From NCBI GenBank assembly GCA_029933005.1, contig JAOZOY010000010.1, forward strand, positions 1 through 56,791: 56,791 nucleotides of DNA. The letters run 5' to 3'. Below the pieces are notes generated by a model. That model saw only the letters and a program-made list of their open reading frames with translations. It did no database searches and had not been told where the DNA came from. A program made the position numbers and the translations under genes. Shown here in pieces: positions 1 through 56,791 of the stretch; the first letter of the stretch is position 1; each line of letters begins with the position of its first letter. The DNA is from Deltaproteobacteria bacterium (GTDB taxonomy: Bacteria > Desulfobacterota > Desulfobulbia > Desulfobulbales > SURF-16).

Positions 1-70
1 GTGCATTGTTGAACATTTACGGAATAGCGTTAATTTGAATTAAGCAGGTTCATTTGAGTAGTTATAATCC

Positions 71-1009
71 ATGACATCCTCCATTAATCTGTCACATGGC
101 GGCGCCGAATTTTTTCAGGAACCGCGCAACGACTGGAAAAAACCCGCATTTTTAACATTAGTGGTTCATCTCCTGACCGTGATTTTGGCCCTGCTGCCGG
201 CTTCTTTTTTTGAACCGAATCTGAATATTGAGGAAGTCTATACGGTTGATCTCTTTGACGTCATGGAGGCCAGACCAGTTCAACAAAGTGCGCCTCCTCC
301 TCCGCCGGTTGTCAAGCAGGAAGTTGTCAAACAGACTCCTCGCCAGACAAAACCTCTGATATCGGAAGCCCCCCCCGCGCCTGAAATTACTTCAGGGCCG
401 GTGGAAGTGATTTCACTTGCCCCCCGGCTTGTGAAAAAAGATTTACGGAAAAAAAATAAGGCGGCGGCGCAGCAGGAGAAAAAAAAGTTGTCCAAGGCTC
501 TGGAGAAAATCCAAAGCAGGGTAAGGGCTGATCAGGAAAGAGTAAAGGCTGATCAAGAAGCGAAAAAAGCGCAGGAATCTGCCAATGCCGCTGTAGAGAA
601 TGCCCTGGCTCAGCTTCGTGCCTCAATTCACACCAGCCAAGCACGGACGGCTGCTGTCAGTAAGGTTGGCAGTTCCTCCGGTGGTCCGGGAAACCGGGGT
701 CGGGCAAGTGCCATGGATGCGGCATTGAAACAGTATTATGTTGCGGTTTCTCGGCAAATTCATAAATTTTGGATTTTGCCCGATCTGCAGGATTGGGGAA
801 AACAGTTGACAGCTGTCTATGTTGTTCATGTTCGCAGGGACGGCATTGTTAAAATGAGTTACATGGAAAAAAAATCAACCGATCTTTATTTTAATCAATT
901 TGTTGAAAAAACAATACAGGAAGCCATGCCCCTGCCGCCTTTTCCGGATGGACTCAAGGAGAAGGAACTGGAGATAGGACTGGTCTTTCATCCCAGCGGG
1001 TTGGAGTAG
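71..1009 (+). CDS. tolA: TolA/TonB-like energy transducer
   Basis: 312 residues with the TolA/TonB layout. There is a short cytoplasmic N-terminus, one membrane segment at about residues 25-47, a proline-rich stretch (about 74-80), a long Lys/Ala/Glu-rich probable coiled coil (about 120-185), and a C-terminal TonB/TolA-type domain (about 215-312) with the usual VxVVxVxxDG-like strand. The family links the inner-membrane TolQR motor to the outer membrane through the periplasm. TolB follows on the same strand, which favours TolA over a siderophore TonB. TolQ and TolR would lie upstream, outside the window. The ATG at 71 has no clear ribosome binding site. Two small mobile elements separate it from tolB. 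Confidence 0.75.
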   Translation: MTSSINLSHGGAEFFQEPRNDWKKPAFLTLVVHLLTVILALLPASFFEPNLNIEEVYTVDLFDVMEARPVQQSAPPPPPVVKQEVVKQTPRQTKPLISEAPPAPEITSGPVEVISLAPRLVKKDLRKKNKAAAQQEKKKLSKALEKIQSRVRADQERVKADQEAKKAQESANAAVENALAQLRASIHTSQARTAAVSKVGSSSGGPGNRGRASAMDAALKQYYVAVSRQIHKFWILPDLQDWGKQLTAVYVVHVRRDGIVKMSYMEKKSTDLYFNQFVEKTIQEAMPLPPFPDGLKEKELEIGLVFHPSGLE

Positions 1010-1029
1010 ACAGGATAGTTATTTTTTAT

Positions 1030-1137
1030 GTAAGCGTTCACCAGCACCTCATCTTCGTCCGTTTGGGCCTTCTCACATAGAGGGGCTATAGTTCAAAGGC
1101 CCGAACGAACGAATCTAAGGCACTGGTAAACGCTTAC
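1030..1137. repeat. Family D palindromic element, copy D1
   Basis: 108 bp bounded by GTAAGCGTTCACCAG on the left and its near-perfect inverted counterpart CTGGTAAACGCTTAC on the right. GTAA...TTAC ends of this type are typical of IS66-family insertion sequences. I find no matching 8-bp direct repeat at its borders, so this copy may be old or rearranged. With A1 it fills the gap between tolA and tolB. Confidence 0.75.
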
Positions 1138-1164
1138 AGACTCGGGGTTTTAGTAAATAAGTAG

Positions 1165-1318
1165 GTAAATATTCGGCTAGCACCCCAATTTCGTCCGATT
1201 CGTCTTACTCACATATGACTAATATAGCTCGCAAGGCGACTTGAACGAACTTGGGGTGCTATCCAAACATTTACAGACCGAGTTTTTCGAAACTTTTTCA
1301 CACAAGCCGAATATTTAC
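1165..1318 (+). mobile_element. Family A IS66-type MITE, copy A1
   Basis: 154 bp with a perfect 14-bp terminal inverted repeat (GTAAATATTCGGCT). It is flanked by a perfect 8-bp target duplication ATAAGTAG at 1157-1164 and 1319-1326. There is an inner palindrome (GTAAAT...ATTTAC to about 1274) followed by a 44-bp tail ending in a third terminus. It has no coding capacity, so it must be moved in trans. It lies just before tolB and lengthens the apparent tolB frame upstream of the true start. Confidence 0.9.
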
Positions 1319-1354
1319 ATAAGTAGCCCCCCGGTGAAAGGTTACATTTTCATT

Positions 1355-2647
1355 ATGAAAAAATATTATTTCTTTTTATTGACGATCATTTCCGTCAGTT
1401 TGCTTTTGCCATTCTCCGTCATGGCAAAAAGAGTGAATCTCGATATCACTGCGGCAGGAGTACGTCAGGTGCCTGTGGCTGTTCCCGGGTTTATCGACAA
1501 AAGTCAGCCGTCTGTTTTATCCGGGACCGGTAGGGAAATGGCTGCATTACTCAGCCGCGCCCTGGAATTTCACGGTTTTGTCAAAATCATTCCTTCTGCT
1601 TCCTATAACAACGGTCAGGATACGGACTGGAGCACTATTGGCGCTGATTTTGCCGTTTTGGGCCAATATGTTTCAAGCGGCAGTAAGCTGATTTTTGAGC
1701 TGAGGCTGATTAATGTTATGGAAGGCAAAATGATTCTGGGCAAGCGCTACCAGGCTTCACCGGCCAAGAAGCGGGTGATGTTGCTGAAATTCGCCGATGA
1801 GGTTATTCTCAAGCTGACCGGTAAACAGGGGGTCAGCAATACCAGAATCGTTTTTGTTTCGGATGAAAGCGGCAAAAAAGAGGTTTATGTCACTGATGTG
1901 CTGGGGGGGCAGGTCAGGCAGATCACTAAACATCGTTTTATTGCGGTTTCTCCCCGGTTTGTTCCAAAGAGCAATAAAATAACCTATACCTCTTACCATA
2001 ATGGCAATCCGAATCTTTATCTCACTGATCTTGATCTAGGCAAAACAACCAGAGCTATTTCCCGTCGCGCAGGTTTAAATATGGCTCCGGCCTGGTCGCC
2101 GGACGGGAAAACCATGGTGATAACCTTGAGCAAGGATGGTAATCCTGATCTTTACCTGATGCGAAGCAATGGGAAAATTATCAGAAGATTGACCAGAAAC
2201 AGCGGCATTAATGTTTCGCCGAGCTTTTCTCCTGACGGCAAAAAGATAGCCTTTGTATCGGACCGTAACGGCAGACCGCAGATTTATGTCATGGAACTCA
2301 AATCAGGCAAAGTCCGACGAATTACCTACCAGGGGAATGAAAATACAACACCGAGCTGGTCGCCCCAGGGTGACTGGATTGCCTATACCGCCGATCTTGA
2401 AGGGAATTATCAAATTTTTCTGATTCGGCCTGATGGCGGACAACCAGAGCAACTGACCTCCACATGGGGTGATCATGAATCACCAAGCTGGTCGCCGGAT
2501 GGCCGGCAGATCATTTTTTCAAGAAAACGCAACGACAAAAGTGAAATTTGCCGTATTTTCCATAATGGCAAGGGGATAAAATCTTTATATAGATTAAAGG
2601 GAAATCAGACTCAGCCCCAATGGTCAACCTGGCTGAAAAATTTTTAG
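1355..2647 (+). CDS. tolB: Tol-Pal system beta-propeller protein TolB
   Basis: 430 residues from the ATG at 1355, matching the usual TolB length. A signal peptide (Lys-Lys, hydrophobic core, cleavage after about residue 24, SVMA) is followed by an N-terminal alpha/beta domain and a C-terminal six-bladed propeller with repeated PxWSPDGxxIxFxSxRxGxxxIY motifs. TolB is periplasmic and works with Pal and TolA in outer-membrane constriction. The frame is open upstream to 1241, but that part is encoded by mobile element A1; the signal peptide and the purine-rich GGTGAAAGG ahead of 1355 fix the start. The usual next gene, pal, is absent and ybgF follows instead. Confidence 0.95.
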   Translation: MKKYYFFLLTIISVSLLLPFSVMAKRVNLDITAAGVRQVPVAVPGFIDKSQPSVLSGTGREMAALLSRALEFHGFVKIIPSASYNNGQDTDWSTIGADFAVLGQYVSSGSKLIFELRLINVMEGKMILGKRYQASPAKKRVMLLKFADEVILKLTGKQGVSNTRIVFVSDESGKKEVYVTDVLGGQVRQITKHRFIAVSPRFVPKSNKITYTSYHNGNPNLYLTDLDLGKTTRAISRRAGLNMAPAWSPDGKTMVITLSKDGNPDLYLMRSNGKIIRRLTRNSGINVSPSFSPDGKKIAFVSDRNGRPQIYVMELKSGKVRRITYQGNENTTPSWSPQGDWIAYTADLEGNYQIFLIRPDGGQPEQLTSTWGDHESPSWSPDGRQIIFSRKRNDKSEICRIFHNGKGIKSLYRLKGNQTQPQWSTWLKNF

Positions 2648-2785
2648 GTATTTGCCAAACTTCTGGCCGGTTATGTTTTCAGTCATGACTTGTGGGCTTT
2701 TCATGTCTAAAGAAGTGGTGAATTGCCAATCCCTTTGCCCCTTTGCCTCTTTGAACCTCTGCCCCTTTGAACCAAGGTACTTCAT

Positions 2786-3847
2786 ATGAAAACAGTTAAT
2801 CTTCGTTTAGTCACTCTTCTTTGCTGTCTGCCACTTCTGCTCTGCCACTGTGCCTCAACCCAGGATGTCCAGAATCTGAACATGCGACTGCGCACTTTGG
2901 ACAATAAGCTTGTGGAAATGGAAAAAGATGTGGTGCTTGTTCAGAATACGGCCGGCACCTCGGTCGATCGGGTGCAGAGACAACAGGCGGGACTCGGTGA
3001 TTCTGTCGACAGCCTTCAAACAGAATTGCTGCAGGTTAAGGGACAGCTTGACGAAAGCAGACATCGTTCGAGGAATTTGCAAGAAGCAAACACGGAACTT
3101 CTGGCCGAGATTGACCGCCGTATGTTGGGGTTGACTGCCACGGTTGCGGATTTGTCCGAGCGTCTGGCCAGACTTGAAAGCGATGTATCAGGAATACGGG
3201 CAGCGAGAACCAGAGAGGCGACTGCCCGCGCAGAGGCGGCGGCCAGGGAGGCTAAAAGGGCAAGGGAGAAAGCAAAAAAGAAAATGGAGCAGGCCAGGAG
3301 TACCAGGAGTATCAAGAGCGCCAGGAGTACCAGGAGTACTGGTGATCAGATCCATGAAATTGTTCCGGCCAAGGCTAAGATAAAAGGCCGAAGAGTTGCC
3401 ACGAGCACAGTGGCCCGAACCAGTGAACCTGTCCGGGTCCATAAAACTGCCAAAATTGAAAAGGCGAGCGGACCGGGCAAGGAAATCTATGATGAGGCAC
3501 TTTCCCTGTTCAAGGCTAAAAAATATCAGAAATCCTATGACCTTTTTTCAACCTATATTGAAAAATATCCATCCGGCAAACTGACGGTGAATGCGCGTTT
3601 CTGGGCCGCTGACTGTCTGTTTAAGCAGAAAGAGTATGCGCTTTCCATCCTGGAATATCAAAATGTCATTGCCGACCATCCCCGGCATGCCAAGGCGCCT
3701 GCCGCTCTTTTGAAACAGGGGTTGGCCTTTGAGGCTCTGGAGGATAATGACACGGCAAAAATTGTTTATAAAAAAATATTATCTGATTATTCAACGAGCG
3801 ACCAGGCAGCAACGGCCCGTAAGAAACTTGACAAGCTTGGTAAGTAG
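2786..3847 (+). CDS. ybgF: Tol-Pal accessory protein YbgF/CpoB
   Basis: 353 residues. An N-terminal export signal (residues 1-22) ends in LLLCHCAS, which could be a poor lipobox or a Sec signal. It is followed by a coiled coil (about 28-135), a Lys/Arg/Ser/Thr linker and C-terminal tetratricopeptide repeats (about 230-353) typical of CpoB/YbgF. CpoB coordinates the Tol system with peptidoglycan synthesis in the periplasm. It lies 138 bp after tolB; the gap holds only a CCCTTTG-rich low-complexity stretch (about 2730-2775). Start at ATG 2786 with AAGG 8 bases upstream. The basic linker (about 150-190) is unusual and is partly built from a DNA minisatellite. Confidence 0.85.
   Translation: MKTVNLRLVTLLCCLPLLLCHCASTQDVQNLNMRLRTLDNKLVEMEKDVVLVQNTAGTSVDRVQRQQAGLGDSVDSLQTELLQVKGQLDESRHRSRNLQEANTELLAEIDRRMLGLTATVADLSERLARLESDVSGIRAARTREATARAEAAAREAKRAREKAKKKMEQARSTRSIKSARSTRSTGDQIHEIVPAKAKIKGRRVATSTVARTSEPVRVHKTAKIEKASGPGKEIYDEALSLFKAKKYQKSYDLFSTYIEKYPSGKLTVNARFWAADCLFKQKEYALSILEYQNVIADHPRHAKAPAALLKQGLAFEALEDNDTAKIVYKKILSDYSTSDQAATARKKLDKLGK
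3294..3341 (+). repeat. In-frame minisatellite in ybgF linker
   Basis: Imperfect 9-10 bp units of the type CCAGGAGTAC are repeated about five times, encoding alternating Arg, Ser and Thr (ARSTRS-like) in the linker between the coiled coil and the TPR domain. Unit number may vary between strains. Confidence 0.7.
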
Positions 3848-3935
3848 TCAGGTATTGAAATTTATCTCTCACGGAGTCACAGAGAAGAAAATTTAGTGGT
3901 CTTCGTGTTTTTCAAGATTAACAAAGGATATCCGT

Positions 3936-5168
3936 ATGAGTAATAAAGGATATTTCGGCCAGTGGGGAGGCGCCTTTATTCCCGAAGTTCTCTTTGAGAC
4001 TTTCCAGGAATTAAAGGAGGCTTTTGCTGAAGCCAGGCAAGATGAACAATTCTGGCGGGAATATGTCAACCTCATGTCCACCTATTCATGCCGGCCTACG
4101 CCGCTGACCTTTGCTGAAAATCTGACCCGTCATTTTGGTGGCGCCCGGATTTACATTAAACGGGAAGACCTGAACCATACCGGCGCCCACAAGGCCAACA
4201 ATGTCATGGGCCAGGGAATGCTGGTTAAACGCATGGGCAAAAAAAGAGTTATTGCCGAGACCGGCGCCGGCCAGCATGGCGTTGCCACCGCCACCATGGC
4301 CGCCAAATTCGGTTTTGAGTGTACCATCTATATGGGCGAAGAGGATATTATGCGCCAGCGGCCCAACGTTTTTTGGATGGAAAAACTCGGGGCAACAGTT
4401 GTGACGGTGACCTCCGGCACCAGAACCCTGAAGGACGCTATCAACGAGGCTTTCCGGGATTGGGTCACCCGCATGGATGATACCCATTACGTTCTTGGCA
4501 CGGTCTGCGGTCCCCACCCCTTTCCCGAGATGGTGGCCTGGTTTCAGTCCATTATCGGCCAGGAGGCAAACCGGCAGATCCAGGAGCAGTTCGGCGCGCT
4601 TCCGGACCGGGTGTATGCCTGCGTGGGCGGCGGTTCAAATGCCATGGGCATCTTCCAGGGATTCCTTGATCATCCCGAGGTTGAACTTGTGGGAGTAGAG
4701 GCAGGCGGCAGAGGGCTGGATTCGGGCCGGCATGCCTCGAGACTGGCCGGGACGGACGGTTCCGCCGGGGTAGCCCAGGGTTATAAAACCATGTTTCTCC
4801 AGAATGATGAAGGCCAGATGCAGGACACCCATTCGGTTGCTGCTGGCCTTGACTATGTCGGGGTCTCGCCCATTCTTGCCGATCTTTGGGAAAAGGGGCG
4901 TGTCCGCTTTGAGGCGGCCACCGACGAAGAGGTCATGGCGGCCCTTGATCTGACCATGAAGAAGGAAGGACTCATTCCGGCCCTGGAATCATCCCATGCC
5001 TTTGTCCAGGCCTTTAAAGAGGTTGGTGACATAGAGACGGACAAGGCGGTTATTATCAACATGTCTGGCCGGGGCGACAAGGACATTTTTACCATTGCCC
5101 ACGCCTTTGACGATCCGTCATGGAAGGAATTTATCATCGCAAAGGGAGACGAATATGTCGCTCGCTGA
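3936..5168 (+). CDS. trpB: Tryptophan synthase beta subunit
   Basis: 410 residues. TrpB condenses indole with serine using pyridoxal phosphate. The PLP lysine is K86 in HTGAHKANN, the catalytic glutamate is E108 in AETGAGQHG, and the phosphate loop is GGGSN at 231-235. Length and motifs are those of the ordinary TrpB1 type that pairs with TrpA. Start at ATG 3936 with AAGGA about 9 bases upstream. It overlaps trpA by 14 bases, so the subunits are translationally coupled. The rest of the tryptophan pathway is not in the window. The 88 bp before it contain a CACGGAGTCACAGAG-type intergenic repeat (about 3868-3915) with no visible gene. Confidence 0.97.
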   Translation: MSNKGYFGQWGGAFIPEVLFETFQELKEAFAEARQDEQFWREYVNLMSTYSCRPTPLTFAENLTRHFGGARIYIKREDLNHTGAHKANNVMGQGMLVKRMGKKRVIAETGAGQHGVATATMAAKFGFECTIYMGEEDIMRQRPNVFWMEKLGATVVTVTSGTRTLKDAINEAFRDWVTRMDDTHYVLGTVCGPHPFPEMVAWFQSIIGQEANRQIQEQFGALPDRVYACVGGGSNAMGIFQGFLDHPEVELVGVEAGGRGLDSGRHASRLAGTDGSAGVAQGYKTMFLQNDEGQMQDTHSVAAGLDYVGVSPILADLWEKGRVRFEAATDEEVMAALDLTMKKEGLIPALESSHAFVQAFKEVGDIETDKAVIINMSGRGDKDIFTIAHAFDDPSWKEFIIAKGDEYVAR

Positions 5169-5928
5169 GGATATCAAACAGATACAGTCGAAGCAGGACA
5201 AGAAAATTCTGCTCATGACCCATATTGTTCTGGGCTATCCTTCCTTTGAGGTGAACAGGGGGGTGGTTCGACAGATGGTGGAAAACGGCGTTGATCTCAT
5301 TGAGATGCAGATCCCCTTTTCCGAACCTATGGCTGACGGCCCGGTGATTGTCAAGGCGAACCAGGACGCCCTGGAAAATGGGACCACTGTGGCCCAATGT
5401 CTGGAATTTGCCGCTGAAATCACGGAAACATATGATATTCCCTTCCTCTTCATGACCTATTACAATATCCTTTTCAAATACGGAGAGGAGGATTTTTTCA
5501 AAAAGGCAAAAAAAATCAATATCAAGGGACTGATCGTGCCGGACATGCCGCCCGAGGAAGGGGAGACCTATTTCAGCCGGGCCAGAAAATACGAGCTGGC
5601 ACCAATCATGATTTTTGCCCCCACATCAACAAATGCCAGAATGAAGAATCTGGCCGGATATGGCGACGGTTTTATCTACTGTGTGGCCAGAAAAGGGGTG
5701 ACCGGTACACAGACCAGCTTTGATGACGAGTTTAACAACTATATCGGCCGTTGCCGTCAGGCCACGGATCTGCCCCTGGCCGTGGGTTTCGGCATCAGCG
5801 CCAGAGAGGATGTTGATTACCTGATCGGCAAGGCCGATATCGCCGTGATCGGCACAAAAACCATCAAGCTGGTGGAAAAAAAGGGTGTCGATTCGGTCGG
5901 GCTTTTTATTAAGGGCTTGCGGAGATGA
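5155..5928 (+). CDS. trpA: Tryptophan synthase alpha subunit
   Basis: 257 residues, a TIM barrel that splits indole-3-glycerol phosphate and passes indole to TrpB. The catalytic acids are E50 (LIEMQIPFSEP) and D61 (MADGP), matching E49 and D60 of the E. coli enzyme. The phosphate loop GFGIS lies near the C-terminus. Loop 1 reads HIVLGYPS rather than the common TAGDPD form, so this is a somewhat divergent but intact enzyme. Start at ATG 5155, inside the end of trpB, with GGGAG 8-12 bases upstream. A hairpin terminator follows. Confidence 0.95.
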   Translation: MSLAEDIKQIQSKQDKKILLMTHIVLGYPSFEVNRGVVRQMVENGVDLIEMQIPFSEPMADGPVIVKANQDALENGTTVAQCLEFAAEITETYDIPFLFMTYYNILFKYGEEDFFKKAKKINIKGLIVPDMPPEEGETYFSRARKYELAPIMIFAPTSTNARMKNLAGYGDGFIYCVARKGVTGTQTSFDDEFNNYIGRCRQATDLPLAVGFGISAREDVDYLIGKADIAVIGTKTIKLVEKKGVDSVGLFIKGLRR

Positions 5929-5974
5929 TTGGTCTCATTCAATCTCATTAATTTAAGTACTTCTCGGAAAAAGT

Positions 5975-6010
5975 CCCCCTTAGAAAAGGGGGATTCAGGG
6001 GAATTTTTTT
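5975..6010 (+). terminator. Rho-independent terminator after trpA
   Basis: Stem CCCCCTT (5975-5981) pairs with AAGGGGG (5986-5992), followed closely by a run of seven T (6004-6010). It lies about 45 bases after the trpA stop and just before the end of the convergent gene at 6009, so it could serve both directions. Similar CCCCCTT...AAGGGGGATT hairpins are also common dispersed repeats. Confidence 0.65.
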
Positions 6011-6890
6011 AAGTTAATGGTATTGTGGCTGAATGACTTGGATTGGACGAGCCTGCGCATCCCGGCCAGTGAGATGAATCTGTCCAGTCGGCGAGTTGAT
6101 CCAGGGCTGTCAGGCTTTCACCAAGCCCCTCTTCCTGGTGAGGTTCCAGGGTGATGAGCGGTTTGAGATTGTTTTCCTGGAGATAGCTGAAAAAATCGCT
6201 GAAATCAAAGATGCCTGTTCCCACGGCCAGATGCTCGTCGATCCTGCCATGGTTGTCATGGAGATGGAGCTGCCCCAGCCAGGGAGAAAGTTCCGGCAGC
6301 CAGTCGTGCCAGGAGTTTCCGGCAAAGGCCAGAACATGGCCCACATCCAGGCAAAAACAGCTATAGGGTGAATCAAGGGCGGTCAGCATGCGTCGATGCT
6401 GTTTCGGGCTTCGCTCATAGGTGTTTTCCAGCATGAGCGGCGTCTTGTGTACAATCGCTGTCTCCAGCAGTTCCCGCCAGGCCTCAAGGGAGTATTTGAA
6501 CCATTCCTTTTCTTTGTAGGCATGCTTATTTTCCTCGAAACCAAGATGACAGACAATGGATTTTGGCCCAAGGACGGGAATCAGGGCAAAGGCCTTTTTC
6601 AGTTTTTCCCGGCTCACCCGGCGAATATAGGGATCAATGGCTCCGGGCGAAAGTTCATAAAATGGGGCGTGGATGGTGCAGGAAAGGCCGGCGTTGCGGA
6701 GCTTGTCCCCAATTGTCTGAAAGTCATCAATGCTTTGAGTATAGAGGACGTCTCCCTCCAGACCGATCTCGGGTTGAATCCGGTTTTCGATAAACCGGTC
6801 AATATCCCGCTGCAGCCGGTAAAATGGTGCGTTGACAAAACAGCAGGAGGTGATGTGGAGGTAGTCTTTTGCCTTGTTCATGAGTGCCAC
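6009..6890 (-). CDS. Sugar phosphate isomerase/endonuclease-IV-fold TIM barrel protein
   Basis: About 293 residues of the xylose isomerase-like/AP endonuclease 2 superfamily. Visible metal-site motifs are HAPF early, CHLGFEEN, MLENT (conserved glutamate), LDVGH, LHLHDNHG (double His-x-His) and ITLEPH. Together these match the conserved His/Glu/Asp ligands of the fold. The true substrate cannot be read from sequence; the family includes sugar isomerases, epimerases and endonuclease IV. Translation probably starts at GTG 6890, or ATG 6881. The start lies 3 bases after the stop of the Trm112-type gene, so the two are coupled. The C-terminal 20 residues are low complexity. Confidence 0.75.
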   Translation of the reverse strand: MALMNKAKDYLHITSCCFVNAPFYRLQRDIDRFIENRIQPEIGLEGDVLYTQSIDDFQTIGDKLRNAGLSCTIHAPFYELSPGAIDPYIRRVSREKLKKAFALIPVLGPKSIVCHLGFEENKHAYKEKEWFKYSLEAWRELLETAIVHKTPLMLENTYERSPKQHRRMLTALDSPYSCFCLDVGHVLAFAGNSWHDWLPELSPWLGQLHLHDNHGRIDEHLAVGTGIFDFSDFFSYLQENNLKPLITLEPHQEEGLGESLTALDQLADWTDSSHWPGCAGSSNPSHSATIPLT

Positions 6891-6893
6891 GAG

Positions 6894-7064
6894 TTATTCT
6901 TTTAAAGGTTTGGCCTCATCAATCAGCATAATCGGGATGTCATCACGAATTTCATAAACAAGTTTACATGCTTCGCACACCAACCCGTCTTTTTTTTCAT
7001 TCAATTGAACCGAACCTTTGCATTTCGGGCAGACGAGAATATTAAGCAGTTCTTTTTTAATCAT
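6894..7064 (-). CDS. Trm112 family small zinc-ribbon-like protein
   Basis: 56 residues beginning MIKKELLNILVCPKC, with two Cys pairs (CPKC and CEAC) and ending in IPIMLIDEAKPLKE. This is the standard pattern of the Trm112/YcaR family. Eukaryotic Trm112 activates methyltransferases; in bacteria the small proteins often sit beside LPS genes such as lpxK and kdsB, role unclear. The start is set by CAGGAG 6 bases upstream of the ATG. It is the first gene of a two-gene minus-strand unit with the TIM-barrel protein. Confidence 0.88.
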   Translation of the reverse strand: MIKKELLNILVCPKCKGSVQLNEKKDGLVCEACKLVYEIRDDIPIMLIDEAKPLKE

Positions 7065-7150
7065 CTGAATCTCCTGCGGGTTAATTTTTGTTCAGAGTCT
7101 GCAAGTTGTTACAGTTGCAGGCCGATCGGTCAAGTTATATCAGATGGCTC

Positions 7151-7345
7151 TTAATACTGCAGCGACATTTTCTACAAACACATCTGCTGAGCCGTCATTC
7201 CGGCATGTTTTCAGCCGGAGGTAATCGTAGACTCCGATCCCGTGATGTTGCCTTTGTATGACTCTGAAAATCCCGGATCGAAGTCAAAGCTTATCTCTCG
7301 ATAAGGACTTTCTGGAATGACGGGAAAATAGCGCTGAAGTATTAA
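7151..7345. mobile_element. Family B palindromic MITE-like element, copy B1
   Basis: 195 bp with imperfect 22-bp terminal inverted repeats (left TTAATACTGCAGCGACATTT, right arm ending CTGAAGTATTAA, 19 of 22 matching). Inside is a second inverted repeat, GTCATTCCGGCATG near 7194 and GGAATGAC near 7314. A second copy is at 23903-24052 and a relic at 11799-11904. Its interior carries GGTAATCGTAGACTCCGA (7220-7237), a core shared with other repeat families here. It fills most of the 296-bp gap 7065-7360; nothing else is visible there. Confidence 0.75.
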
Positions 7346-7360
7346 GAACAAGATGGGGAT

Positions 7361-8248
7361 TCATCTACGGTGCCTGGCGTGCCTTTTTTCAGTGTGGCGG
7401 GCGATGCGGTTTGTTTTGGCCTCAATCCATTTCCATTGGAGATGATCAAAGAAAGAAAGATGTTTTCCCAGGTTTTTTTTATAGGCGCGAAATAAAAAAA
7501 GACGCTCTTCATTAGAAAAAACACCGTTTTCCCGGCTGCTGTAATTAAATTCAGCAAAGGCCTTAATCGGCCAGCGAAATTGCTGTAGCCGGTTTTGATC
7601 CACTCGTTGCAGGTCAAAAAGAGCAAGAGCGGGTTCTTTCGTGTCAAGACCGGCCAAAAGCACATGGGTGGCATTGAAGTCCTGATGATTGAATCCTTGC
7701 TTATGCATTATAACGGCATAGCGGGCAACAGCCTGCAGGATATTTTTTCTCTTTTCACTGTTTTCGGGTCCGACAAGTGATTCAGGCTTATTTCTGATAA
7801 GATACTCAAGTTGGACGTAAGGCGAAAAATCTTCGGTAAGGAGAAAAGATTCCACTGTCCCATCATCAAACATCTTTTCACCCATGGCAATGGGAGTGGC
7901 AGTGGCTAAACCATGCAGGCGAAAAGAACAAAAATGAGCAAACTCCTTGCCCCCCTCGGAACACCAGGAAAATAATGATGACTCAATTATTTCACCTTTC
8001 TGTTGTTTTTCCCGCTCATGCCGTTTTAGAAAAAAAACTGATCCGTCGATGTTGAAACGTAAGACTGAACGATCCTTTTGTTTTTTTATGATGGTACCGT
8101 TTTGCAGATCATAAATTGCCTTGAAAGAATCAGCGCCTATATTCGCCAATTTTTCAAGAAAATCCGTGTTAAACACAATGTGCCACTTAATACCTCTCTC
8201 TTTGCCCTGCTTCTCAGCTGTTTGCACCGGTTCCGCCAAATCCCGCAT
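7361..8248 (-). CDS. LPS core heptose kinase, RfaP/WaaP type
   Basis: 295 residues with the WaaP/RfaP kinase fold. A Lys in FLKRHER serves as the phosphate-binding lysine, HKQGFNHQDFNATHVLL is the catalytic loop (Asp in HQDF), and ALFDLQRVD is the metal-binding Asp. WaaP-type enzymes phosphorylate heptose I of the LPS inner core on the cytoplasmic face, which strengthens the outer membrane. The ATG overlaps the waaG stop by one base (TGATG), so the two are coupled, and waaG-waaP is the classical order. Specificity for heptose is inferred from context. Confidence 0.8.
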   Translation of the reverse strand: MRDLAEPVQTAEKQGKERGIKWHIVFNTDFLEKLANIGADSFKAIYDLQNGTIIKKQKDRSVLRFNIDGSVFFLKRHEREKQQKGEIIESSLFSWCSEGGKEFAHFCSFRLHGLATATPIAMGEKMFDDGTVESFLLTEDFSPYVQLEYLIRNKPESLVGPENSEKRKNILQAVARYAVIMHKQGFNHQDFNATHVLLAGLDTKEPALALFDLQRVDQNRLQQFRWPIKAFAEFNYSSRENGVFSNEERLFLFRAYKKNLGKHLSFFDHLQWKWIEAKTNRIARHTEKRHARHRR

Positions 8249-9414
8249 CAGCAGCCTCCTGCTTGTTTTTGAGCAACAATATTTTCAATAATTTTCACAG
8301 CTGCCTGGGGACGGCTGTAGAGATCAACTGCATCGGCATAGGTAGATCCATTTTTACCCCATGCACGCAAAAGATCCGGTTGCAGCATCTGAGCGAGTAA
8401 GCGGTTCATCTCCTGCTGGTCAAAAGGGTCGGGAACCAGACAACCCGCAGCTGCTTTTTTTACATGAAAGGCAAATCCGCACACTGCTGTTACCAGCACG
8501 GAAAGTCCGGCAACCATTGCTTCAAGAATAACATTGCCGGCAGTTTCCGAGATGGCCGGGTGAAGAAGCATATCAGCCCCGGCCAAAAATCGTGGAACAT
8601 CCTGCCGTGTACCAAGAAAGTGAGTCTGATCAGCAACACCTGCGCGATCGGCCTGGCGCAGATAGGGTTTCTTTTTTCCCTTGCCGATCACAAAGAGTCT
8701 GGTTTTTTTACGTAATTCATCAGGTAAAGCAGCCAAGGCCTCAATAGATCGGCCAACCCCTTTGCGAGAAAAATCCGAGCCTATCATGAGAAGCATAAAT
8801 TCATCCGGCCCTACCCTGAGCTCATCTCTCACCCTGCGACGTATTTTCGCTGTTTGGCTTTTCCTGATTCTCTCTTTATCAATACCAGGGGGCAGACAGT
8901 GAAATCTTTCATCAGGTGTGCCATAAACGCTTATATAATTTTTTTTCTCAGCCTCGGAAATATACATGATATGGGTGGTGGAATTTTTCCCGAAAACGGC
9001 CTTTTCAAAAGCGGCATAGGTGCGGTAACGATTGGTCCATCTGGCAAGAAAACTGCGGCGTCGAGCAATATCGAGTACATAGCAGACATCGGCGTTATAA
9101 TAGAGATCAAGTCCTGGTAGGCGGTTAAAGCCGACGATCAAGTCAAAAGCAGAGGGGTCAGCAAGTTTCTGAAACTGGTTCACAAAAGACAGGGCGCGAC
9201 CGTGGTTTGTCATCCCTTTTGCAAAAAGTAGAACAACTTCCACGTCTTGGGGTTTTTCTCCTTCCCAGGACATAGTAAAAATTTTTACCTGATGTTTATT
9301 GGATACGCATGCATGGACAATATGTAAAAAACTTTTTTCCAGCCCGCCATAGGGATAAAAATTATTCAGCAGAAAAGCCAGCTTCAGTTGGCCGACATTT
9401 TTTTTCTTTCCCAT
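8248..9414 (-). CDS. waaG: LPS core glycosyltransferase WaaG (GT4)
   Basis: 388 residues closely resembling E. coli WaaG, which adds the first glucose to heptose II of the core from UDP-glucose. Shared landmarks in order: NNFYPYGGLEKSF, MSWEGEKP, GMTNHGRALSF, VGFNRLPGLDLYYNADVCY, RTYAAFEKAVF, GSDFSRKGVGRSIEAL, DMLLHPAISETAGNVILEA and TAVCGFAFH. The E-x7-E type donor motif is present in ETAGNVILEA. It heads the minus-strand waaG-waaP pair, divergent from the kinase at 9661 with a 155-bp promoter region between (9415-9569). Confidence 0.93.
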   Translation of the reverse strand: MGKKKNVGQLKLAFLLNNFYPYGGLEKSFLHIVHACVSNKHQVKIFTMSWEGEKPQDVEVVLLFAKGMTNHGRALSFVNQFQKLADPSAFDLIVGFNRLPGLDLYYNADVCYVLDIARRRSFLARWTNRYRTYAAFEKAVFGKNSTTHIMYISEAEKKNYISVYGTPDERFHCLPPGIDKERIRKSQTAKIRRRVRDELRVGPDEFMLLMIGSDFSRKGVGRSIEALAALPDELRKKTRLFVIGKGKKKPYLRQADRAGVADQTHFLGTRQDVPRFLAGADMLLHPAISETAGNVILEAMVAGLSVLVTAVCGFAFHVKKAAAGCLVPDPFDQQEMNRLLAQMLQPDLLRAWGKNGSTYADAVDLYSRPQAAVKIIENIVAQKQAGGC

Positions 9415-9569
9415 ACTTCTTTCAAGATCCTTTTGGTCATGGACTTATTACCCATAAACATACATTCCGGACAAGAGATACTAGCATTTTTTTCTTGACT
9501 TCACAAACCCATTATCCTTAGTTTTATGAGATTATCCATGTCCAAAAGATTATTTTTTGGAGAAATAAA

Positions 9570-9677
9570 ATGATAGAAAAAGAACTTTGCGACAATCCGG
9601 CCTGTCCCAAGTGGAAAGACTCTGTTGAGCTCATAGCTGTTGGTGTGGATTTAGGGAAAAGTGAAAATACTTCTTAA
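9570..9677 (+). CDS. Candidate 35-residue leader ORF
   Basis: Starts at ATG 9570 with a good GGAG 10-13 bases upstream and encodes a short polar peptide with one CDNPAC motif (Cys-x4-Cys). It overlaps the first 17 bases of the kinase gene that begins with GTG at 9661, in another frame. This arrangement suits translational coupling or a leader peptide, but no family is recognised, so the ORF may be chance. Confidence 0.3.
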   Translation: MIEKELCDNPACPKWKDSVELIAVGVDLGKSENTS

Positions 9678-10395
9678 AAATCAAAGTGATCGTGAGTTGG
9701 TTGTGGCTGCTTCAGAGGAGGTCGTCTGCCATGCGCCGATGTGGGTTCTCCGTTCGAATGATGAAAGATGTGTTGTTGAGCTTCTTGACGGAAAACTGGA
9801 ACGTCTTCATGGTGGCGTGCGGGCGGATGTTTATTTTTTCGAGCGTGGGGGGCAGCGCTGTTGCGTAAAATGGTTTCATGACAGGCGCTTTGTTTCCCGA
9901 CTCAGAAATGAGCTGGGAATCGGCAGGGCGTATCTGGCCTACAAAAAAGGACTGCAACTGGAACGGCTTGGTGTTCATGCCCCTCGGGTGTTGGGGGTGC
10001 TTCAGCCTCGTCGGTTTGGAGCGGCTCTTCTTGTTATGGAAATGATCGACGGATATCAACAGATGAATTTGATGCTGGAGTCTTGGAAGGAGCATTCGGC
10101 GGATTTGAGTGAAGATCCACGTCTTCTCAAGTTGGCTGAGCAGTTCGGGCGTTTTGCTGGTGAGGTGCATGCTGCGGGAGTGTTGCATAAGGATTTTTCA
10201 CCGCGTAATGTGCTGGTCAATGAATCCGGAGCTGTATTCACATTTTGTCTCATTGATCTTGAGGATGTGGATTTTGGCAACAATCCCCACGGTAATCTTG
10301 AGCATTTCAACGAGCGCATGCCCCGTTATCTGAACGAAAGTGAATTCACATTTTACCTTAAGCATTTCAATAATGGGTATAGAGGACGTTCTTGA
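9661..10395 (+). CDS. LPS kinase family protein (WaaP/Kdo-kinase-like)
   Basis: 244 residues. Kinase landmarks are CVKWFHDRRFV (phosphate-anchoring Lys), VMEMIDGY (hinge), HAAGVLHKDFSPRNVLV (catalytic loop with Asp and Asn) and LIDLEDVDF (metal-binding Asp). This is the lipopolysaccharide kinase/Kdo kinase clan and probably phosphorylates a core sugar in the cytoplasm. It differs from the WaaP at 7361 and is the second of several such kinases in the window. Start GTG 9661 has AGGG 5 bases upstream. Its stop overlaps the next start (TGATG-type junction at 10393-10397), forming an operon with the GT4 gene. Confidence 0.75.
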   Translation: MKILLKNQSDRELVVAASEEVVCHAPMWVLRSNDERCVVELLDGKLERLHGGVRADVYFFERGGQRCCVKWFHDRRFVSRLRNELGIGRAYLAYKKGLQLERLGVHAPRVLGVLQPRRFGAALLVMEMIDGYQQMNLMLESWKEHSADLSEDPRLLKLAEQFGRFAGEVHAAGVLHKDFSPRNVLVNESGAVFTFCLIDLEDVDFGNNPHGNLEHFNERMPRYLNESEFTFYLKHFNNGYRGRS

Positions 10396-11543
10396 TGAAA
10401 ATCGCCATGCTGACATCAGATTATCTTCCAAGTATTGGAGGAATTGCTTCTCATATCTATGAACTTTCCAAGGCTTTGCGTGACGCCGGCCATGAAGTCG
10501 AGATATGGTATTGGAACCGGAAAGGACAGCAAACAGACACAAATCAGGCCGGGGACATTCCCGTACGTAATTTTTCTATGCAGGGCAGTTCAAAAAAAGG
10601 GCATAAACTTACCTCTTTTTTGGCTGCGGAAATTCAGGGCTGTCTGCAGGAATTTGATGCCCAGGTGTTGCATGTCCACACACTTGATCACTTGATGAGG
10701 GCCATTGCTCAAGTACGAAAAACCTATAAAGGCGTGACTGTCTGGACAAACCATACAAGCCGTTTTCTCCGCAAAGTAGGTTCTTTCTGGTGGCGACTTA
10801 AGTTAAGAGCAAATGCCCGCGGTTTTGATGGATTGTTGGCTCCGAGTGAAGAGTTGCTTGAAAAAGCACTGTTTCTAGGAATTAAAAAAGATCACTGTCG
10901 TTACATTGCAAATGGTGTTGATGTGAACAAGTTTGCAGTCATTGATCGGCGTGAGGCACGCAAAAAGTTGAAAATTGCTGAAAATAAATTCGTTCTTCTT
11001 TCAACGCGACGATTTTCGCCGAAAAACGGTATACGCTTTCTTGCAGAAGCCATGGCAGAGGTGAATCGAATTGTGCCTGAGGTGTTGTGCGTGTTCTGTG
11101 GAAACACGCCGGAGGCAAAGGATTGGCCTGCAGTTGAGCAGATCGTTAAAGAGAATGAGCTAGAGCCTTTTGTCCGGTTTGAGGGTGCTGTTCCCAATGC
11201 AACAATTAATATATATATAAGCGCTGCGGATGTTGTCGTGCTCCCTTCTTTGATGGAGGCTACCAGTATTTCAGGATTGGAAGCGATGTCGGCAAGTCGC
11301 CCGCTGATAGGAACCAGGGTAGGCGGTATTCCGGAATTGATTGAGGAAGGGAAAAATGGTTTTCTCGTTGATCCGTCCGATTCTCATGCCCTGGAGGAAG
11401 GTATTATAAAAATGTATCAGTCACCCAATAGGGAACAGATGGGGCGGTTTGCAAGAGAAAAGGTGATCAGGAAATATTCCTGGGAAATGGTGGCTGACAA
11501 GGTTATTTGTTTTTATCAGGATTGCGGAGTCGGCCAGGTATAA
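10395..11543 (+). CDS. GT4 glycosyltransferase, LPS/core locus
   Basis: 382 residues from ATG 10395. The N-terminal acceptor domain has SDYLPSIGGIASHIYELSKAL (GG-x-x-H motif). The C-terminal nucleotide-sugar domain includes STRRFSPKNGIRFLAEAM, VVLPSLMEATSISGLEAMSASRPLIGTRVGGIPELI and NGFLVDP. The EATSISGLE E-x7-E pattern is typical of retaining GT4 enzymes. Donor and acceptor cannot be told from sequence. Context (kinase upstream, WaaF downstream) suggests a core or O-chain sugar. Confidence 0.85.
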   Translation: MKIAMLTSDYLPSIGGIASHIYELSKALRDAGHEVEIWYWNRKGQQTDTNQAGDIPVRNFSMQGSSKKGHKLTSFLAAEIQGCLQEFDAQVLHVHTLDHLMRAIAQVRKTYKGVTVWTNHTSRFLRKVGSFWWRLKLRANARGFDGLLAPSEELLEKALFLGIKKDHCRYIANGVDVNKFAVIDRREARKKLKIAENKFVLLSTRRFSPKNGIRFLAEAMAEVNRIVPEVLCVFCGNTPEAKDWPAVEQIVKENELEPFVRFEGAVPNATINIYISAADVVVLPSLMEATSISGLEAMSASRPLIGTRVGGIPELIEEGKNGFLVDPSDSHALEEGIIKMYQSPNREQMGRFAREKVIRKYSWEMVADKVICFYQDCGVGQV

Positions 11544-11579
11544 AAAAAAGTTTTTGTGATTTTCAGATTAATTTTTTTA

Positions 11580-11619
11580 GGCCGACAAGGTTTTCCTCTA
11601 GGCTTGGCAGTTGTCGGCC
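11580..11619. repeat. Hairpin after GT4 gene
   Basis: Perfect 9-bp inverted repeat GGCCGACAA (11580-11588) and TTGTCGGCC (11611-11619) with a 22-base loop. A T-run precedes rather than follows it on the plus strand, so it is not a classical terminator for the gene ending at 11543. The rest of the 482-bp gap 11544-12025 holds relic B3 and no recognisable gene. Confidence 0.5.
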
Positions 11620-11798
11620 AATCTGTTAAGTTAAGGGGCTTGAATGACAATTTATTTCCTGATGAGGGCATAAAAAGGTAACTATTCAGGTTGTGCCCCA
11701 TAGTTAGCAAAATCACTGTTCCTTCTTAGTAATAAGATTTTGAGTAGACTGTATAAAAAACGCAGAATCGACACGATAAGTTAAAATTGTCCACTCAT

Positions 11799-11904
11799 GT
11801 CATTCCGGCATGTCCTTAGCCGGAGATAAGCACCCTTAAAAACAGGGCATAAACTCCGACTTTGATCCAGAAACTAGCCACACACTCCATCCTGGATCCC
11901 GGCG
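11799..11904. repeat. Decayed family B repeat, copy B3
   Basis: Begins GTCATTCCGGCATG like B1 and keeps AGCCGGAGATAAGC and ACTCCGACTTTGATCC-like blocks but has lost the right terminus. Read as an old relic of the same palindromic family. Confidence 0.5.
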
Positions 11905-12025
11905 AAGCGGTATAAAGAAAAATGAAAATTTCCTGCAGAGGCACAGAGTTTTTTTCTCTGCCCCTCAGAATGCTACGTTATTTTTGAGCGAGCCCCATAG
12001 GCCTAATTGTAAATTTTTCTAAAAA

Positions 12026-13096
12026 ATGCAAAGTAAGAAAAAAGGAATGCAAGGCAACAGAGCACCGGAGACAATTGTTGTCCGCTGCCCCAATTGGGTT
12101 GGTGATTTAATAATGGCAACTCCGGTGTTTGAATGTTTGCGAAATAATTTTCCGCATTCACGCCTGGTTGCCGTGACGCGACAGTACAATATACGGATTA
12201 TAGAAGATCTGCCATGGCTGGATAGCGTGATTGCCTGCGATGACAAGACATGGGGCGGTATCTGGAGAACTGCCGGGTCGGTTCGCGATTTGAAGCCGGA
12301 TTGGGCTGTTTTGTTGCCCAATTCGTTCCGTTCATGGCTTGTTCTGCGTCTTGCCGGAGTCAGAAAGATTTACGGCTATCGTCGTGGTGAACGGAAATTG
12401 TTTGTGAAAGGGCCTGAACCTGGGCGGGATGCGCAAGGCTATATTCCATGTCCCATGATCGATTATTATCTGGAAATCTGCAATTGGCTGGGACTGAAAG
12501 TGCCGGAATCACCAAAACCGTATTTAAACATATCCCCACATCTTCAGGGCGAAGGGGATATGCTGCTGCAAAGATACGGAATTCAACCTGACGATCTGGT
12601 CATCGGTTTGAATCCGGGCGCCAAATTTGGTTCGTCAAAATGCTGGCCGCCTGAGTACTTTGCAAAACTGGCGGATCTGCTTGAAAAGGAACTCAACTGT
12701 AAACTCCTCCTGCTGGTAGGGCCGGGAGAAGATCGCATTGCCCGGGATATTGTCTCCGGCTCTAGAGCCTCAATCATCAATACAGCTCCGGACAAAATAG
12801 ATCTCGGACTGCTGAAGCCGGTGATCAGTCGTTGTCAGCTGCTGATTACCAATGACACCGGGCCACGGCATTATGCAACGGCAATGGATATCCCGGTGGT
12901 GGTTCTCATGGGACCGACGGATCAGCGTTATACTCAATCTAATCTCGACAAGACGGTTGTGCTCCGTCATGATCTGCCCTGCGCACCCTGCCATAAAAAA
13001 ATATGTCCGACGGATCATCAATGCATGCGGGAAATCAGGCCGGAAGATGTCTTGCAGGCAACGCTTAAGCTGTTGCGACAGGAAACGTGTAAATGA
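12026..13096 (+). CDS. waaF: ADP-heptose:LPS heptosyltransferase II
   Basis: 356 residues of family GT9. The start region VVRCPNWVGDLIMATPVFECL is the WaaF signature (inverting GT-B fold). Nucleotide-binding elements are NPGAKFGSSKCWPPEYF and ITNDTGPRHYATAMDIPVVVLMGPTDQRYTQ, and the conserved Cys/His segment PCAPCHKKICPTDHQCM is found in many WaaF proteins. The enzyme adds heptose II to the inner core. ATG 12026 or 12047 could be the start; neither has an ideal ribosome site. It overlaps the next gene by 4 bases (ATGA). Confidence 0.92.
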   Translation: MQSKKKGMQGNRAPETIVVRCPNWVGDLIMATPVFECLRNNFPHSRLVAVTRQYNIRIIEDLPWLDSVIACDDKTWGGIWRTAGSVRDLKPDWAVLLPNSFRSWLVLRLAGVRKIYGYRRGERKLFVKGPEPGRDAQGYIPCPMIDYYLEICNWLGLKVPESPKPYLNISPHLQGEGDMLLQRYGIQPDDLVIGLNPGAKFGSSKCWPPEYFAKLADLLEKELNCKLLLLVGPGEDRIARDIVSGSRASIINTAPDKIDLGLLKPVISRCQLLITNDTGPRHYATAMDIPVVVLMGPTDQRYTQSNLDKTVVLRHDLPCAPCHKKICPTDHQCMREIRPEDVLQATLKLLRQETCK

Positions 13097-14583
13097 TCAC
13101 ATCTTATTTCAGGGAAAGATGGCGGGAAATTCAGCTGGCGCCGGATTCTGTTGCTTTGAAGGAATTGGCCGATCAGGTGGCCCAGACCTTTCTTGACAGG
13201 CATTTTTTTAATGACTGTTTTGAGGATGATTATGTAGAACTTCTCTGTGAGATGGCTACATTTGCTGATGAGGAGTTAAACAGAATCGGGGCCTCGGCAT
13301 TATTCGGTGGAGTTGTTGAACGTCTTTGTGATGAGTTTGAGGAGTTGCAAACCGAGGCCTATAACCGGTTTATGAGTCATGTCCTTACCTTTTGCAGAAA
13401 GCATCCGGAAGGGAAAAAACTCAATGAACGGATGCAGCGGTTCGGGATGAATAATCTTGGCGATCTTTATCGCCGGGCAGAACGGCTGCGCAAGATGAGC
13501 GGTAACTATCGTGATTTTCCTCTGCGGGTCGAGAAAATACTCGTTTTATCACGTGTGACCATTGGCGCGGACATCGCGGTTACAAGTGTTTTGCTGCAAC
13601 GGTTGGGGCGGATGTATCCGGAGGCGGAAATTGTCCTGTTGGGCAATCGAAAACTCAAAGGCCTTTATAGTGCCAATTCCCGAATTCGCATACTGGAAAC
13701 AAATTATGTCCGCCGGGGAGGACTGATGGTCCGCCTGCGCAGCTGGTTTGATGTTCTGCAGGCCATTGACAGCGAGGTCGCCGGCTGTGATCCGTCGAAA
13801 GTATTAGTCATGGATCCGGATTCCCGCTTGTCACAGCTTGGCATGCTGCCTCTGGTTGATGATCGAAATTATCTTTTTTTTAACAGTCGCCGAACTTCTG
13901 GTTTTGACCCGAAAATGTGTGTTTCCGAAATGGCCAACCAGTGGATGAGTCAGGTCACTGCGTCCCGTGATTTCTGTTATCCTGCCGTGTGGCTGCCCAG
14001 GGAGAAACTGGATCTTGCCGAAAAAATACTCAAAAGATACCGGGACGCCGGTTGCCGGCGGTTGATAGCGATCAACCTTGGGGTCGGCGGTAACAGCCGA
14101 AAACGTATTTCCGGTGAGTTTGAGAAATCTCTACTTCTTCACCTGTTGGCTGAACCGGACACGGTGATCCTCCTTGATAAGGGCTTTGGCCAGGAAGAGC
14201 TGGAACGTTCTAATCAGCTGATGCAGATCCTGATAGATCAGGGGCATGCCGCGGCCCATGGCTCATTTCAACAGTTTCCCGAGTCCGTTTTTACCCATGG
14301 TGTTGTCGGTATGGAGGCCGCAATCAACGAGGCAGCCGCACTGATCGCCCATTGTGACGAATTTATTGGCTATGATTCGGCCTGCCAGCATATTGCGGCT
14401 GCTCTTGAAGTGCCGACCTTTATTGTTTTTGCCGGGTCCAATAACACCCGGTTTGTTCGGCGCTGGCGACCGTTCGGTTTGGGGCGGAACGAAGTTGTGC
14501 ATGTCGATACGCTCACTCATCCACCTGTCTATAATCCGCAGACTATTATCCTGCGGATTATGCAAGCCAGGAAGGCTGTCTGA
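13093..14583 (+). CDS. GT9/heptosyltransferase-like protein with N-terminal extension
   Basis: 496 residues. From about residue 150 it has a GT9-like fold: EKILVLSRVTIGADIAVTSVLLQRL resembles the heptosyltransferase start, followed by INLGVGGNSRKRI and HCDEFIGYDSACQHIAAALEVPTFIVFAGSNNTRF (the donor-domain D-SxxxHxAAA motif). The first 150 residues are helical and acidic and are not part of normal WaaC/WaaF. It is likely a core or O-chain heptosyl- or other glycosyltransferase; the acceptor is unknown. It is coupled to waaF by a 4-base overlap. Its stop codon lies 3-4 bases inside repeat element E. Confidence 0.65.
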   Translation: MITSYFRERWREIQLAPDSVALKELADQVAQTFLDRHFFNDCFEDDYVELLCEMATFADEELNRIGASALFGGVVERLCDEFEELQTEAYNRFMSHVLTFCRKHPEGKKLNERMQRFGMNNLGDLYRRAERLRKMSGNYRDFPLRVEKILVLSRVTIGADIAVTSVLLQRLGRMYPEAEIVLLGNRKLKGLYSANSRIRILETNYVRRGGLMVRLRSWFDVLQAIDSEVAGCDPSKVLVMDPDSRLSQLGMLPLVDDRNYLFFNSRRTSGFDPKMCVSEMANQWMSQVTASRDFCYPAVWLPREKLDLAEKILKRYRDAGCRRLIAINLGVGGNSRKRISGEFEKSLLLHLLAEPDTVILLDKGFGQEELERSNQLMQILIDQGHAAAHGSFQQFPESVFTHGVVGMEAAINEAAALIAHCDEFIGYDSACQHIAAALEVPTFIVFAGSNNTRFVRRWRPFGLGRNEVVHVDTLTHPPVYNPQTIILRIMQARKAV

Positions 14584-14746
14584 GAATGACCTTTTTCCCC
14601 AACTCTGCGTTATTCTGAAAAAATAATGCTCGTAGGTAAGCGAGTTTACGAGACTCCGATATCAACTATATGACTGCGCTTATTTTTTCAGAATGCCTCG
14701 GAGTCTGGGCTTACCTGATTTGAGAAAAAATGCCTATTCTCGGACA
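14577..14746. mobile_element. Family E palindromic element
   Basis: About 170 bp with imperfect terminal inverted repeats (TGTCTGAGAAT left, ATTCTCGGACA right) and a stronger inner pair, TTCTGAAAAAATAATGCTCG near 14612 against its complement near 14680-14699. The right arm carries the shared core GGTAAGCCCAGACTCCGA on the minus strand (14698-14715). It fills the gap between the GT9-like and radical SAM genes. Confidence 0.6.
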
Positions 14747-14767
14747 ACCTCCTAGGAGAATTCAAAA

Positions 14768-16267
14768 ATGAAGATCCTTTTTATATACCCGAACAGCGGT
14801 TCACAAACAGGTTTTAACTATGGGGTGGCGCAAATGGCCGCTCATCTTGAACAGGCGGGTCATGAGACTGTTTTTCTCCATCTGTGCGAAGATATTGAAC
14901 CACTTCCCAATAAAGAACAGTTTCTCCAAAGGGTCGGTGATCTGAAGCCGGATATTATTGGTTTTTCCGTCGTCACCAATCAATGGCCGTTAACGGCCGA
15001 GGTTGCCGGTTGGTGCCGGGATGAACTCAATATCCCCCTGGTCTGCGGTGGCGTCCATGCGACCGTGGCCGGCCGGCAGGTTCTGGAAACCGGTTTGTTT
15101 GACTATATTATGGTCGGGGAGTGCGAGGATGCTGTCGTTGATTTTCTTGACAGACTCGCAGAAGGGAAAAGTGTGCGGGACGTGGCCAATCTCGGCATGG
15201 TGCTTGATGGAAAAATTGTTATCAATCCCGTTCGTCCGCTGCCACAGTTAAATGAGTTTCCGCCAAAAAACTATGAGATTTTTGATTTTCAGAAAATAAT
15301 CGATGCCAAGGACGGTTGGGTCGGGCTGATGGCGTCCCGTGGCTGTCCGTATAACTGTACATATTGCTTTAACCATGTGATGGTAAAACAGTATTGCCAT
15401 GATTTGCAATGTTCTGTGGGACAATTGAAATACATCCGCCACCATACCGTTGAACAGGTCATTGACGAAATTAAATACCTGGAGAAAAACTACAAAAACA
15501 TCAAGATGTACATCTTTGATGATGATCTGTTTATTTTTAATAAAAAATTTGTCATGGAGTTTTGTCGGCAGTATAAAAAAATATCATCTATGCCTTTTGT
15601 GGTTAATGGTCATGTCGGCCTGTTTGACGAAGAACGGGCCCGGGCTCTGGCCGATGCCAACTGTTATATGGTTAAATTTGGTGTGGAAAGCGGCAGCGAA
15701 AAAATCCGCACGCAGATTATGCATCGTAAAATGTCCAACAGGATGATTGCTGACGCCATCGCCATGGTCCATCAATACTTCATGCAAAGTTCCTGCTTTA
15801 TCATGTTTGGTCTGCCCCATGAAACCATCGATGATGTGATGGATACGGTAAAACTGATGAGCCAAACCCTTCCCAGTCGCTTTCGCTGGACCTATTTTTA
15901 TCCTTTTCCCGGCACTGAAGCTCATCGCATGAGCGTTGAAGGTGGATTCGTTGACAAAGACAAGATTGGTTCACTCATGAATTTTACGGACTCGTCATGC
16001 CTGGATTTCGGTAAGGAACAAAACCTGTTTCTCGAAAAGATCGGCCGTCTTCTGCCATGGTTTGTCAATGCCTATTCTAATCTGGAGGTTGCGTCATTCT
16101 ATCGGGAAAAAATAGAAGAGCTAATGGCAATGGATCAGGATAAATGGCAGAGTTGTTCTCCATCGTTACATGATCTTGACAAGAAGTACTCGGCTCGTTT
16201 TGCAGAGGAAGGCAAAAAACATTATGCGGTCAAGTACAATCCGTTCATGGGCGTCATGTCCTCCTGA
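14768..16267 (+). CDS. B12-binding-domain radical SAM protein
   Basis: 499 residues. The N-terminal Rossmann-like domain (about 1-140, MKILFIYPNSG...YGVAQMAAHLEQAGHET) is of the cobalamin-binding type. The radical SAM core has the iron-sulfur motif SRGCPYNCTYCFNH near residue 190 (Cys-x3-Cys-x2-Cys) and the downstream strand FGVESGSEKIRTQIMHRKMS. The family includes BchE-like and P-methylase-like enzymes that methylate or rearrange unactivated carbons. Embedded between LPS core genes and msbA, it may modify lipid A or a core sugar, but the substrate is unknown. AGGAG 10 bases upstream supports ATG 14768. Confidence 0.85.
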   Translation: MKILFIYPNSGSQTGFNYGVAQMAAHLEQAGHETVFLHLCEDIEPLPNKEQFLQRVGDLKPDIIGFSVVTNQWPLTAEVAGWCRDELNIPLVCGGVHATVAGRQVLETGLFDYIMVGECEDAVVDFLDRLAEGKSVRDVANLGMVLDGKIVINPVRPLPQLNEFPPKNYEIFDFQKIIDAKDGWVGLMASRGCPYNCTYCFNHVMVKQYCHDLQCSVGQLKYIRHHTVEQVIDEIKYLEKNYKNIKMYIFDDDLFIFNKKFVMEFCRQYKKISSMPFVVNGHVGLFDEERARALADANCYMVKFGVESGSEKIRTQIMHRKMSNRMIADAIAMVHQYFMQSSCFIMFGLPHETIDDVMDTVKLMSQTLPSRFRWTYFYPFPGTEAHRMSVEGGFVDKDKIGSLMNFTDSSCLDFGKEQNLFLEKIGRLLPWFVNAYSNLEVASFYREKIEELMAMDQDKWQSCSPSLHDLDKKYSARFAEEGKKHYAVKYNPFMGVMSS

Positions 16268-16490
16268 ATTTGTAACCGTTCATCGCGACTATAGATTTAC
16301 GGGAAACTCTATCCTGAAGCGTTTATCTGCACCTTGAATTTGTTCATTAACGATTTTCAGAATTTTGCCTAAATGATCCATTCGGAGTATCCTCACTGGT
16401 TTGTCTATTTTTGAAAAGACTGTCGTTTCACTGGAGTCTGTAATGAAAAAATCAGGTTGAGCACATGCAGAGAGTTTTAAGGTAAAAATA

Positions 16491-18230
16491 GTGAAGAAAA
16501 AATTGTTTGATAAGAGAATCGTGACTCTCATTCGACCCTATTCCGGCAGGGTGCTGATGGCGATCATATTTAGCCTTGCCTCATCCGCGGCCGGCGGTGG
16601 AATTGCCTGGCTCGTCAAGCCGGTGATCGATTCAATTTTTGTCGAACAGAATTATAGAATGCTGACCTGGCTGCCTCTGGGCGTTGTTGTCCTCTATTCT
16701 CTGCGGGGAAGCTGTCAAATGGTCTATGCGTATCTGATGCGTTCCGCCGGAATTAAATTGGTCAGGGATACTCGAATACGACTCTATAACCATCTGCTTC
16801 ATCTCCCTGTTTCCGCTGTGGGTAGGGAAACGTCGGGAAAGATGATTTCCAGGATTTTAAATGATGCGGCAGTGATAAGAGCACTGATCTCTGATACGTT
16901 ATTGACCACGTTTAAGGAAGTCCCGACGATTATTGTTCTTTTGGGGATTGCTCTGTACAGACGTTGGGATGTGACCCTGCTGGCTCTTATTGTCCTTCCT
17001 GCTATCATCTACTGTACCCAGCGGCTTGGAAAACGGGTCAAAGTTAAACGGACGCAGGCCCAGCAAGCTATCGCCACTCTGACACACCGCATCAGTGAAG
17101 CCGCTACAGGTTCCAAGATAATTAAGATTTTTCTCAATGAGGATGGCCTGGGTAATCAATTTAGTCAGGAGAGTCAGACCTATTACCGTAGAGAAGTCAA
17201 GATTGTCCGCTATAAAGAACTGGCGAAATTATTTGTTGATGTGACGACAGGCATTGGCGTTGCCCTTGTTATCTGGTATGGCGGCAGTCTGGTTGTCAAA
17301 GGGATTATTACCAGCGGTGATCTGTTTTCAGCCTTGGGCGCAGTAGTCATGGTTTTCTCGCCAGTCAAGCATTTGGGTAAATCTTATACGGTTTTTCTGG
17401 AAATTTTAGCTGCGGCAGAAAGATTGTGGTGGCTTGAGGACATGGAGATTGAACAGAGCGGCGATAAACCTTTGCCCGGCTTAAAAAAAGAAATTCGTTT
17501 TGCCGGGGTATCGCACCGTTATCAGCCGGAGGGAGATTTTATTCTGCATGATATCGATCTGGTCATTCGGAAGGGAGAGGTTGTGGCGATTGTCGGCCCC
17601 AGTGGCGCCGGTAAAACTACTCTGATTGATTTACTGCCCCGTTTTTATGATCCGACCAAGGGAAGCTTGTCAATTGACGGTGAGGATCTGCGTACCGTGC
17701 GTCTTACTGATCTCCGGGGACTCATTGGCATGGTGGGTCAGGACGTGATGCTTTTTAATGATACGATCAGGGCAAATATTGGTTTTGGCTTTCCGGATGC
17801 CGGCGATGCGGAGATTGAAGATGCGGCGCGTTTGGCCTTTGCCCATGATTTTATTTTAGAATTACCAGATGGCTATAACACCCTTCTTGGTGAACGTGGG
17901 CTTAATCTTTCCGGCGGCCAGCGCCAGCGGATTGCCATTGCCAGGGCTATCCTCAAGAATCCACCGATTCTCATCCTCGATGAGGCGACATCAGCTCTTG
18001 ATTCAGTTTCGGAAGGTCTCGTTCAGCAGGCCTTGGATCGGTTAATGAAGGAGAGAACCACTATTGTCGTGGCCCATCGACTTTCAACAATTCGCAATGC
18101 GGATAGAATTCTAGTCATGGAATATGGCCGGATTCTTGCCCAGGGCAGCCATGATGATTTGTTGAAAACCTCCGGGGTCTATCAGGAGTTGAATCTTTCT
18201 TATAATAAAGACAGAAATGAAGAGATTTAA
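16491..18230 (+). CDS. msbA: Lipid A flippase MsbA-type ABC transporter
   Basis: 579 residues, an ABC exporter half-transporter with six membrane spans in the first about 310 residues. The ATPase domain has Walker A GPSGAGKTT, signature LSGGQRQR, Walker B ILILDEATSALD and the switch VAHRLST. MsbA flips core-lipid A across the inner membrane as a homodimer. Position in an LPS core operon supports this over other exporters. Start is GTG 16491. The 223 bp upstream (16268-16490) carry no clear gene. A second MsbA-like transporter is encoded at 32060. Confidence 0.9.
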   Translation: MKKKLFDKRIVTLIRPYSGRVLMAIIFSLASSAAGGGIAWLVKPVIDSIFVEQNYRMLTWLPLGVVVLYSLRGSCQMVYAYLMRSAGIKLVRDTRIRLYNHLLHLPVSAVGRETSGKMISRILNDAAVIRALISDTLLTTFKEVPTIIVLLGIALYRRWDVTLLALIVLPAIIYCTQRLGKRVKVKRTQAQQAIATLTHRISEAATGSKIIKIFLNEDGLGNQFSQESQTYYRREVKIVRYKELAKLFVDVTTGIGVALVIWYGGSLVVKGIITSGDLFSALGAVVMVFSPVKHLGKSYTVFLEILAAAERLWWLEDMEIEQSGDKPLPGLKKEIRFAGVSHRYQPEGDFILHDIDLVIRKGEVVAIVGPSGAGKTTLIDLLPRFYDPTKGSLSIDGEDLRTVRLTDLRGLIGMVGQDVMLFNDTIRANIGFGFPDAGDAEIEDAARLAFAHDFILELPDGYNTLLGERGLNLSGGQRQRIAIARAILKNPPILILDEATSALDSVSEGLVQQALDRLMKERTTIVVAHRLSTIRNADRILVMEYGRILAQGSHDDLLKTSGVYQELNLSYNKDRNEEI

Positions 18231-18235
18231 ATTGT

Positions 18236-19837
18236 ATGGCCACTTTTAAAAACGACTCCATCAGAATGCATTCTTTTTTTAAGGATAAAGACAATTATTT
18301 ATGGCCTCTGGCAATTATCTTTATTGGTTTTGCTTTACGTCTTTACTCTTACTATCACTCCTATGCAGTTAATTCGGACGGCATGCTGTATATCCATCAG
18401 GCCAAGCAGTTTTATTATGGTCGGTATGGATCTCTTACAGAATGTTATCCTTATTTAAATATTCTGCCGATTTTTATTTCTTTCAGTTACCGGCTGATCG
18501 GGGACTGGCTGGTTGCCGCCAAGGTTGTCTCGTTATTTTTCGGAACCGCCACCATGTTTCCTTTATATCTGCTGCTCAGGCGGTTTCAAGCGGTTCCTGT
18601 TGCATCATGCGCTCTTCTTGTTTTTGCCGTAAACCCTATTTTTGTAGAATTGAGTAACCAAGTGATCAGGGGGCCTGCGTGCTGGTTTTTTTTAACGCTG
18701 GGAATGTTTTTTTTCACTTTGTCGGATTTGAAAAAAAATTGTTTTTTTCTTTCTCTCTCCTGTATTTCATATCTTTTTGCCGGCCTGGCCCGGGTTGAGG
18801 CCATTATTTTTGTCCCTGGAACTTTGGTTTTTCTCCTGTTTTTCTGTCAGGAAAAAAAATGGCAAAAAATTGCTATTTTTCTCTCCCCTTTGTTTTTTGT
18901 CGGCGTTTTGGCTGTCAGCTCTCTGTCGCTGTTGGGGTTTGATTTGTCCCAATGGCTTTATCCTCGTTCGTTTTGGGATAAATTTTTTCTAGTTAGTGAA
19001 AAATATGAAGAGATCCGTCAGGGTTTAAGTGAAATTGGTAGCCGGCAATCAGAATTCTGGGGCAAGTATTTTTTCCCAAAGGTCAGAAATTTACTGTGGT
19101 GGCTGGGTATAGGCACCGTGCTTACCGAGATTACACGAACCTTTTTTGAGCCTTTTTTTCTGATTTTTATTTTTGGGTTCAAGGGTATTGTGCGGCGAGT
19201 AAAAGAAGATAAAATGCTGGTTTATCTCATTGTATTATCTGTTGGGTCCTTTTTGCTGTTGAATTTGCATGTGCAGGGACATTGGATAATGAGAAAAAGG
19301 TTTGTTGCAATTTTCCTGTTACCGTTATTTTTTCTGGTCGGGTTTGGCCTGGAGAATCTGTGGTTATATTTTGCCAGGAGATTTCAAATCAGAAAAATGT
19401 ATCTCATTTTGTTTACCGGGTTGCTTATTTTTGCGGTCGCTCTCCCTAAAAATATGTCGGAAAATAAGGTACGGAAAAAAATTTTCCAGGAAATCGGGGA
19501 GAAGATTTCATCTGTCAACAAGACAAATCAGCGAGTAAAGGTGGTAGGTGCTCTTGGTAAATATGAAATGAAATTTATTAATTTTTTCAGTAACTTATCT
19601 GTTGAAGATGCTCTTTGTGTAAGGCGAATTAAGGTCCGGGTGAAACCTTCATCATACAAGCGAAACACAATATCTAGAAAGGCAATCAAAGGAGGGAACT
19701 ATTTGATCTGGGACGAAAAAAAATGGCCGCCTTCTTCTCTTAAGAGCATCAAAAACAGTACAAATATAGAATTTGAAAAAATAAGTGAATGGCAGGATGC
19801 CAGGTTAGGCAGGATCATTCTTTTTCATATCAGATAA
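18236..19837 (+). CDS. ArnT-like GT39 membrane glycosyltransferase
   Basis: 533 residues with about ten predicted membrane spans. Residues about 45-60 carry NSDGMLYIHQAKQFY, matching the first-loop acidic motif of the dolichyl-phosphate-mannose/ArnT GT-C family, and FPLYLLLRRF is also typical. Such enzymes use undecaprenyl-phosphate sugars on the periplasmic side to decorate lipid A or core. It is 5 bases after msbA. The gene is visibly A/T-rich and rich in Phe and Lys codons compared with neighbours. The C-terminal about 130 residues are soluble and not recognised. Confidence 0.7.
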   Translation: MATFKNDSIRMHSFFKDKDNYLWPLAIIFIGFALRLYSYYHSYAVNSDGMLYIHQAKQFYYGRYGSLTECYPYLNILPIFISFSYRLIGDWLVAAKVVSLFFGTATMFPLYLLLRRFQAVPVASCALLVFAVNPIFVELSNQVIRGPACWFFLTLGMFFFTLSDLKKNCFFLSLSCISYLFAGLARVEAIIFVPGTLVFLLFFCQEKKWQKIAIFLSPLFFVGVLAVSSLSLLGFDLSQWLYPRSFWDKFFLVSEKYEEIRQGLSEIGSRQSEFWGKYFFPKVRNLLWWLGIGTVLTEITRTFFEPFFLIFIFGFKGIVRRVKEDKMLVYLIVLSVGSFLLLNLHVQGHWIMRKRFVAIFLLPLFFLVGFGLENLWLYFARRFQIRKMYLILFTGLLIFAVALPKNMSENKVRKKIFQEIGEKISSVNKTNQRVKVVGALGKYEMKFINFFSNLSVEDALCVRRIKVRVKPSSYKRNTISRKAIKGGNYLIWDEKKWPPSSLKSIKNSTNIEFEKISEWQDARLGRIILFHIR

Positions 19838-19929
19838 CCCCGCAGTATCAGGATGGAATCGTTCTCCTGCAGGGTACTCAACTCTTCTGTACTACGTCTT
19901 ATGTCGGTTCCTTTTTGTATAGCCAGGCC

Positions 19930-20928
19930 ATGACTTTAACTTCTTCAGATACTGTAAAGCTCAGCACCACCAACCGAACGACTGCAGAGGCAGCCTCCGG
20001 GAAAAGTTTTGTCCTTGCCCACTTTTCCGATCCGCATTTCGCCCGTGTAGATCACATTAAAACGAGAGACTTTTTTAATAAAAGGCTCTTGGGTTATCTG
20101 CGATGGAAGCTGAAACGCCAGGTCGAACACAGTGATGAACTGCTTACCATTTTGGACAAAGACCTGCAACGGTCAAAACCTGACCACATTGCAATTACCG
20201 GTGACCTGACTCAACTGGGCCTGCCGGTTGAATTTGAAATAGCCCATGACTGGTTACAAACCCTTGGCGCCGCGAACAGGGTCACCGTTATTCCCGGCAA
20301 CCATGACACCTATATAAAGACAGATTGGCATGAAACCTTCGCGCACTGGTTGGATTATATGGTTGCCGATGTGCAGGATCAACCGGCCAATTTAATAACC
20401 AGCCTGGACGGGCTATTTCCAACCTTACGGATACGCAACCGGATTGCCCTGATCGGCATTAATACTGCATATCCAAGCGAACCGCATCTTGCCACCGGGA
20501 CAATCGGCAACGACCAGTTAAAAAAGTTGGAAACTATTCTGAAACATCTTTCCGGTCAACGTCTTTTCCGTATCATACTGATTCACCACCCACCGGTACA
20601 GGGTATCGTCAGTTGGCGGCGGAGCTTAATCGATGCCGCATCTCTGCGTATGATGCTGGAGCGTTACGGGGTTGAGTTGGTTTTGTTTGGTCACGCCCAC
20701 AAAACAGCACATGGTAACCTGGATACCCCATCAGGTTTAATCCCGGCCATTGGGGCGCCATCGGCATCTTCTCTCAGCCCTAAAGACGAACGACGATCCC
20801 GTTATTACCTTTATGAGATCAGTTCTACTGCTGAGGGATGGAAGGTCCACCTGGATGAGCGGGTCTTTTCGTTGGAGCAGTATCGCTTTGTTGACGGACG
20901 GCAACAGGATTTTTCTTTTCCTGCCTGA
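19930..20928 (+). CDS. Metallophosphoesterase, CpdA-like
   Basis: About 332 residues from ATG 19930; the frame is open upstream to 19789 but that part overlaps the GT39 gene. All five calcineurin-like metal motifs are present: LAHFSDPHFARV, ITGDLTQLG, IPGNHDTY, LIHHPPVQ and LFGHAHKT. The closest well-known relatives are cyclic-AMP phosphodiesterase CpdA and lipid or nucleotide phosphatases such as LpxH. The LPS neighbourhood makes an UDP-diacylglucosamine pyrophosphatase-like role possible, but the HHPPVQ and GHAHKT pattern fits CpdA-type enzymes better. It is convergent with lptG, only 34 bases away. Confidence 0.75.
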   Translation: MTLTSSDTVKLSTTNRTTAEAASGKSFVLAHFSDPHFARVDHIKTRDFFNKRLLGYLRWKLKRQVEHSDELLTILDKDLQRSKPDHIAITGDLTQLGLPVEFEIAHDWLQTLGAANRVTVIPGNHDTYIKTDWHETFAHWLDYMVADVQDQPANLITSLDGLFPTLRIRNRIALIGINTAYPSEPHLATGTIGNDQLKKLETILKHLSGQRLFRIILIHHPPVQGIVSWRRSLIDAASLRMMLERYGVELVLFGHAHKTAHGNLDTPSGLIPAIGAPSASSLSPKDERRSRYYLYEISSTAEGWKVHLDERVFSLEQYRFVDGRQQDFSFPA

Positions 20929-20962
20929 GCAGATTGAGCCGACTTGGCGGAATGGTCTTGTT

Positions 20963-22030
20963 TTAAAAGGCTCTGCGCAATCTGGCAAAAGCGATGCTGG
21001 AGATCAGCAGCACGGGAAGCATAGCAGTAATGAATGGGTTCAGGTTGAGCATCAAACCCCACTGCATGATTATCTGATCGGCAAAATATAGAATAATACC
21101 GATAAAGGCGCCGAAGGTTATGCGAGCCCCTGCACTGATGCTGCGCGTAGAACCGAAGATAAAGCTCAGTGAAAGTAAGACCATGGCCCCGGTTGTCAGT
21201 GGTACACTGAGTTTTCGCCACAGGGCTATGGAATGCCGGTCAGCATTCTGGCCACTTTGCCGCAGGGCATTAATGTAACGAATAAGGTTTGGGGTCGATA
21301 GACTGTAGGGCGGCAGTTCCAGAATACTGACCTGGTGTGCGCTTAAAAAGGAGTCCAGGGTTAATGTTTCGATCCTTTTAGTAATAACTTCATTGTCTGC
21401 GATGATTTTTCGGGTGATGCCGTTCAGGAGCCACTGCCTGTTATCCTGCAGGGTGGCATTTCGCGCATGGGTAAAGGTCTGTAGGCGACCATTTTTGTCA
21501 AATTCGAAAATATCCACGTTGGCGGCAATTCCTTTACTTAACATCTTATCAACATGGATGTACGAATTATCCCTGCGTGCCCAGAACCCCTGCCGGGTTA
21601 AAGTTATCTCGGTAGGGGTCAGAGCTTGTGCACGGGATTTGCGGGCCAACTGCTCCATACCCGGCACAACCATTTCAGTCAGAATGGCGGATGTTAACAT
21701 CAAGAGCATGCCGGTTACGAGTACTGCGGCACAAATTCGCAAAATTGATACTCCCGATGCCTGCATGGCGACAAGTTCACCATGGTCGGCCATCAGCCCC
21801 AAGGCGATAATGCCGCCAAGCAACGTACTTATGGGCAGTAAATCGAGCAAACGCTTGGGAAGCGTCAGGGCCACAAAGGTAAGGGCATTATTCAGTCGAT
21901 AACTGCCTTTACCCACATCATCCAGCTGAGAGAACAGTTCAAATAAGCTAAACAGCACCATCAGGATAAAGATGATGAGAAAAAAGTAGTTTAGAAAGTT
22001 TCTGCCGATATAGATATCAAGTATTCGCAT
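20963..22030 (-). CDS. lptG: LptF/LptG-family permease, LptG position
   Basis: 355 residues, a YjgP/YjgQ permease with six membrane spans (three N-terminal, three C-terminal) around a periplasmic beta-jellyroll domain. Landmarks are an N-terminal MRILDIYIGRNFLNYFF, the loop LLDLLPISTLLGGIIALG, GFWARRDNSYIHVDKM at the start of the jellyroll and LSFIFGSTRSISAGARITFGAFIG in the fourth span. LptFG with LptB2 extract LPS from the inner membrane and hand it to LptC/LptA. It follows lptF by 8 bases. Here the pair is in an operon with a nucleotidyltransferase and next to ceramide synthesis genes, so a sphingolipid substrate is possible. Confidence 0.9.
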   Translation of the reverse strand: MRILDIYIGRNFLNYFFLIIFILMVLFSLFELFSQLDDVGKGSYRLNNALTFVALTLPKRLLDLLPISTLLGGIIALGLMADHGELVAMQASGVSILRICAAVLVTGMLLMLTSAILTEMVVPGMEQLARKSRAQALTPTEITLTRQGFWARRDNSYIHVDKMLSKGIAANVDIFEFDKNGRLQTFTHARNATLQDNRQWLLNGITRKIIADNEVITKRIETLTLDSFLSAHQVSILELPPYSLSTPNLIRYINALRQSGQNADRHSIALWRKLSVPLTTGAMVLLSLSFIFGSTRSISAGARITFGAFIGIILYFADQIIMQWGLMLNLNPFITAMLPVLLISSIAFARLRRAF

Positions 22031-22038
22031 TGGGGATA

Positions 22039-23115
22039 TTACCGCTTATACCAGTGCCGCAAAAAGACCGGTTGCCATAAAAGAAGACAGATTAAAGTTG
22101 CCAGCAACATCTGTCCCCACCAGATTCCGGGAACAACTCCAATAACGCCCTGTGATACCCACTTTTTGCTTAAAGCGCTGAAAGTGTAGTAACCGGCAAA
22201 AATTAATATTGCCAACGGTGCTTTGGCATACTTCCCCTGGCGTGGAGATGACCGGCTCAATGGTATGCCGAGAAGCGCCAGGAGGATGATTGACAGCGGT
22301 GCGGTGAGCCGCCACTGTAGTTCCGCTATTTCTTCCAGGTTTTCCGAGTGGAATAGTGTTTTGGTTGCAACGGCTTTAACCTTGTATTCATGCTGGAAAA
22401 CATCCTTAGGCACCAGATCCATTGCTGAGTTCTCGAACTCCAGGATCAAACCATTCTCACCGGGACTGAAAAATTCATACAGGTGACCGTTCTGGAATAT
22501 CAATATGGGCTTACCTGTGGTCTCATCCCTGAGCTGACTGGCCTTGGCCGCATAGATAATCTGTAAGGAATCTTCCCTTTTTGTTTGGATGAAAACGTGC
22601 TTTGCCCGATTCTTCTTATTATCGATTTTATCAGCGAAAATGACTCGTTCTCCGTCACTTGTTTCATAAAAATTACCGCCTTTCATCCTTGTCAGATCAA
22701 AATTTGCCTCTGCTTGTGTCTTTATTCGGAAAAACTGGTTCCAGGCCCAGGGACGGATGAAGAGAGACAAACACGCTACAACCAAAGCGCCTATAATGGA
22801 GATAAGAAAAACAGACTTGATTACCCTTGTCATATTTATACCGCAGGCAAACATAGCAGTTAACTCTGAATCTCTGTATAAACGGCCGAGAGCGATCACA
22901 ACTGACAAGTAAAGGGTAGTCGGCAGCAGCATTTCAAGGGCAATTACGATACGAAGTAAAATCAGTTTTATTACAGAAGAGCCCGACAACATGCCATGAA
23001 CCGCGTCCTCCCCGTAACGTGTGGAAATATAAGAGCCAAAGATAACTATCAGCACTGTAGATATTGCCAGTGTGGGCTTAATTATTTCACGTATTATATA
23101 GCGATCAATAATCAC
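22039..23115 (-). CDS. lptF: LptF/LptG-family permease, LptF position
   Basis: 358 residues of the same permease family: MIIDRYIIREIIKPTLAIS at the N-terminus, LLPTTLYLSVVIALGRLYRDSELTAMFACG (conserved coupling-helix region), a periplasmic jellyroll (about 130-260) and LSIILLALLGIPLSRSSPRQGKYAK in the fourth span, a typical LptF motif. Translation begins with GTG 23115, which overlaps the stop of the upstream nucleotidyltransferase by 4 bases (GTGA), so the three genes 23873-20963 are one coupled operon. Whether these are the only LptFG of the genome cannot be seen here; lptB and lptC are encoded 25 kb away. Confidence 0.9.
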   Translation of the reverse strand: MIIDRYIIREIIKPTLAISTVLIVIFGSYISTRYGEDAVHGMLSGSSVIKLILLRIVIALEMLLPTTLYLSVVIALGRLYRDSELTAMFACGINMTRVIKSVFLISIIGALVVACLSLFIRPWAWNQFFRIKTQAEANFDLTRMKGGNFYETSDGERVIFADKIDNKKNRAKHVFIQTKREDSLQIIYAAKASQLRDETTGKPILIFQNGHLYEFFSPGENGLILEFENSAMDLVPKDVFQHEYKVKAVATKTLFHSENLEEIAELQWRLTAPLSIILLALLGIPLSRSSPRQGKYAKAPLAILIFAGYYTFSALSKKWVSQGVIGVVPGIWWGQMLLATLICLLLWQPVFLRHWYKR

Positions 23116-23873
23116 GTTTTATCCATAGCAGTGTCAAACCTGCTTTCCGCAGGAAAACCGGCAACGACTCTGTCTGCCATCTTCAGGTCTGCCGCATAAT
23201 CGATTTCGCACCAGGCCAATCCTCTGATCGAACATGTCAGCACTGTTTTTTCTTGTGCTATTTCATCGATCACCGACAGATACCATCTACGGACAGACTC
23301 CGTATCAACCATGGCATTTTCCAGGGCGTTTTGGAATATCATCGGACCCGTATCACGGAACAGTATCATGCCAATAGATTCTCCGTGAATTTTCCCGGAA
23401 GGTATGTCTTTTCCGACCTTGGTAAGACGACTGCCATCCATGCTGACCTTCATGTCATCGGCATCGTAGGTGTCTTTGTGACTTATAGTAACCGTAATAG
23501 GACTGGCAGGTGATTTCAGCAGGCTCTTCACTACGGCCGCCTCAAACAAGGTATCGCCGTTCAGCAGGATAAAATCCTCATTCATCTCATCACGCACCTT
23601 CCAGCAACTCACAAGGTTGTCGGTTGTTGCATAGTCAGGGTTGTAACGGGTCCGGATCCTTTGCGGTCCGTAATGGCGCTGTAAAAGATTTTCAACTTTA
23701 TCCGCCCCGTATCCTATGACTACGGTGATCTGGTCAACTCCGCACTTGTGTAGTTCTTCGATCTGCCATTCAATGATTGTTTTGCCGTTAATATCCAGGA
23801 GGCATTTTGGTATTTTGGCAGTAAGTGGCAGTAATCGCGTACCCTGTCCGGCGCTTAAGATAATCGCCTTCAT
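23112..23873 (-). CDS. Sugar/choline-phosphate-type nucleotidyltransferase
   Basis: 253 residues. The N-terminal signature MKAIILSAGQGTRLLPLTAKIPKCLLDINGKTI is that of NTP transferases (nucleotide loop and catalytic Lys). Acceptor-binding elements are LNGDTLFE (metal Asp) and the C-terminal GLAWCEIDYAADLKMA, resembling LicC-type choline-phosphate and inositol-phosphate cytidylyltransferases more than hexose-1-phosphate enzymes. Likely product: CDP- (or UDP-) activated small alcohol. It leads the lptFG operon and is divergent from the ceramide synthase gene, which suggests making a head group for the sphingolipid. In Caulobacter a phosphoglycerate cytidylyltransferase (CpgD) has such a role; equivalence here is a guess. 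Confidence 0.8.
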   Translation of the reverse strand: MKAIILSAGQGTRLLPLTAKIPKCLLDINGKTIIEWQIEELHKCGVDQITVVIGYGADKVENLLQRHYGPQRIRTRYNPDYATTDNLVSCWKVRDEMNEDFILLNGDTLFEAAVVKSLLKSPASPITVTISHKDTYDADDMKVSMDGSRLTKVGKDIPSGKIHGESIGMILFRDTGPMIFQNALENAMVDTESVRRWYLSVIDEIAQEKTVLTCSIRGLAWCEIDYAADLKMADRVVAGFPAESRFDTAMDKT

Positions 23874-23902
23874 ATATTTAACTCCGTTTTCTTATAAGCC
23901 GT

Positions 23903-24052
23903 CATTCAGGCATGTTTTCAGCCGGAGGTAAGCGTAGACTCCGATCCAGTGACGTTGCCTTTGTGTCACTCCGAAAATCCTGGATCGAAGTCAAAGCTTA
24001 TCTCCCGATAAGGACTTCCGGGAATGACGGGAAAATGTCGCTGTAGTATTAA
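23903..24052. mobile_element. Family B MITE-like element, copy B2
   Basis: Strongly similar to B1 over GTCATTC(C/A)GGCATG, the GGTAAGCGTAGACTCCGA core (23927-23944), the GGATCGAAGTCAAAGCTTAT block and the right terminus CTGTAGTATTAA (ends 24052). The left terminus is degenerate. It lies right after the start codon region of the nucleotidyltransferase gene and so contributes to its leader. Confidence 0.75.
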
Positions 24053-24144
24053 TTGAAAAGTTGAACTCTATCAGTGCCTTACGCCTGAGCTTCTGCGAAA
24101 AAAACAAGAAATAAGCGCAGACTTCGAACTCGGAATGTGCTTTT

Positions 24145-24189
24145 GAAATAAGATAGTTGAAGGTCTCTCTTCGTTCGCTATCGATATCT
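24145..24189 (-). repeat. Family C repeat, copy C1
   Basis: Minus-strand block GATAGCGAACGAAGAGAGAC followed by CTTC, shared with copies at 33858 and 38121. MITE A2 is inserted at its edge. Origin unknown. Confidence 0.5.
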
Positions 24190-24197
24190 ACCACCAA

Positions 24198-24353
24198 GTA
24201 AATATTCGGCTAGCACCCCATCTTTGAACGATCAGGCCTACTCGCATATGAATCAATATAGCTCGCAGACCTGATCGTCCAAATATGGGCCACTATCCAA
24301 AATTTACATTTCGGTGGTTTTTGTAATAATTTATTATCAAGCCGAATGTTTAC
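24198..24353 (+). mobile_element. Family A IS66-type MITE, copy A2
   Basis: 156 bp with GTAAATATTCGGCT and AGCCGAATGTTTAC termini and a perfect 8-bp target duplication ACCACCAA (24190-24197 and 24354-24361). It differs from copy A5 at 49493 by a single base over its whole length, which points to recent movement. It lies in the 790-bp gap before the ceramide synthase gene, together with B2, C1 and an 18-bp motif TTCCGCTTTAGTGGGTTA (24391-24408). Confidence 0.93.
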
Positions 24354-24551
24354 ACCACCAAGGCATTTATCATAAAGATTCTGATGTGTTTTCCGCTTTA
24401 GTGGGTTAGTGATAAAGACGTCTGAGTTTTATGTGTTGTTTTTTTCTGATTTGAATGATCTGTTGTCGTTATGTATGACCCGTTAGATTTACAGTAATAA
24501 TTTTCCGCTAACAAGCTTTTTATTAGTCTTGAATCTTTGTGACTGATGTTA

Positions 24552-24570
24552 AATCGATACTTTATCGATT
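24552..24570. promoter_or_regulatory. Inverted repeat, candidate operator before bCerS
   Basis: Perfect 8-bp arms AATCGATA and TATCGATT with a 3-base spacer, about 95 bases before the ceramide synthase ATG. The form suits a dimeric regulator. No cognate regulator gene is visible in the window. Confidence 0.35.
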
Positions 24571-24662
24571 CAAATTTTTAGATATTGACCTTGAATCACA
24601 ACCTGTGTATCGTCATTTTGTTCAAAAGCGCCCGCCTCTTAGCAGATACTATTTCAAATTGT

Positions 24663-25844
24663 ATGAAAGAAGCGGATATTAGAAAATCAGCACAAAACAA
24701 CAATGGCGAACTGTTGAGAAGTTCTTTGCAAATAGTTAAGGTGGAGGATCGTCAGGGACGCAATACCTTTATCAGGTTGCCATGGTTTCTGTATAAGAAC
24801 GATCCAATGTGGGTGCCGCCATTATTACTTGAGCGGCGTATGCACCTCTCTCCCAAAAATCCTTATTTTGAACACTCAACATGTTGTTTCTGGGTTGCTT
24901 ACCGTGATGGCAAACCGGTGGGTCGTATCAGTGCACAGATAGATCAAATGCATCTTGACCGCTACATGGACGCCAGCGGATTTTTTGGAATGCTGGAAGC
25001 CGAGGACAACATTGAAACGTTTCAGTCGCTTTTAAACACTGCGGAATCATGGTTGCGCAGAAAGAAAATGTTGTGCAGCAAGGGACCGTTCAACCTGTCT
25101 ATTAACCAGGAATGCGGTTTACTTGTAGCAGGTTTTGATACACCGCCCTCAATGATGATGGGACATGCGTTGCCTTACTATGCTGAACATATAGAGCAGT
25201 GCGGGTACAGCAAGGAAAAAGATTTACTGGCTTATATGCTTGAGGGGGATTTTAAGCCTAAAGCAGCTAGACAAGCGCTCATGAAAAGGGCTGAAGGATC
25301 TATACAGACAAGATCGCTCAGGAAAAAGTATTTTCAGGAAGACCTGAATATTATTTTTAGTATATTTAATGATGCATGGTCGGATAATTGGGGTTTTATT
25401 CCCTTTACGCAGAAAGAACTTGAGCAGTTGGGTAATGATTTGAAGTTCCTGGTTAATGAAGAGTTTGTCAGTATTGCCGAAGTGGATGGAGAGCCGGCTG
25501 CATTTATCGTGGCGCTCCCTAACCTTAATGAAGTTATCCATGACTGTAACGGTAAGTTGCTGCCGTTTGGCTGGCTCAGGATTCTGTGGCGTTTGAAAGT
25601 TCGATATCCTGAAAGTATACGGATAATCCTTCTGGGTGTTCTTAAAAAATATCAAAACAGCCTGTTCGGCGCGGCACTCGCATACACGGTGATTGATGAC
25701 GTGAAGCAAGCAGTTGTTAAACGCGGCATAAAAAAAATTGAGATGTCCTGGATACTTGAAGATAATATAGCCATGCGGAACATCATCATGAATGACGGTG
25801 GCAGGGAGTATAAAACATTTCGTATTTACAGTAAGAATCTTTGA
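24663..25844 (+). CDS. Bacterial ceramide synthase (bCerS-type N-acyltransferase)
   Basis: 393 residues from ATG 24663; the frame continues upstream to a TTG at 24585, but that part is less likely. N-terminal features are FIRLPWFLYKNDPMWVPPLLLERRMHL and NPYFEHSTCCFWVAYRDGKPVGRISAQID, followed by FGMLEAED and a GNAT-like core (KGPFNLSINQECG, WSDNWGFIPF, EIEMSW-like C-terminal strand KKIEMSWILEDN). This is the pattern I recall for the Caulobacter protein shown to N-acylate the sphingoid base in bacterial ceramide synthesis. Such proteins are often misannotated as plain GNAT acetyltransferases. Its neighbours (Spt, ACP, ligase, reductase) support the call. Confidence 0.82.
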   Translation: MKEADIRKSAQNNNGELLRSSLQIVKVEDRQGRNTFIRLPWFLYKNDPMWVPPLLLERRMHLSPKNPYFEHSTCCFWVAYRDGKPVGRISAQIDQMHLDRYMDASGFFGMLEAEDNIETFQSLLNTAESWLRRKKMLCSKGPFNLSINQECGLLVAGFDTPPSMMMGHALPYYAEHIEQCGYSKEKDLLAYMLEGDFKPKAARQALMKRAEGSIQTRSLRKKYFQEDLNIIFSIFNDAWSDNWGFIPFTQKELEQLGNDLKFLVNEEFVSIAEVDGEPAAFIVALPNLNEVIHDCNGKLLPFGWLRILWRLKVRYPESIRIILLGVLKKYQNSLFGAALAYTVIDDVKQAVVKRGIKKIEMSWILEDNIAMRNIIMNDGGREYKTFRIYSKNL

Positions 25845-25850
25845 TTCATA

Positions 25851-26067
25851 GTAAATATTCGGTAAACGTTCACCAGCACTGTGGTTCCCATAAATTAGTG
25901 ATCAGGTGAACGGTTACAATATTCGGCAGCACTTCACAGAAAGGCGATCAGGCGGCCCAGCATACCAAAGTATCGAAGTCTGCGCTTATCTGCTGGTCAG
26001 CCTGCTTACCTCGCTGTAAAGAAAGCACTGCCAAACATTTATAGACCGAATTTTTCGTAACTTTTTT
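25851..26067 (+). mobile_element. Family A MITE, copy A7, truncated and interrupted by D2
   Basis: Starts GTAAATATTCG six bases after the ceramide synthase stop. It is split by element D2, then resumes CGGCAGCACTTCACAG and runs to CCAAACATTTATAGACCGAA and TTTTTCGTAACTTTTTT, losing the last about 18 bp of the family consensus. Together with A6 it forms a subfamily (GGCAGCAC instead of GGCTAGCACC). The truncated right end abuts the ATG of the next gene, so that gene's original leader has been replaced. Confidence 0.8.
25862..25917 (+). mobile_element. Family D element D2 nested in A7
   Basis: 56 bp with ends GTAAACGTTCACCAG and CTGGTGAACGGTTAC-like (ATCAGGTGAACGGTTAC), flanked by the 8-bp duplication AATATTCG (25854-25861 and 25918-25925). 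The duplicated bases are part of the A7 terminus, proving that D2 inserted into A7. Confidence 0.85.
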
Positions 26068-26070
26068 GTA

Positions 26071-26877
26071 ATGGATACAGCGCAGCAATTTTTTACGGCA
26101 GTTGTGCTTGCCGCAGACAGGGAAAAGGATAATCCGGTAGCCAGGGCTGCTGGTGTCCGTTGTAAATCGCTGGCCCCAATCAACGGTACGCCGATGATAT
26201 TCAGGGTTCTTGAAGCACTGTCATCCTCCAGAAGAGTGAAGAACCGGATTCTCTGTGGCCCCCCCGTAACCATTGTGGATCAGGAGCCGGAGCTCAGTGG
26301 CTATATCGCTGCCGGCAAGGCGGGCTGGGTGGAAAACAAGGCTACTCCCAGCTTGAGCGCCCTCCACGTCATGCAGTCAGTTCCAGAAGATATTCCAATC
26401 CTCTTAACAACCAGTGATCATGCTTTGCTGAATCCTCAGATAGTTGATCACTTTTGCAGTGAAGCGCAGAGGTCGGGATGTGACGTTGTCACTGCAGTAG
26501 CCCGCCTTGAGACAGTGGCCACCGCCTATCCTGAAACAAACAGGACCGCTTATCGTTTCAAGGATGGGGCATACTGTTCGTGCAACCTTTTTGCCTTTTT
26601 AACCCCTCAGGCCCGGCAAGTACCATATTTCTGGCGCCGTGTTGAACAGCAGCGCAAGAATCCATTACGAGTAATCAAGGCCCTGGGCTGGATTATGGTA
26701 TTACGTTATTTGCTGGGACGTCTGACCCTGGAAGAGGCATTGGGCAGCATGTCGCACCGTCTGGGGGTCAGTGCCGGGGCCGTTGTCATGCCTTTTCCAG
26801 AGGCTGCCATTGATGTTGATTCAGTGACCGATTGGCATTTTGTTGAGCAGATTGCAACCGTTCACCGGGGCTACTGA
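26071..26877 (+). CDS. MobA-like NTP transferase
   Basis: 268 residues. AVVLAADREKDNPVARAAGV then CKSLAPINGTPMI is the nucleotide-binding loop plus the catalytic Lys of MobA-like/cytidylyltransferase proteins. LLTTSDHALL holds the metal-binding Asp, and DVDSVTDWHFVE near the C-terminus is the second metal site. Proteins of this subtype occur in bacterial sphingolipid clusters, and one (CpgD of Caulobacter) was reported as a phosphoglycerate cytidylyltransferase. This makes it the best CpgD candidate in the window; the substrate is inferred. ATG 26071 has no ribosome site because MITE A7 ends just before it. Confidence 0.75.
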   Translation: MDTAQQFFTAVVLAADREKDNPVARAAGVRCKSLAPINGTPMIFRVLEALSSSRRVKNRILCGPPVTIVDQEPELSGYIAAGKAGWVENKATPSLSALHVMQSVPEDIPILLTTSDHALLNPQIVDHFCSEAQRSGCDVVTAVARLETVATAYPETNRTAYRFKDGAYCSCNLFAFLTPQARQVPYFWRRVEQQRKNPLRVIKALGWIMVLRYLLGRLTLEEALGSMSHRLGVSAGAVVMPFPEAAIDVDSVTDWHFVEQIATVHRGY

Positions 26878-27130
26878 CTTATGAAAACCCCAGTTCTGAT
26901 AACTTAACCTTGAGAGCCCACGGTATCAGCTAGCCCTAAGTTTTGCAGCTCCAGGTCAAATTTTTCAATACTTTTGTTGGTCCCGCTGATTTTGATTGGT
27001 ATCAGTTTTACCGGATTTATGTAGATGCAGATGTCTTTATTCAGGACAAACAATAAAAGTTGGGAATTTGTAACATTATTCAGGATAGAGTCTTCACTGC
27101 AAAACTTAAAGAGTGTAATTTTTTGCACTT

Positions 27131-27172
27131 AGTGTGTACTTTTGTACACACTTCTGGTGTCAGAAATGACAC
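27131..27172. promoter_or_regulatory. Two adjacent dyads, candidate activator sites
   Basis: First dyad: AGTGTGTAC (27131-27139), four T, then GTACACACT (27144-27152). Second dyad: GTGTCA, loop GAAA, TGACAC (27157-27172). Both are perfect. They lie about 120-145 bases upstream of the predicted sigma-54 start point, the usual distance for enhancer-binding protein sites. As RNA they could also form hairpins. No T-run follows, so a terminator is less likely. Confidence 0.5.
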
Positions 27173-27260
27173 TTAAGTTTTGTGTATCAGTGAGACTATG
27201 TTCATGATTTGTCATACTTTTGGGGTTTGTTTGATGCGAATGGCAGGTGTAAAAAAATAA

Positions 27261-27276
27261 TGGCTTAAGTTTTGCA
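27261..27276 (+). promoter_or_regulatory. Sigma-54-type promoter before acyl-ligase gene
   Basis: TGGCTTAAGTTTTGCA matches the RpoN consensus layout TGGCACRNNNNTTGCW: the GG at -24 and GC at -12 are present with exact spacing, and the TTGCA is perfect. Transcription would begin near 27287, leaving a leader of about 160 bases before ATG 27449. Sigma-54 promoters are common in deltaproteobacteria. Two dyads lie upstream as possible activator sites. Confidence 0.6.
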
Positions 27277-27448
27277 ATTTTTAAGTTATAAGAAGAGTAA
27301 AGGGCTTTGACTTTTTGGCTAAAATATGCTTTAAACAGCCCTATAATTATTTTACAAATTTTATGCAAATATGTAAATATGCAAATATTACCTGAATTTA
27401 TGTCATTAAACCTTATGGTAAATTTGTTTTTTGGAGATATATAGCTTA

Positions 27449-29200
27449 ATGAAGGCTACGCCAACTTCTAATAATTTACCATCTAGATCCGATTTTTCTA
27501 CACTTGCTGAGGCCTTGGATTACGCCGCCCAGGGACAAACAGGATATAATTTTTATTCCGGCAGGGGCAAGCTTTATGCTGCTCTTTCCTTTAAAAAACT
27601 GCGTGATGAAGCTCGAATTCTGGCGAGAAAGTTAATCAGTATTGGTGTAATCCGTGGTTCTCGAATGGCGCTTGTGGCGAATACGCATCCCGAGTTTGTT
27701 CGCTTCTTTTTTGCCTGCCAATATGCCGGATTAATACCTGTTCCACTGCCGGCTAAGATACAGTTAAGCGGGCGCAGGGAATACATCAATCAGCTTGAAC
27801 GATTACTGTCGATCTGTCAGGCCAAACTCGCCATGGCCACTGATGACTTCATGCCATTTTTGACAGAAGCTGCAGCAAGATTGGATATACACTTTGTTGG
27901 GAATCCGCAGTCCTACGATGAAATTTCGGAATTTAAAGTCCAGCTGCAGCCTCTGGAGACAAAAGAGTTGGCCTACCTGCAATATACCTCGGGCAGTACC
28001 CGTTTCCCCCGTGGTGTGATGATAACCCAGGAAGAAGTTTTAAATAACCTGTCAGCTATCATAAATTATGGTGTCAAGATTGGACCAGGTGACCGCGCAG
28101 TATCATGGCTTCCTTTCTTTCATGATATGGGCTTGGTTGGTCTGCTTTTAACCCCGCTGGCAAGCCAGATGTCAGTTGATTTCTTAAGTACACGGGCTTT
28201 TGCAATGCGGCCTCGTTTATGGTTAAAGTTGATGTCCGATAATCGGGCAACCATATCTTTCAGCCCTCCATTCGGTTATGACTTGACTTCACGCCGGCTT
28301 CGGGATGATGACATGGGCAGTTATGATCTAAGTGCTTGGCGGGTTGCCGGTATAGGCGCTGAAATGATTCGTACCGAGATGGTTGAGAAGTTTTCAAAAT
28401 TGCTGGCACCCAGCGGTTTTGACGCGCTCGCGTTTTTGCCGTGTTATGGTATGGCAGAGTGTTCCCTGGCGATTTGTTTCGGTCCGCTTGGCAAAGGCAT
28501 GCAGACGGATCTGGTTGATGCCGATCATCTTGCAGAATATCAGAAAGCGAAACCTGTCAATCCTGTATCGGAAAGTGGCAATGACAGATCAACTAATTTT
28601 GTTATCTGCGGTGGGGTGCTGCCTGGGTATGAATTTGAAATTCGTGATTCAGAGGGTCAGACTCTCCCTGATCGGCAATGTGGTACGCTGTTTTTAAAGG
28701 GCCCAAGTGTTATGTCAGGTTACTTTGGGGATCTTAAAGCTACACGGAAAGTTCTTTCGCCGGAAGGCTGGTTGAATACCGGTGACATTGCTTACCAGAT
28801 AGGTTCTGATATTGTAATTACAGGTCGCTCTAAGGATTTGATAATTATTAATGGGCGTAATATCTGGCCCCAAGAGGTTGAATACCTGGCAGAAATTCAG
28901 CCTGAAATAAGGACTGGAGATGCAACGGCATTTTCAATTTCTAATCCCCATACTGGCGAACTTGCCGTTGTCATGGTTGAATGTCGAGAAAATGACCAGC
29001 AGAAGCGCCTTGATCTGATAAATCGATTAAATGGATTAATCCGCCAGGAATTAGGGATTGACTGTATAATTGAACTCGTTCCCCGGAACACCCTAGCCCG
29101 CACTACATCCGGCAAACCTTCCCGTCATGCAACCCGTAATTATTATCTGAAACAGTTTGCCACAGGCCAATTAGAAGACATATCTGTCGTCAATGCGTAA
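27449..29200 (+). CDS. Fatty acyl-AMP ligase / acyl-ACP synthetase
   Basis: 583 residues from ATG 27449 (GGAG 12 bases upstream). ANL adenylation enzyme: phosphate loop YTSGSTRFPRG (179-189), SWLPFFHDMGL, PCYGMAECSL, and the late hinge region LNTGDIAY with RSKDLIIINGRNIWPQEVE. Length and the SGSTRFPRGVMIT and NGRNIWPQEVE forms fit the FAAL group that hands acyl groups to carrier proteins rather than CoA. In the Caulobacter ceramide pathway such a ligase loads the dedicated ACP. An ACP and Spt gene follow on the same strand, so it likely supplies the acyl chain for sphinganine formation. Confidence 0.85.
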   Translation: MKATPTSNNLPSRSDFSTLAEALDYAAQGQTGYNFYSGRGKLYAALSFKKLRDEARILARKLISIGVIRGSRMALVANTHPEFVRFFFACQYAGLIPVPLPAKIQLSGRREYINQLERLLSICQAKLAMATDDFMPFLTEAAARLDIHFVGNPQSYDEISEFKVQLQPLETKELAYLQYTSGSTRFPRGVMITQEEVLNNLSAIINYGVKIGPGDRAVSWLPFFHDMGLVGLLLTPLASQMSVDFLSTRAFAMRPRLWLKLMSDNRATISFSPPFGYDLTSRRLRDDDMGSYDLSAWRVAGIGAEMIRTEMVEKFSKLLAPSGFDALAFLPCYGMAECSLAICFGPLGKGMQTDLVDADHLAEYQKAKPVNPVSESGNDRSTNFVICGGVLPGYEFEIRDSEGQTLPDRQCGTLFLKGPSVMSGYFGDLKATRKVLSPEGWLNTGDIAYQIGSDIVITGRSKDLIIINGRNIWPQEVEYLAEIQPEIRTGDATAFSISNPHTGELAVVMVECRENDQQKRLDLINRLNGLIRQELGIDCIIELVPRNTLARTTSGKPSRHATRNYYLKQFATGQLEDISVVNA

Positions 29201-29292
29201 TCTGTGAAGAATTGTTTACTGAATTCGGTTGCTGTATCCAATTCCTCAGAACGGTACAGTGGTAGCTGTATCTTCAAATATCACCAAAACTG

Positions 29293-30246
29293 GTGAGCAC
29301 TAAAATTAAATCTATGTCTCGTACGGTTGTAATAACTGGAGCGACGGGATTCATCGGCGGTATGTTAGTCAACCGGTTGGCATCAACCGATTGGCATATT
29401 CGGGCACTGGTTCGTGCCGCTTCACTCGGTAAACGTTCGAAGGATGTTGAACCGGAGTGGGTTACTGGTGACCTCGGAGACAGGGAAAGTCTTAAACGGC
29501 TCGTTGCCGGAGCAGATGCAATTGTGCACTGTGCCGGTGCTGTTCGCGGCGCCAGCCAGAAAGATTTTGACCGTATTAATGTTGGTGGCGTAGCTCGATT
29601 GGTGCAGGTCGCAGCAGCACAGAATCCGAAGCCGCGTTTTTTGTTGTTATCTTCTCTGGCTGCCCGGGAACCACATCTGTCGTTTTATGCAGCAAGCAAA
29701 CGAAATGGTGAAAAGGCACTGGTATCACACTCGGGCAATATGTTTTGGGACGTCTTTCGGCCTCCTGCAGTTTACGGGCCGGGAGACCGTGAAATGCTGC
29801 CACTTTTTCAATGGATGTTCAGAGGGATTGCACCATTGATCGGATCGGACCAGAATCGTCTTTCACTTCTTTATGTTGGGGACTTGGCTGATGCAATCAT
29901 TTCCTGGTTGGCTGACGGCAAAAAAAACCAACGGGTCTATGAGTTGCATGATGGACATCGAGGCGGTTATTCTTGGCAGGAGATCATCGATATTGTCGAA
30001 TGTCTGAACGGCAAATCTGTTTTTCGGGCAAATATTCCTGTATCTTTTGTAAAACTGGTTGCATCGGTTAACCTTATGGCGGCAAGAATTTTTGGTGGCT
30101 CGCCAATGCTGACTCCTGGAAAGGTCAGAGAATTGCTTCATGCGAACTGGGTCGCAGATAACGATCAATTGCGCAGCGAAACCGGTTGGATTCCAAAGGT
30201 GTTACTGGAAGAAGGGTTGCGGCAAACGTTCGGATCTCAGATGTAA
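29293..30246 (+). CDS. NAD-dependent epimerase-type ceramide reductase candidate (CerR-like)
   Basis: 317 residues from GTG 29293 (ATG 29314 is an alternative). Extended short-chain dehydrogenase: GATGFIGG nucleotide loop at 16-23, the catalytic pair Y132-x3-K136 in SFYAASKRNGE, and RPPAVYGPGD downstream. CerR of Caulobacter, which reduces the 3-keto group in bacterial ceramide synthesis, belongs to this superfamily and lies beside spt and the ACP gene, as here. Sequence alone would also allow a sugar epimerase; the assignment rests on order (ligase, reductase, ACP, Spt). Confidence 0.75.
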   Translation: MSTKIKSMSRTVVITGATGFIGGMLVNRLASTDWHIRALVRAASLGKRSKDVEPEWVTGDLGDRESLKRLVAGADAIVHCAGAVRGASQKDFDRINVGGVARLVQVAAAQNPKPRFLLLSSLAAREPHLSFYAASKRNGEKALVSHSGNMFWDVFRPPAVYGPGDREMLPLFQWMFRGIAPLIGSDQNRLSLLYVGDLADAIISWLADGKKNQRVYELHDGHRGGYSWQEIIDIVECLNGKSVFRANIPVSFVKLVASVNLMAARIFGGSPMLTPGKVRELLHANWVADNDQLRSETGWIPKVLLEEGLRQTFGSQM

Positions 30247-30329
30247 AAGTTGTTCATCTAAAATTAAAACAGAAAATGGGCGAAGATGGAGTGCAGCTGA
30301 ACAGTTACTCAAAAAGGAATGTAAATCAC

Positions 30330-30581
30330 ATGTCAACAAACGAAGATGTATTGCAGCAGATTATCGTTATACTGAAATCGATAGTTGGGGAAAATATCAA
30401 GGATATTTCTGTACAGACGGACCTGGTGAATGATTTGGGACTTGATTCCCTGAAGGTCATGGAGATTCTTGAACTCGTGGAAGATCACTTTGACATTTCG
30501 ATACCAATTAATATACTACCGGGAGTTCGCACTGTAGGAGACCTGGTTGTCGGAATCAAAAAAATAATTGAAAATGAGTAA
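30330..30581 (+). CDS. Acyl carrier protein for sphingolipid synthesis
   Basis: 83 residues from ATG 30330. The frame is open upstream to 30186, but that part overlaps the reductase gene and lacks carrier-protein features. The phosphopantetheine serine is S40 in NDLGLDSLKVMEI, and helices II and III (EILELVEDHFDISIP, RTVGDLVVGIKKII) are typical. AAGGA lies 11 bases upstream. A stand-alone ACP between the reductase and spt, with 2 bases to the next ATG, matches the dedicated ACP of bacterial ceramide clusters, which delivers acyl chains to Spt. Confidence 0.88.
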   Translation: MSTNEDVLQQIIVILKSIVGENIKDISVQTDLVNDLGLDSLKVMEILELVEDHFDISIPINILPGVRTVGDLVVGIKKIIENE

Positions 30582-30583
30582 CA

Positions 30584-31768
30584 ATGGCTATTTTTGATAA
30601 ATTCAAACCGTTGGCTGAAGCACGCCAGGAGATGGAGGAAAGCTACAACGATTTTTTCAACATCGTTATGGAGGATATTTCTTCAACAACCGAAGCTGTT
30701 GTAAATGGCCGCAAAGTTATTCTCGCCGGCACGAACAATTATTTAGGTTTGACATTTAACAAAGAATGTATTCGAGCATCATGTCTGGCTGTTGAGAAAG
30801 AGGGCACCGGTACAACAGGTTCACGGATGGCTAATGGCACTTTCTCTGGGCATGTTGCATTGGAAAATGAGCTGTCAGCTTTTTTCGATCGCAGCCATAC
30901 CATTGTGTTTTCAACAGGTTATGTGGCCAACTTAGCAATACTGTCAACCCTCGTCGGACCCGGAGAAGTGATTCTTTTAGATGCTGATTGTCATGCCAGT
31001 ATCTATGATGGATGCAGGCTGGGGGGCGCTGAAGTTATCCGATTCCACCATAATGATATCGGTGATCTGGAAAAGCGTTTGCGACGACTTGAAAAAAGAA
31101 ACACCAATATCTTGATTGTTGTCGAGGGACTCTACAGTATGATGGGCGACAGGGCGCCATTGGCTGATATTGCCTCCCTGAAAAATAAATACAGGGCATA
31201 TCTGGTTGTGGATGAAGCTCATTCCCTTGGTGTTCTGGGAAAGAATGGTCGTGGATTAGCTGAAGAAGCTGGTGTTGAGGAGTCCGTTGATTTTGTTATT
31301 GGCACTTTCAGTAAAAGTCTTGGTGCGATTGGCGGTTTCTGCTCCAGTAACCATCCTGAATTAAATCTTGTTCGTTACGCGAGCAGGCCTTATATTTTTA
31401 CCGCCTCTTCATCTCCTTCAACTATTGCATCCACCCGTACAGCCTTGCGGATTATGCAGGAAAAGCCGGAGTTGCAGCATCGATTGTGGGATAATGCCAA
31501 TTTGTTATATAAGCGTATGAAAGGGCTGGATCTAAACGTTGGGCCGGAAGCAGGGCCCATTATCGCCATTCGCTATAGTAACGTAGAAGACGCGTTTGGG
31601 ATGTGGAACGGCCTTTTAAAACTTGGTATTTATGTAAACATGGTGCTGCCGCCGGCCACGCCTGATGGCGGTGCACTTCTGCGCTGTAGCCTCAGCGCTG
31701 CGCTTTCAACTGAACAGGTTGAGAAAATAGGCGACGCTTTCGCTCTCCTGAATGCTGAATACTCGTAA
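30584..31768 (+). CDS. spt: Serine palmitoyltransferase
   Basis: 394 residues, alpha-oxoamine synthase family (fold type I PLP). The PLP lysine is K244 in GTFSKSLGAIGGF, the cofactor acid is D210 in VDEAHSLGVLG with H213, and the ring-stacking His is H137 in DADCHASIYDG. TGTTGSRMANGTFSGH carries the substrate-binding stretch. Relatives are KBL (glycine) and BioF (alanine); location directly after a dedicated ACP and beside bCerS identifies Spt, which joins serine and an acyl thioester to form 3-ketosphinganine. The stop TAA (31766-31768) lies within MITE A3: before that insertion the reading frame would have run on for seven codons (TCA GGC CGG and so on) to a TAA. Confidence 0.88.
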   Translation: MAIFDKFKPLAEARQEMEESYNDFFNIVMEDISSTTEAVVNGRKVILAGTNNYLGLTFNKECIRASCLAVEKEGTGTTGSRMANGTFSGHVALENELSAFFDRSHTIVFSTGYVANLAILSTLVGPGEVILLDADCHASIYDGCRLGGAEVIRFHHNDIGDLEKRLRRLEKRNTNILIVVEGLYSMMGDRAPLADIASLKNKYRAYLVVDEAHSLGVLGKNGRGLAEEAGVEESVDFVIGTFSKSLGAIGGFCSSNHPELNLVRYASRPYIFTASSSPSTIASTRTALRIMQEKPELQHRLWDNANLLYKRMKGLDLNVGPEAGPIIAIRYSNVEDAFGMWNGLLKLGIYVNMVLPPATPDGGALLRCSLSAALSTEQVEKIGDAFALLNAEYS

Positions 31769-31941
31769 ATATTCGGCCAGCACCCCATCTTCGCCCATTT
31801 CGGAGTCTCGTTCCTCGTTTACCTGGCCTGCTTACATAGCACCAGTATGCGGCGCAGGCCCAAATGGACGAATATGAGGCACTGGCCAAATATTTCATTT
31901 GGGTGATTTTAGCAGGTATTTAACCTAAGCCGAATATTTAC
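31765..31941 (+). mobile_element. Family A IS66-type MITE, copy A3, in spt 3' end
   Basis: 177 bp with GTAAATATTCGGC and GCCGAATATTTAC ends and a perfect 8-bp duplication GAATACTC (31757-31764 and 31942-31949). Bases 2-4 of the element (TAA) end the spt frame. The rest of the 291-bp gap to the ABC transporter (31942-32059) shows no gene. Confidence 0.93.
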
Positions 31942-32059
31942 GAATACTCAGGCCGGATTATTGTCCAGTAATAGACAGATTCAGCAAAAAAACAAAGGGA
32001 TTCCGACTAATATCGAGTCAACTTTTAACGAGGTCTGTTAGAAGTATCGAATTCAAGTT

Positions 32060-33772
32060 ATGCGTTTAATTATTACCTTCTTTAAACGGTATCCGCTCCA
32101 AAGCATTGTTACCCTTACAGCCATGCTTTTTGCCGGTATTGCAGAGGGGTTTGGCTTTGCGATGCTGCTGCCGATGCTGGGACTGGCGATTAACAGTCCT
32201 GCTGGAGCGGGCATATCCACTTCACAGTCCACTTCCACCCTTCAGCAATTAATAGCTGATTTTTTTGCAGTCGTTGGCGTGACCCCGACAATAGGCTTAT
32301 TGCTCACAATTTTTGTGGTGAGTATTTTACTGAAAGCCATCCTCGTTCTGCTGGCCAATAAAAGGATAGGGTACATGGTTGCCCAAGTGGCAACCGACCT
32401 TCGCCTCGCTCTCATTCGTGCCCTGTTTGCTACTCGATGGCAATATTATGTCCATCAGCCCATCGGCAGGTTTACCAACGCTTTTGCCACGGAGGCCACC
32501 AGGTCGGCGAGTGCGTATTTATTTGCTATCCGCGTGCTGGCCCGGCTTTTACATGCGCTTGTATATACTTCGGTAGCTCTGATGCTGGCCTGGGAGGAAA
32601 CCCTTATTACCCTTGGTGCCGGAATTGTCATACTCTATGCACTGCGCCATTTAGTTACCAAGGCGAAAAAGGCCGGCAAACGCCAGACTAAGCTTTTAAG
32701 ATCCCTCCTTGCCCTGTTAACGGATATCTTGCAGTCCATAAAACCGCTGAAGGCCATGGCCCGCGAAAACATGGCTGATCTGGTTCTGCAAGAAAAAACA
32801 ATAAAACTGAATAAGGCTTTACGGAAACAGGTATTCAGCAAGGAAGCACTGAAGGCATTACAAGAGCCCCTGATTACCATTTTCTTTGCCATTGGACTCT
32901 ATGTGGCGATGATTTGCTGGGAGATACCTCTGGCAACTGTAATAATTATGGCTGTTATGTTGGTGAAAATACTAAAAACATTGCAAAAGGCCCAGAAAGA
33001 TCACCAGTCCATGGTTATCGCTGAAAGTGCCTACTGGTCTTTATGGTCTAAAATTAAAGAGACTGAAAACGAGCAGGAAGAATCCCTTGGCACACTTGAA
33101 CCTAGATTTAATGACTCAATTCGCCTGCAGGGAGTTAGTTTTTCATATGAGCAAAAGCCCGTCTTGAAAAATGTATCCTTAATTTTTCCCAAGGGGTCAT
33201 TTTCGGCGATCATTGGCCCCTCCGGTGCGGGAAAGACCACTGTCGCTGACTTGATCACCGGTCTCCTGTTGCCCTGGAAAGGCCAGGTGTGGATTGATGA
33301 AATGCAACTGGCCGAGGTCGACATTAAGGCCTGGCGACAAATGATAGGGTATGTGCCCCAGGAAAAAATGCTTTTGCATGATACTGTGCGTGTTAATGTG
33401 ACTCTTGGCGACTCCAGGTTCACCGATAGTGATGTTGAAAATGCTCTGCGTGATTCGGGGGCCTGGGATTTTATCTCTGAAATGTCTGATGGCATTGATA
33501 CCATCGTGGGTGAGCGCGGAAGTCGCTTTTCCGGGGGACAGCGTCAGCGTATTACAATTGCCAGGGCACTGGTGCATAAACCACAACTGTTGATCCTGGA
33601 TGAAGCAACCAGTGCACTTGATCCTGCCAGCGAAGCTGATATTTGTCAGGCTCTGAGTCAGTTGAGAGGAAAGCTTACAATTCTGGCAATTTCACATCAA
33701 ACAGCCATTCTGGATGCAGCAGACAGAGCATATCGACTGGAAGGCGGCATTGCTCAGCTTATGGATAAATAA
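32060..33772 (+). CDS. MsbA-like ABC exporter in sphingolipid locus
   Basis: 570 residues, an ABC exporter half-transporter. Six membrane spans lie within about residues 15-300, then an ATPase domain with Walker A GPSGAGKTT, signature FSGGQRQR, Walker B LLILDEATSALD and switch ISHQTA (His in SHQ). It is clearly distinct from msbA at 16491 and follows spt. A role as flippase for ceramide or its phospho-derivative is plausible but inferred from place only; polysaccharide or lipid export are alternatives. No ribosome site is evident before ATG 32060. Confidence 0.8.
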   Translation: MRLIITFFKRYPLQSIVTLTAMLFAGIAEGFGFAMLLPMLGLAINSPAGAGISTSQSTSTLQQLIADFFAVVGVTPTIGLLLTIFVVSILLKAILVLLANKRIGYMVAQVATDLRLALIRALFATRWQYYVHQPIGRFTNAFATEATRSASAYLFAIRVLARLLHALVYTSVALMLAWEETLITLGAGIVILYALRHLVTKAKKAGKRQTKLLRSLLALLTDILQSIKPLKAMARENMADLVLQEKTIKLNKALRKQVFSKEALKALQEPLITIFFAIGLYVAMICWEIPLATVIIMAVMLVKILKTLQKAQKDHQSMVIAESAYWSLWSKIKETENEQEESLGTLEPRFNDSIRLQGVSFSYEQKPVLKNVSLIFPKGSFSAIIGPSGAGKTTVADLITGLLLPWKGQVWIDEMQLAEVDIKAWRQMIGYVPQEKMLLHDTVRVNVTLGDSRFTDSDVENALRDSGAWDFISEMSDGIDTIVGERGSRFSGGQRQRITIARALVHKPQLLILDEATSALDPASEADICQALSQLRGKLTILAISHQTAILDAADRAYRLEGGIAQLMDK

Positions 33773-33857
33773 AGTTTTCAGTATTTTAACCCACTAAAGT
33801 GGAATAAGATATCAGATTTTTCAGGACTCTTTTCAGTACTCGCTTGGCGGGTGTAAG

Positions 33858-33913
33858 TCCCTTAACAGTAGAGGCAGATAGCGAACAGAGAGAGACCTTC
33901 GAGTTGTTTGTTT
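33858..33913 (+). repeat. Family C repeat, copy C2
   Basis: Contains CTTAACAGTAGAGGCAGATA followed by GCGAACAGAGAGAGACCTTC, nearly the same as C3 and, in part, C1. The 231-bp gap 33773-34003 also holds TAACCCACTAAAGTGGAA (33787-33804), an 18-bp motif seen in two other gaps. Confidence 0.55.
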
Positions 33914-34003
33914 CAAAGAAGTTTCTGAATTTTTTGCCACAAATGACACGAAAATAATTCTTAAGGGACTAAATATGATTTTGTTTAGTTGAGTAGGGAG
34001 TGC

Positions 34004-34705
34004 ATGAAGGTTAGTGGAGAGTTTGTTTTTTTGGGGGCTGGGAGATATTTCATAGCCCTTGATATGCCGCAAAGAGAGTCTGTGATTAAATTCCTAAGAC
34101 CTGATGGGCCATTGACTGTCCGGCAAAAAGGGTTGCGGGGGTGGTTGCTTGATCATTTTCTCAGAGCAAAACTCATCAAGAAGGCCGCTATGGCTGGTCG
34201 GGTTTTTCGGATGCTTTATCAGTCAGAGACTATCGATATTTCTCTTTGTTTTCCCGAAACAAAGATTGTCGACGAAGTCGATGTTCGTTTTTCATGGGAA
34301 GGTCAGACTAAACGGTATCAGGGTTCTGCCTACATTCAACGCCGGGTCGAAGTATTTGGTTATGATGCACCCCTGGATTCGTTTAATTGGGATGTAATTA
34401 TCGAAATCCAGCACTATCTGTGGGGGGCTGGCGTTGGTCTGGGAAGCGGTGCGGAGACCTGGGGACCAAAAAACTGGTGTCGCACGAAACAAGATAAGGT
34501 CAGGCTGGCTGATCTCAGCAGCTTGACCCAGGATAAAAAACGTGTAGGTAAACGTCTGAACAGTGCAATACGTCAAAAGCGCCGAAAGCGACTGGAACGA
34601 TTCCAGCCGGTTCGGTGCCGGGAGCACATTGATCCATACCTTGCATATATTGGGGAATATCTTAACCAAGAATCGCTTAACAAACTATGGAGAGCGGGAT
34701 TCTAA
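34004..34705 (+). CDS. Unrecognised basic protein, possibly kinase-fold
   Basis: 233 residues from ATG 34004 (AGGGAG directly upstream). No family is recognised with certainty. Visible features are FLGAGRYFIALDMPQRESVIKFL, resembling a kinase glycine loop with the beta-3 Lys, a central WDVIIEIQHYLWGAGVGLG, the conserved-looking AETWGPKNW and RLADLSSL (an Asp where kinases carry the metal-binding Asp), and a C-terminus rich in Arg and Lys. No HGD-type catalytic loop is present, so if it is a kinase fold it is degenerate. No signal or membrane segment. It lies between the exporter and the CDP-alcohol phosphotransferase of the sphingolipid locus. Confidence 0.55.
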   Translation: MKVSGEFVFLGAGRYFIALDMPQRESVIKFLRPDGPLTVRQKGLRGWLLDHFLRAKLIKKAAMAGRVFRMLYQSETIDISLCFPETKIVDEVDVRFSWEGQTKRYQGSAYIQRRVEVFGYDAPLDSFNWDVIIEIQHYLWGAGVGLGSGAETWGPKNWCRTKQDKVRLADLSSLTQDKKRVGKRLNSAIRQKRRKRLERFQPVRCREHIDPYLAYIGEYLNQESLNKLWRAGF

Positions 34706-34796
34706 CTGGTTATTTGGGTTGAGTTCCGTGATCAGCAGTTCACGGTGAAAGCCTATAATGGCCCTGTGCCATGCACAGATAATTTAGAGGGATGGA

Positions 34797-34858
34797 TTAA
34801 AGCTTAAACTCATCTCCAAGGTGGATTTTCCTGGCTCGCCAAATTCCAGGATTTCTCC
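34797..34858 (-). pseudogene. Remnant of an lptB 3' end
   Basis: On the minus strand this short stretch encodes GEILEFGEP and then, after a frame change, RKIHLGDEFKL and stop. The intact LptB at 47873 ends GEILEFGEP...[11 protein letters not shown] and stop. The DNA matches 25 of 26 bases at 34833-34858 against 47937-47962. About 28 bases of lptB are deleted between the two parts. Upstream sequence beyond 34858 does not match. The amino-acid changes at the extreme end (for example DEFKL for EKFEL) suggest a diverged second lptB rather than a fresh copy. Confidence 0.8.
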
Positions 34859-34915
34859 TACAGACAGAAACGAATTGTTTTTTGTAAAGAATGATTTAAC
34901 GGGATCAATAACAGT

Positions 34916-36121
34916 ATGGGTTTATATATTTATTTCTTACATGAATGCCCTGTGCAAATCTGGGGTCTTACATCGCAACAACGGATAGAGAAGGTATTAA
35001 AAGGAACGGCTGAAAACTGTACAGCACAGGAATTAAACAACCTGTCAGACAGCGACTCTGTTCTTATCCTGCGTGGGGACTATCTGTTCGACGACCGGTT
35101 GATCAAACATCTGGTCGCAGCGCAGAATATTACCATTCATCTCAACAACGGCCAACAACAGGTGACTGTTGCCGCCCATGTTCCGGCAGGACTTGCCCGG
35201 CAAGCCATTGAGTTTATGGAAGACAAGACTCATGCCGGTTCTCTGCCCGGCGTACAGAACCAGGCTCTGGCCACCATATCCATTTCCTTCCTGGAAAAAT
35301 TACGTAAATCCGAACCACCCTTCGTGCTGCCAATTTCAGTAGAAAAAAAACAAGCCCTCGAGAAACGTCTTTTTGATTGGGCTTACAAGGGAATCACCGA
35401 TCTGGTGACAAAATGGGCCTGGCCGTACCCGGCCCGTTGGGTTGTCGGACATTGTGTACGCTTCAATATCCGGCCTAACTATGTCACCCTGTTCGGCCTG
35501 CTGTTGGTTATATTCGCCGGGATTTCTTTTGCCAATGGCCAGTTCGGCAGGGGGCTGCTGGCGGGATGGCTGATGACCTTTCTGGACACTGTGGACGGCA
35601 AACTGGCTCGTGTTACCGTTACATCAAGTCAATTCGGTCATTATTTTGATCATCTTATCGACTTAATCCATCCTCCCATCTGGTATATCCTCTGGGGTCT
35701 CGGTTTAACCGCTGCCCAGCTTTCCGGCTTGGGTTTTTCATTGAGTACCCTCTTGTATGCAATGATGATCGGTTATGTGGTTGGTCGTTTAGTCGAAGGA
35801 TCATTTCAGTGGTTTTTGGGCAGGTTCGGTATATTCTGCTGGCGGCCAACTGATTCCTATTTCAGGCTGATAACCGCCAGGCGCAATCCAAACATGATTT
35901 TTCTGACCATAAGCTATCTTATGGGGCGACCGGAACTGGGGTTGCTGGCCGTTGTTTTTTGGACGGTTGCAACTACGATCTTTCTTCTTTTACGATTAAT
36001 CCAGGCCGGCTACGTACGATCCCGCCAAGGACCCCTCAGGTCATGGCTGGCAGATGCAGACAAACCCAAATATAACAAATCCCTTGCCGTGCGTCTGTTC
36101 ACCCGGCATATTATCGGTTAA
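34916..36121 (+). CDS. CDP-alcohol phosphotransferase, sphingolipid head-group candidate
   Basis: 401 residues. The C-terminal half (about 160-390) is a membrane CDP-alcohol phosphotransferase with the full catalytic motif: D224, D227-G228, A231-R232, G241, D245 and D249 (D-x2-DG-x2-AR-x8-G-x3-D-x3-D). The N-terminal 140 residues look like a worn nucleotidyltransferase domain (SVLILRGDYLFDDRLIKHL recalls the NGD metal site), a layout known from inositol-phosphate enzymes. The product would be a phospho-alcohol lipid or its precursor. With the lipid kinase and Tam41-like gene behind it, the three-gene set resembles, from memory, the Caulobacter cpgABC genes for ceramide phosphoglycerate. Confidence 0.8.
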   Translation: MGLYIYFLHECPVQIWGLTSQQRIEKVLKGTAENCTAQELNNLSDSDSVLILRGDYLFDDRLIKHLVAAQNITIHLNNGQQQVTVAAHVPAGLARQAIEFMEDKTHAGSLPGVQNQALATISISFLEKLRKSEPPFVLPISVEKKQALEKRLFDWAYKGITDLVTKWAWPYPARWVVGHCVRFNIRPNYVTLFGLLLVIFAGISFANGQFGRGLLAGWLMTFLDTVDGKLARVTVTSSQFGHYFDHLIDLIHPPIWYILWGLGLTAAQLSGLGFSLSTLLYAMMIGYVVGRLVEGSFQWFLGRFGIFCWRPTDSYFRLITARRNPNMIFLTISYLMGRPELGLLAVVFWTVATTIFLLLRLIQAGYVRSRQGPLRSWLADADKPKYNKSLAVRLFTRHIIG

Positions 36122-36131
36122 TCTTTAATTT

Positions 36132-37118
36132 ATGGCACCAGTAATTTCGGAACCTGGTCAGGGACCACGTATTGGAGTACTCACCAACCCCCTGAGCGGC
36201 AAAAATCGCAAAGGACAGGAAACTATTTCCCAAACGATCAGTGAATATCCACGGGCAATTCAGCATAATGTCAAAACACCCCGGGATGTCCACGATGCAC
36301 TGATTGATTTTGCCACACATAAGGTTGATCTGGTCGTTATAAGCGGCGGCGACGGGACCGTCCAGGCGGTTTTGACCACCCTGTTCCATCACAAGCCTTT
36401 TACAACTCAGCCACAACTCATTGTATTAGAAGCCGGTACGACTAATATGATTGCCGGAGATGTTGGTGTATTAGGGAACCAGAACAAAGCATTGCATCGT
36501 TTGTTTCAATGGGCTCAAACCGGCAGCGCTAAAGTCACGAAAATACAAAGGCCGATTATTCGTCTGCAGGTTCCCGGGCATGAAGTGAAATGCGGCATGT
36601 TTTTCGGAGCTGCTGCCATCAGCCAGGGCATTCAATATTACCACAAAAATCTGCACAACAAAGGTCTACGGGGCTTTCCGGGGATATGTTTTACCCTGGC
36701 CAGATACTTATGGGCCATCATCCGCACACAACGCCAATCTGCGACAGCTACCAGAATAGAGTTTGAGTTGAACAGGGAACCGCTGCAAAAAGGAGATTTT
36801 CTGTTATTATTTGTCAGCACGCTGGAACGGCTGTTTTTCGGCATGCGCCCCTTTTGGGGGAATGAAAATGGATCGCTGCGATTTACAGCAATCCGGTCAC
36901 CAGCCAAATACCTGCTGCGACTCCTGCCTTTTTTATCAAGAGGCCGTCGGACCAGCAAAGGAACACAGGAAAATGGCTACTATTCCCATAATGTGGATGA
37001 GGTAAAGCTTTTTCTTGACAGCCCCGTTGCCTTGGACGGTGAAATTTATAGACCTCAATCCATCCAGGAACCAACCGTGCTGCAATGCGGCGGCATAGCA
37101 ACTTTTTTGCGCTTATAA
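36132..37118 (+). CDS. DAGK/LcbK-family lipid kinase, ceramide kinase candidate
   Basis: 328 residues. Diacylglycerol kinase catalytic domain: VLTNPLSGKNRKG (nucleotide loop) at about 17-28 and GGDGT at 72-76, followed by LEAGTTNMIAGD, the expected GTxN segment. The C-terminal beta-sandwich domain runs to the end. Family members phosphorylate diacylglycerol, long-chain bases or ceramide; CpgB of Caulobacter is a ceramide kinase of this clan. Position next to ceramide genes makes ceramide the likely substrate. It follows the CDP-alcohol gene by 10 bases and precedes the nucleotidyltransferase by 2, so the three form one operon. Confidence 0.85.
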   Translation: MAPVISEPGQGPRIGVLTNPLSGKNRKGQETISQTISEYPRAIQHNVKTPRDVHDALIDFATHKVDLVVISGGDGTVQAVLTTLFHHKPFTTQPQLIVLEAGTTNMIAGDVGVLGNQNKALHRLFQWAQTGSAKVTKIQRPIIRLQVPGHEVKCGMFFGAAAISQGIQYYHKNLHNKGLRGFPGICFTLARYLWAIIRTQRQSATATRIEFELNREPLQKGDFLLLFVSTLERLFFGMRPFWGNENGSLRFTAIRSPAKYLLRLLPFLSRGRRTSKGTQENGYYSHNVDEVKLFLDSPVALDGEIYRPQSIQEPTVLQCGGIATFLRL

Positions 37119-37120
37119 TA

Positions 37121-38074
37121 ATGCAGATACCGACAGAACTTCTTAATGTTTTACAGCAAAATTCTTCCAGAGATCCATCACCGGCAGTCAGTCTCCTGGT
37201 TGAAGAGATCCTGAGCCGCTACGGTGAAGCTGTGCGGGCCATACTCTTTTATGGATCCTGCCTGCATAAAGGGGAAGACCTCGATGGACTTTTTGATTTG
37301 TACGTGCTGGTTGACACGTATGATGCTGTCAATAAAAATGCCATGCTGGCTGCATTGAACAAGTTGCTGCCGCCAAATGTATTTTATCTGGAAGTCCCCT
37401 GTAATGGGCAAACTGTCAGGGCTAAATATGCCATATTATCTCTGAGCGATTTACAAAAAGGTACATCCTGCAACTGGTTTCATTCTTATCTGTGGGCACG
37501 ATTTTGTCAGCCCACCGTAATGGTTTACGTAGGAGACGAAAAAATTAAAAATCAGGTAAATCTTGCCTTTGCCCAGGCCGTTATTACCTTTGTAACCAAG
37601 GTGTTGCCGCGTTTGAAGCCGAGATTCACTATCCGTGAGTTGTGGCAGAAAGGACTCGAGTTGAGCTATAAGGCTGAATTCCGTCCGGAGCGCCCGGATC
37701 AACAGGTCCGGTTATACGATGCAACGCCAGATTATTTTAACGATATTACCTGTATGGCATTGAGTAGTTCGCCCTACCAGGTCAATGTTGACATCGAGGA
37801 AAAGACCACCATTTGTCACGCAGAAATTCCGGACCCGAGACGCTTGTTCTCCCGCATGACCTGGGCAATTCGAATTATACAGGGTAAAGTTCTTTCTGTT
37901 CTGAGGCTTGTTAAAGGGACGCTTACATTTGAGGGCGGGGTTGATTATATTCTCTGGAAGATTAAACGGCATTCAGGTGTGACCATGGAGGCAAGCCCCT
38001 TTCTGAGAAGACACCCTCTTCTAGCCATGTGTGTTTTATCCTGGCGCTTATATCGGAGTGGAGGGGTTCAATAA
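37121..38074 (+). CDS. Tam41-like nucleotidyltransferase-fold protein
   Basis: 317 residues from ATG 37121, 2 bases after the kinase stop; the frame is open back to 37085. AILFYGSCLHKGEDLDGLFDLYVLVD has the GS-x10-12-D-x-(D) layout of the nucleotidyltransferase fold. The length and a Lys/Arg-rich C-terminal helix region recall Tam41, the CDP-diacylglycerol synthase of mitochondria. If so it could form CDP-ceramide from ceramide 1-phosphate, or a CDP-head group. The second catalytic Asp appears as Tyr (DLY), so activity is not certain. No membrane span is obvious. Confidence 0.55.
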   Translation: MQIPTELLNVLQQNSSRDPSPAVSLLVEEILSRYGEAVRAILFYGSCLHKGEDLDGLFDLYVLVDTYDAVNKNAMLAALNKLLPPNVFYLEVPCNGQTVRAKYAILSLSDLQKGTSCNWFHSYLWARFCQPTVMVYVGDEKIKNQVNLAFAQAVITFVTKVLPRLKPRFTIRELWQKGLELSYKAEFRPERPDQQVRLYDATPDYFNDITCMALSSSPYQVNVDIEEKTTICHAEIPDPRRLFSRMTWAIRIIQGKVLSVLRLVKGTLTFEGGVDYILWKIKRHSGVTMEASPFLRRHPLLAMCVLSWRLYRSGGVQ

Positions 38075-38120
38075 AAGTAATTAAGGTTTTAAGGATTCTT
38101 TTTCGTATCCCCTTGAGTGA

Positions 38121-38360
38121 AAGTGCCTTAACAGTAGAGGCAGAGAGCGAACAAAGAGGTAAATATTCGGCTTGGTATCGAAAAACAGCTAAAACCACCA
38201 TATTGTAAATATTTGGATAGTGCCTTAGATGTGTACAGGTAAGCGCAGACTCCGAGCAGGCTGGCGAAGCATAGTAGTCTTATGAGAGTCAGTCTGATCG
38301 TGCACAGCTGGGGTGCTAGCCGAATATTTACACAAAGAGAGATCTTCGAGTAGCTTGTTT
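38121..38360 (+). repeat. Family C repeat C3, split by MITE A4
   Basis: Left part 38121-38150 (CCTTAACAGTAGAGGCAGAG) and right part from 38332 (AGAGATCTTCGAGTAGCTTG) join, without A4, into the same block as C2. It ends one or two bases before the phospholipase D start codon and so serves as its leader. Confidence 0.6.
38159..38331 (-). mobile_element. Family A IS66-type MITE, copy A4 (inverted)
   Basis: 173 bp in the opposite orientation to the other copies: the 44-bp tail end comes first and GGGGTGCTAGCCGAATATTT last. Perfect 8-bp duplication ACAAAGAG (38151-38158 and 38332-38339). Interior core GGTAAGCGCAGACTCCGA at 38238-38255. Confidence 0.93.
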
Positions 38361-38362
38361 TA

Positions 38363-39418
38363 ATGACAAAATCTTCTTTAAATGAAATTCACTTCGGCGG
38401 CCCTGATATGGAGCCGGGAAAATTACGGAATCTCCTGGCTGAACGTGTTGCGTCGATGCCGGCCGGAGGAGCGATTGACTGGGTCACCTATTATTTCAGA
38501 GATCGGCGACTGGCAGAGTTATTGCTCAAAGCGAACCGCAGGGGTGTTAATGTTTCCGTGACATTGGAAGGCAGTCCGCGTACATCGTATGCCAATGATG
38601 CCGTGATCGGCATGCTGGCCGGACCGAAAGGGCTGGGTAAAGGATTACGTACCCTGACATTGCCGGACATCCCAAGCCTTTTAGGGCGAACTTGGAAGCC
38701 CCATCTGCATGAAAAGATTTACTGTTTTTCCCACCCGAAACCAGTAGCATTTATCGGGTCTTTTAACCCGTCAGGGGACAGTCCGGAGGAAGACCAGACG
38801 ATTATCAATGAGATTGGCGATCAGGATCGGGGCCATAATGTACTTGTCGGCCTTTATGACCCACCCCTGGTAAAATGTTTAGTGGACCATGCCAGGTGGA
38901 TCAAGCGAACACAGAGTTCCCTGTTTTATCGGTTTTCCTTCTTGGCCAATAAAACGTTTAAAGGAAAAGATACCGAAATCCATTTCTGGCCGAGATCAAG
39001 TCCGCATCCGGTAAGAAAATTTTTGAGTCGAATTGCTCCCGGAGCCCGCATCCGAATAGCCGCCTCTCACCTCAAAGGCAGATCCATGGCAAAGGCATTG
39101 ATAAAAATCGCCCGTCAGGGGGCTCAGGTAGAAGTGTTGGCAGAGCCGACGAATAGACGGGTCCCGGCAGAGATTGAAAAAATGATAAAAAATGCAGGCA
39201 TTTCATTGCAAAGAGTCATCCTTGCCGACGGACTGCCAATGCATAACAAGTTTATTCTTGCGGAAAAAGATGACCGCCAATGGGTTATATTCGGCAGCTT
39301 TAACTGGACAACACGTTCATACTGGCTGAACCATGAGGTTGGAGCAATCTCCACCAATCATGAACTTTTCAATGCCTTTGCCGGACGTTGGGAAGCATTA
39401 AAGGCCCAGGCTGCATAA
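38363..39418 (+). CDS. Phospholipase D-like protein
   Basis: 351 residues with two PLD half-motifs. First, HLHEKIYCF (H116-x-K118) with IGSFNPSGDS; second, MHNKFILAE (His-x-Lys) with IFGSFNWTTRS. The Asp of the canonical HKD is not present in the usual place, but the GSFN after each HxK is. No signal peptide or membrane span is clear, so it may act in the cytoplasm. PLD-family enzymes include cardiolipin synthases and phosphotransferases, so a transfer reaction on the sphingolipid or its head group is possible. A cytoplasmic nuclease cannot be excluded. Confidence 0.75.
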   Translation: MTKSSLNEIHFGGPDMEPGKLRNLLAERVASMPAGGAIDWVTYYFRDRRLAELLLKANRRGVNVSVTLEGSPRTSYANDAVIGMLAGPKGLGKGLRTLTLPDIPSLLGRTWKPHLHEKIYCFSHPKPVAFIGSFNPSGDSPEEDQTIINEIGDQDRGHNVLVGLYDPPLVKCLVDHARWIKRTQSSLFYRFSFLANKTFKGKDTEIHFWPRSSPHPVRKFLSRIAPGARIRIAASHLKGRSMAKALIKIARQGAQVEVLAEPTNRRVPAEIEKMIKNAGISLQRVILADGLPMHNKFILAEKDDRQWVIFGSFNWTTRSYWLNHEVGAISTNHELFNAFAGRWEALKAQAA

Positions 39419-39434
39419 TGAACCAGGTATTTTG

Positions 39435-40802
39435 ATGAATAAAACGGCTTCAACATTGATCATCCCGGTGGAATCCCAGGTGCGTGAGATGGATGCCAAA
39501 CTTCTGTTATCCTGCGTTGCCGCTGAGCGGGGATTTCCGGTTATCATGGGCTCCCGGGCCTTTATCCATTTCAAGGTTGATGCAATCCCTCGGGGGGTTT
39601 ACCTGGCCAAGAGCATGCGTAAAATAAGCATTCGAATGTTCTCCATATTACGCAAACTTGGGCATGAGATTGTTGCCTGGGATGAGGAAGGGCTTTTGCG
39701 GGAACCCGACCAGGAGTATTACCGGTGGCGGCTGTCGCCTTACACCGTGGCACAGGTATCCCATCTCTTCGCTTGGGGTGAAGATGATGCGCAAACCTTG
39801 CGGAACTATCCTGATTATCCCGGCACCCCGATCCATATTACCGGCAATCCACGGATCGATATGATGCGCAAGGAGTTACGCGACTATTACCTGCCCCAGG
39901 TCAATGAGATCCGTGAACGGTTCGGGGATTTTGTCCTGGTGAATACAAATTTCAGCAAGGTAAATCATTTTTTCCCTGAGCTCAGTCCATTAAAGCAGGT
40001 ATTGGAAGCGGAAAAGTCAGAAAAAGTCAATCAGTTTGATTCTGCATGGGGACGTCACAAGCTGCAATTGTTTGAAGCTTTTCAAATGATGCTGCCGGAG
40101 CTTTGCAGGGCGCTGCCCGATCTTACTGTGGTTGTCCGACCCCATCCCGCCGAAAATCACGCTCCGTGGCTGGCCGTTGCCAAGCGCTGCGACAACATCA
40201 GGGTAGCCAATGACGGCAGTGTTCTGCCTTGGCTGATGGCCTCTAAAGTGCTCATCGCCAACAGCTGCACGACCCAGGTGGAAGCTGCGGTTCTGGATAG
40301 ACCTACATTAAGCTATCAACCGGTAGCATCTGAAAATATCGATCACCAGCTGCCCAATGCCGTCAGCCACCGGACATTTTCTTGTGATGAATTGTGCAGC
40401 AAGGCGATTGCCATCGTCAGAGGTGATCTCGATCCACTGGACTACGCTGTACGCCGCGCCAGGCTCGATCAGCATATTGCAGCGCTGGACGGCAGACTTG
40501 CAGCCGACCGGATTGTCGATGTCCTGAAAACTGCTGGGTACCATGAAAAACAGCCGCCGACATCATCATTGCCTGATTACCTGAGCGGCTGGATCCATAA
40601 CCGAATGCGGACAGCAAAAAAACATGTTAACATGAGGCGGTCCGGTCACCGCAACAATCTTGCCTATCATACACACCGCTGGCCAGATATCTCTGTTAAT
40701 GAGGTTGAAAGACGGATTGCGCGACTGGGTAATATGCTGGACAGGTTTAAGAACATTCGGGTTACCCAGCACTCCAGGCACATTTTCCGAATTACCGGAT
40801 AG
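39435..40802 (+). CDS. Surface carbohydrate biosynthesis protein (SurfCarb type)
   Basis: 455 residues of a poorly characterised family often named surface carbohydrate biosynthesis protein. Visible features are LIIPVESQVREMDAKLLLSCVAAERGF, GNPRIDMMR, FVLVNTNFSKVNHF, VVVRPHPAENHAPW and LIANSCTTQVEAAVLDRPTLSYQP. The RPHP and S-C-T-T-x-x-E motifs are those of CDP/CMP-sugar glycosyltransferase-like GT-B domains (compare capsule and Kdo transferases). It probably transfers the nonulosonate made by the next four genes. It starts 16 bases after the PLD gene, in the same direction, so the sphingolipid and sugar modules may be cotranscribed. Confidence 0.75.
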   Translation: MNKTASTLIIPVESQVREMDAKLLLSCVAAERGFPVIMGSRAFIHFKVDAIPRGVYLAKSMRKISIRMFSILRKLGHEIVAWDEEGLLREPDQEYYRWRLSPYTVAQVSHLFAWGEDDAQTLRNYPDYPGTPIHITGNPRIDMMRKELRDYYLPQVNEIRERFGDFVLVNTNFSKVNHFFPELSPLKQVLEAEKSEKVNQFDSAWGRHKLQLFEAFQMMLPELCRALPDLTVVVRPHPAENHAPWLAVAKRCDNIRVANDGSVLPWLMASKVLIANSCTTQVEAAVLDRPTLSYQPVASENIDHQLPNAVSHRTFSCDELCSKAIAIVRGDLDPLDYAVRRARLDQHIAALDGRLAADRIVDVLKTAGYHEKQPPTSSLPDYLSGWIHNRMRTAKKHVNMRRSGHRNNLAYHTHRWPDISVNEVERRIARLGNMLDRFKNIRVTQHSRHIFRITG

Positions 40803-40834
40803 GAGTTCTACTCCCCAAAAAAGGAGATACGTTA

Positions 40835-41938
40835 GTGTATAAAGTAAAAATATACGGAGCCGGATCTATCGGCAACCACTTGGCCCATGCCTGTCGATCC
40901 AAAGGCTGGAGCGTGGTTATTTGCGATATTGATCAGCAGGCTCTGGATAGAACGCAACAGGACATATACCCTGCCCGGTACGGAGAGTGGGATTCTGAGA
41001 TTCAGCTTGTAACGGTAGACAATCTGCCGGATGAGGACTTTGATCTGGCGATCATCGGCACACCGCCGGATTTTCACATGGGTCTGGCAAAACAAATCCT
41101 GCAAAGCAGGCCGCCCAAAGTCCTGCTGATCGAAAAGCCGCTGTGCACCCCTTCACTGGAAGGTGCCCAGGAAATTGTTGATTTAAAAAACAGTACAGGT
41201 ACTTTTGTGGCAGTTGGGTACAACCACGTTCTGACCCAGAATTCGACGCGCGCCGAGGAAATATTAAATCAAGGTATAATCGGTCAGCCAATTACCATCA
41301 GTGCCAGATTTCGCGAGCACTGGGGCGGTATTTTCGGGGCACATCCCTGGCTCAAGGGCCCCCAGGACACCTACCTCGGTTACTATGAACAGGGCGGTGG
41401 CGCCAGTGGCGAACATTCCCACGCCATGAACATCTGGCAGCATTTTGCACACCTCGTCGGCTTTGGCAGGATTTCCAAAGTTTCGGCAACAATGGATATG
41501 ATCGACAACGGTAAGGTTAAATATGACCAACTCTGCCTGCTTAATGTCACGACGGAATCCGGATTTGTCGGTGACATTGCTCAGGATGTGGTCACTGAAC
41601 CGGCTCAAAAGGCTGTTCGCATCCAGGGCAGCAAAGGGTTCGTGGAATGGTTTGTTAATATTGACGATGGGCATGACGCCATTCGCTACTGGGATGGCGA
41701 AAAAGAAATCCAGACTGAAAATATTGCCAAATCACGGCCGGATGATTTCACAGGTGAGATTGAACATATCAGTGAAATCCTTGATGGCAGTTTTACGGGA
41801 GACTCCCCTATAGCCATAGAAAGGGGGCTTGATACCATGCTGCTGCTTGCCGCAGCTCATACATCTCATCAGCATGGCAGGGTGGTTAAAATAAATTACG
41901 AAAAAGGCTACAGGCTTGATGCCATTGAAATACTCTAA
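40835..41938 (+). CDS. Gfo/Idh/MocA family oxidoreductase
   Basis: 367 residues from GTG 40835 with AGGAG about 9 bases upstream. The N-terminal Rossmann domain has YGAGSIGNHLAHAC and ICDID. The family Lys lies in EKPLCTPSL (EKP motif, near residue 98), and the C-terminal domain has GGGASGEHSHAMN (catalytic His region). Enzymes of this group oxidise or epimerise nucleotide sugars or free sugars. It sits between the SurfCarb and NeuB-type genes, so it probably makes or modifies the precursor for the nonulosonate. Confidence 0.85.
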   Translation: MYKVKIYGAGSIGNHLAHACRSKGWSVVICDIDQQALDRTQQDIYPARYGEWDSEIQLVTVDNLPDEDFDLAIIGTPPDFHMGLAKQILQSRPPKVLLIEKPLCTPSLEGAQEIVDLKNSTGTFVAVGYNHVLTQNSTRAEEILNQGIIGQPITISARFREHWGGIFGAHPWLKGPQDTYLGYYEQGGGASGEHSHAMNIWQHFAHLVGFGRISKVSATMDMIDNGKVKYDQLCLLNVTTESGFVGDIAQDVVTEPAQKAVRIQGSKGFVEWFVNIDDGHDAIRYWDGEKEIQTENIAKSRPDDFTGEIEHISEILDGSFTGDSPIAIERGLDTMLLLAAAHTSHQHGRVVKINYEKGYRLDAIEIL

Positions 41939-42019
41939 CTCAGCTTTTCTGGTTACGGTATGATGCTGAATTACTGTGATTTTAAGCTAACATTTGTATG
42001 AAATGTGAAGGGAGTGATT

Positions 42020-43543
42020 ATGCAGGATTTTGACTTTAATGGTCTGTTTACATATGACTTGGCAAATAACCATCAGGGTGACATGGAGCATGCCCTGAAT
42101 ATCATTAAAGCATTTGGTGACGTCAACCGCGATGCTGGTGTCCGGGGGGCACTGAAATTTCAGTTTCGTCAACTGGATACATTTATCCATCCGGATTACA
42201 AAAAGAAAAAGGATGTAAAGCATATTCCCAGATTTATGGAAACAGCCCTGACCAAGAAAGACTATGCCAAGCTGACGAAGGCCATTATCGATAGCAATAT
42301 GTACACCATGTGTACTCCGTTTGATGAAGAGTCGGTAGATATTATCCAGGAATTGGGCATAGAAATTATCAAGGTGGCCAGCTGTTCAGCATTGGACAGG
42401 CCCCTCCTCGAAAGGATCGCTGAAACAAATTATCCCATTGTCGCCTCGACAGCAGGCCTGAGCATGACCCAGATAGACAGGCTGGTCAGCTTCTTTGAAA
42501 CCAGGAATGTGCATTTTGCATTGATGCATTGTGTTGCCGTTTATCCGACACCAAGCGACAAGTTGAATTTAAACCAGATAGACTTGCTGAAAGAACGATT
42601 TCCGGGCATCCCCATCGGTTTTTCTACCCACGAAGACCCGGATGACTGCAATCCCATTGTTATTGCCTGTGCCAAAGGTGCAACACTGTTTGAGCGGCAT
42701 GTGGGGATGAATACGAAAAAATACAAGTTGAACACCTACTCTTCTGATCCCGAACAGACTGCCAAGTGGCTGGTCGCCTACAACGAGACCATAAAATCCT
42801 GCGGCGGTGAGAATCGCAGCCCGGCATCGCCTGAAGAGATAGCATCACTACGATCCTTAATGCGCGGCGTATACGTTAAAAAGCAGATTAAGAAAGGTCA
42901 AAAAATCACCCGGGATAAGGTCTATTTTGCTATGCCTCTGCAGGACGGTCAGCTGGTCAGCGGTGACTGGTTCGAAGGCATGAAGGCGGATAAGGATTAT
43001 GGTGCTGATAAACCCATTAGTGAAGCAGTTGCCAGTTCACCATTACCAGCAGAAGAGATCATCTATCGCATCATGCTGCAGGTCAAAGGCATGCTCAATG
43101 AGGCCAGAATTGAAATCGGCCGTAAAAGTTCGGTCGAACTTTCCCATCACTACGGCCTGGAACACTTCCGAGAATTCGGGGCGATCATTATCGATGTCAT
43201 TAACCGGGAGTACTGCAAGAAACTGATCATTCAACTGCCGAGGCAGAAGCACCCCTATCATTATCACAAGGTGAAGGAAGAAACGTTCCAGCTGCTGCAC
43301 GGCGACCTTGAGGTTGAGCTGGATGGGAACCGTATTAAGCCCCTGCCGGGCGATACCATTCTTGTCAAACCCGGTGAATGGCATAAGTTTCACACCCTCG
43401 GCGGGGCGATTTTTGAAGAAATTTCCACCACTCATTATAATGACGATTCGTTTTATGAGGATGAGCGGATCGCACGGCTGCCCCGTGAAATAAGAAAAAC
43501 AGTTATTCCGAATTTGAGTGTTGTTGAAAAAAATCAGGCTTAG
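42020..43543 (+). CDS. NeuB-type synthase with C-terminal cupin domain
   Basis: 507 residues from ATG 42020 (GGGAG 5 bases upstream; a GTG at 42005 is in frame). The N-terminal TIM barrel (about 1-270) is NeuB-like: FTYDLANNHQGDMEHAL, LKFQFRQLDTF, CTPFDEESV, IIKVASCSALDRPLLE, HCVAVYPTP, IGFSTHED and FERHVGMN. A short SAF-like domain follows (about 280-340). Residues about 370-495 form a cupin resembling D-lyxose isomerase (HPYHYHKVKEETFQLLHGDLEVELDG, PGDTILVKPGEWHKFHT), with two His and one Glu of the metal site. NeuB enzymes add phosphoenolpyruvate to an aldose to make a 2-keto-3-deoxy sugar acid. The fusion suggests that isomerisation and condensation are linked. Confidence 0.87.
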   Translation: MQDFDFNGLFTYDLANNHQGDMEHALNIIKAFGDVNRDAGVRGALKFQFRQLDTFIHPDYKKKKDVKHIPRFMETALTKKDYAKLTKAIIDSNMYTMCTPFDEESVDIIQELGIEIIKVASCSALDRPLLERIAETNYPIVASTAGLSMTQIDRLVSFFETRNVHFALMHCVAVYPTPSDKLNLNQIDLLKERFPGIPIGFSTHEDPDDCNPIVIACAKGATLFERHVGMNTKKYKLNTYSSDPEQTAKWLVAYNETIKSCGGENRSPASPEEIASLRSLMRGVYVKKQIKKGQKITRDKVYFAMPLQDGQLVSGDWFEGMKADKDYGADKPISEAVASSPLPAEEIIYRIMLQVKGMLNEARIEIGRKSSVELSHHYGLEHFREFGAIIIDVINREYCKKLIIQLPRQKHPYHYHKVKEETFQLLHGDLEVELDGNRIKPLPGDTILVKPGEWHKFHTLGGAIFEEISTTHYNDDSFYEDERIARLPREIRKTVIPNLSVVEKNQA

Positions 43544-43720
43544 GGTCTGTTACGAAATAAGCATTACATTTATGCATCTCTGCTTCGGGTCATATTTGAA
43601 CGATTCTCAATCACAAAATACTCGACGTAGCCCTGCACGCCTGCGGTTTTGTTCAATCGGCTCGTCTAAATCTAACCCAAATCAGACCGCCTAAACGTAA
43701 CACTTATTTTGTAATAGCCC
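43543..43720. mobile_element. Family F MITE-like element
   Basis: 178 bp with inverted ends GGGTCTGTTACGAAATAAG and (right, complemented) GGGCTATTACAAAATAAG, flanked by a 4-bp direct repeat CTTA (43539-43542 and 43721-43724). The ends recall IS5-group termini. Its first G completes the TAG stop of the NeuB-type gene; without it the stop would be TAA, so the protein is unchanged. It fills the gap 43544-43747. Confidence 0.65.
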
Positions 43721-43747
43721 CTTAATTGATCGAATGACAAGGAACAT

Positions 43748-44371
43748 ATGGCGATAAAAGTAATTGTCTTTGACTTTGATGGAACCCTGATTGAGTCAAA
43801 CCAGCTTAAATATGATGGGTATTTTGAGCTGTTTCCTGAAGAGGGTCGTTTTACAGATGTCATTCGTTCCGTCTTGAGGGAAATGTATGAAGAGAGTCGC
43901 TATGTTATTATAGAGACGATTCTCAGGCGACTTAATGAGACCACACCTGAAATTCTGCAGAAGCGATGTTCTGAGCTGGCTGAGCAATACAATGATATTG
44001 TCTTGGCCGGCGCCAAGACATGCCCGGAAAAAGAAGGGGCCAAAGCCCTGCTTGATTTACTGGAAGAAAAGTACAGGGTGTACCTGAGCTCAACCACTCC
44101 CGACACCCCCTTAAAGGAAATTATTTCCTTTAGAAACTGGGAGAGCTATTTTGAAGATGTAATCGGATTTCCCCATAAAAAGGATCAGACCCTGCAACGA
44201 ATAATGCGGTTTGAGAATGTGCAGCCCAATGAAATTGTAGTTGTCGGCGACGGAAAATCCGATCGCCAATCGGCTGCCGCAATCGGCTGTTTTTTTATTC
44301 ATGTCACAGATAATTTCAAATTGGCGGAAATTGATTCCATGATCGACGGATTGGGAAACCAAGTCGTTTAA
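43748..44371 (+). CDS. HAD-family phosphatase
   Basis: 207 residues with the four HAD motifs: VFDFDGTLIES (Asp-x-Asp nucleophile), LSSTTPD (motif II), K in FPHKKDQTL (motif III) and VVGDGKSDRQSAAAIG (motif IV). The cap is of the helical phosphoglycolate phosphatase type. In this position (NeuB, HAD, NeuA) it would remove the phosphate from the 9-phosphate (or equivalent) sugar acid made by the NeuB-type enzyme, as KdsC does for Kdo. Start at ATG 43748 with AAGGA 4-5 bases upstream. Confidence 0.85.
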   Translation: MAIKVIVFDFDGTLIESNQLKYDGYFELFPEEGRFTDVIRSVLREMYEESRYVIIETILRRLNETTPEILQKRCSELAEQYNDIVLAGAKTCPEKEGAKALLDLLEEKYRVYLSSTTPDTPLKEIISFRNWESYFEDVIGFPHKKDQTLQRIMRFENVQPNEIVVVGDGKSDRQSAAAIGCFFIHVTDNFKLAEIDSMIDGLGNQVV

Positions 44372-44471
44372 AGGACGTAATTTTTCAGGTAGGGCCACTA
44401 AATTGGCCTAACCACGGTTCTGAAACTTCAGGAGAGTTCCTGAACAGTAACTGAAGGGCAATGTGTAATAT

Positions 44472-45173
44472 ATGATTTCAGGTAAACGTATTTTAGTGGT
44501 GGTTCCTGCCCGCGGTGGCAGCAAAGGTGTAAAACTGAAAAATATTCGCCCGTTAAACGGTGTCCCCTTGGTTGCCCTGGTCGGGGAAGTCGTAAAACAG
44601 CTTCCCTACGTTGACCGGGCGGTGGCCTCCACCGATCACCCCGAGATCGCCAAAGTCGCCGAGGAGTCCGGCCTGGGTGTGCCTTTCATGCGGCCTGAAA
44701 CATTATCCGGTGACCTTGTCGCTGATGCACCGGTCCTTAAACACGCTCTGTTGGAATGTGAAAGGATCGATAACCAACGATACGATATCATCATCATGTT
44801 GCAGCCGACTTCGCCCTTTCGCAAACCGGAACATATTACGGCAGCAGTCAACAAAATGATCGACGGCGGTTATGATGCGGTCTGGACCGTCAGTGAGACC
44901 GATGCCAAGGCTCATCCCTTAAAACAGCTTGTTATAAAGGATGATCGACTTGACTATTATGATCCAGCTGCTGCTGACATTATTGCCAGGCAGCAGCTGG
45001 AACCACTTTATCATAAAAACGGCGTCGCTTATGTCCTGGCTCGCGACCTGATCGCCGATCAAGAGACGATCAAGGGAGAAAAAACTTCATATTTGGTTAT
45101 TGACGATATAATGGTCAATATCGACACTGAGTTTGATTTCAAACTTGCTGAATTCGTCATCCAAAACATGTAA
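44472..45173 (+). CDS. CMP-nonulosonate cytidylyltransferase (NeuA-like)
   Basis: 233 residues. VVVPARGGSKGVKLKNIRPLNGVPLVAL is the CTP-binding loop of NeuA/CMP-sialic acid synthetases. LLQPTSPFRKPEHI carries the conserved QPTSPxR motif, and VNIDTEFDFKLAE is the metal-binding end with two Asp. It activates the sugar acid made by the upstream genes. KdsB at 51390 is a separate, Kdo-specific enzyme, so the cell has two such pathways. The stop TAA (45171-45173) lies within the first four bases of MITE A6, so the last residues may differ from the ancestral protein. Confidence 0.87.
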   Translation: MISGKRILVVVPARGGSKGVKLKNIRPLNGVPLVALVGEVVKQLPYVDRAVASTDHPEIAKVAEESGLGVPFMRPETLSGDLVADAPVLKHALLECERIDNQRYDIIIMLQPTSPFRKPEHITAAVNKMIDGGYDAVWTVSETDAKAHPLKQLVIKDDRLDYYDPAAADIIARQQLEPLYHKNGVAYVLARDLIADQETIKGEKTSYLVIDDIMVNIDTEFDFKLAEFVIQNM

Positions 45174-45287
45174 ATGTTCGGCAGCACTCCACAGGAAGGC
45201 GATCAGGCTGCACAGCATGCCAGATAGCGTCGACTTCGATGTATAGCTGATCAGCCTGTTTATCTCGTAAAGTGTGCCAAACATTAA
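45170..45287 (+). mobile_element. Family A-type short element, copy A6
   Basis: About 118 bp: GTAAATGTTCGGCAGCACTC at the left and GTGTGCCAAACATT at the right, similar to the interior of A7 (AGGCGATCAGGC block, ATCAGCCTG...CTCG). The final TAC and the outer tail of the family are missing and no clean duplication is seen (only an approximate AAAACAT on both sides). It supplies the neuA stop codon and makes the next gene's frame look longer upstream. Confidence 0.7.
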
Positions 45288-45324
45288 AAAACATTATTAT
45301 CACAGAATATCTTCCCCAGCGATT

Positions 45325-46440
45325 ATGAAATGGTATATTTCAAAGCGATCTCAGGGACGAATTGTCGATCATGATCTTGCCGAAAGCCTCGCTGCACTTG
45401 CGGCTATTGAGGCGCGTCTCGATGCTATCAGCTATAATAATACTCAAGGGACAGCTTTTAGAATAATCGGCAATTGGCTAGTTCGTGAAGAGATATTACG
45501 GAACTATCTTCAACACATCTTTTTTCAAACCACATCTGATGTCACAATTCTTATTCCGGGCTTCCCAGTTCACGGCGCAACCAAGGCTCTCTATTATCTT
45601 ATTTTTGGTACTCGCATACGGGCGGATATATCAGCCAGTGCCGTATTTTTTCGTTCTAATATGCGCGTTTTTTACAATCAACAGCAGATGACCCTTTGGG
45701 TCGCCAGGCAGCAACAGTCACCGGAAAAGCTCAAAGAAGCAATGGTTGCTCGGAAACGATTCTCCTCAATCTCTGGGTTTCGACAACCCAAGGTCCTCAG
45801 GCAAGACACAGCCGCTAACCCGCCATATATACTTGAAGAACTTGTCTATGGCCGTCGTTTTGGCCAAACATCTGATTGGGAGGTGTTGGCGGATAAGGTG
45901 CTGCCCTGCTTGTTTAGGTTTTATGACCATGGTTCTATTCGCCATCGTCGAGCGGCCGAAATTTATAACGCGGATTGGATAAGCAATGAAATTGCCAGAC
46001 TGACTTCCGAAGTTAAGTGGAAGAATAAATGGGTACCTTTGTTACAATTTCTTAAAGCCTCTGAGGAATGTCTGTCCATGAGGGATGAAACAATACCCCT
46101 GTGCATTGGTCACGGTGATCTGGGGAAAAGCAATTTCGTTGTTTCTGTAAATGGTAATTTCGTCCTCTTGGACTGGGAAATATCACAAGAGCTACCTATT
46201 GCTGAAGAATTGATTAAACTTGTGTGTCAACACCCTCACCTGTTGCATTCTCTGTTGCCATATGTCCGGCGCAGGACTGAGGACCCAATAGCTATGCCGC
46301 CGAGACGTCAGTTCCTGCTTGCAACGCTTGATATAATTTCAGGCATGGGGAAATTTCAGGCAGGAAGACCTTGGGGAACAAAGAAAATAAAAAAGTGGTT
46401 ATGCCTGGCATCTATGCTTATTGCCGAGCAAGATTGCTAA
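45325..46440 (+). CDS. Phosphotransferase enzyme family (APH-like) protein
   Basis: 371 residues from ATG 45325; an in-frame ATG at 45274 lies in repeat A6 and is rejected. Kinase landmarks are the catalytic loop CIGHGDLGKSNFVV (His-Gly-Asp, Asn) and LLDWEISQ (metal-binding Asp). A region around residue 80-140 with RADISASAVFF and MRVFYNQQQMTLWVAR would form the N-lobe. The clan includes choline kinases, homoserine kinases and antibiotic kinases. Between the nonulosonate module and a GT4 it may phosphorylate a sugar or small alcohol such as choline for surface modification. Substrate unknown. Confidence 0.65.
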   Translation: MKWYISKRSQGRIVDHDLAESLAALAAIEARLDAISYNNTQGTAFRIIGNWLVREEILRNYLQHIFFQTTSDVTILIPGFPVHGATKALYYLIFGTRIRADISASAVFFRSNMRVFYNQQQMTLWVARQQQSPEKLKEAMVARKRFSSISGFRQPKVLRQDTAANPPYILEELVYGRRFGQTSDWEVLADKVLPCLFRFYDHGSIRHRRAAEIYNADWISNEIARLTSEVKWKNKWVPLLQFLKASEECLSMRDETIPLCIGHGDLGKSNFVVSVNGNFVLLDWEISQELPIAEELIKLVCQHPHLLHSLLPYVRRRTEDPIAMPPRRQFLLATLDIISGMGKFQAGRPWGTKKIKKWLCLASMLIAEQDC

Positions 46441-46502
46441 ATAATTCCTAAAAAAAATTAATGTTTTATTCCACTTTAGTAGGTTAGGAGATTGATGCAA
46501 AC

Positions 46503-47723
46503 ATGGATAAAAATCAACCTATTACATCGTTACCCATGCACATTGCACTATTTGTTCGCTCATTCGGCGGCAGTGGTGGCGCTCGTTTTATTATCAATCT
46601 TGCCCGCGGTCTGTCAGATAAAGGTCATCGCGTCGACCTCGTTATGGGACGTAAAGAAGGGTACTACCTGGATGAAATACCTGCCAAGATTAGGGTTGTT
46701 GACCTTGCAGTACATTCGTCCCTTCAGGCACTTGGTTCCCTGACTCGCGTTCATGGGGATGCTATTGCTCTTGCCAAAATAGTCTTGGCGCCTAAGTCCC
46801 ATTGGGTTCTGGGTGCAATCCCCGGTCTTGCGCGTTATCTCTTCTGTGAACGGCCACAAGTCATGATTTCTGCCATGGATTATCCAAATATTGCAGCTAT
46901 TCTGGCACGGGATGCATCCCGAGTTTCCACCAAGGTAATCGTCACGGCTCATATTGCTCTTTCCGTGAAGGTAGCAAAAAATCAGCAAAAGCGCAGAATC
47001 AGGGTATTTCCAAAGGTTGCGCAGCGTTTTTATCCGAAAGCAGATGCTATTGTTGCGGTTTCAAATGGAGTGGCAAAAGATTTGGCCAAAGTGATTAACC
47101 TGCCTCCTAATCGTATTACCACTATCTACAATCCTGTTATTACTCCTGAGATCAAAGACCACGCCATGGAATATGCATGTGATTGGTTTTCTCCTGGGTC
47201 ACCGCCGGTAATTCTTGCCGTTGGAAAGCTCAAGCCTGCAAAAGATTTTCCAACTTTATTGCGTGCTTTTGCCAGAGTCAGGGGAATGATGAAGGCTCGA
47301 CTGATCATCCTTGGTGAGGGAGAAGAACGTGTCAAACTTCTCAAACAGGCCCAAGATCTTGGCATTTCCGACTATCTCGATATGCCTGGTTTCGTTAAAA
47401 AACCTTTCAGTTATATGGCTAAAGCCTCGGTTTTCGTCCTTTCTTCAGCATGGGAAGGGCTTCCAACCGTTTTGATCGAGGCCTTGGCTTGCGGTTGTCC
47501 GGTGGTCAGCACTAACTGTCCTAGTGGACCTGCAGAGATTTTGGAAAACGGACGTTTTGGGACCTTGATTCCTGTGGGTGATTATGTTGCATTGTCGAAA
47601 GCAATTTTTCACTGCATAAAAAATCCTCCAGATCAAAATATCCTTATGGCCCGTGGTCGAGAATTTTCCATAGAACATGCAACCGAAGAGTACCTTGCCC
47701 TTGCCAAACATTTATGCACCTGA
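46503..47723 (+). CDS. GT4 glycosyltransferase
   Basis: 406 residues. HIALFVRSFGGSGGARFIINLARGL holds the GG-x-x-x acceptor-domain loop. The donor domain has AVGKLKPAKDFPTLLRAFA, LGEGEERVKL, VFVLSSAWEGLPTVLIEALACGCPVVSTNCPSGPAEIL and GTLIPVGD. EGLPTVLIEAL is the E-x7-E motif of retaining GT4 enzymes of the N-acetylgalactosamine/N-acetylglucosamine transferase type. Donor unknown; likely part of the surface glycan made by the preceding module. GGAG 12 bases upstream, embedded next to an 18-bp repeat motif (46469-46486). It is convergent with lptB; the 149-bp gap shows no gene. Confidence 0.85.
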   Translation: MDKNQPITSLPMHIALFVRSFGGSGGARFIINLARGLSDKGHRVDLVMGRKEGYYLDEIPAKIRVVDLAVHSSLQALGSLTRVHGDAIALAKIVLAPKSHWVLGAIPGLARYLFCERPQVMISAMDYPNIAAILARDASRVSTKVIVTAHIALSVKVAKNQQKRRIRVFPKVAQRFYPKADAIVAVSNGVAKDLAKVINLPPNRITTIYNPVITPEIKDHAMEYACDWFSPGSPPVILAVGKLKPAKDFPTLLRAFARVRGMMKARLIILGEGEERVKLLKQAQDLGISDYLDMPGFVKKPFSYMAKASVFVLSSAWEGLPTVLIEALACGCPVVSTNCPSGPAEILENGRFGTLIPVGDYVALSKAIFHCIKNPPDQNILMARGREFSIEHATEEYLALAKHLCT

Positions 47724-47872
47724 TAATTGTGCGATTATCTGTAAACAGAGATAAAAAGGGGGCAGATTCAACACGTACTCGGTGACAAAACAGAGCTGAA
47801 GACTGAACAGATCAGTGATTACATCTTTCGCATTTCCACATACACTTGATGGCGTAAGACAACAGGTTGTCG

Positions 47873-48598
47873 TCATAATTCAAACTTTTCCCCAAGGTAA
47901 ATTTCCCTGGCCTTGGGGCTGGCGGCAATGAGATTCGGCTCACCAAATTCCAGGATTTCTCCATGGTTAAGAATATATGCCTGATCACAGACCCCGAGAG
48001 TTTCGCGAACATTATGATCAGAGATCAACACGCCAATCCCTTTTTTTTTCAACTGGCCGATAATATTTTGTATATTTATGACAGCAATGGGGTCAACTCC
48101 GGCAAAAGGTTCATCCATCAATATAAATGCCGGTTCAATAACCAGGGCTCTGGCGAACTCAAGTCGTCTCTGTTCACCTCCTGAGAGAGTGTGGCCCATG
48201 CTTTTTGCCACATGTGTTAAACTGAAATCCGTCAATAACTGCTCCTGACGTTCCTTCCGTTCAGTCTGGCTGAGGTCAAGGGTTTCCAGGATTGCCATAA
48301 GGTTGTCCTCGACGGACAACCTTTGAAAAACAGACTTTTCCTGGGGAAGATAGGAGATCCCGGCTCTGGCCATGGTGTAAATCGGCAAGCCGGTTAACTC
48401 TTGATCATCGAGAAAAACCCGGCCTTTGTCGGGATGAATCAGACCGACAACCATATAAAAGGTCGTGGTTTTGCCGGCGCCATTTGGGCCTAATAGACCG
48501 ATGATTTGACCGGAATTGACTTCAAGGCTGACACCGTGAACAACAGTTCTGCCTTTATAAGACTTTTCCAGTCCCTGTGCTGAAAGTTTTCTGGCCAT
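47873..48598 (-). CDS. lptB: LPS export ATPase LptB
   Basis: 241 residues from ATG 48598 (GAGGA 5 bases upstream), the exact usual LptB length; an in-frame ATG at 48628 is less likely. Walker [10 protein letters not shown] at 37-45, signature [15 protein letters not shown], Walker [15 protein letters not shown] and the switch [10 protein letters not shown], all in the typical LptB form. It powers LPS extraction with LptFG. The C-terminus ends [11 protein letters not shown]. It is cotranscribed with lptC (72 bp gap). The lptA gene normally found between them is absent. The matching lptFG genes are at 20963-23115. Confidence 0.96.
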
Positions 48599-48670
48599 TA
48601 ATTCCTCAGTTTTTTCTTCGCTATTCACGAAATAAATAATATTTTTACAATGCTGATAGCAACATGGGGC

Positions 48671-49234
48671 CTAATGACTATCCATGCCGTCGATCTGGGC
48701 TTTCACCTCGCTTAAGAGAAGCAGGGTTCGCTCTGTAACATCGATCCGCATGCCCTTGCCACTCACGATGTAGTGATCATCATTAATTTTTACCATTTTG
48801 TCGGTATGCAGGATATTGCCGGCTTCTTCATATTCAAGATAATCAGTCTGCAATGTGTTTTCCTGCGGACTGATCACGATCACATTAGAACTGACGGTCA
48901 TTTTCCGATATTCAGGCATTAATTCTCCCCGGTCGGCAGTAAGTTCTATATTTCCATTTTCCCGGTCAAAAAAGATTATATGAACATTTTTCATCCGGGT
49001 GATGCCATCTTTGGAGTGGGCGGCCGAGTCCGCCACCAGGGTCCACAATGGTTCTCCGGCACGGGTTTTGGTATATTTTATGTTTTTAAGAGTCAGGGCA
49101 ACATTATCGGGAATGAGCTCAAGGGTTGCCTCCGGCTTCAGGACACGATAATGACGCACTGCCTGTACCGCTAACCAACCGGTTATTGAAATAATGGCAA
49201 GAATTAAAAGATTACGGGTGGTTATTAGTCTCAT
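48671..49234 (-). CDS. lptC: LPS export protein LptC
   Basis: 187 residues: an N-terminal membrane anchor (about residues 8-25), then a periplasmic beta-jellyroll. The LptC/LptA-type pattern is seen in NIKYTKTRAGEPLWTLVADSAAHSKDG, NVHIIFFDRENGNIELTADRGEL, and NVIVISPQENTLQTDYLEY. LptC receives LPS from LptB2FG and passes it to the periplasmic LptA bridge. lptB follows. Upstream, a 434-bp gap contains two mobile elements (D3, A5), which have separated lptC from the tandem kinase gene. Confidence 0.88.
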   Translation of the reverse strand: MRLITTRNLLILAIISITGWLAVQAVRHYRVLKPEATLELIPDNVALTLKNIKYTKTRAGEPLWTLVADSAAHSKDGITRMKNVHIIFFDRENGNIELTADRGELMPEYRKMTVSSNVIVISPQENTLQTDYLEYEEAGNILHTDKMVKINDDHYIVSGKGMRIDVTERTLLLLSEVKAQIDGMDSH

Positions 49235-49274
49235 TATGAATTTAAATATAGCATTCGTCTGGTGTCGTGTAAAG

Positions 49275-49346
49275 GTAAGCGTTCACAGGCACCCAAGGTA
49301 AGTGAACGTAGAGAGACTCCGATCTCCGGCACCTGTGAACGCTTAC
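49275..49346. mobile_element. Family D element, copy D3
   Basis: 72 bp with perfect-looking ends GTAAGCGTTCACAGG and CCTGTGAACGCTTAC. No clear 8-bp duplication. It lies about 40 bases upstream of lptC and may affect its promoter. The remainder of the gap 49235-49668 holds A5 and no gene. Confidence 0.75.
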
Positions 49347-49492
49347 AGAATAAGGAGTTACTCGAAAGATTGGTGATTTTACCCCGTGATTGGTTACGTG
49401 TAAAGGCGCTTTCTTAAAGTGGTGATGCAATTAAGCCTTGAAATAAAATCTGTCACAACCATACTGATTTTAAGAAAAAATATGGATAGTTT

Positions 49493-49648
49493 GTAAATAT
49501 TCGGCTAGCACCCCATCTTTGAACGATCAGGCCTACTCGCATATGAATCAATATAGCTCACAGACCTGATCGTCCAAATATGGGCCACTATCCAAAATTT
49601 ACATTTCGGTGGTTTTTGTAATAATTTATTATCAAGCCGAATGTTTAC
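49493..49648 (+). mobile_element. Family A IS66-type MITE, copy A5
   Basis: 156 bp, one base different from A2. Perfect 8-bp duplication GATAGTTT (49485-49492 and 49649-49656). It is inserted about 20 bases after the end of the tandem-kinase gene. Confidence 0.95.
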
Positions 49649-49668
49649 GATAGTTTCAATGCCGTTCG

Positions 49669-51279
49669 TTATTGAGGCAATTTTAAATGTTTCTGGTGGC
49701 ATTTATTCATTTTCCGCACGAAAGGACGTATTTTTTTTTCAAGATAAGAGCTGGAAATGCAGCGTGTTTGAGCATAAGTTTTTAAAAATAAATCAAGCCA
49801 CTCATGACTGATTTCACTTTCCATAATATCAACAGCAAAACGGGCTACATCTTTAAAGAACCAGCGATTTTCCTGTTTTTTTTGTTTGTGTGCTGAGTCA
49901 AGACCAATCCAGCAAAACGTTCCTTCCGCCTCGTTCACCATGATATTACCCCATTTTGTATCTCCGTGACTCAATCCAAAGTTATGCATTTTCCCCAGAC
50001 TCCGGGCGAGAGATTCAATTAACTGGTTTGCAGTCAACCAGGAAGTAAAATTATTACTGTTTCGGAAAATTGTCATTAAATCAGTCGATTCAGACAGAGC
50101 AACACAAAAGAAAAAGTTGCTACGCTTTAAAAAAAATCCCCCAGTTGAAATATATCCCACAGGCTCAGGAACAGGAATTCCCAAATTAAGTAATATGTGA
50201 GATATGCGCCATAGGTGCCGGGCTCTTTCTTCCTGAAATAGAAGTTTGATGTATTGAAGATTATTTTGAGGGAGAAAATGTTTGCCGAAAAGGGATGGAT
50301 AGCCTGCTTTACTAAATATTTTTGCGGTTATTATTTTATCCTGTTTAATTAATGTTCCATTATCGCTAAACCAGGCGTCAGGACTAGTTGCTGTTAGCGG
50401 AATCTGACTGATTATGCTGCCATGATAGCATTCTCCAGAAAAATGCTTGCCCTTAATTTTTTTTGTATTTTCAGCGCGTTGATGTCTGTCGCGGCGACTC
50501 AGTATAAAGGTGAGTCGGTGATGCCTCCTGCGAAAAAAATCTTTGATAAATTCGCGTTGCTTCTGTTTTGATAAATTTCTGTCTGCGGAAAGGTAGGCTT
50601 GAAGAAGGCGTAATAGATCGGATTTTGTTAGAAGATGATCTGGAATAATTGAAAATTGGATGAGATTTTTTCTTATTAATGAGAGTGGAGGTCGTTTAAA
50701 ATGTTTATTTCTTTCATTATCTATAAAAGAAAAATTGAATCCCTCACCGGTTTTTGCAACAAGTAAGTTATTTGGGCGAAGATCTCCATGAATCAGCCCA
50801 TTTTGGTGTAAAAGGCTGATGGCTTTTCCGGCTTGCTGTAAAAGATGACGTTTCTCGAGGATTTTTTCAGGAGTGAGAGGAGGAGAGTATTTTTTCAGGA
50901 GAAAAGTATAACATCCTTGACCTTCCTCAGCTGTAGAAATGATAAATTCATTTAATCTCCCCTTTCCCCAGCAGAGAGTTTTCGGAGTGGAAAGGCCAGC
51001 CGCAGCAAGGTTTTCTGTTTGTTTGCGTGCCCGTTGACAACGGCTGCCTCTGAAAAATGCTTTGATTCCCTCATATCTGTTTCTTGGGAAAAATTCTTTA
51101 TAATAGACTGGAGATGGAGCTTCTTTTGCGGCGACAAGTGTGCTGGTGGAACAGGGAATCCATTTCCATCCTGCGGGTAAACATCCCTGCAGAAGTTGTG
51201 AGGCATCTTTTTTATAGATTTCCGCATTTTTCCCGGAGATTGAAATAAGGGAGTCTGGTTTTTTTTCTTTAAGGCTCAT
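49669..51279 (-). CDS. Tandem LPS-kinase-like fusion protein
   Basis: 536 residues made of two kinase-like halves. Half 1: K61 in YYKEFFPRNRYEG, catalytic loop HGDLRPNN at 164-171, metal Asp D187 in FSFIDNERN. Half 2: AKIFSKAGYPSLFGKHF as the N-lobe, HGDTKWGN at 438-445, and D461 in CWIGLDSAHK. Both catalytic loops look complete, so this may be a bifunctional kinase of the Kdo/heptose kinase clan. It follows kdsB by about 110 bp on the same strand, next to waaA and lptC, so phosphorylation of Kdo or heptose in the inner core is likely. The gene is A/T-rich and uses Lys and Phe codons heavily. Confidence 0.72.
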   Translation of the reverse strand: MSLKEKKPDSLISISGKNAEIYKKDASQLLQGCLPAGWKWIPCSTSTLVAAKEAPSPVYYKEFFPRNRYEGIKAFFRGSRCQRARKQTENLAAAGLSTPKTLCWGKGRLNEFIISTAEEGQGCYTFLLKKYSPPLTPEKILEKRHLLQQAGKAISLLHQNGLIHGDLRPNNLLVAKTGEGFNFSFIDNERNKHFKRPPLSLIRKNLIQFSIIPDHLLTKSDLLRLLQAYLSADRNLSKQKQREFIKDFFRRRHHRLTFILSRRDRHQRAENTKKIKGKHFSGECYHGSIISQIPLTATSPDAWFSDNGTLIKQDKIITAKIFSKAGYPSLFGKHFLPQNNLQYIKLLFQEERARHLWRISHILLNLGIPVPEPVGYISTGGFFLKRSNFFFCVALSESTDLMTIFRNSNNFTSWLTANQLIESLARSLGKMHNFGLSHGDTKWGNIMVNEAEGTFCWIGLDSAHKQKKQENRWFFKDVARFAVDIMESEISHEWLDLFLKTYAQTRCISSSYLEKKIRPFVRKMNKCHQKHLKLPQ

Positions 51280-51389
51280 GCAAAAAAAGTAACGTTAGTA
51301 TGGGCTTTATGCAATTTTGCGGCACTGTCATTTTTGTTGAAATAATGGGACATGTCAGGGGCGATATCTTTTCTGTGATCGTTTCTTTA

Positions 51390-52136
51390 TCAGGTCTTCT
51401 GATCACGCAGGATTTGTTCGACAATGGCGATATCCTCGGGCCGGTCAACACCAAAACCTTTGTGGTCGGTAAGAACAACCTGGATAGCAAAATTGTTTTC
51501 AAGCAGCCGGAGCTGTTCGAGTTTTTCTTTTTTTTCCAGGACGCCTTTATCCAGCGCAACAAATTGTTCCAAGATGGTCATTCGGAAAGCATAAAGGCCA
51601 ATATGACCGTAATAGCATTCATTTTTCCCGTCACGAGGATATGGAATTAATGATCTGGAAAAATAAAGAGCCCTGGAGTCCCTGGTCAGCACGACTTTGA
51701 CCTGATCCGGATTTCGGGCCGTATCCCCATCTATTTTGTGGGCCAGAGTGGCTACATGAACTTCACTATTCCTAAACGGCTCAACCAGTTCAGACAACAT
51801 CGCGGGTTCCAGGGCCGGTTCATCTCCCTGGATATTCACCACGACTCCATCGGCCGGGATTTCGAGAATGCGGGCCGCTTCCAGGACGCGTTCCGTGCCG
51901 CAGGTATGCTCACTGCCGGTCATGAGGACGGGAATGTTCAGATCTTGGGCGGCGTTGAATATACGCTTATCGTCGGTTGCCAGTACTACTTTTTCCAGAT
52001 GGGGACATTGGCAGGCCCTGGTATAGACATGCCAGATCATAGGTTTCCCGAGGATGTCGGCCAAGGGTTTGCCTTCAAATCTGGAAGAGGCATAACGGGT
52101 GGGGATGATCCCATAGCATTTGGGCAGATCGTTCAT
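51390..52136 (-). CDS. kdsB: 3-deoxy-manno-octulosonate cytidylyltransferase
   Basis: 248 residues, the standard KdsB length. YGIIPTRYASSRFEGKPLADILGKPMIWHVY carries the CTP loop with the PARxxSxRxPxKPL-like pattern. LATDDKRI, NIQGDEPALEP (metal Asp) and HIGLYAFR complete the signature. It forms CMP-Kdo for waaA, which is encoded just upstream on the same strand. The 177-bp gap between them holds an imperfect hairpin (near 52254-52292) but no gene. Confidence 0.96.
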   Translation of the reverse strand: MNDLPKCYGIIPTRYASSRFEGKPLADILGKPMIWHVYTRACQCPHLEKVVLATDDKRIFNAAQDLNIPVLMTGSEHTCGTERVLEAARILEIPADGVVVNIQGDEPALEPAMLSELVEPFRNSEVHVATLAHKIDGDTARNPDQVKVVLTRDSRALYFSRSLIPYPRDGKNECYYGHIGLYAFRMTILEQFVALDKGVLEKKEKLEQLRLLENNFAIQVVLTDHKGFGVDRPEDIAIVEQILRDQKT

Positions 52137-52313
52137 GGATTTTGGATGTTAGGCGCTTAACGCCGCTATATAAACAATTTTTTGTCTATGTTAATAAATA
52201 TTTTGCAATATCAACTGATTACAGGCTGTTCTTCGCGCGATTTCTGATTTTGGAATGCGGATTTCGGTTTTGTTAGAGCATTCCGAAATCTGATATCCCA
52301 AATCCACAATGAT

Positions 52314-53591
52314 TTATTTTTGCAGAAAATTGATGATTACTTTACAGGCCTGCCCAGTGCCACCCTGCCGGTTGCGGACATAATCAATCACCGCAGCCTT
52401 TGTCTGTTCGCGCTGAAGAGGCAGGCTCAATTTTTTCAACAAGACTTTTGAGAGTTCCTGCCAGTTGTTAACCTGGAATACAAGTTTTTGGTCAATAATT
52501 TCACGGCCGACCCAGAAAAAGTTAGACCAGTATGGGCCGATAACCGGTTTCAGCCCGCAAGTCAGGGGTTCCAGGAAATTCTGGCCTCCCACCGGCGCCA
52601 GGCTGCCACCAACAAAGGCGGCCTGGGCAAGTTCATAGGCCGGCGTTAACTCACCCATGGTATCCCAGAGAACAACGGTGCCGCTGCTGACCTGGCCGTT
52701 AATCTCGGAGCGTAGCAGCCAGGGTAGGTTCAGATCACCAAGGATTTTCCGCCAATGGTTCCGCCTGTGCATGTGCCTGGGAAAGAGACCGATGATCAAA
52801 CGGGGCTCTTTCGCCATCATGTCGCTAATCAGTCGGGCAATGTCCTTTTCTTCTTCCTGCCTCACAGAACCAAGTACCAGCAGACGTTCCTCCGGGCCGA
52901 TCATGGAAGTGAGGGGATTGACCCGGCCGGCGGTCAGGCTTTTTTCGTTCACCCTGTCAAATTTGATATTCGGCATGGTCTCAACAACATCGTTGCCGAA
53001 AAGTACGCTAAAGCGTGATGCATCAGTTTCTGAGATAGCCAGAACCCTGTCCGGCCGCAGATCGCGCCACAAAGAAGGCCAGATCCGGTAATGTTTCAGG
53101 CTCTTTTGGTTGATCCGGCCGTTGACTACCAGCATCTTGACACCTTGTTTTTTACAGGCGGCCATTAAGCCCGGCCAGAGCTCGCTTTCCAGCATCAGCA
53201 AGACCTTGGGCCGGATATCAGTAAGGGCATGCCGCATGATTTTTGGTTGATCGAAGGGGAAGTAAGCGGTTTCAACTATTACATCGATATTTTCCCGTTT
53301 TGCCCAGCGTCGGGCCTTTTTCAGCACATTCATGCCTTGGCTGGTATTGCTGGTTATAAGTATCCGTACTGGTTCGGGCGGATGTAAATGTTTAAGCAGC
53401 TCCCAAGCCAGCAGGGACTCTCCCACCGAGGCTGCCTGAATCCAGAGATCGGCCTTTGGCGGTTCGACCCGGAGGATGCGTTGCTCAAAGCCCTCTTTCA
53501 ACCGACGGTTGCGGTAGAGCAGGGGAATGGCCAGGCTCCAGCCCAGGGCATAGAACGTAAAGGCAATTTTTCTGGAAAGGGAATCGGTCAT
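52314..53591 (-). CDS. waaA: Kdo transferase
   Basis: 425 residues from ATG 53591 (in-frame ATG 53699 is rejected because the WaaA length and membrane helix begin here). An N-terminal membrane segment (about 8-25) is followed by GT30 features: AASVGESLLAWELLKHL, VETAYFPFDQP, ESELWPGLMAACKKQGVKMLVVNGRI, VLAISETDASRF, LVLGSVRQEEE, GLFPRHMHRR and AFVGGSLAPVGGQNFLEP. It adds Kdo to lipid A precursor from CMP-Kdo. Head of the minus-strand operon waaA-kdsB-kinase. Confidence 0.96.
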   Translation of the reverse strand: MTDSLSRKIAFTFYALGWSLAIPLLYRNRRLKEGFEQRILRVEPPKADLWIQAASVGESLLAWELLKHLHPPEPVRILITSNTSQGMNVLKKARRWAKRENIDVIVETAYFPFDQPKIMRHALTDIRPKVLLMLESELWPGLMAACKKQGVKMLVVNGRINQKSLKHYRIWPSLWRDLRPDRVLAISETDASRFSVLFGNDVVETMPNIKFDRVNEKSLTAGRVNPLTSMIGPEERLLVLGSVRQEEEKDIARLISDMMAKEPRLIIGLFPRHMHRRNHWRKILGDLNLPWLLRSEINGQVSSGTVVLWDTMGELTPAYELAQAAFVGGSLAPVGGQNFLEPLTCGLKPVIGPYWSNFFWVGREIIDQKLVFQVNNWQELSKVLLKKLSLPLQREQTKAAVIDYVRNRQGGTGQACKVIINFLQK

Positions 53592-53673
53592 AGGGTAAAC
53601 ATCCTTGCGGACAGCGCAATCTTTCTTTATATTATGGATGTTCATTAAGATCAAGTCTGAAATAGGAGGAATA

Positions 53674-54249
53674 ATGAAGAAGTCATTGTCCGCAAACACT
53701 TGTGTTTATCCGACCCCGGTCTGGGTTGTCGGCACTTACGGGAAAGATGATCAGCCAAATGTGATGACAGCGGCCTGGGGCGGTGTCTGTTGTTCCAAAC
53801 CGCCCTGCGTTGCCGTCTCCCTGAGGGAGGCGACTTTAAGTCATGGCAATATTATAAGGAGCAAGGCTTTTACCATTAATATTGGTACCGAGAAGTTTGC
53901 CACGGAGGTGGATTATTTTGGTATCTCAACCGGCCATAATGTGGATAAATTCGCGGCCACCGGATTGACTCCGGAAAGTAGTACCTGTGTGAATGCTCCT
54001 TTTATTGCTGAGTTTCCCCTGGTGCTCGAATGCAGGCTCATGAAAATTGTTGAAATCGGTCTCCATACTCAATTCATCGGCGAAATTATCGATGTTAAAG
54101 CAGAGGAGTCGATCCTGGGTGAAAAGGATATGGTGGATATCGACCAGTTGAAACCCCTGGTTTTTTCGCCGATGATTCGTAAATATCATGGAATTGGCCC
54201 TTTGGTGGGCGATGCTTTTAGTATGGGTAAGTCGATCCGGAAAAAATAA
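53674..54249 (+). CDS. Flavin reductase family (FMN-binding) protein
   Basis: 191 residues from ATG 53674 with a strong AGGAGG 6-7 bases upstream; an upstream ATG at 53605 is ignored. Flavin reductase-like domain: VYPTPVWVVGTYGKDDQPNVMTAAWGGVCCSKPPCVAVSLR, TINIGTEKFATEVDYFGISTGHNVDKFA, HTQFIGEIIDV. Such proteins bind FMN and often transfer electrons to or from ferredoxin or nitroreductase partners. Its stop overlaps by one base (TAATG) the start of a truncated ferredoxin-like gene, which was probably its partner. Confidence 0.85.
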   Translation: MKKSLSANTCVYPTPVWVVGTYGKDDQPNVMTAAWGGVCCSKPPCVAVSLREATLSHGNIIRSKAFTINIGTEKFATEVDYFGISTGHNVDKFAATGLTPESSTCVNAPFIAEFPLVLECRLMKIVEIGLHTQFIGEIIDVKAEESILGEKDMVDIDQLKPLVFSPMIRKYHGIGPLVGDAFSMGKSIRKK

Positions 54250-54353
54250 TGAAACCACCGGTCACAACACGAATTGACGCGGAGCAATGTAGCGGTTGCG
54301 GTTTAGTAACCGTTCACCAGACCACTAATTTACAGGAGTCACAGTCCTTGTAA
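54249..54353 (+). pseudogene. Truncated ferredoxin-domain gene
   Basis: Coupled to the flavin reductase (TAATG). It reads MKPPVTTRIDAEQCSGCGL, the opening of a 4Fe-4S ferredoxin or ferredoxin-nitroreductase, and then breaks exactly where family D sequence GTAACCGTTCACCAG begins (54306); a stop follows at 54351. Just past the repeat (54364 onward) one frame can be read PADT, which would fit the Cys-Pro-Ala-Asp-Thr segment of such ferredoxins, so the coding remainder may continue briefly before decaying. The full protein is lost. Confidence 0.5.
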
Positions 54354-54364
54354 CTGTTTACCAG
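54306..54364. mobile_element. Family D ends in direct orientation (D4)
   Basis: Two family D left ends in the same orientation, GTAACCGTTCACCAG (54306-54320) and GTAACTGTTTACCAG (54350-54364), 44 bases apart. This is not a normal inverted-end copy, so it is probably a rearranged or doubly inserted element. Confidence 0.55.
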
Positions 54365-54386
54365 CGGATACTGCTATCCCGTCCCA

Positions 54387-54413
54387 GTGTTACAATTTTT
54401 TTTTTCGTATGAT
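54387..54413. promoter_or_regulatory. Candidate NikR operator
   Basis: GTGTTAC (54387-54393), 13 bases, then GTATGAT (54407-54413). The reported deltaproteobacterial NikR site is GTGTTAC-N13/14-GTAACAC; the left half is exact and the right half matches 4 of 7. It lies a few bases before a TTGACA box and upstream of nickel transport genes. Confidence 0.35.
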
Positions 54414-54418
54414 TTTCT

Positions 54419-54447
54419 TTGACATGTTTGAGTAGGCATGGTATTCA
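54419..54447 (+). promoter_or_regulatory. Candidate sigma-70 promoter of nik/cbi operon
   Basis: TTGACA (54419-54424), 17-base spacer, TATTCA (54442-54447). The -35 is perfect and the -10 is weak. It lies about 195 bases before nikL. Between them is a small plus-strand frame from ATG 54499 or 54511 to 54636 with no recognisable product. Confidence 0.4.
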
Positions 54448-54642
54448 AAATTCTGCAATCGTGTTATTGTGTTATCGTTTAAAGGTGGACCGTAGACCAT
54501 GGGGGAAGGAATGAAGAGTACCAGGGTATGGACAATTTGTGAGATGGGCGTTATGGCAGGCCTGGCCTTGGCAGGCGGAACAGAGGCTTGTTTTCTGGAG
54601 TTGATTCCAAGTACGAATATTGTCACGGCTGGTTGATATGAA

Positions 54643-55287
54643 ATGAAAAGATATGCTTTGGTTTTTCTGTTCGGTCTTCCGGCGCTGCTGCTGTCCCTGA
54701 ATTTTTCACTCCCGGCAAACGCTCATAATTTGAAACTGTTTGGCAGCGTCGAAGGCAGGACCATCAGCGGCTATGCCTATTACAGCGGGGGCGGTCGACC
54801 TGTCGGAGTAACAGTTTTCCTGCTGGGGCCGGCTGGTGAACATCTTGGAGAGGTCGTTACCAGCGACAAGGGTGAATTCGAGATTGAGGCCCCCTTTAAG
54901 GCGGATCTCCTTCTTACTTTGAACACCGGTGACGGTCACACGGCCAGCTGGCAGTTGACGGCCGGAGAATTCCCGGATGATCTGGCGCGGCTGAAGGCGC
55001 CGGCTGTTGCTTCTCCTCGAACCGGAAACGAAGAAGAGCCTTCGGGTCGGACTAAAGATTGCCTTTTTCCCGAAAGAGGCTTCTCTCCTGTTGAGTTGCA
55101 AAAACTGGTTACCGTCGCGGTCAGCGGCGCCATAAAGCCCCTGCAGCAACAGATCAATCTTTACCGGAGCCAGCTGGATGATTATGAAAATAAGATTCGT
55201 ATTCACGATATCTTGGGTGGAATTGGCTATATCCTGGGGATGGCAGGGCTTTTTATAATTATTAAAGGCAGGAAATCGGCTGATTAG
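54643..55287 (+). CDS. NikL/CbiL-like periplasmic component of ECF nickel/cobalt transporter
   Basis: 214 residues. Signal peptide (about 1-28, cleavage after NAHA-like PANAH), then an Ig-like carboxypeptidase-regulatory domain starting AHNLKLFGSVEGRTISGYAYYSGGGRP, an acidic/basic linker, and a C-terminal membrane helix (about 188-207) followed by KGRKSAD. This is the NikL layout found with NikM/NikQ in deltaproteobacteria; NikL helps the M-subunit load nickel outside the cell. cbiM follows after 39 bases. Confidence 0.82.
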   Translation: MKRYALVFLFGLPALLLSLNFSLPANAHNLKLFGSVEGRTISGYAYYSGGGRPVGVTVFLLGPAGEHLGEVVTSDKGEFEIEAPFKADLLLTLNTGDGHTASWQLTAGEFPDDLARLKAPAVASPRTGNEEEPSGRTKDCLFPERGFSPVELQKLVTVAVSGAIKPLQQQINLYRSQLDDYENKIRIHDILGGIGYILGMAGLFIIIKGRKSAD

Positions 55288-55326
55288 CTTAGACCAACCG
55301 GACAACAAGACCAACAGGACCATTCA

Positions 55327-55965
55327 ATGCATATTGCTGACGGCATTCTGACCATGCCGGTGATGGCGGCCACCACGACATTTGCGGTTTCCGGTGTCGC
55401 TTTTGGATTATACAGGATGGATATTGACGATATCCCCCGGGTTGGTGTCATGTCGGCCGCTTTTTTTGTGGCCTCTCTGATCCATGTCAACATCGGTCTA
55501 TCCAGCACTCATCTCCTGCTCACTGGAGTGATCGGGATGATGCTGGGTTGGTCTGCTTTTCCAGCCCTTGCCATGGCTCTGTTTCTGCAAAGTGTTTTTT
55601 TTGGTTTCGGTGGTCTCACCGCCCTTGGTGCCAATATTATTAATAACGCGCTTCCCGCGGTCCTCTGTTTTTATCTTTTCAGACTGATTATCAGGGGGCG
55701 GAATAGGAAAAGTTTATTTCCGGCCGGCTTTTTTATTGGTGTGGCGGGTGTCGTTTTGAGCTGTTTTTTTCTGGCGGGGACCCTTTATCTCTGCAATGAG
55801 TATTTTTTGAAGACAATTGTCGCCATCATGATCGCCCATCTTCCGATTGTCCTGATTGAAGGTTTTGTGGCCGGCGCGGTGGTCTCCTTTCTGCACAAGG
55901 TGCGGCCTGATCTGCTTGGCCCTGTCGGTCAGCAATGTTCTTCAATTTCTCCGCATTCCAGTTGA
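55327..55965 (+). CDS. cbiM: Nickel/cobalt ECF transporter substrate-binding subunit (CbiM/NikM)
   Basis: 212 residues with about six membrane spans. The N-terminus MHIADGIL carries the metal-binding His2 of CbiM/NikM, and IGLSSTHLLLTGVIGMMLGWSAFPALAMAL is the conserved core (His in SSTHLL). Presence of a NikL-type partner and a NikR-like site favours nickel over cobalt, but sequence alone does not decide. cbiQ starts 4 bases after the stop. Confidence 0.9.
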   Translation: MHIADGILTMPVMAATTTFAVSGVAFGLYRMDIDDIPRVGVMSAAFFVASLIHVNIGLSSTHLLLTGVIGMMLGWSAFPALAMALFLQSVFFGFGGLTALGANIINNALPAVLCFYLFRLIIRGRNRKSLFPAGFFIGVAGVVLSCFFLAGTLYLCNEYFLKTIVAIMIAHLPIVLIEGFVAGAVVSFLHKVRPDLLGPVGQQCSSISPHSS

Positions 55966-55969
55966 CTCC

Positions 55970-56722
55970 ATGCTTGTTTTTCAAGACAGTCAAATTTCTT
56001 CTCCCGTAAAAAGGCTTGATCCGCGCTGCCGTATTCTGGTCGCCTTTGCCTTTGCCGTCATTCTGGCCGTCAGCACAAAGAATGCTGTTCTTGCCGTGGG
56101 TGCGATTCTCGTTCTGCCGCTGCCCGCTTTTGCCCGCTTGTTTCCAGGGCGGATTTTGAAACGGCTGGCGGAACTTAATTTTTTTATGCTTTTTGTTCTT
56201 CTTTTTCTGCCCCTCTCTGTTCCGGGAACCCCGGTTGTCGAAGTTGGCTCATGGACGTGGAGCAGAACTGGTCTGATCATGGCGCTTGTTATTACGGCCA
56301 AGGCCAACCTTATTATGATCGCAGTCGCCTCTCTGGTCGGGACCATGGAGCCGGGAACACTCGGTCATGGACTGCGCTGTCTGGGGATGCCAGAAAAATT
56401 GACTCGGATTCTTTTTTTTATGGTTCGTTATATCGAGGTCATTTTCCAGGAGTACCGACGGCTGCGTTTCGCCATGCTGCTGCGAGGTTTTCAGGCTCGC
56501 TGCAATCGTCACACTTTGCTGACCTTTGGGTATCTTATTGGTATGCTGCTTGTGCGCAGCCTGGATCGGGCCGATAACGTGGCCTGCGCTATGAAATGCC
56601 GGGGGTTTTCCGGCCGTTTTTACAGTCATGTGCCTTTCCGTTTTAACCGCTATGATGTTTTTTTTTCCGGCCTGGGCCTGGTTGGGATTTTATTGCTTGT
56701 TTTTCTCGAGGTTGGCGCTTAG
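55970..56722 (+). CDS. cbiQ: ECF transporter transmembrane subunit (CbiQ/NikQ)
   Basis: 250 residues from ATG 55970; the open frame reaching back to 55856 overlaps cbiM. Membrane protein with the coupling helix ERRLRFAMLLRGF-type segment (EYRRLRFAMLLRGFQAR) and a second ACAMKCRGF motif, both needed to contact the ATPase. The ATPase gene (cbiO/nikO) should follow beyond the window end; 56723-56791 contain no start of it. Confidence 0.9.
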   Translation: MLVFQDSQISSPVKRLDPRCRILVAFAFAVILAVSTKNAVLAVGAILVLPLPAFARLFPGRILKRLAELNFFMLFVLLFLPLSVPGTPVVEVGSWTWSRTGLIMALVITAKANLIMIAVASLVGTMEPGTLGHGLRCLGMPEKLTRILFFMVRYIEVIFQEYRRLRFAMLLRGFQARCNRHTLLTFGYLIGMLLVRSLDRADNVACAMKCRGFSGRFYSHVPFRFNRYDVFFSGLGLVGILLLVFLEVGA

Positions 56723-56791
56723 TACCTTCACATAAATAATAACTCAACTTTCCGGGTTAATGTATTGTATGGATTTAATGATGTTTTTTCG

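Follow-up and report, generated by a model that had tools for sequence, protein, structure and literature searches.

Introduction

The closest described system is the ceramide phosphoglycerate (CPG/CPG2) pathway of Caulobacter crescentus. In this bacterium the kinase CpgB phosphorylates ceramide and, in vitro, diacylglycerol as well (PMC10331486), CPG formation needs CpgB and CpgC and does not need CpgA (CC_1159), and the loss of CC_1153 raises CPG and blocks CPG2 (PMC11324152). CpgD was shown to convert CTP and phosphoglycerate to CDP-glycerate (PMC12275187). An "NDP-activated ceramide" has already been suggested in print, and no paper on bacterial CDP-ceramide was found in the literature searched. 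Two enzyme families are also relevant: the characterized Tam41 enzymes, the one from Firmicutes included, synthesize CDP-diacylglycerol (PMC11646218), and the six-helix CDP-alcohol phosphotransferases usually take soluble acceptors (PMC4634129).

The sphingolipids of sulfate reducers are only now being mapped. Here the window, that is, the whole analysed stretch of 56,791 nucleotides from a Desulfobulbaceae bacterium, is compared with the Caulobacter system.

The cpg Operon and Its Surroundings

Three genes on the plus strand (34916-36121, 36132-37118, and 37121-38074) were delimited by ORF calling with intergenic gaps of 10 and 2 bases; the frame of the third is open already from an ATG at 37085, and its homologues start at 37121. 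Pfam profiles assign them to CDP-OH_P_transf (2.7e-10), DAGK_cat (1.1e-14), and Tam41_Mmp37 (2.7e-5), and together with the surrounding ceramide genes this confirms the view of the earlier note that three coupled genes lie inside a ceramide locus. Judged by sequence they are orthologues of C. crescentus CpgA, CpgB, and CpgC in identical order, each being the reciprocal best hit of its counterpart.

The reference locus used here (L175) contains both published cpgB primer sites (PMC10331486) with 0 mismatches and is therefore the C. crescentus cpg locus; its gene order matches the published CC_1166-CC_1152 order (PMC11324152), and all 11 published CpgD residues (PMC12275187, PMC13228409) stand in it at their exact numbers. 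Reciprocal best hits between the window and L175 were obtained for twelve cluster genes, and the identities to Caulobacter are 39% for CpgA (residues 14-379), 28% for CpgB, 33% for CpgC, 48% for CpgD, and 57% for Spt. The low CpgB and CpgC values were counted against the best explanation proposed below. Genomes with the cpg-type gene set number in the dozens and span several phyla, far beyond chance, and cultured carriers of the set include Desulfoprunum benzoelyticum DSM 28570 and Desulfopila aestuarii DSM 18488.

The ceramide backbone genes spt, cerR, acpR, aasR, and cerS are linked to the operon. On the plus strand these are a GNAT-type acyltransferase orthologous to the bacterial ceramide synthase CC_1154 (24585-25844, 44%), a fatty acyl-AMP ligase (FAAL; aasR, CC_1165; 27431-29200, 43%), an SDR reductase (cerR, CC_1164; 29293-30246, 37%), an acyl carrier protein of uncertain start (acpR, CC_1163; 30186-30581), and a serine palmitoyltransferase scoring above the NCBIfam cut-off (spt, CC_1162; 30584-31768), followed by an ABC exporter (32060-33772) of a type that related clusters usually have close to spt. 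The same strand carries a metallophosphoesterase orthologous to CC_1158 (19789-20928, 41%), whose homology begins at about 20005 and whose start is uncertain, and a MobA-like NTP transferase orthologous to CC_1153 (26071-26877, 32%). On the minus strand there are LptG-like (20963-22030) and LptF-like (22039-23115) permeases, predicted to export sphingolipid, and the cpgD orthologue (23112-23873), a predicted CTP:phosphoglycerate cytidylyltransferase in which 10 of the 11 published CTP- and glycerate-binding residues are identical and T93 is replaced by S.

Features of CpgA, CpgB, and CpgC

The cpgA product (401 aa) possesses the intact motif DTVDGKLAR-x8-GHYFDHLID, corresponding to the catalytic pattern D-x2-DG-x2-AR-x8-G-x3-D-x3-D, and an N-terminal cytidylyltransferase-like domain (34916-35380, plus strand), the nearest structure to its model being AF2299 (Z 22.2). 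The earlier note was right that this extra domain is real, but its description as a worn nucleotidyltransferase is misleading: the G-x-G-x-R nucleotide loop of an active IPCT-DIPPS-type cytidylyltransferase is absent from all 39 CpgA relatives, the window's protein likewise lacking it, yet 92-100% of them keep W16, G17, R23, R53, and D55. Decay of the domain is ruled out by this conservation of its own residues, which makes a conserved domain of the AF2299 type the better reading. The six-helix architecture sits awkwardly with a lipid acceptor, which was counted against the best explanation.

The cpgB product belongs to the DAGK-type family, has GGDGT at residue 72 with the family GGDG motif, and is a predicted ceramide kinase.

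For the cpgC product the AlphaFold model (pLDDT 89) shows a nucleotidyltransferase plus winged-helix fold: the five best Foldseek matches are all Tam41 (3.8e-11 to 4.5e-9), and Z reaches 19.2 to bacterial Tam41 7ecd (228 residues, 3.1 A) and 17.3 to 6ig4, the next family standing at 9.3. The Tam41-like assignment made in the earlier note therefore holds, and a placement outside this fold is ruled out by the predicted structure. At the sequence level the match to PF09139 (Tam41) is marginal (24.1 bits, cut-off 24). A profile from 73 CpgC sequences reaches Tam41 6ig2 at 7e-6; one built from 10 sequences recovered no Tam41 entry from the PDB. The residues YGS, D59, K102, R127, Y183, E186, and R188 are kept in 72-73 of the 73. 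PF09139 gave no matches in 14 control genomes including that of Caulobacter, whose CpgC it missed; since CpgC is present at L175, this null result reflects a limit of the model.

Co-Inheritance across Genomes

Among 258 genomes serine palmitoyltransferase was detected in 9, all of which encode CpgC, and in 0 of the 247 genomes devoid of CpgC (Fisher 4.5e-15); these counts use the curated cut-off of NF047599, which alone separates true serine palmitoyltransferases from the Kbl/BioF relatives picked up at E 0.001. As CpgC is confined to serine palmitoyltransferase genomes, the attribution of the operon to ceramide and not to diacylglycerol is supported.

In 150 genomes of the order of L175 the CpgA and CpgD sets coincide (22/22), CpgC is accompanied by a 26071-type (CC_1153-type) NTP transferase in 38 of 39 cases, and 17 of the 39 CpgC genomes lack CpgA. 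The CpgA-less clusters have CpgB-CpgC with no other CDP-alcohol phosphotransferase nearby. A motif search for a second dedicated enzyme of this type near CpgC, in clusters with and without CpgA, found none apart from extra CpgA-like copies; the lack of a visible transferase dedicated to a CDP-ceramide intermediate counts against the CDP-ceramide route. The split corresponds to two pathway modules, CpgA with CpgD and CpgC with the CC_1153-type NTP transferase, and singles out the latter pair as the unsolved part of the pathway. The pairing of the CC_1153 type with CpgC fits poorly with the Caulobacter phenotype, in which CC_1153 loss blocks CPG2 and not CPG, and this, too, was counted against the best explanation.

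Proposed Pathway and Alternative Routes

Taken as a whole, the data are probably best explained by a Caulobacter-type phosphosphingolipid pathway with a cpgA-cpgB-cpgC operon in this bacterium, and the joint claim of orthology and a phosphoglycerate-type ceramide lipid can be made with high confidence. Because the set is orthologous to the cpg genes and the CpgD residues are kept at 23112, the head group is most likely phosphoglycerate (CPG/CPG2). The alternative offered in the earlier note, head-group activation by the NTP transferases at 23112 or 26071 as in Caulobacter, is supported for the 23112 enzyme, while its view of the head group as unknown and perhaps new is not supported and gives way to a specific prediction, namely, ceramide phosphoglycerate in sulfate reducers.

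In the proposed scheme CpgC would most likely convert ceramide 1-phosphate and CTP to CDP-ceramide, from which CPG would arise in a step independent of CpgA. CpgD would supply CDP-glycerate, as in Caulobacter, and CpgA may use it to add a second phosphoglycerate, giving CPG2, as Caulobacter genetics suggests; transport of the product to the outer membrane would fall to the LptF/LptG-like permeases. Ceramide 1-phosphate is predicted as the CpgC substrate from genome context. CDP-ceramide is a sensible guess for the product, given the Tam41 fold and the association of CpgC with serine palmitoyltransferase, and is somewhat favoured; such a liponucleotide would be new to the literature searched. 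The published question of the CpgC role is thus narrowed by the present comparison.

The earlier note had read the genes in series, the kinase forming ceramide 1-phosphate, 37121 forming CDP-ceramide, and 34916 coupling this CDP-ceramide to an alcohol; the alcohol would be soluble and could represent a novel head group. Gene adjacency, the Tam41 fold, and a six-helix architecture of the kind that usually goes with soluble acceptors agree with this, but Caulobacter makes CPG without CpgA and not without CpgB or CpgC, CpgA is inherited with CpgD and not with CpgC, and AF2299 uses CDP-glycerol, so the series is not favoured and appears doubtful. Slightly less unlikely is that CpgC turns ceramide 1-phosphate into CPG itself with no free CDP-ceramide, through a bound intermediate or glycerate activated by the 26071-type NTP transferase. 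The near-constant pairing of these two proteins, the CpgA-less clusters, and the fact that the known requirements for CPG in Caulobacter are limited to CpgB and CpgC speak for it; however, CC_1153 loss raises CPG instead of abolishing it. We know of no Tam41 enzyme that transfers an alcohol, which also counts against this route.

A glycerophospholipid side route, with the kinase acting on diacylglycerol and 37121 making CDP-diacylglycerol as ordinary Tam41 enzymes do, would accord with the activity of characterized Tam41 enzymes and with the in vitro phosphorylation of diacylglycerol by CpgB, but it is highly improbable and was rejected: CpgC follows serine palmitoyltransferase, CdsA is already encoded in the window's own genome, and in Caulobacter phosphatidic acid does not change when cpgB is deleted (PMC10331486). 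Improbable, too, is a route resembling archaeal di-inositol-phosphate synthesis, in which CpgA would join the CDP-glycerate of CpgD to soluble (phospho)glycerate, the metallophosphoesterase would trim the resulting soluble diglycerate phosphate, and either glycerate, giving CPG, or the diglycerate phosphate as one unit, giving CPG2, would be loaded onto the CDP-ceramide of CpgC. In that case CPG2 would form in parallel with CPG and not from it, and CDP-ceramide would be a new liponucleotide standing where the two branches part.

Comparison with Known Systems

AF2299 and IPCT-DIPPS (4O6M, 4MND) share with CpgA the fusion of a cytidylyltransferase-like N-domain to a six-helix phosphotransferase, and AF2299 also has a GLT-x-x-ER-like motif; identity is only about 16%, and the first domain is active in IPCT-DIPPS and inactive in CpgA. 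The Tam41 CDP-diacylglycerol synthases (6IG2/6IG4 of S. pombe, 7ECD of a Firmicutes bacterium) have in common with CpgC the fold, YGS, a single acidic residue of the nucleotidyltransferase fold (D59), K, R, Y-x-x-[DE]-x-R, and a basic C-terminal helix, whereas identity is 16-19%, the C-terminal conserved part (W248, R251, R262, Y276, K280) is specific to CpgC, and CpgC is tied to ceramide by genome context.

Compared with Caulobacter, the window comes from another phylum, its metallophosphoesterase-LptGF-CpgD block is placed upstream of the ceramide genes in inverted orientation, the window has no identified HIT-family gene, and its PLD-like gene and orf33989 are found in its genus only. The gene set and the cpgA-cpgB-cpgC order are nevertheless common to both, and the CpgD active site is kept (PMC11324152, PMC10331486, PMC12275187).

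Gene Content and Orthology with Caulobacter crescentus

The three ORFs described in the earlier note were confirmed on the forward strand, separated by 10 and 2 bases: CDP-alcohol phosphotransferase (34916–36121; Pfam CDP-OH_P_transf, 2.7e-10), lipid kinase (36132–37118; DAGK_cat, 1.1e-14), and a Tam41-like protein (37121–38074; Tam41_Mmp37, marginal at 24.1 bits against a cut-off of 24). The ceramide locus around them is also real and includes serine palmitoyltransferase (Spt) scoring over the NCBI cut-off, fatty acyl-AMP ligase (FAAL), SDR, ACP, a GNAT protein, metallophosphoesterase (19789–20928), LptF/LptG-like permeases, and two NTP transferases (23112–23873 and 26071–26877).

In C. crescentus the ceramide genes are adjoined by CC_1159 (CpgA), which has a CDP-alcohol motif, the ceramide kinase CC_1160 (CpgB), and CC_1161 (CpgC), which has an InterPro CDP-DAG-synthase domain, together with nucleotidyltransferases CC_1152 (CpgD) and CC_1153, phosphoesterase CC_1158, and LptF2/LptG2 (PMC11324152, PMC12275187, PMC10331486). 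Locus L175, found by searching the order to which one Caulobacterales match belongs, was identified as the C. crescentus locus because both published cpgB cloning primers match it without mismatches at either gene end; its order (flippase, faal, cerR, acp, spt, cpgC, cpgB, cpgA, phosphoesterase, HIT, lptF, lptG, GNAT, CC_1153, and CpgD) is the same as published. Reciprocal best hits with the window were obtained for CpgA (39%), CpgB (28%), CpgC (33%), CpgD (48%), CC_1153 (32%), phosphoesterase (41%), GNAT/CerS (44%), FAAL (43%), CerR (37%), Spt (57%), LptG, and LptF. Judging by sequence, the entire pathway is orthologous, and therefore the head group, previously regarded as unknown and perhaps new, is most likely phosphoglycerate. 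The closest named relatives of the window are Desulfobulbaceae metagenome assemblies (91% in CpgC), which places the window in this family or very close to it.

For CpgD, a CTP:phosphoglycerate cytidylyltransferase, structures have been solved, and the papers concerned name residues G12, R16, K26, T88, N90, T93, N110, G111, D112, S170, and W201 (PMC12275187, PMC13228409). All 11 occupy identical numbers in L175, and 10 are identical in the window protein (23112), where T93 is replaced by Ser. Three of these 10, N90, N110, and S170, belong to the glycerate site.

Predicted Structures of CpgC and CpgA

The CpgC model, based on an alignment of 73 relatives, has a mean pLDDT of 89. Placement outside the Tam41 fold would have refuted the earlier note, but structure prediction bore the fold out, the top five Foldseek matches in PDB all being Tam41 (3.8e-11 to 4.5e-9), with VIA-align Z of 19.2 over 228 residues for Firmicutes Tam41 and 17.3 for S. 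pombe Tam41, against 9.3 for the next family. The CpgC profile also finds Tam41 by sequence (7e-6), aligning at YGS, D59, K102, R127, and Y183-x-x-E186-x-R188, residues kept in 72-73 of 73 relatives. Tam41 retains just one of three NTase acidic residues (PMC11646218), and CpgC likewise has one, D59. Its terminal basic helix (residues 238–269; 7 K/R, 1 D/E) is of the kind expected for membrane binding.

CpgC is present in 11 of the 258 genomes examined from the class to which the window belongs, two further short matches being spurious. Spt over the curated cut-off was detected in nine genomes, all with CpgC, and in none of the 247 without it (Fisher 4.5e-15, kinship ignored); of the two remaining CpgC genomes one has a fragment at a contig end (378 bits), and the other has a completeness of 72%. 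Because CpgC follows Spt, and ordinary CdsA is separately encoded in the window's genome, CpgC is tied to ceramide.

The CpgA model (pLDDT 88) is closest across its full length to AF2299 (Z 22.2, 316 residues), a CDP-alcohol phosphotransferase with an N-terminal cytidylyltransferase-like domain and CDP-glycerol as donor (PMC4634129). The description of the CpgA N-terminal domain as "worn" is misleading: the nucleotide loop is absent from all 39 CpgA compared, but the domain's own residues W16, G17, R23, R53, and D55 are conserved; the domain is rebuilt rather than abandoned.

Two Modules and a Proposed Route to Ceramide Phosphoglycerate

In Caulobacter ceramide phosphoglycerate (CPG) requires CC_1160 and CC_1161, not CC_1159, while CPG2, the form with a second phosphoglycerate, requires CC_1159, CC_1152, and CC_1153 (PMC11324152). 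In 150 genomes of the order of L175, which are related and make p-values indicative only, CpgA and CpgD occur in exactly the same 22, and CpgC occurs in 39, 38 of which, and no others, have the CC_1153-type protein. CpgC is found without CpgA in 17 genomes, CpgA without CpgC in none; in CpgA-less clusters of this order CpgB still adjoins CpgC, and no other CDP-alcohol phosphotransferase was detected by motif search. Among 34 longer clusters from other phyla 22 have both CpgA and CpgD, nine neither, and three are discordant. Since CpgA co-occurs with CpgD, CpgC with the CC_1153 type, and CpgB stays beside CpgC, the genes fall into two modules, CpgB-CpgC-CC_1153 and CpgD-CpgA. The distribution fits the mutant genetics in part: CC_1153 is inherited with CpgC, yet its loss blocks CPG2 and spares CPG.

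The two-module split thus argues against the series of the earlier note, in which CpgA consumes the CpgC product, as do CPG formation without CC_1159 and the 17 CpgA-less genomes; it favours the note's alternative, activation of the head group by an NTP transferase. The main structural argument remaining for the series is that six-helix enzymes of the CpgA family usually use soluble acceptors (PMC4634129), which could also be an argument for a soluble diglycerate route. CDP-ceramide is the best guess for the route from ceramide 1-phosphate to CPG and somewhat probable; a transferase consuming it was not seen in cpg clusters.

Variants and Relatives of the Clusters

The CC_1153-type NTP transferase (26071–26877 in the window) accompanies CpgC even where CpgA and CpgD are absent. 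A sister genome has a second cpgA copy beside its metallophosphoesterase (L024:19093-20000; 78% identical to window cpgA over residues 1–297), unlike the window, and two copies around cpgC also occur in Nitrospirales loci L059, L062, and L067 and in locus L050. An unannotated ORF (33989–34705) directly before cpgA and a PLD-like protein (38363–39418) directly after cpgC, in which HxK occurs twice, were found again only in the same-genus sister genome (>90% identical) and not in other cpg clusters. Nonulosonate-like genes follow the cluster (39432–45173), including a NeuB domain-cupin fusion (42005), HAD phosphatase (43748), and CTP_transf_3 protein (44472). In gammaproteobacterial clusters L075, L086, and L097 a gene resembling fatty acid desaturases comes after cpgC, and cpgB is not recognisable near cpgC. 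In L020, L021, and L023 all or much of the cluster is plasmid-borne, and the cluster is therefore able to move between bacteria. The plasmids are pPNP1 of Pseudomonas, which also has a class 1 integron, the IncP plasmid pDCB2 of Diaphorobacter, which also has mercury resistance, and one from Roseomonas mucosa.

The activated-ceramide idea is not new, since "NDP-activated ceramide" was proposed earlier (PMC11324152); the structural and phyletic tests of it come from the present analysis. The literature accounts found for the cpg pathway concern Proteobacteria only, and its relatives were found in other Desulfobacterota, Nitrospirales, Thermodesulfobacteria, and Alpha- and Gammaproteobacteria. 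The cpg pathway of the window is a further case of this known pathway, in Desulfobulbaceae.
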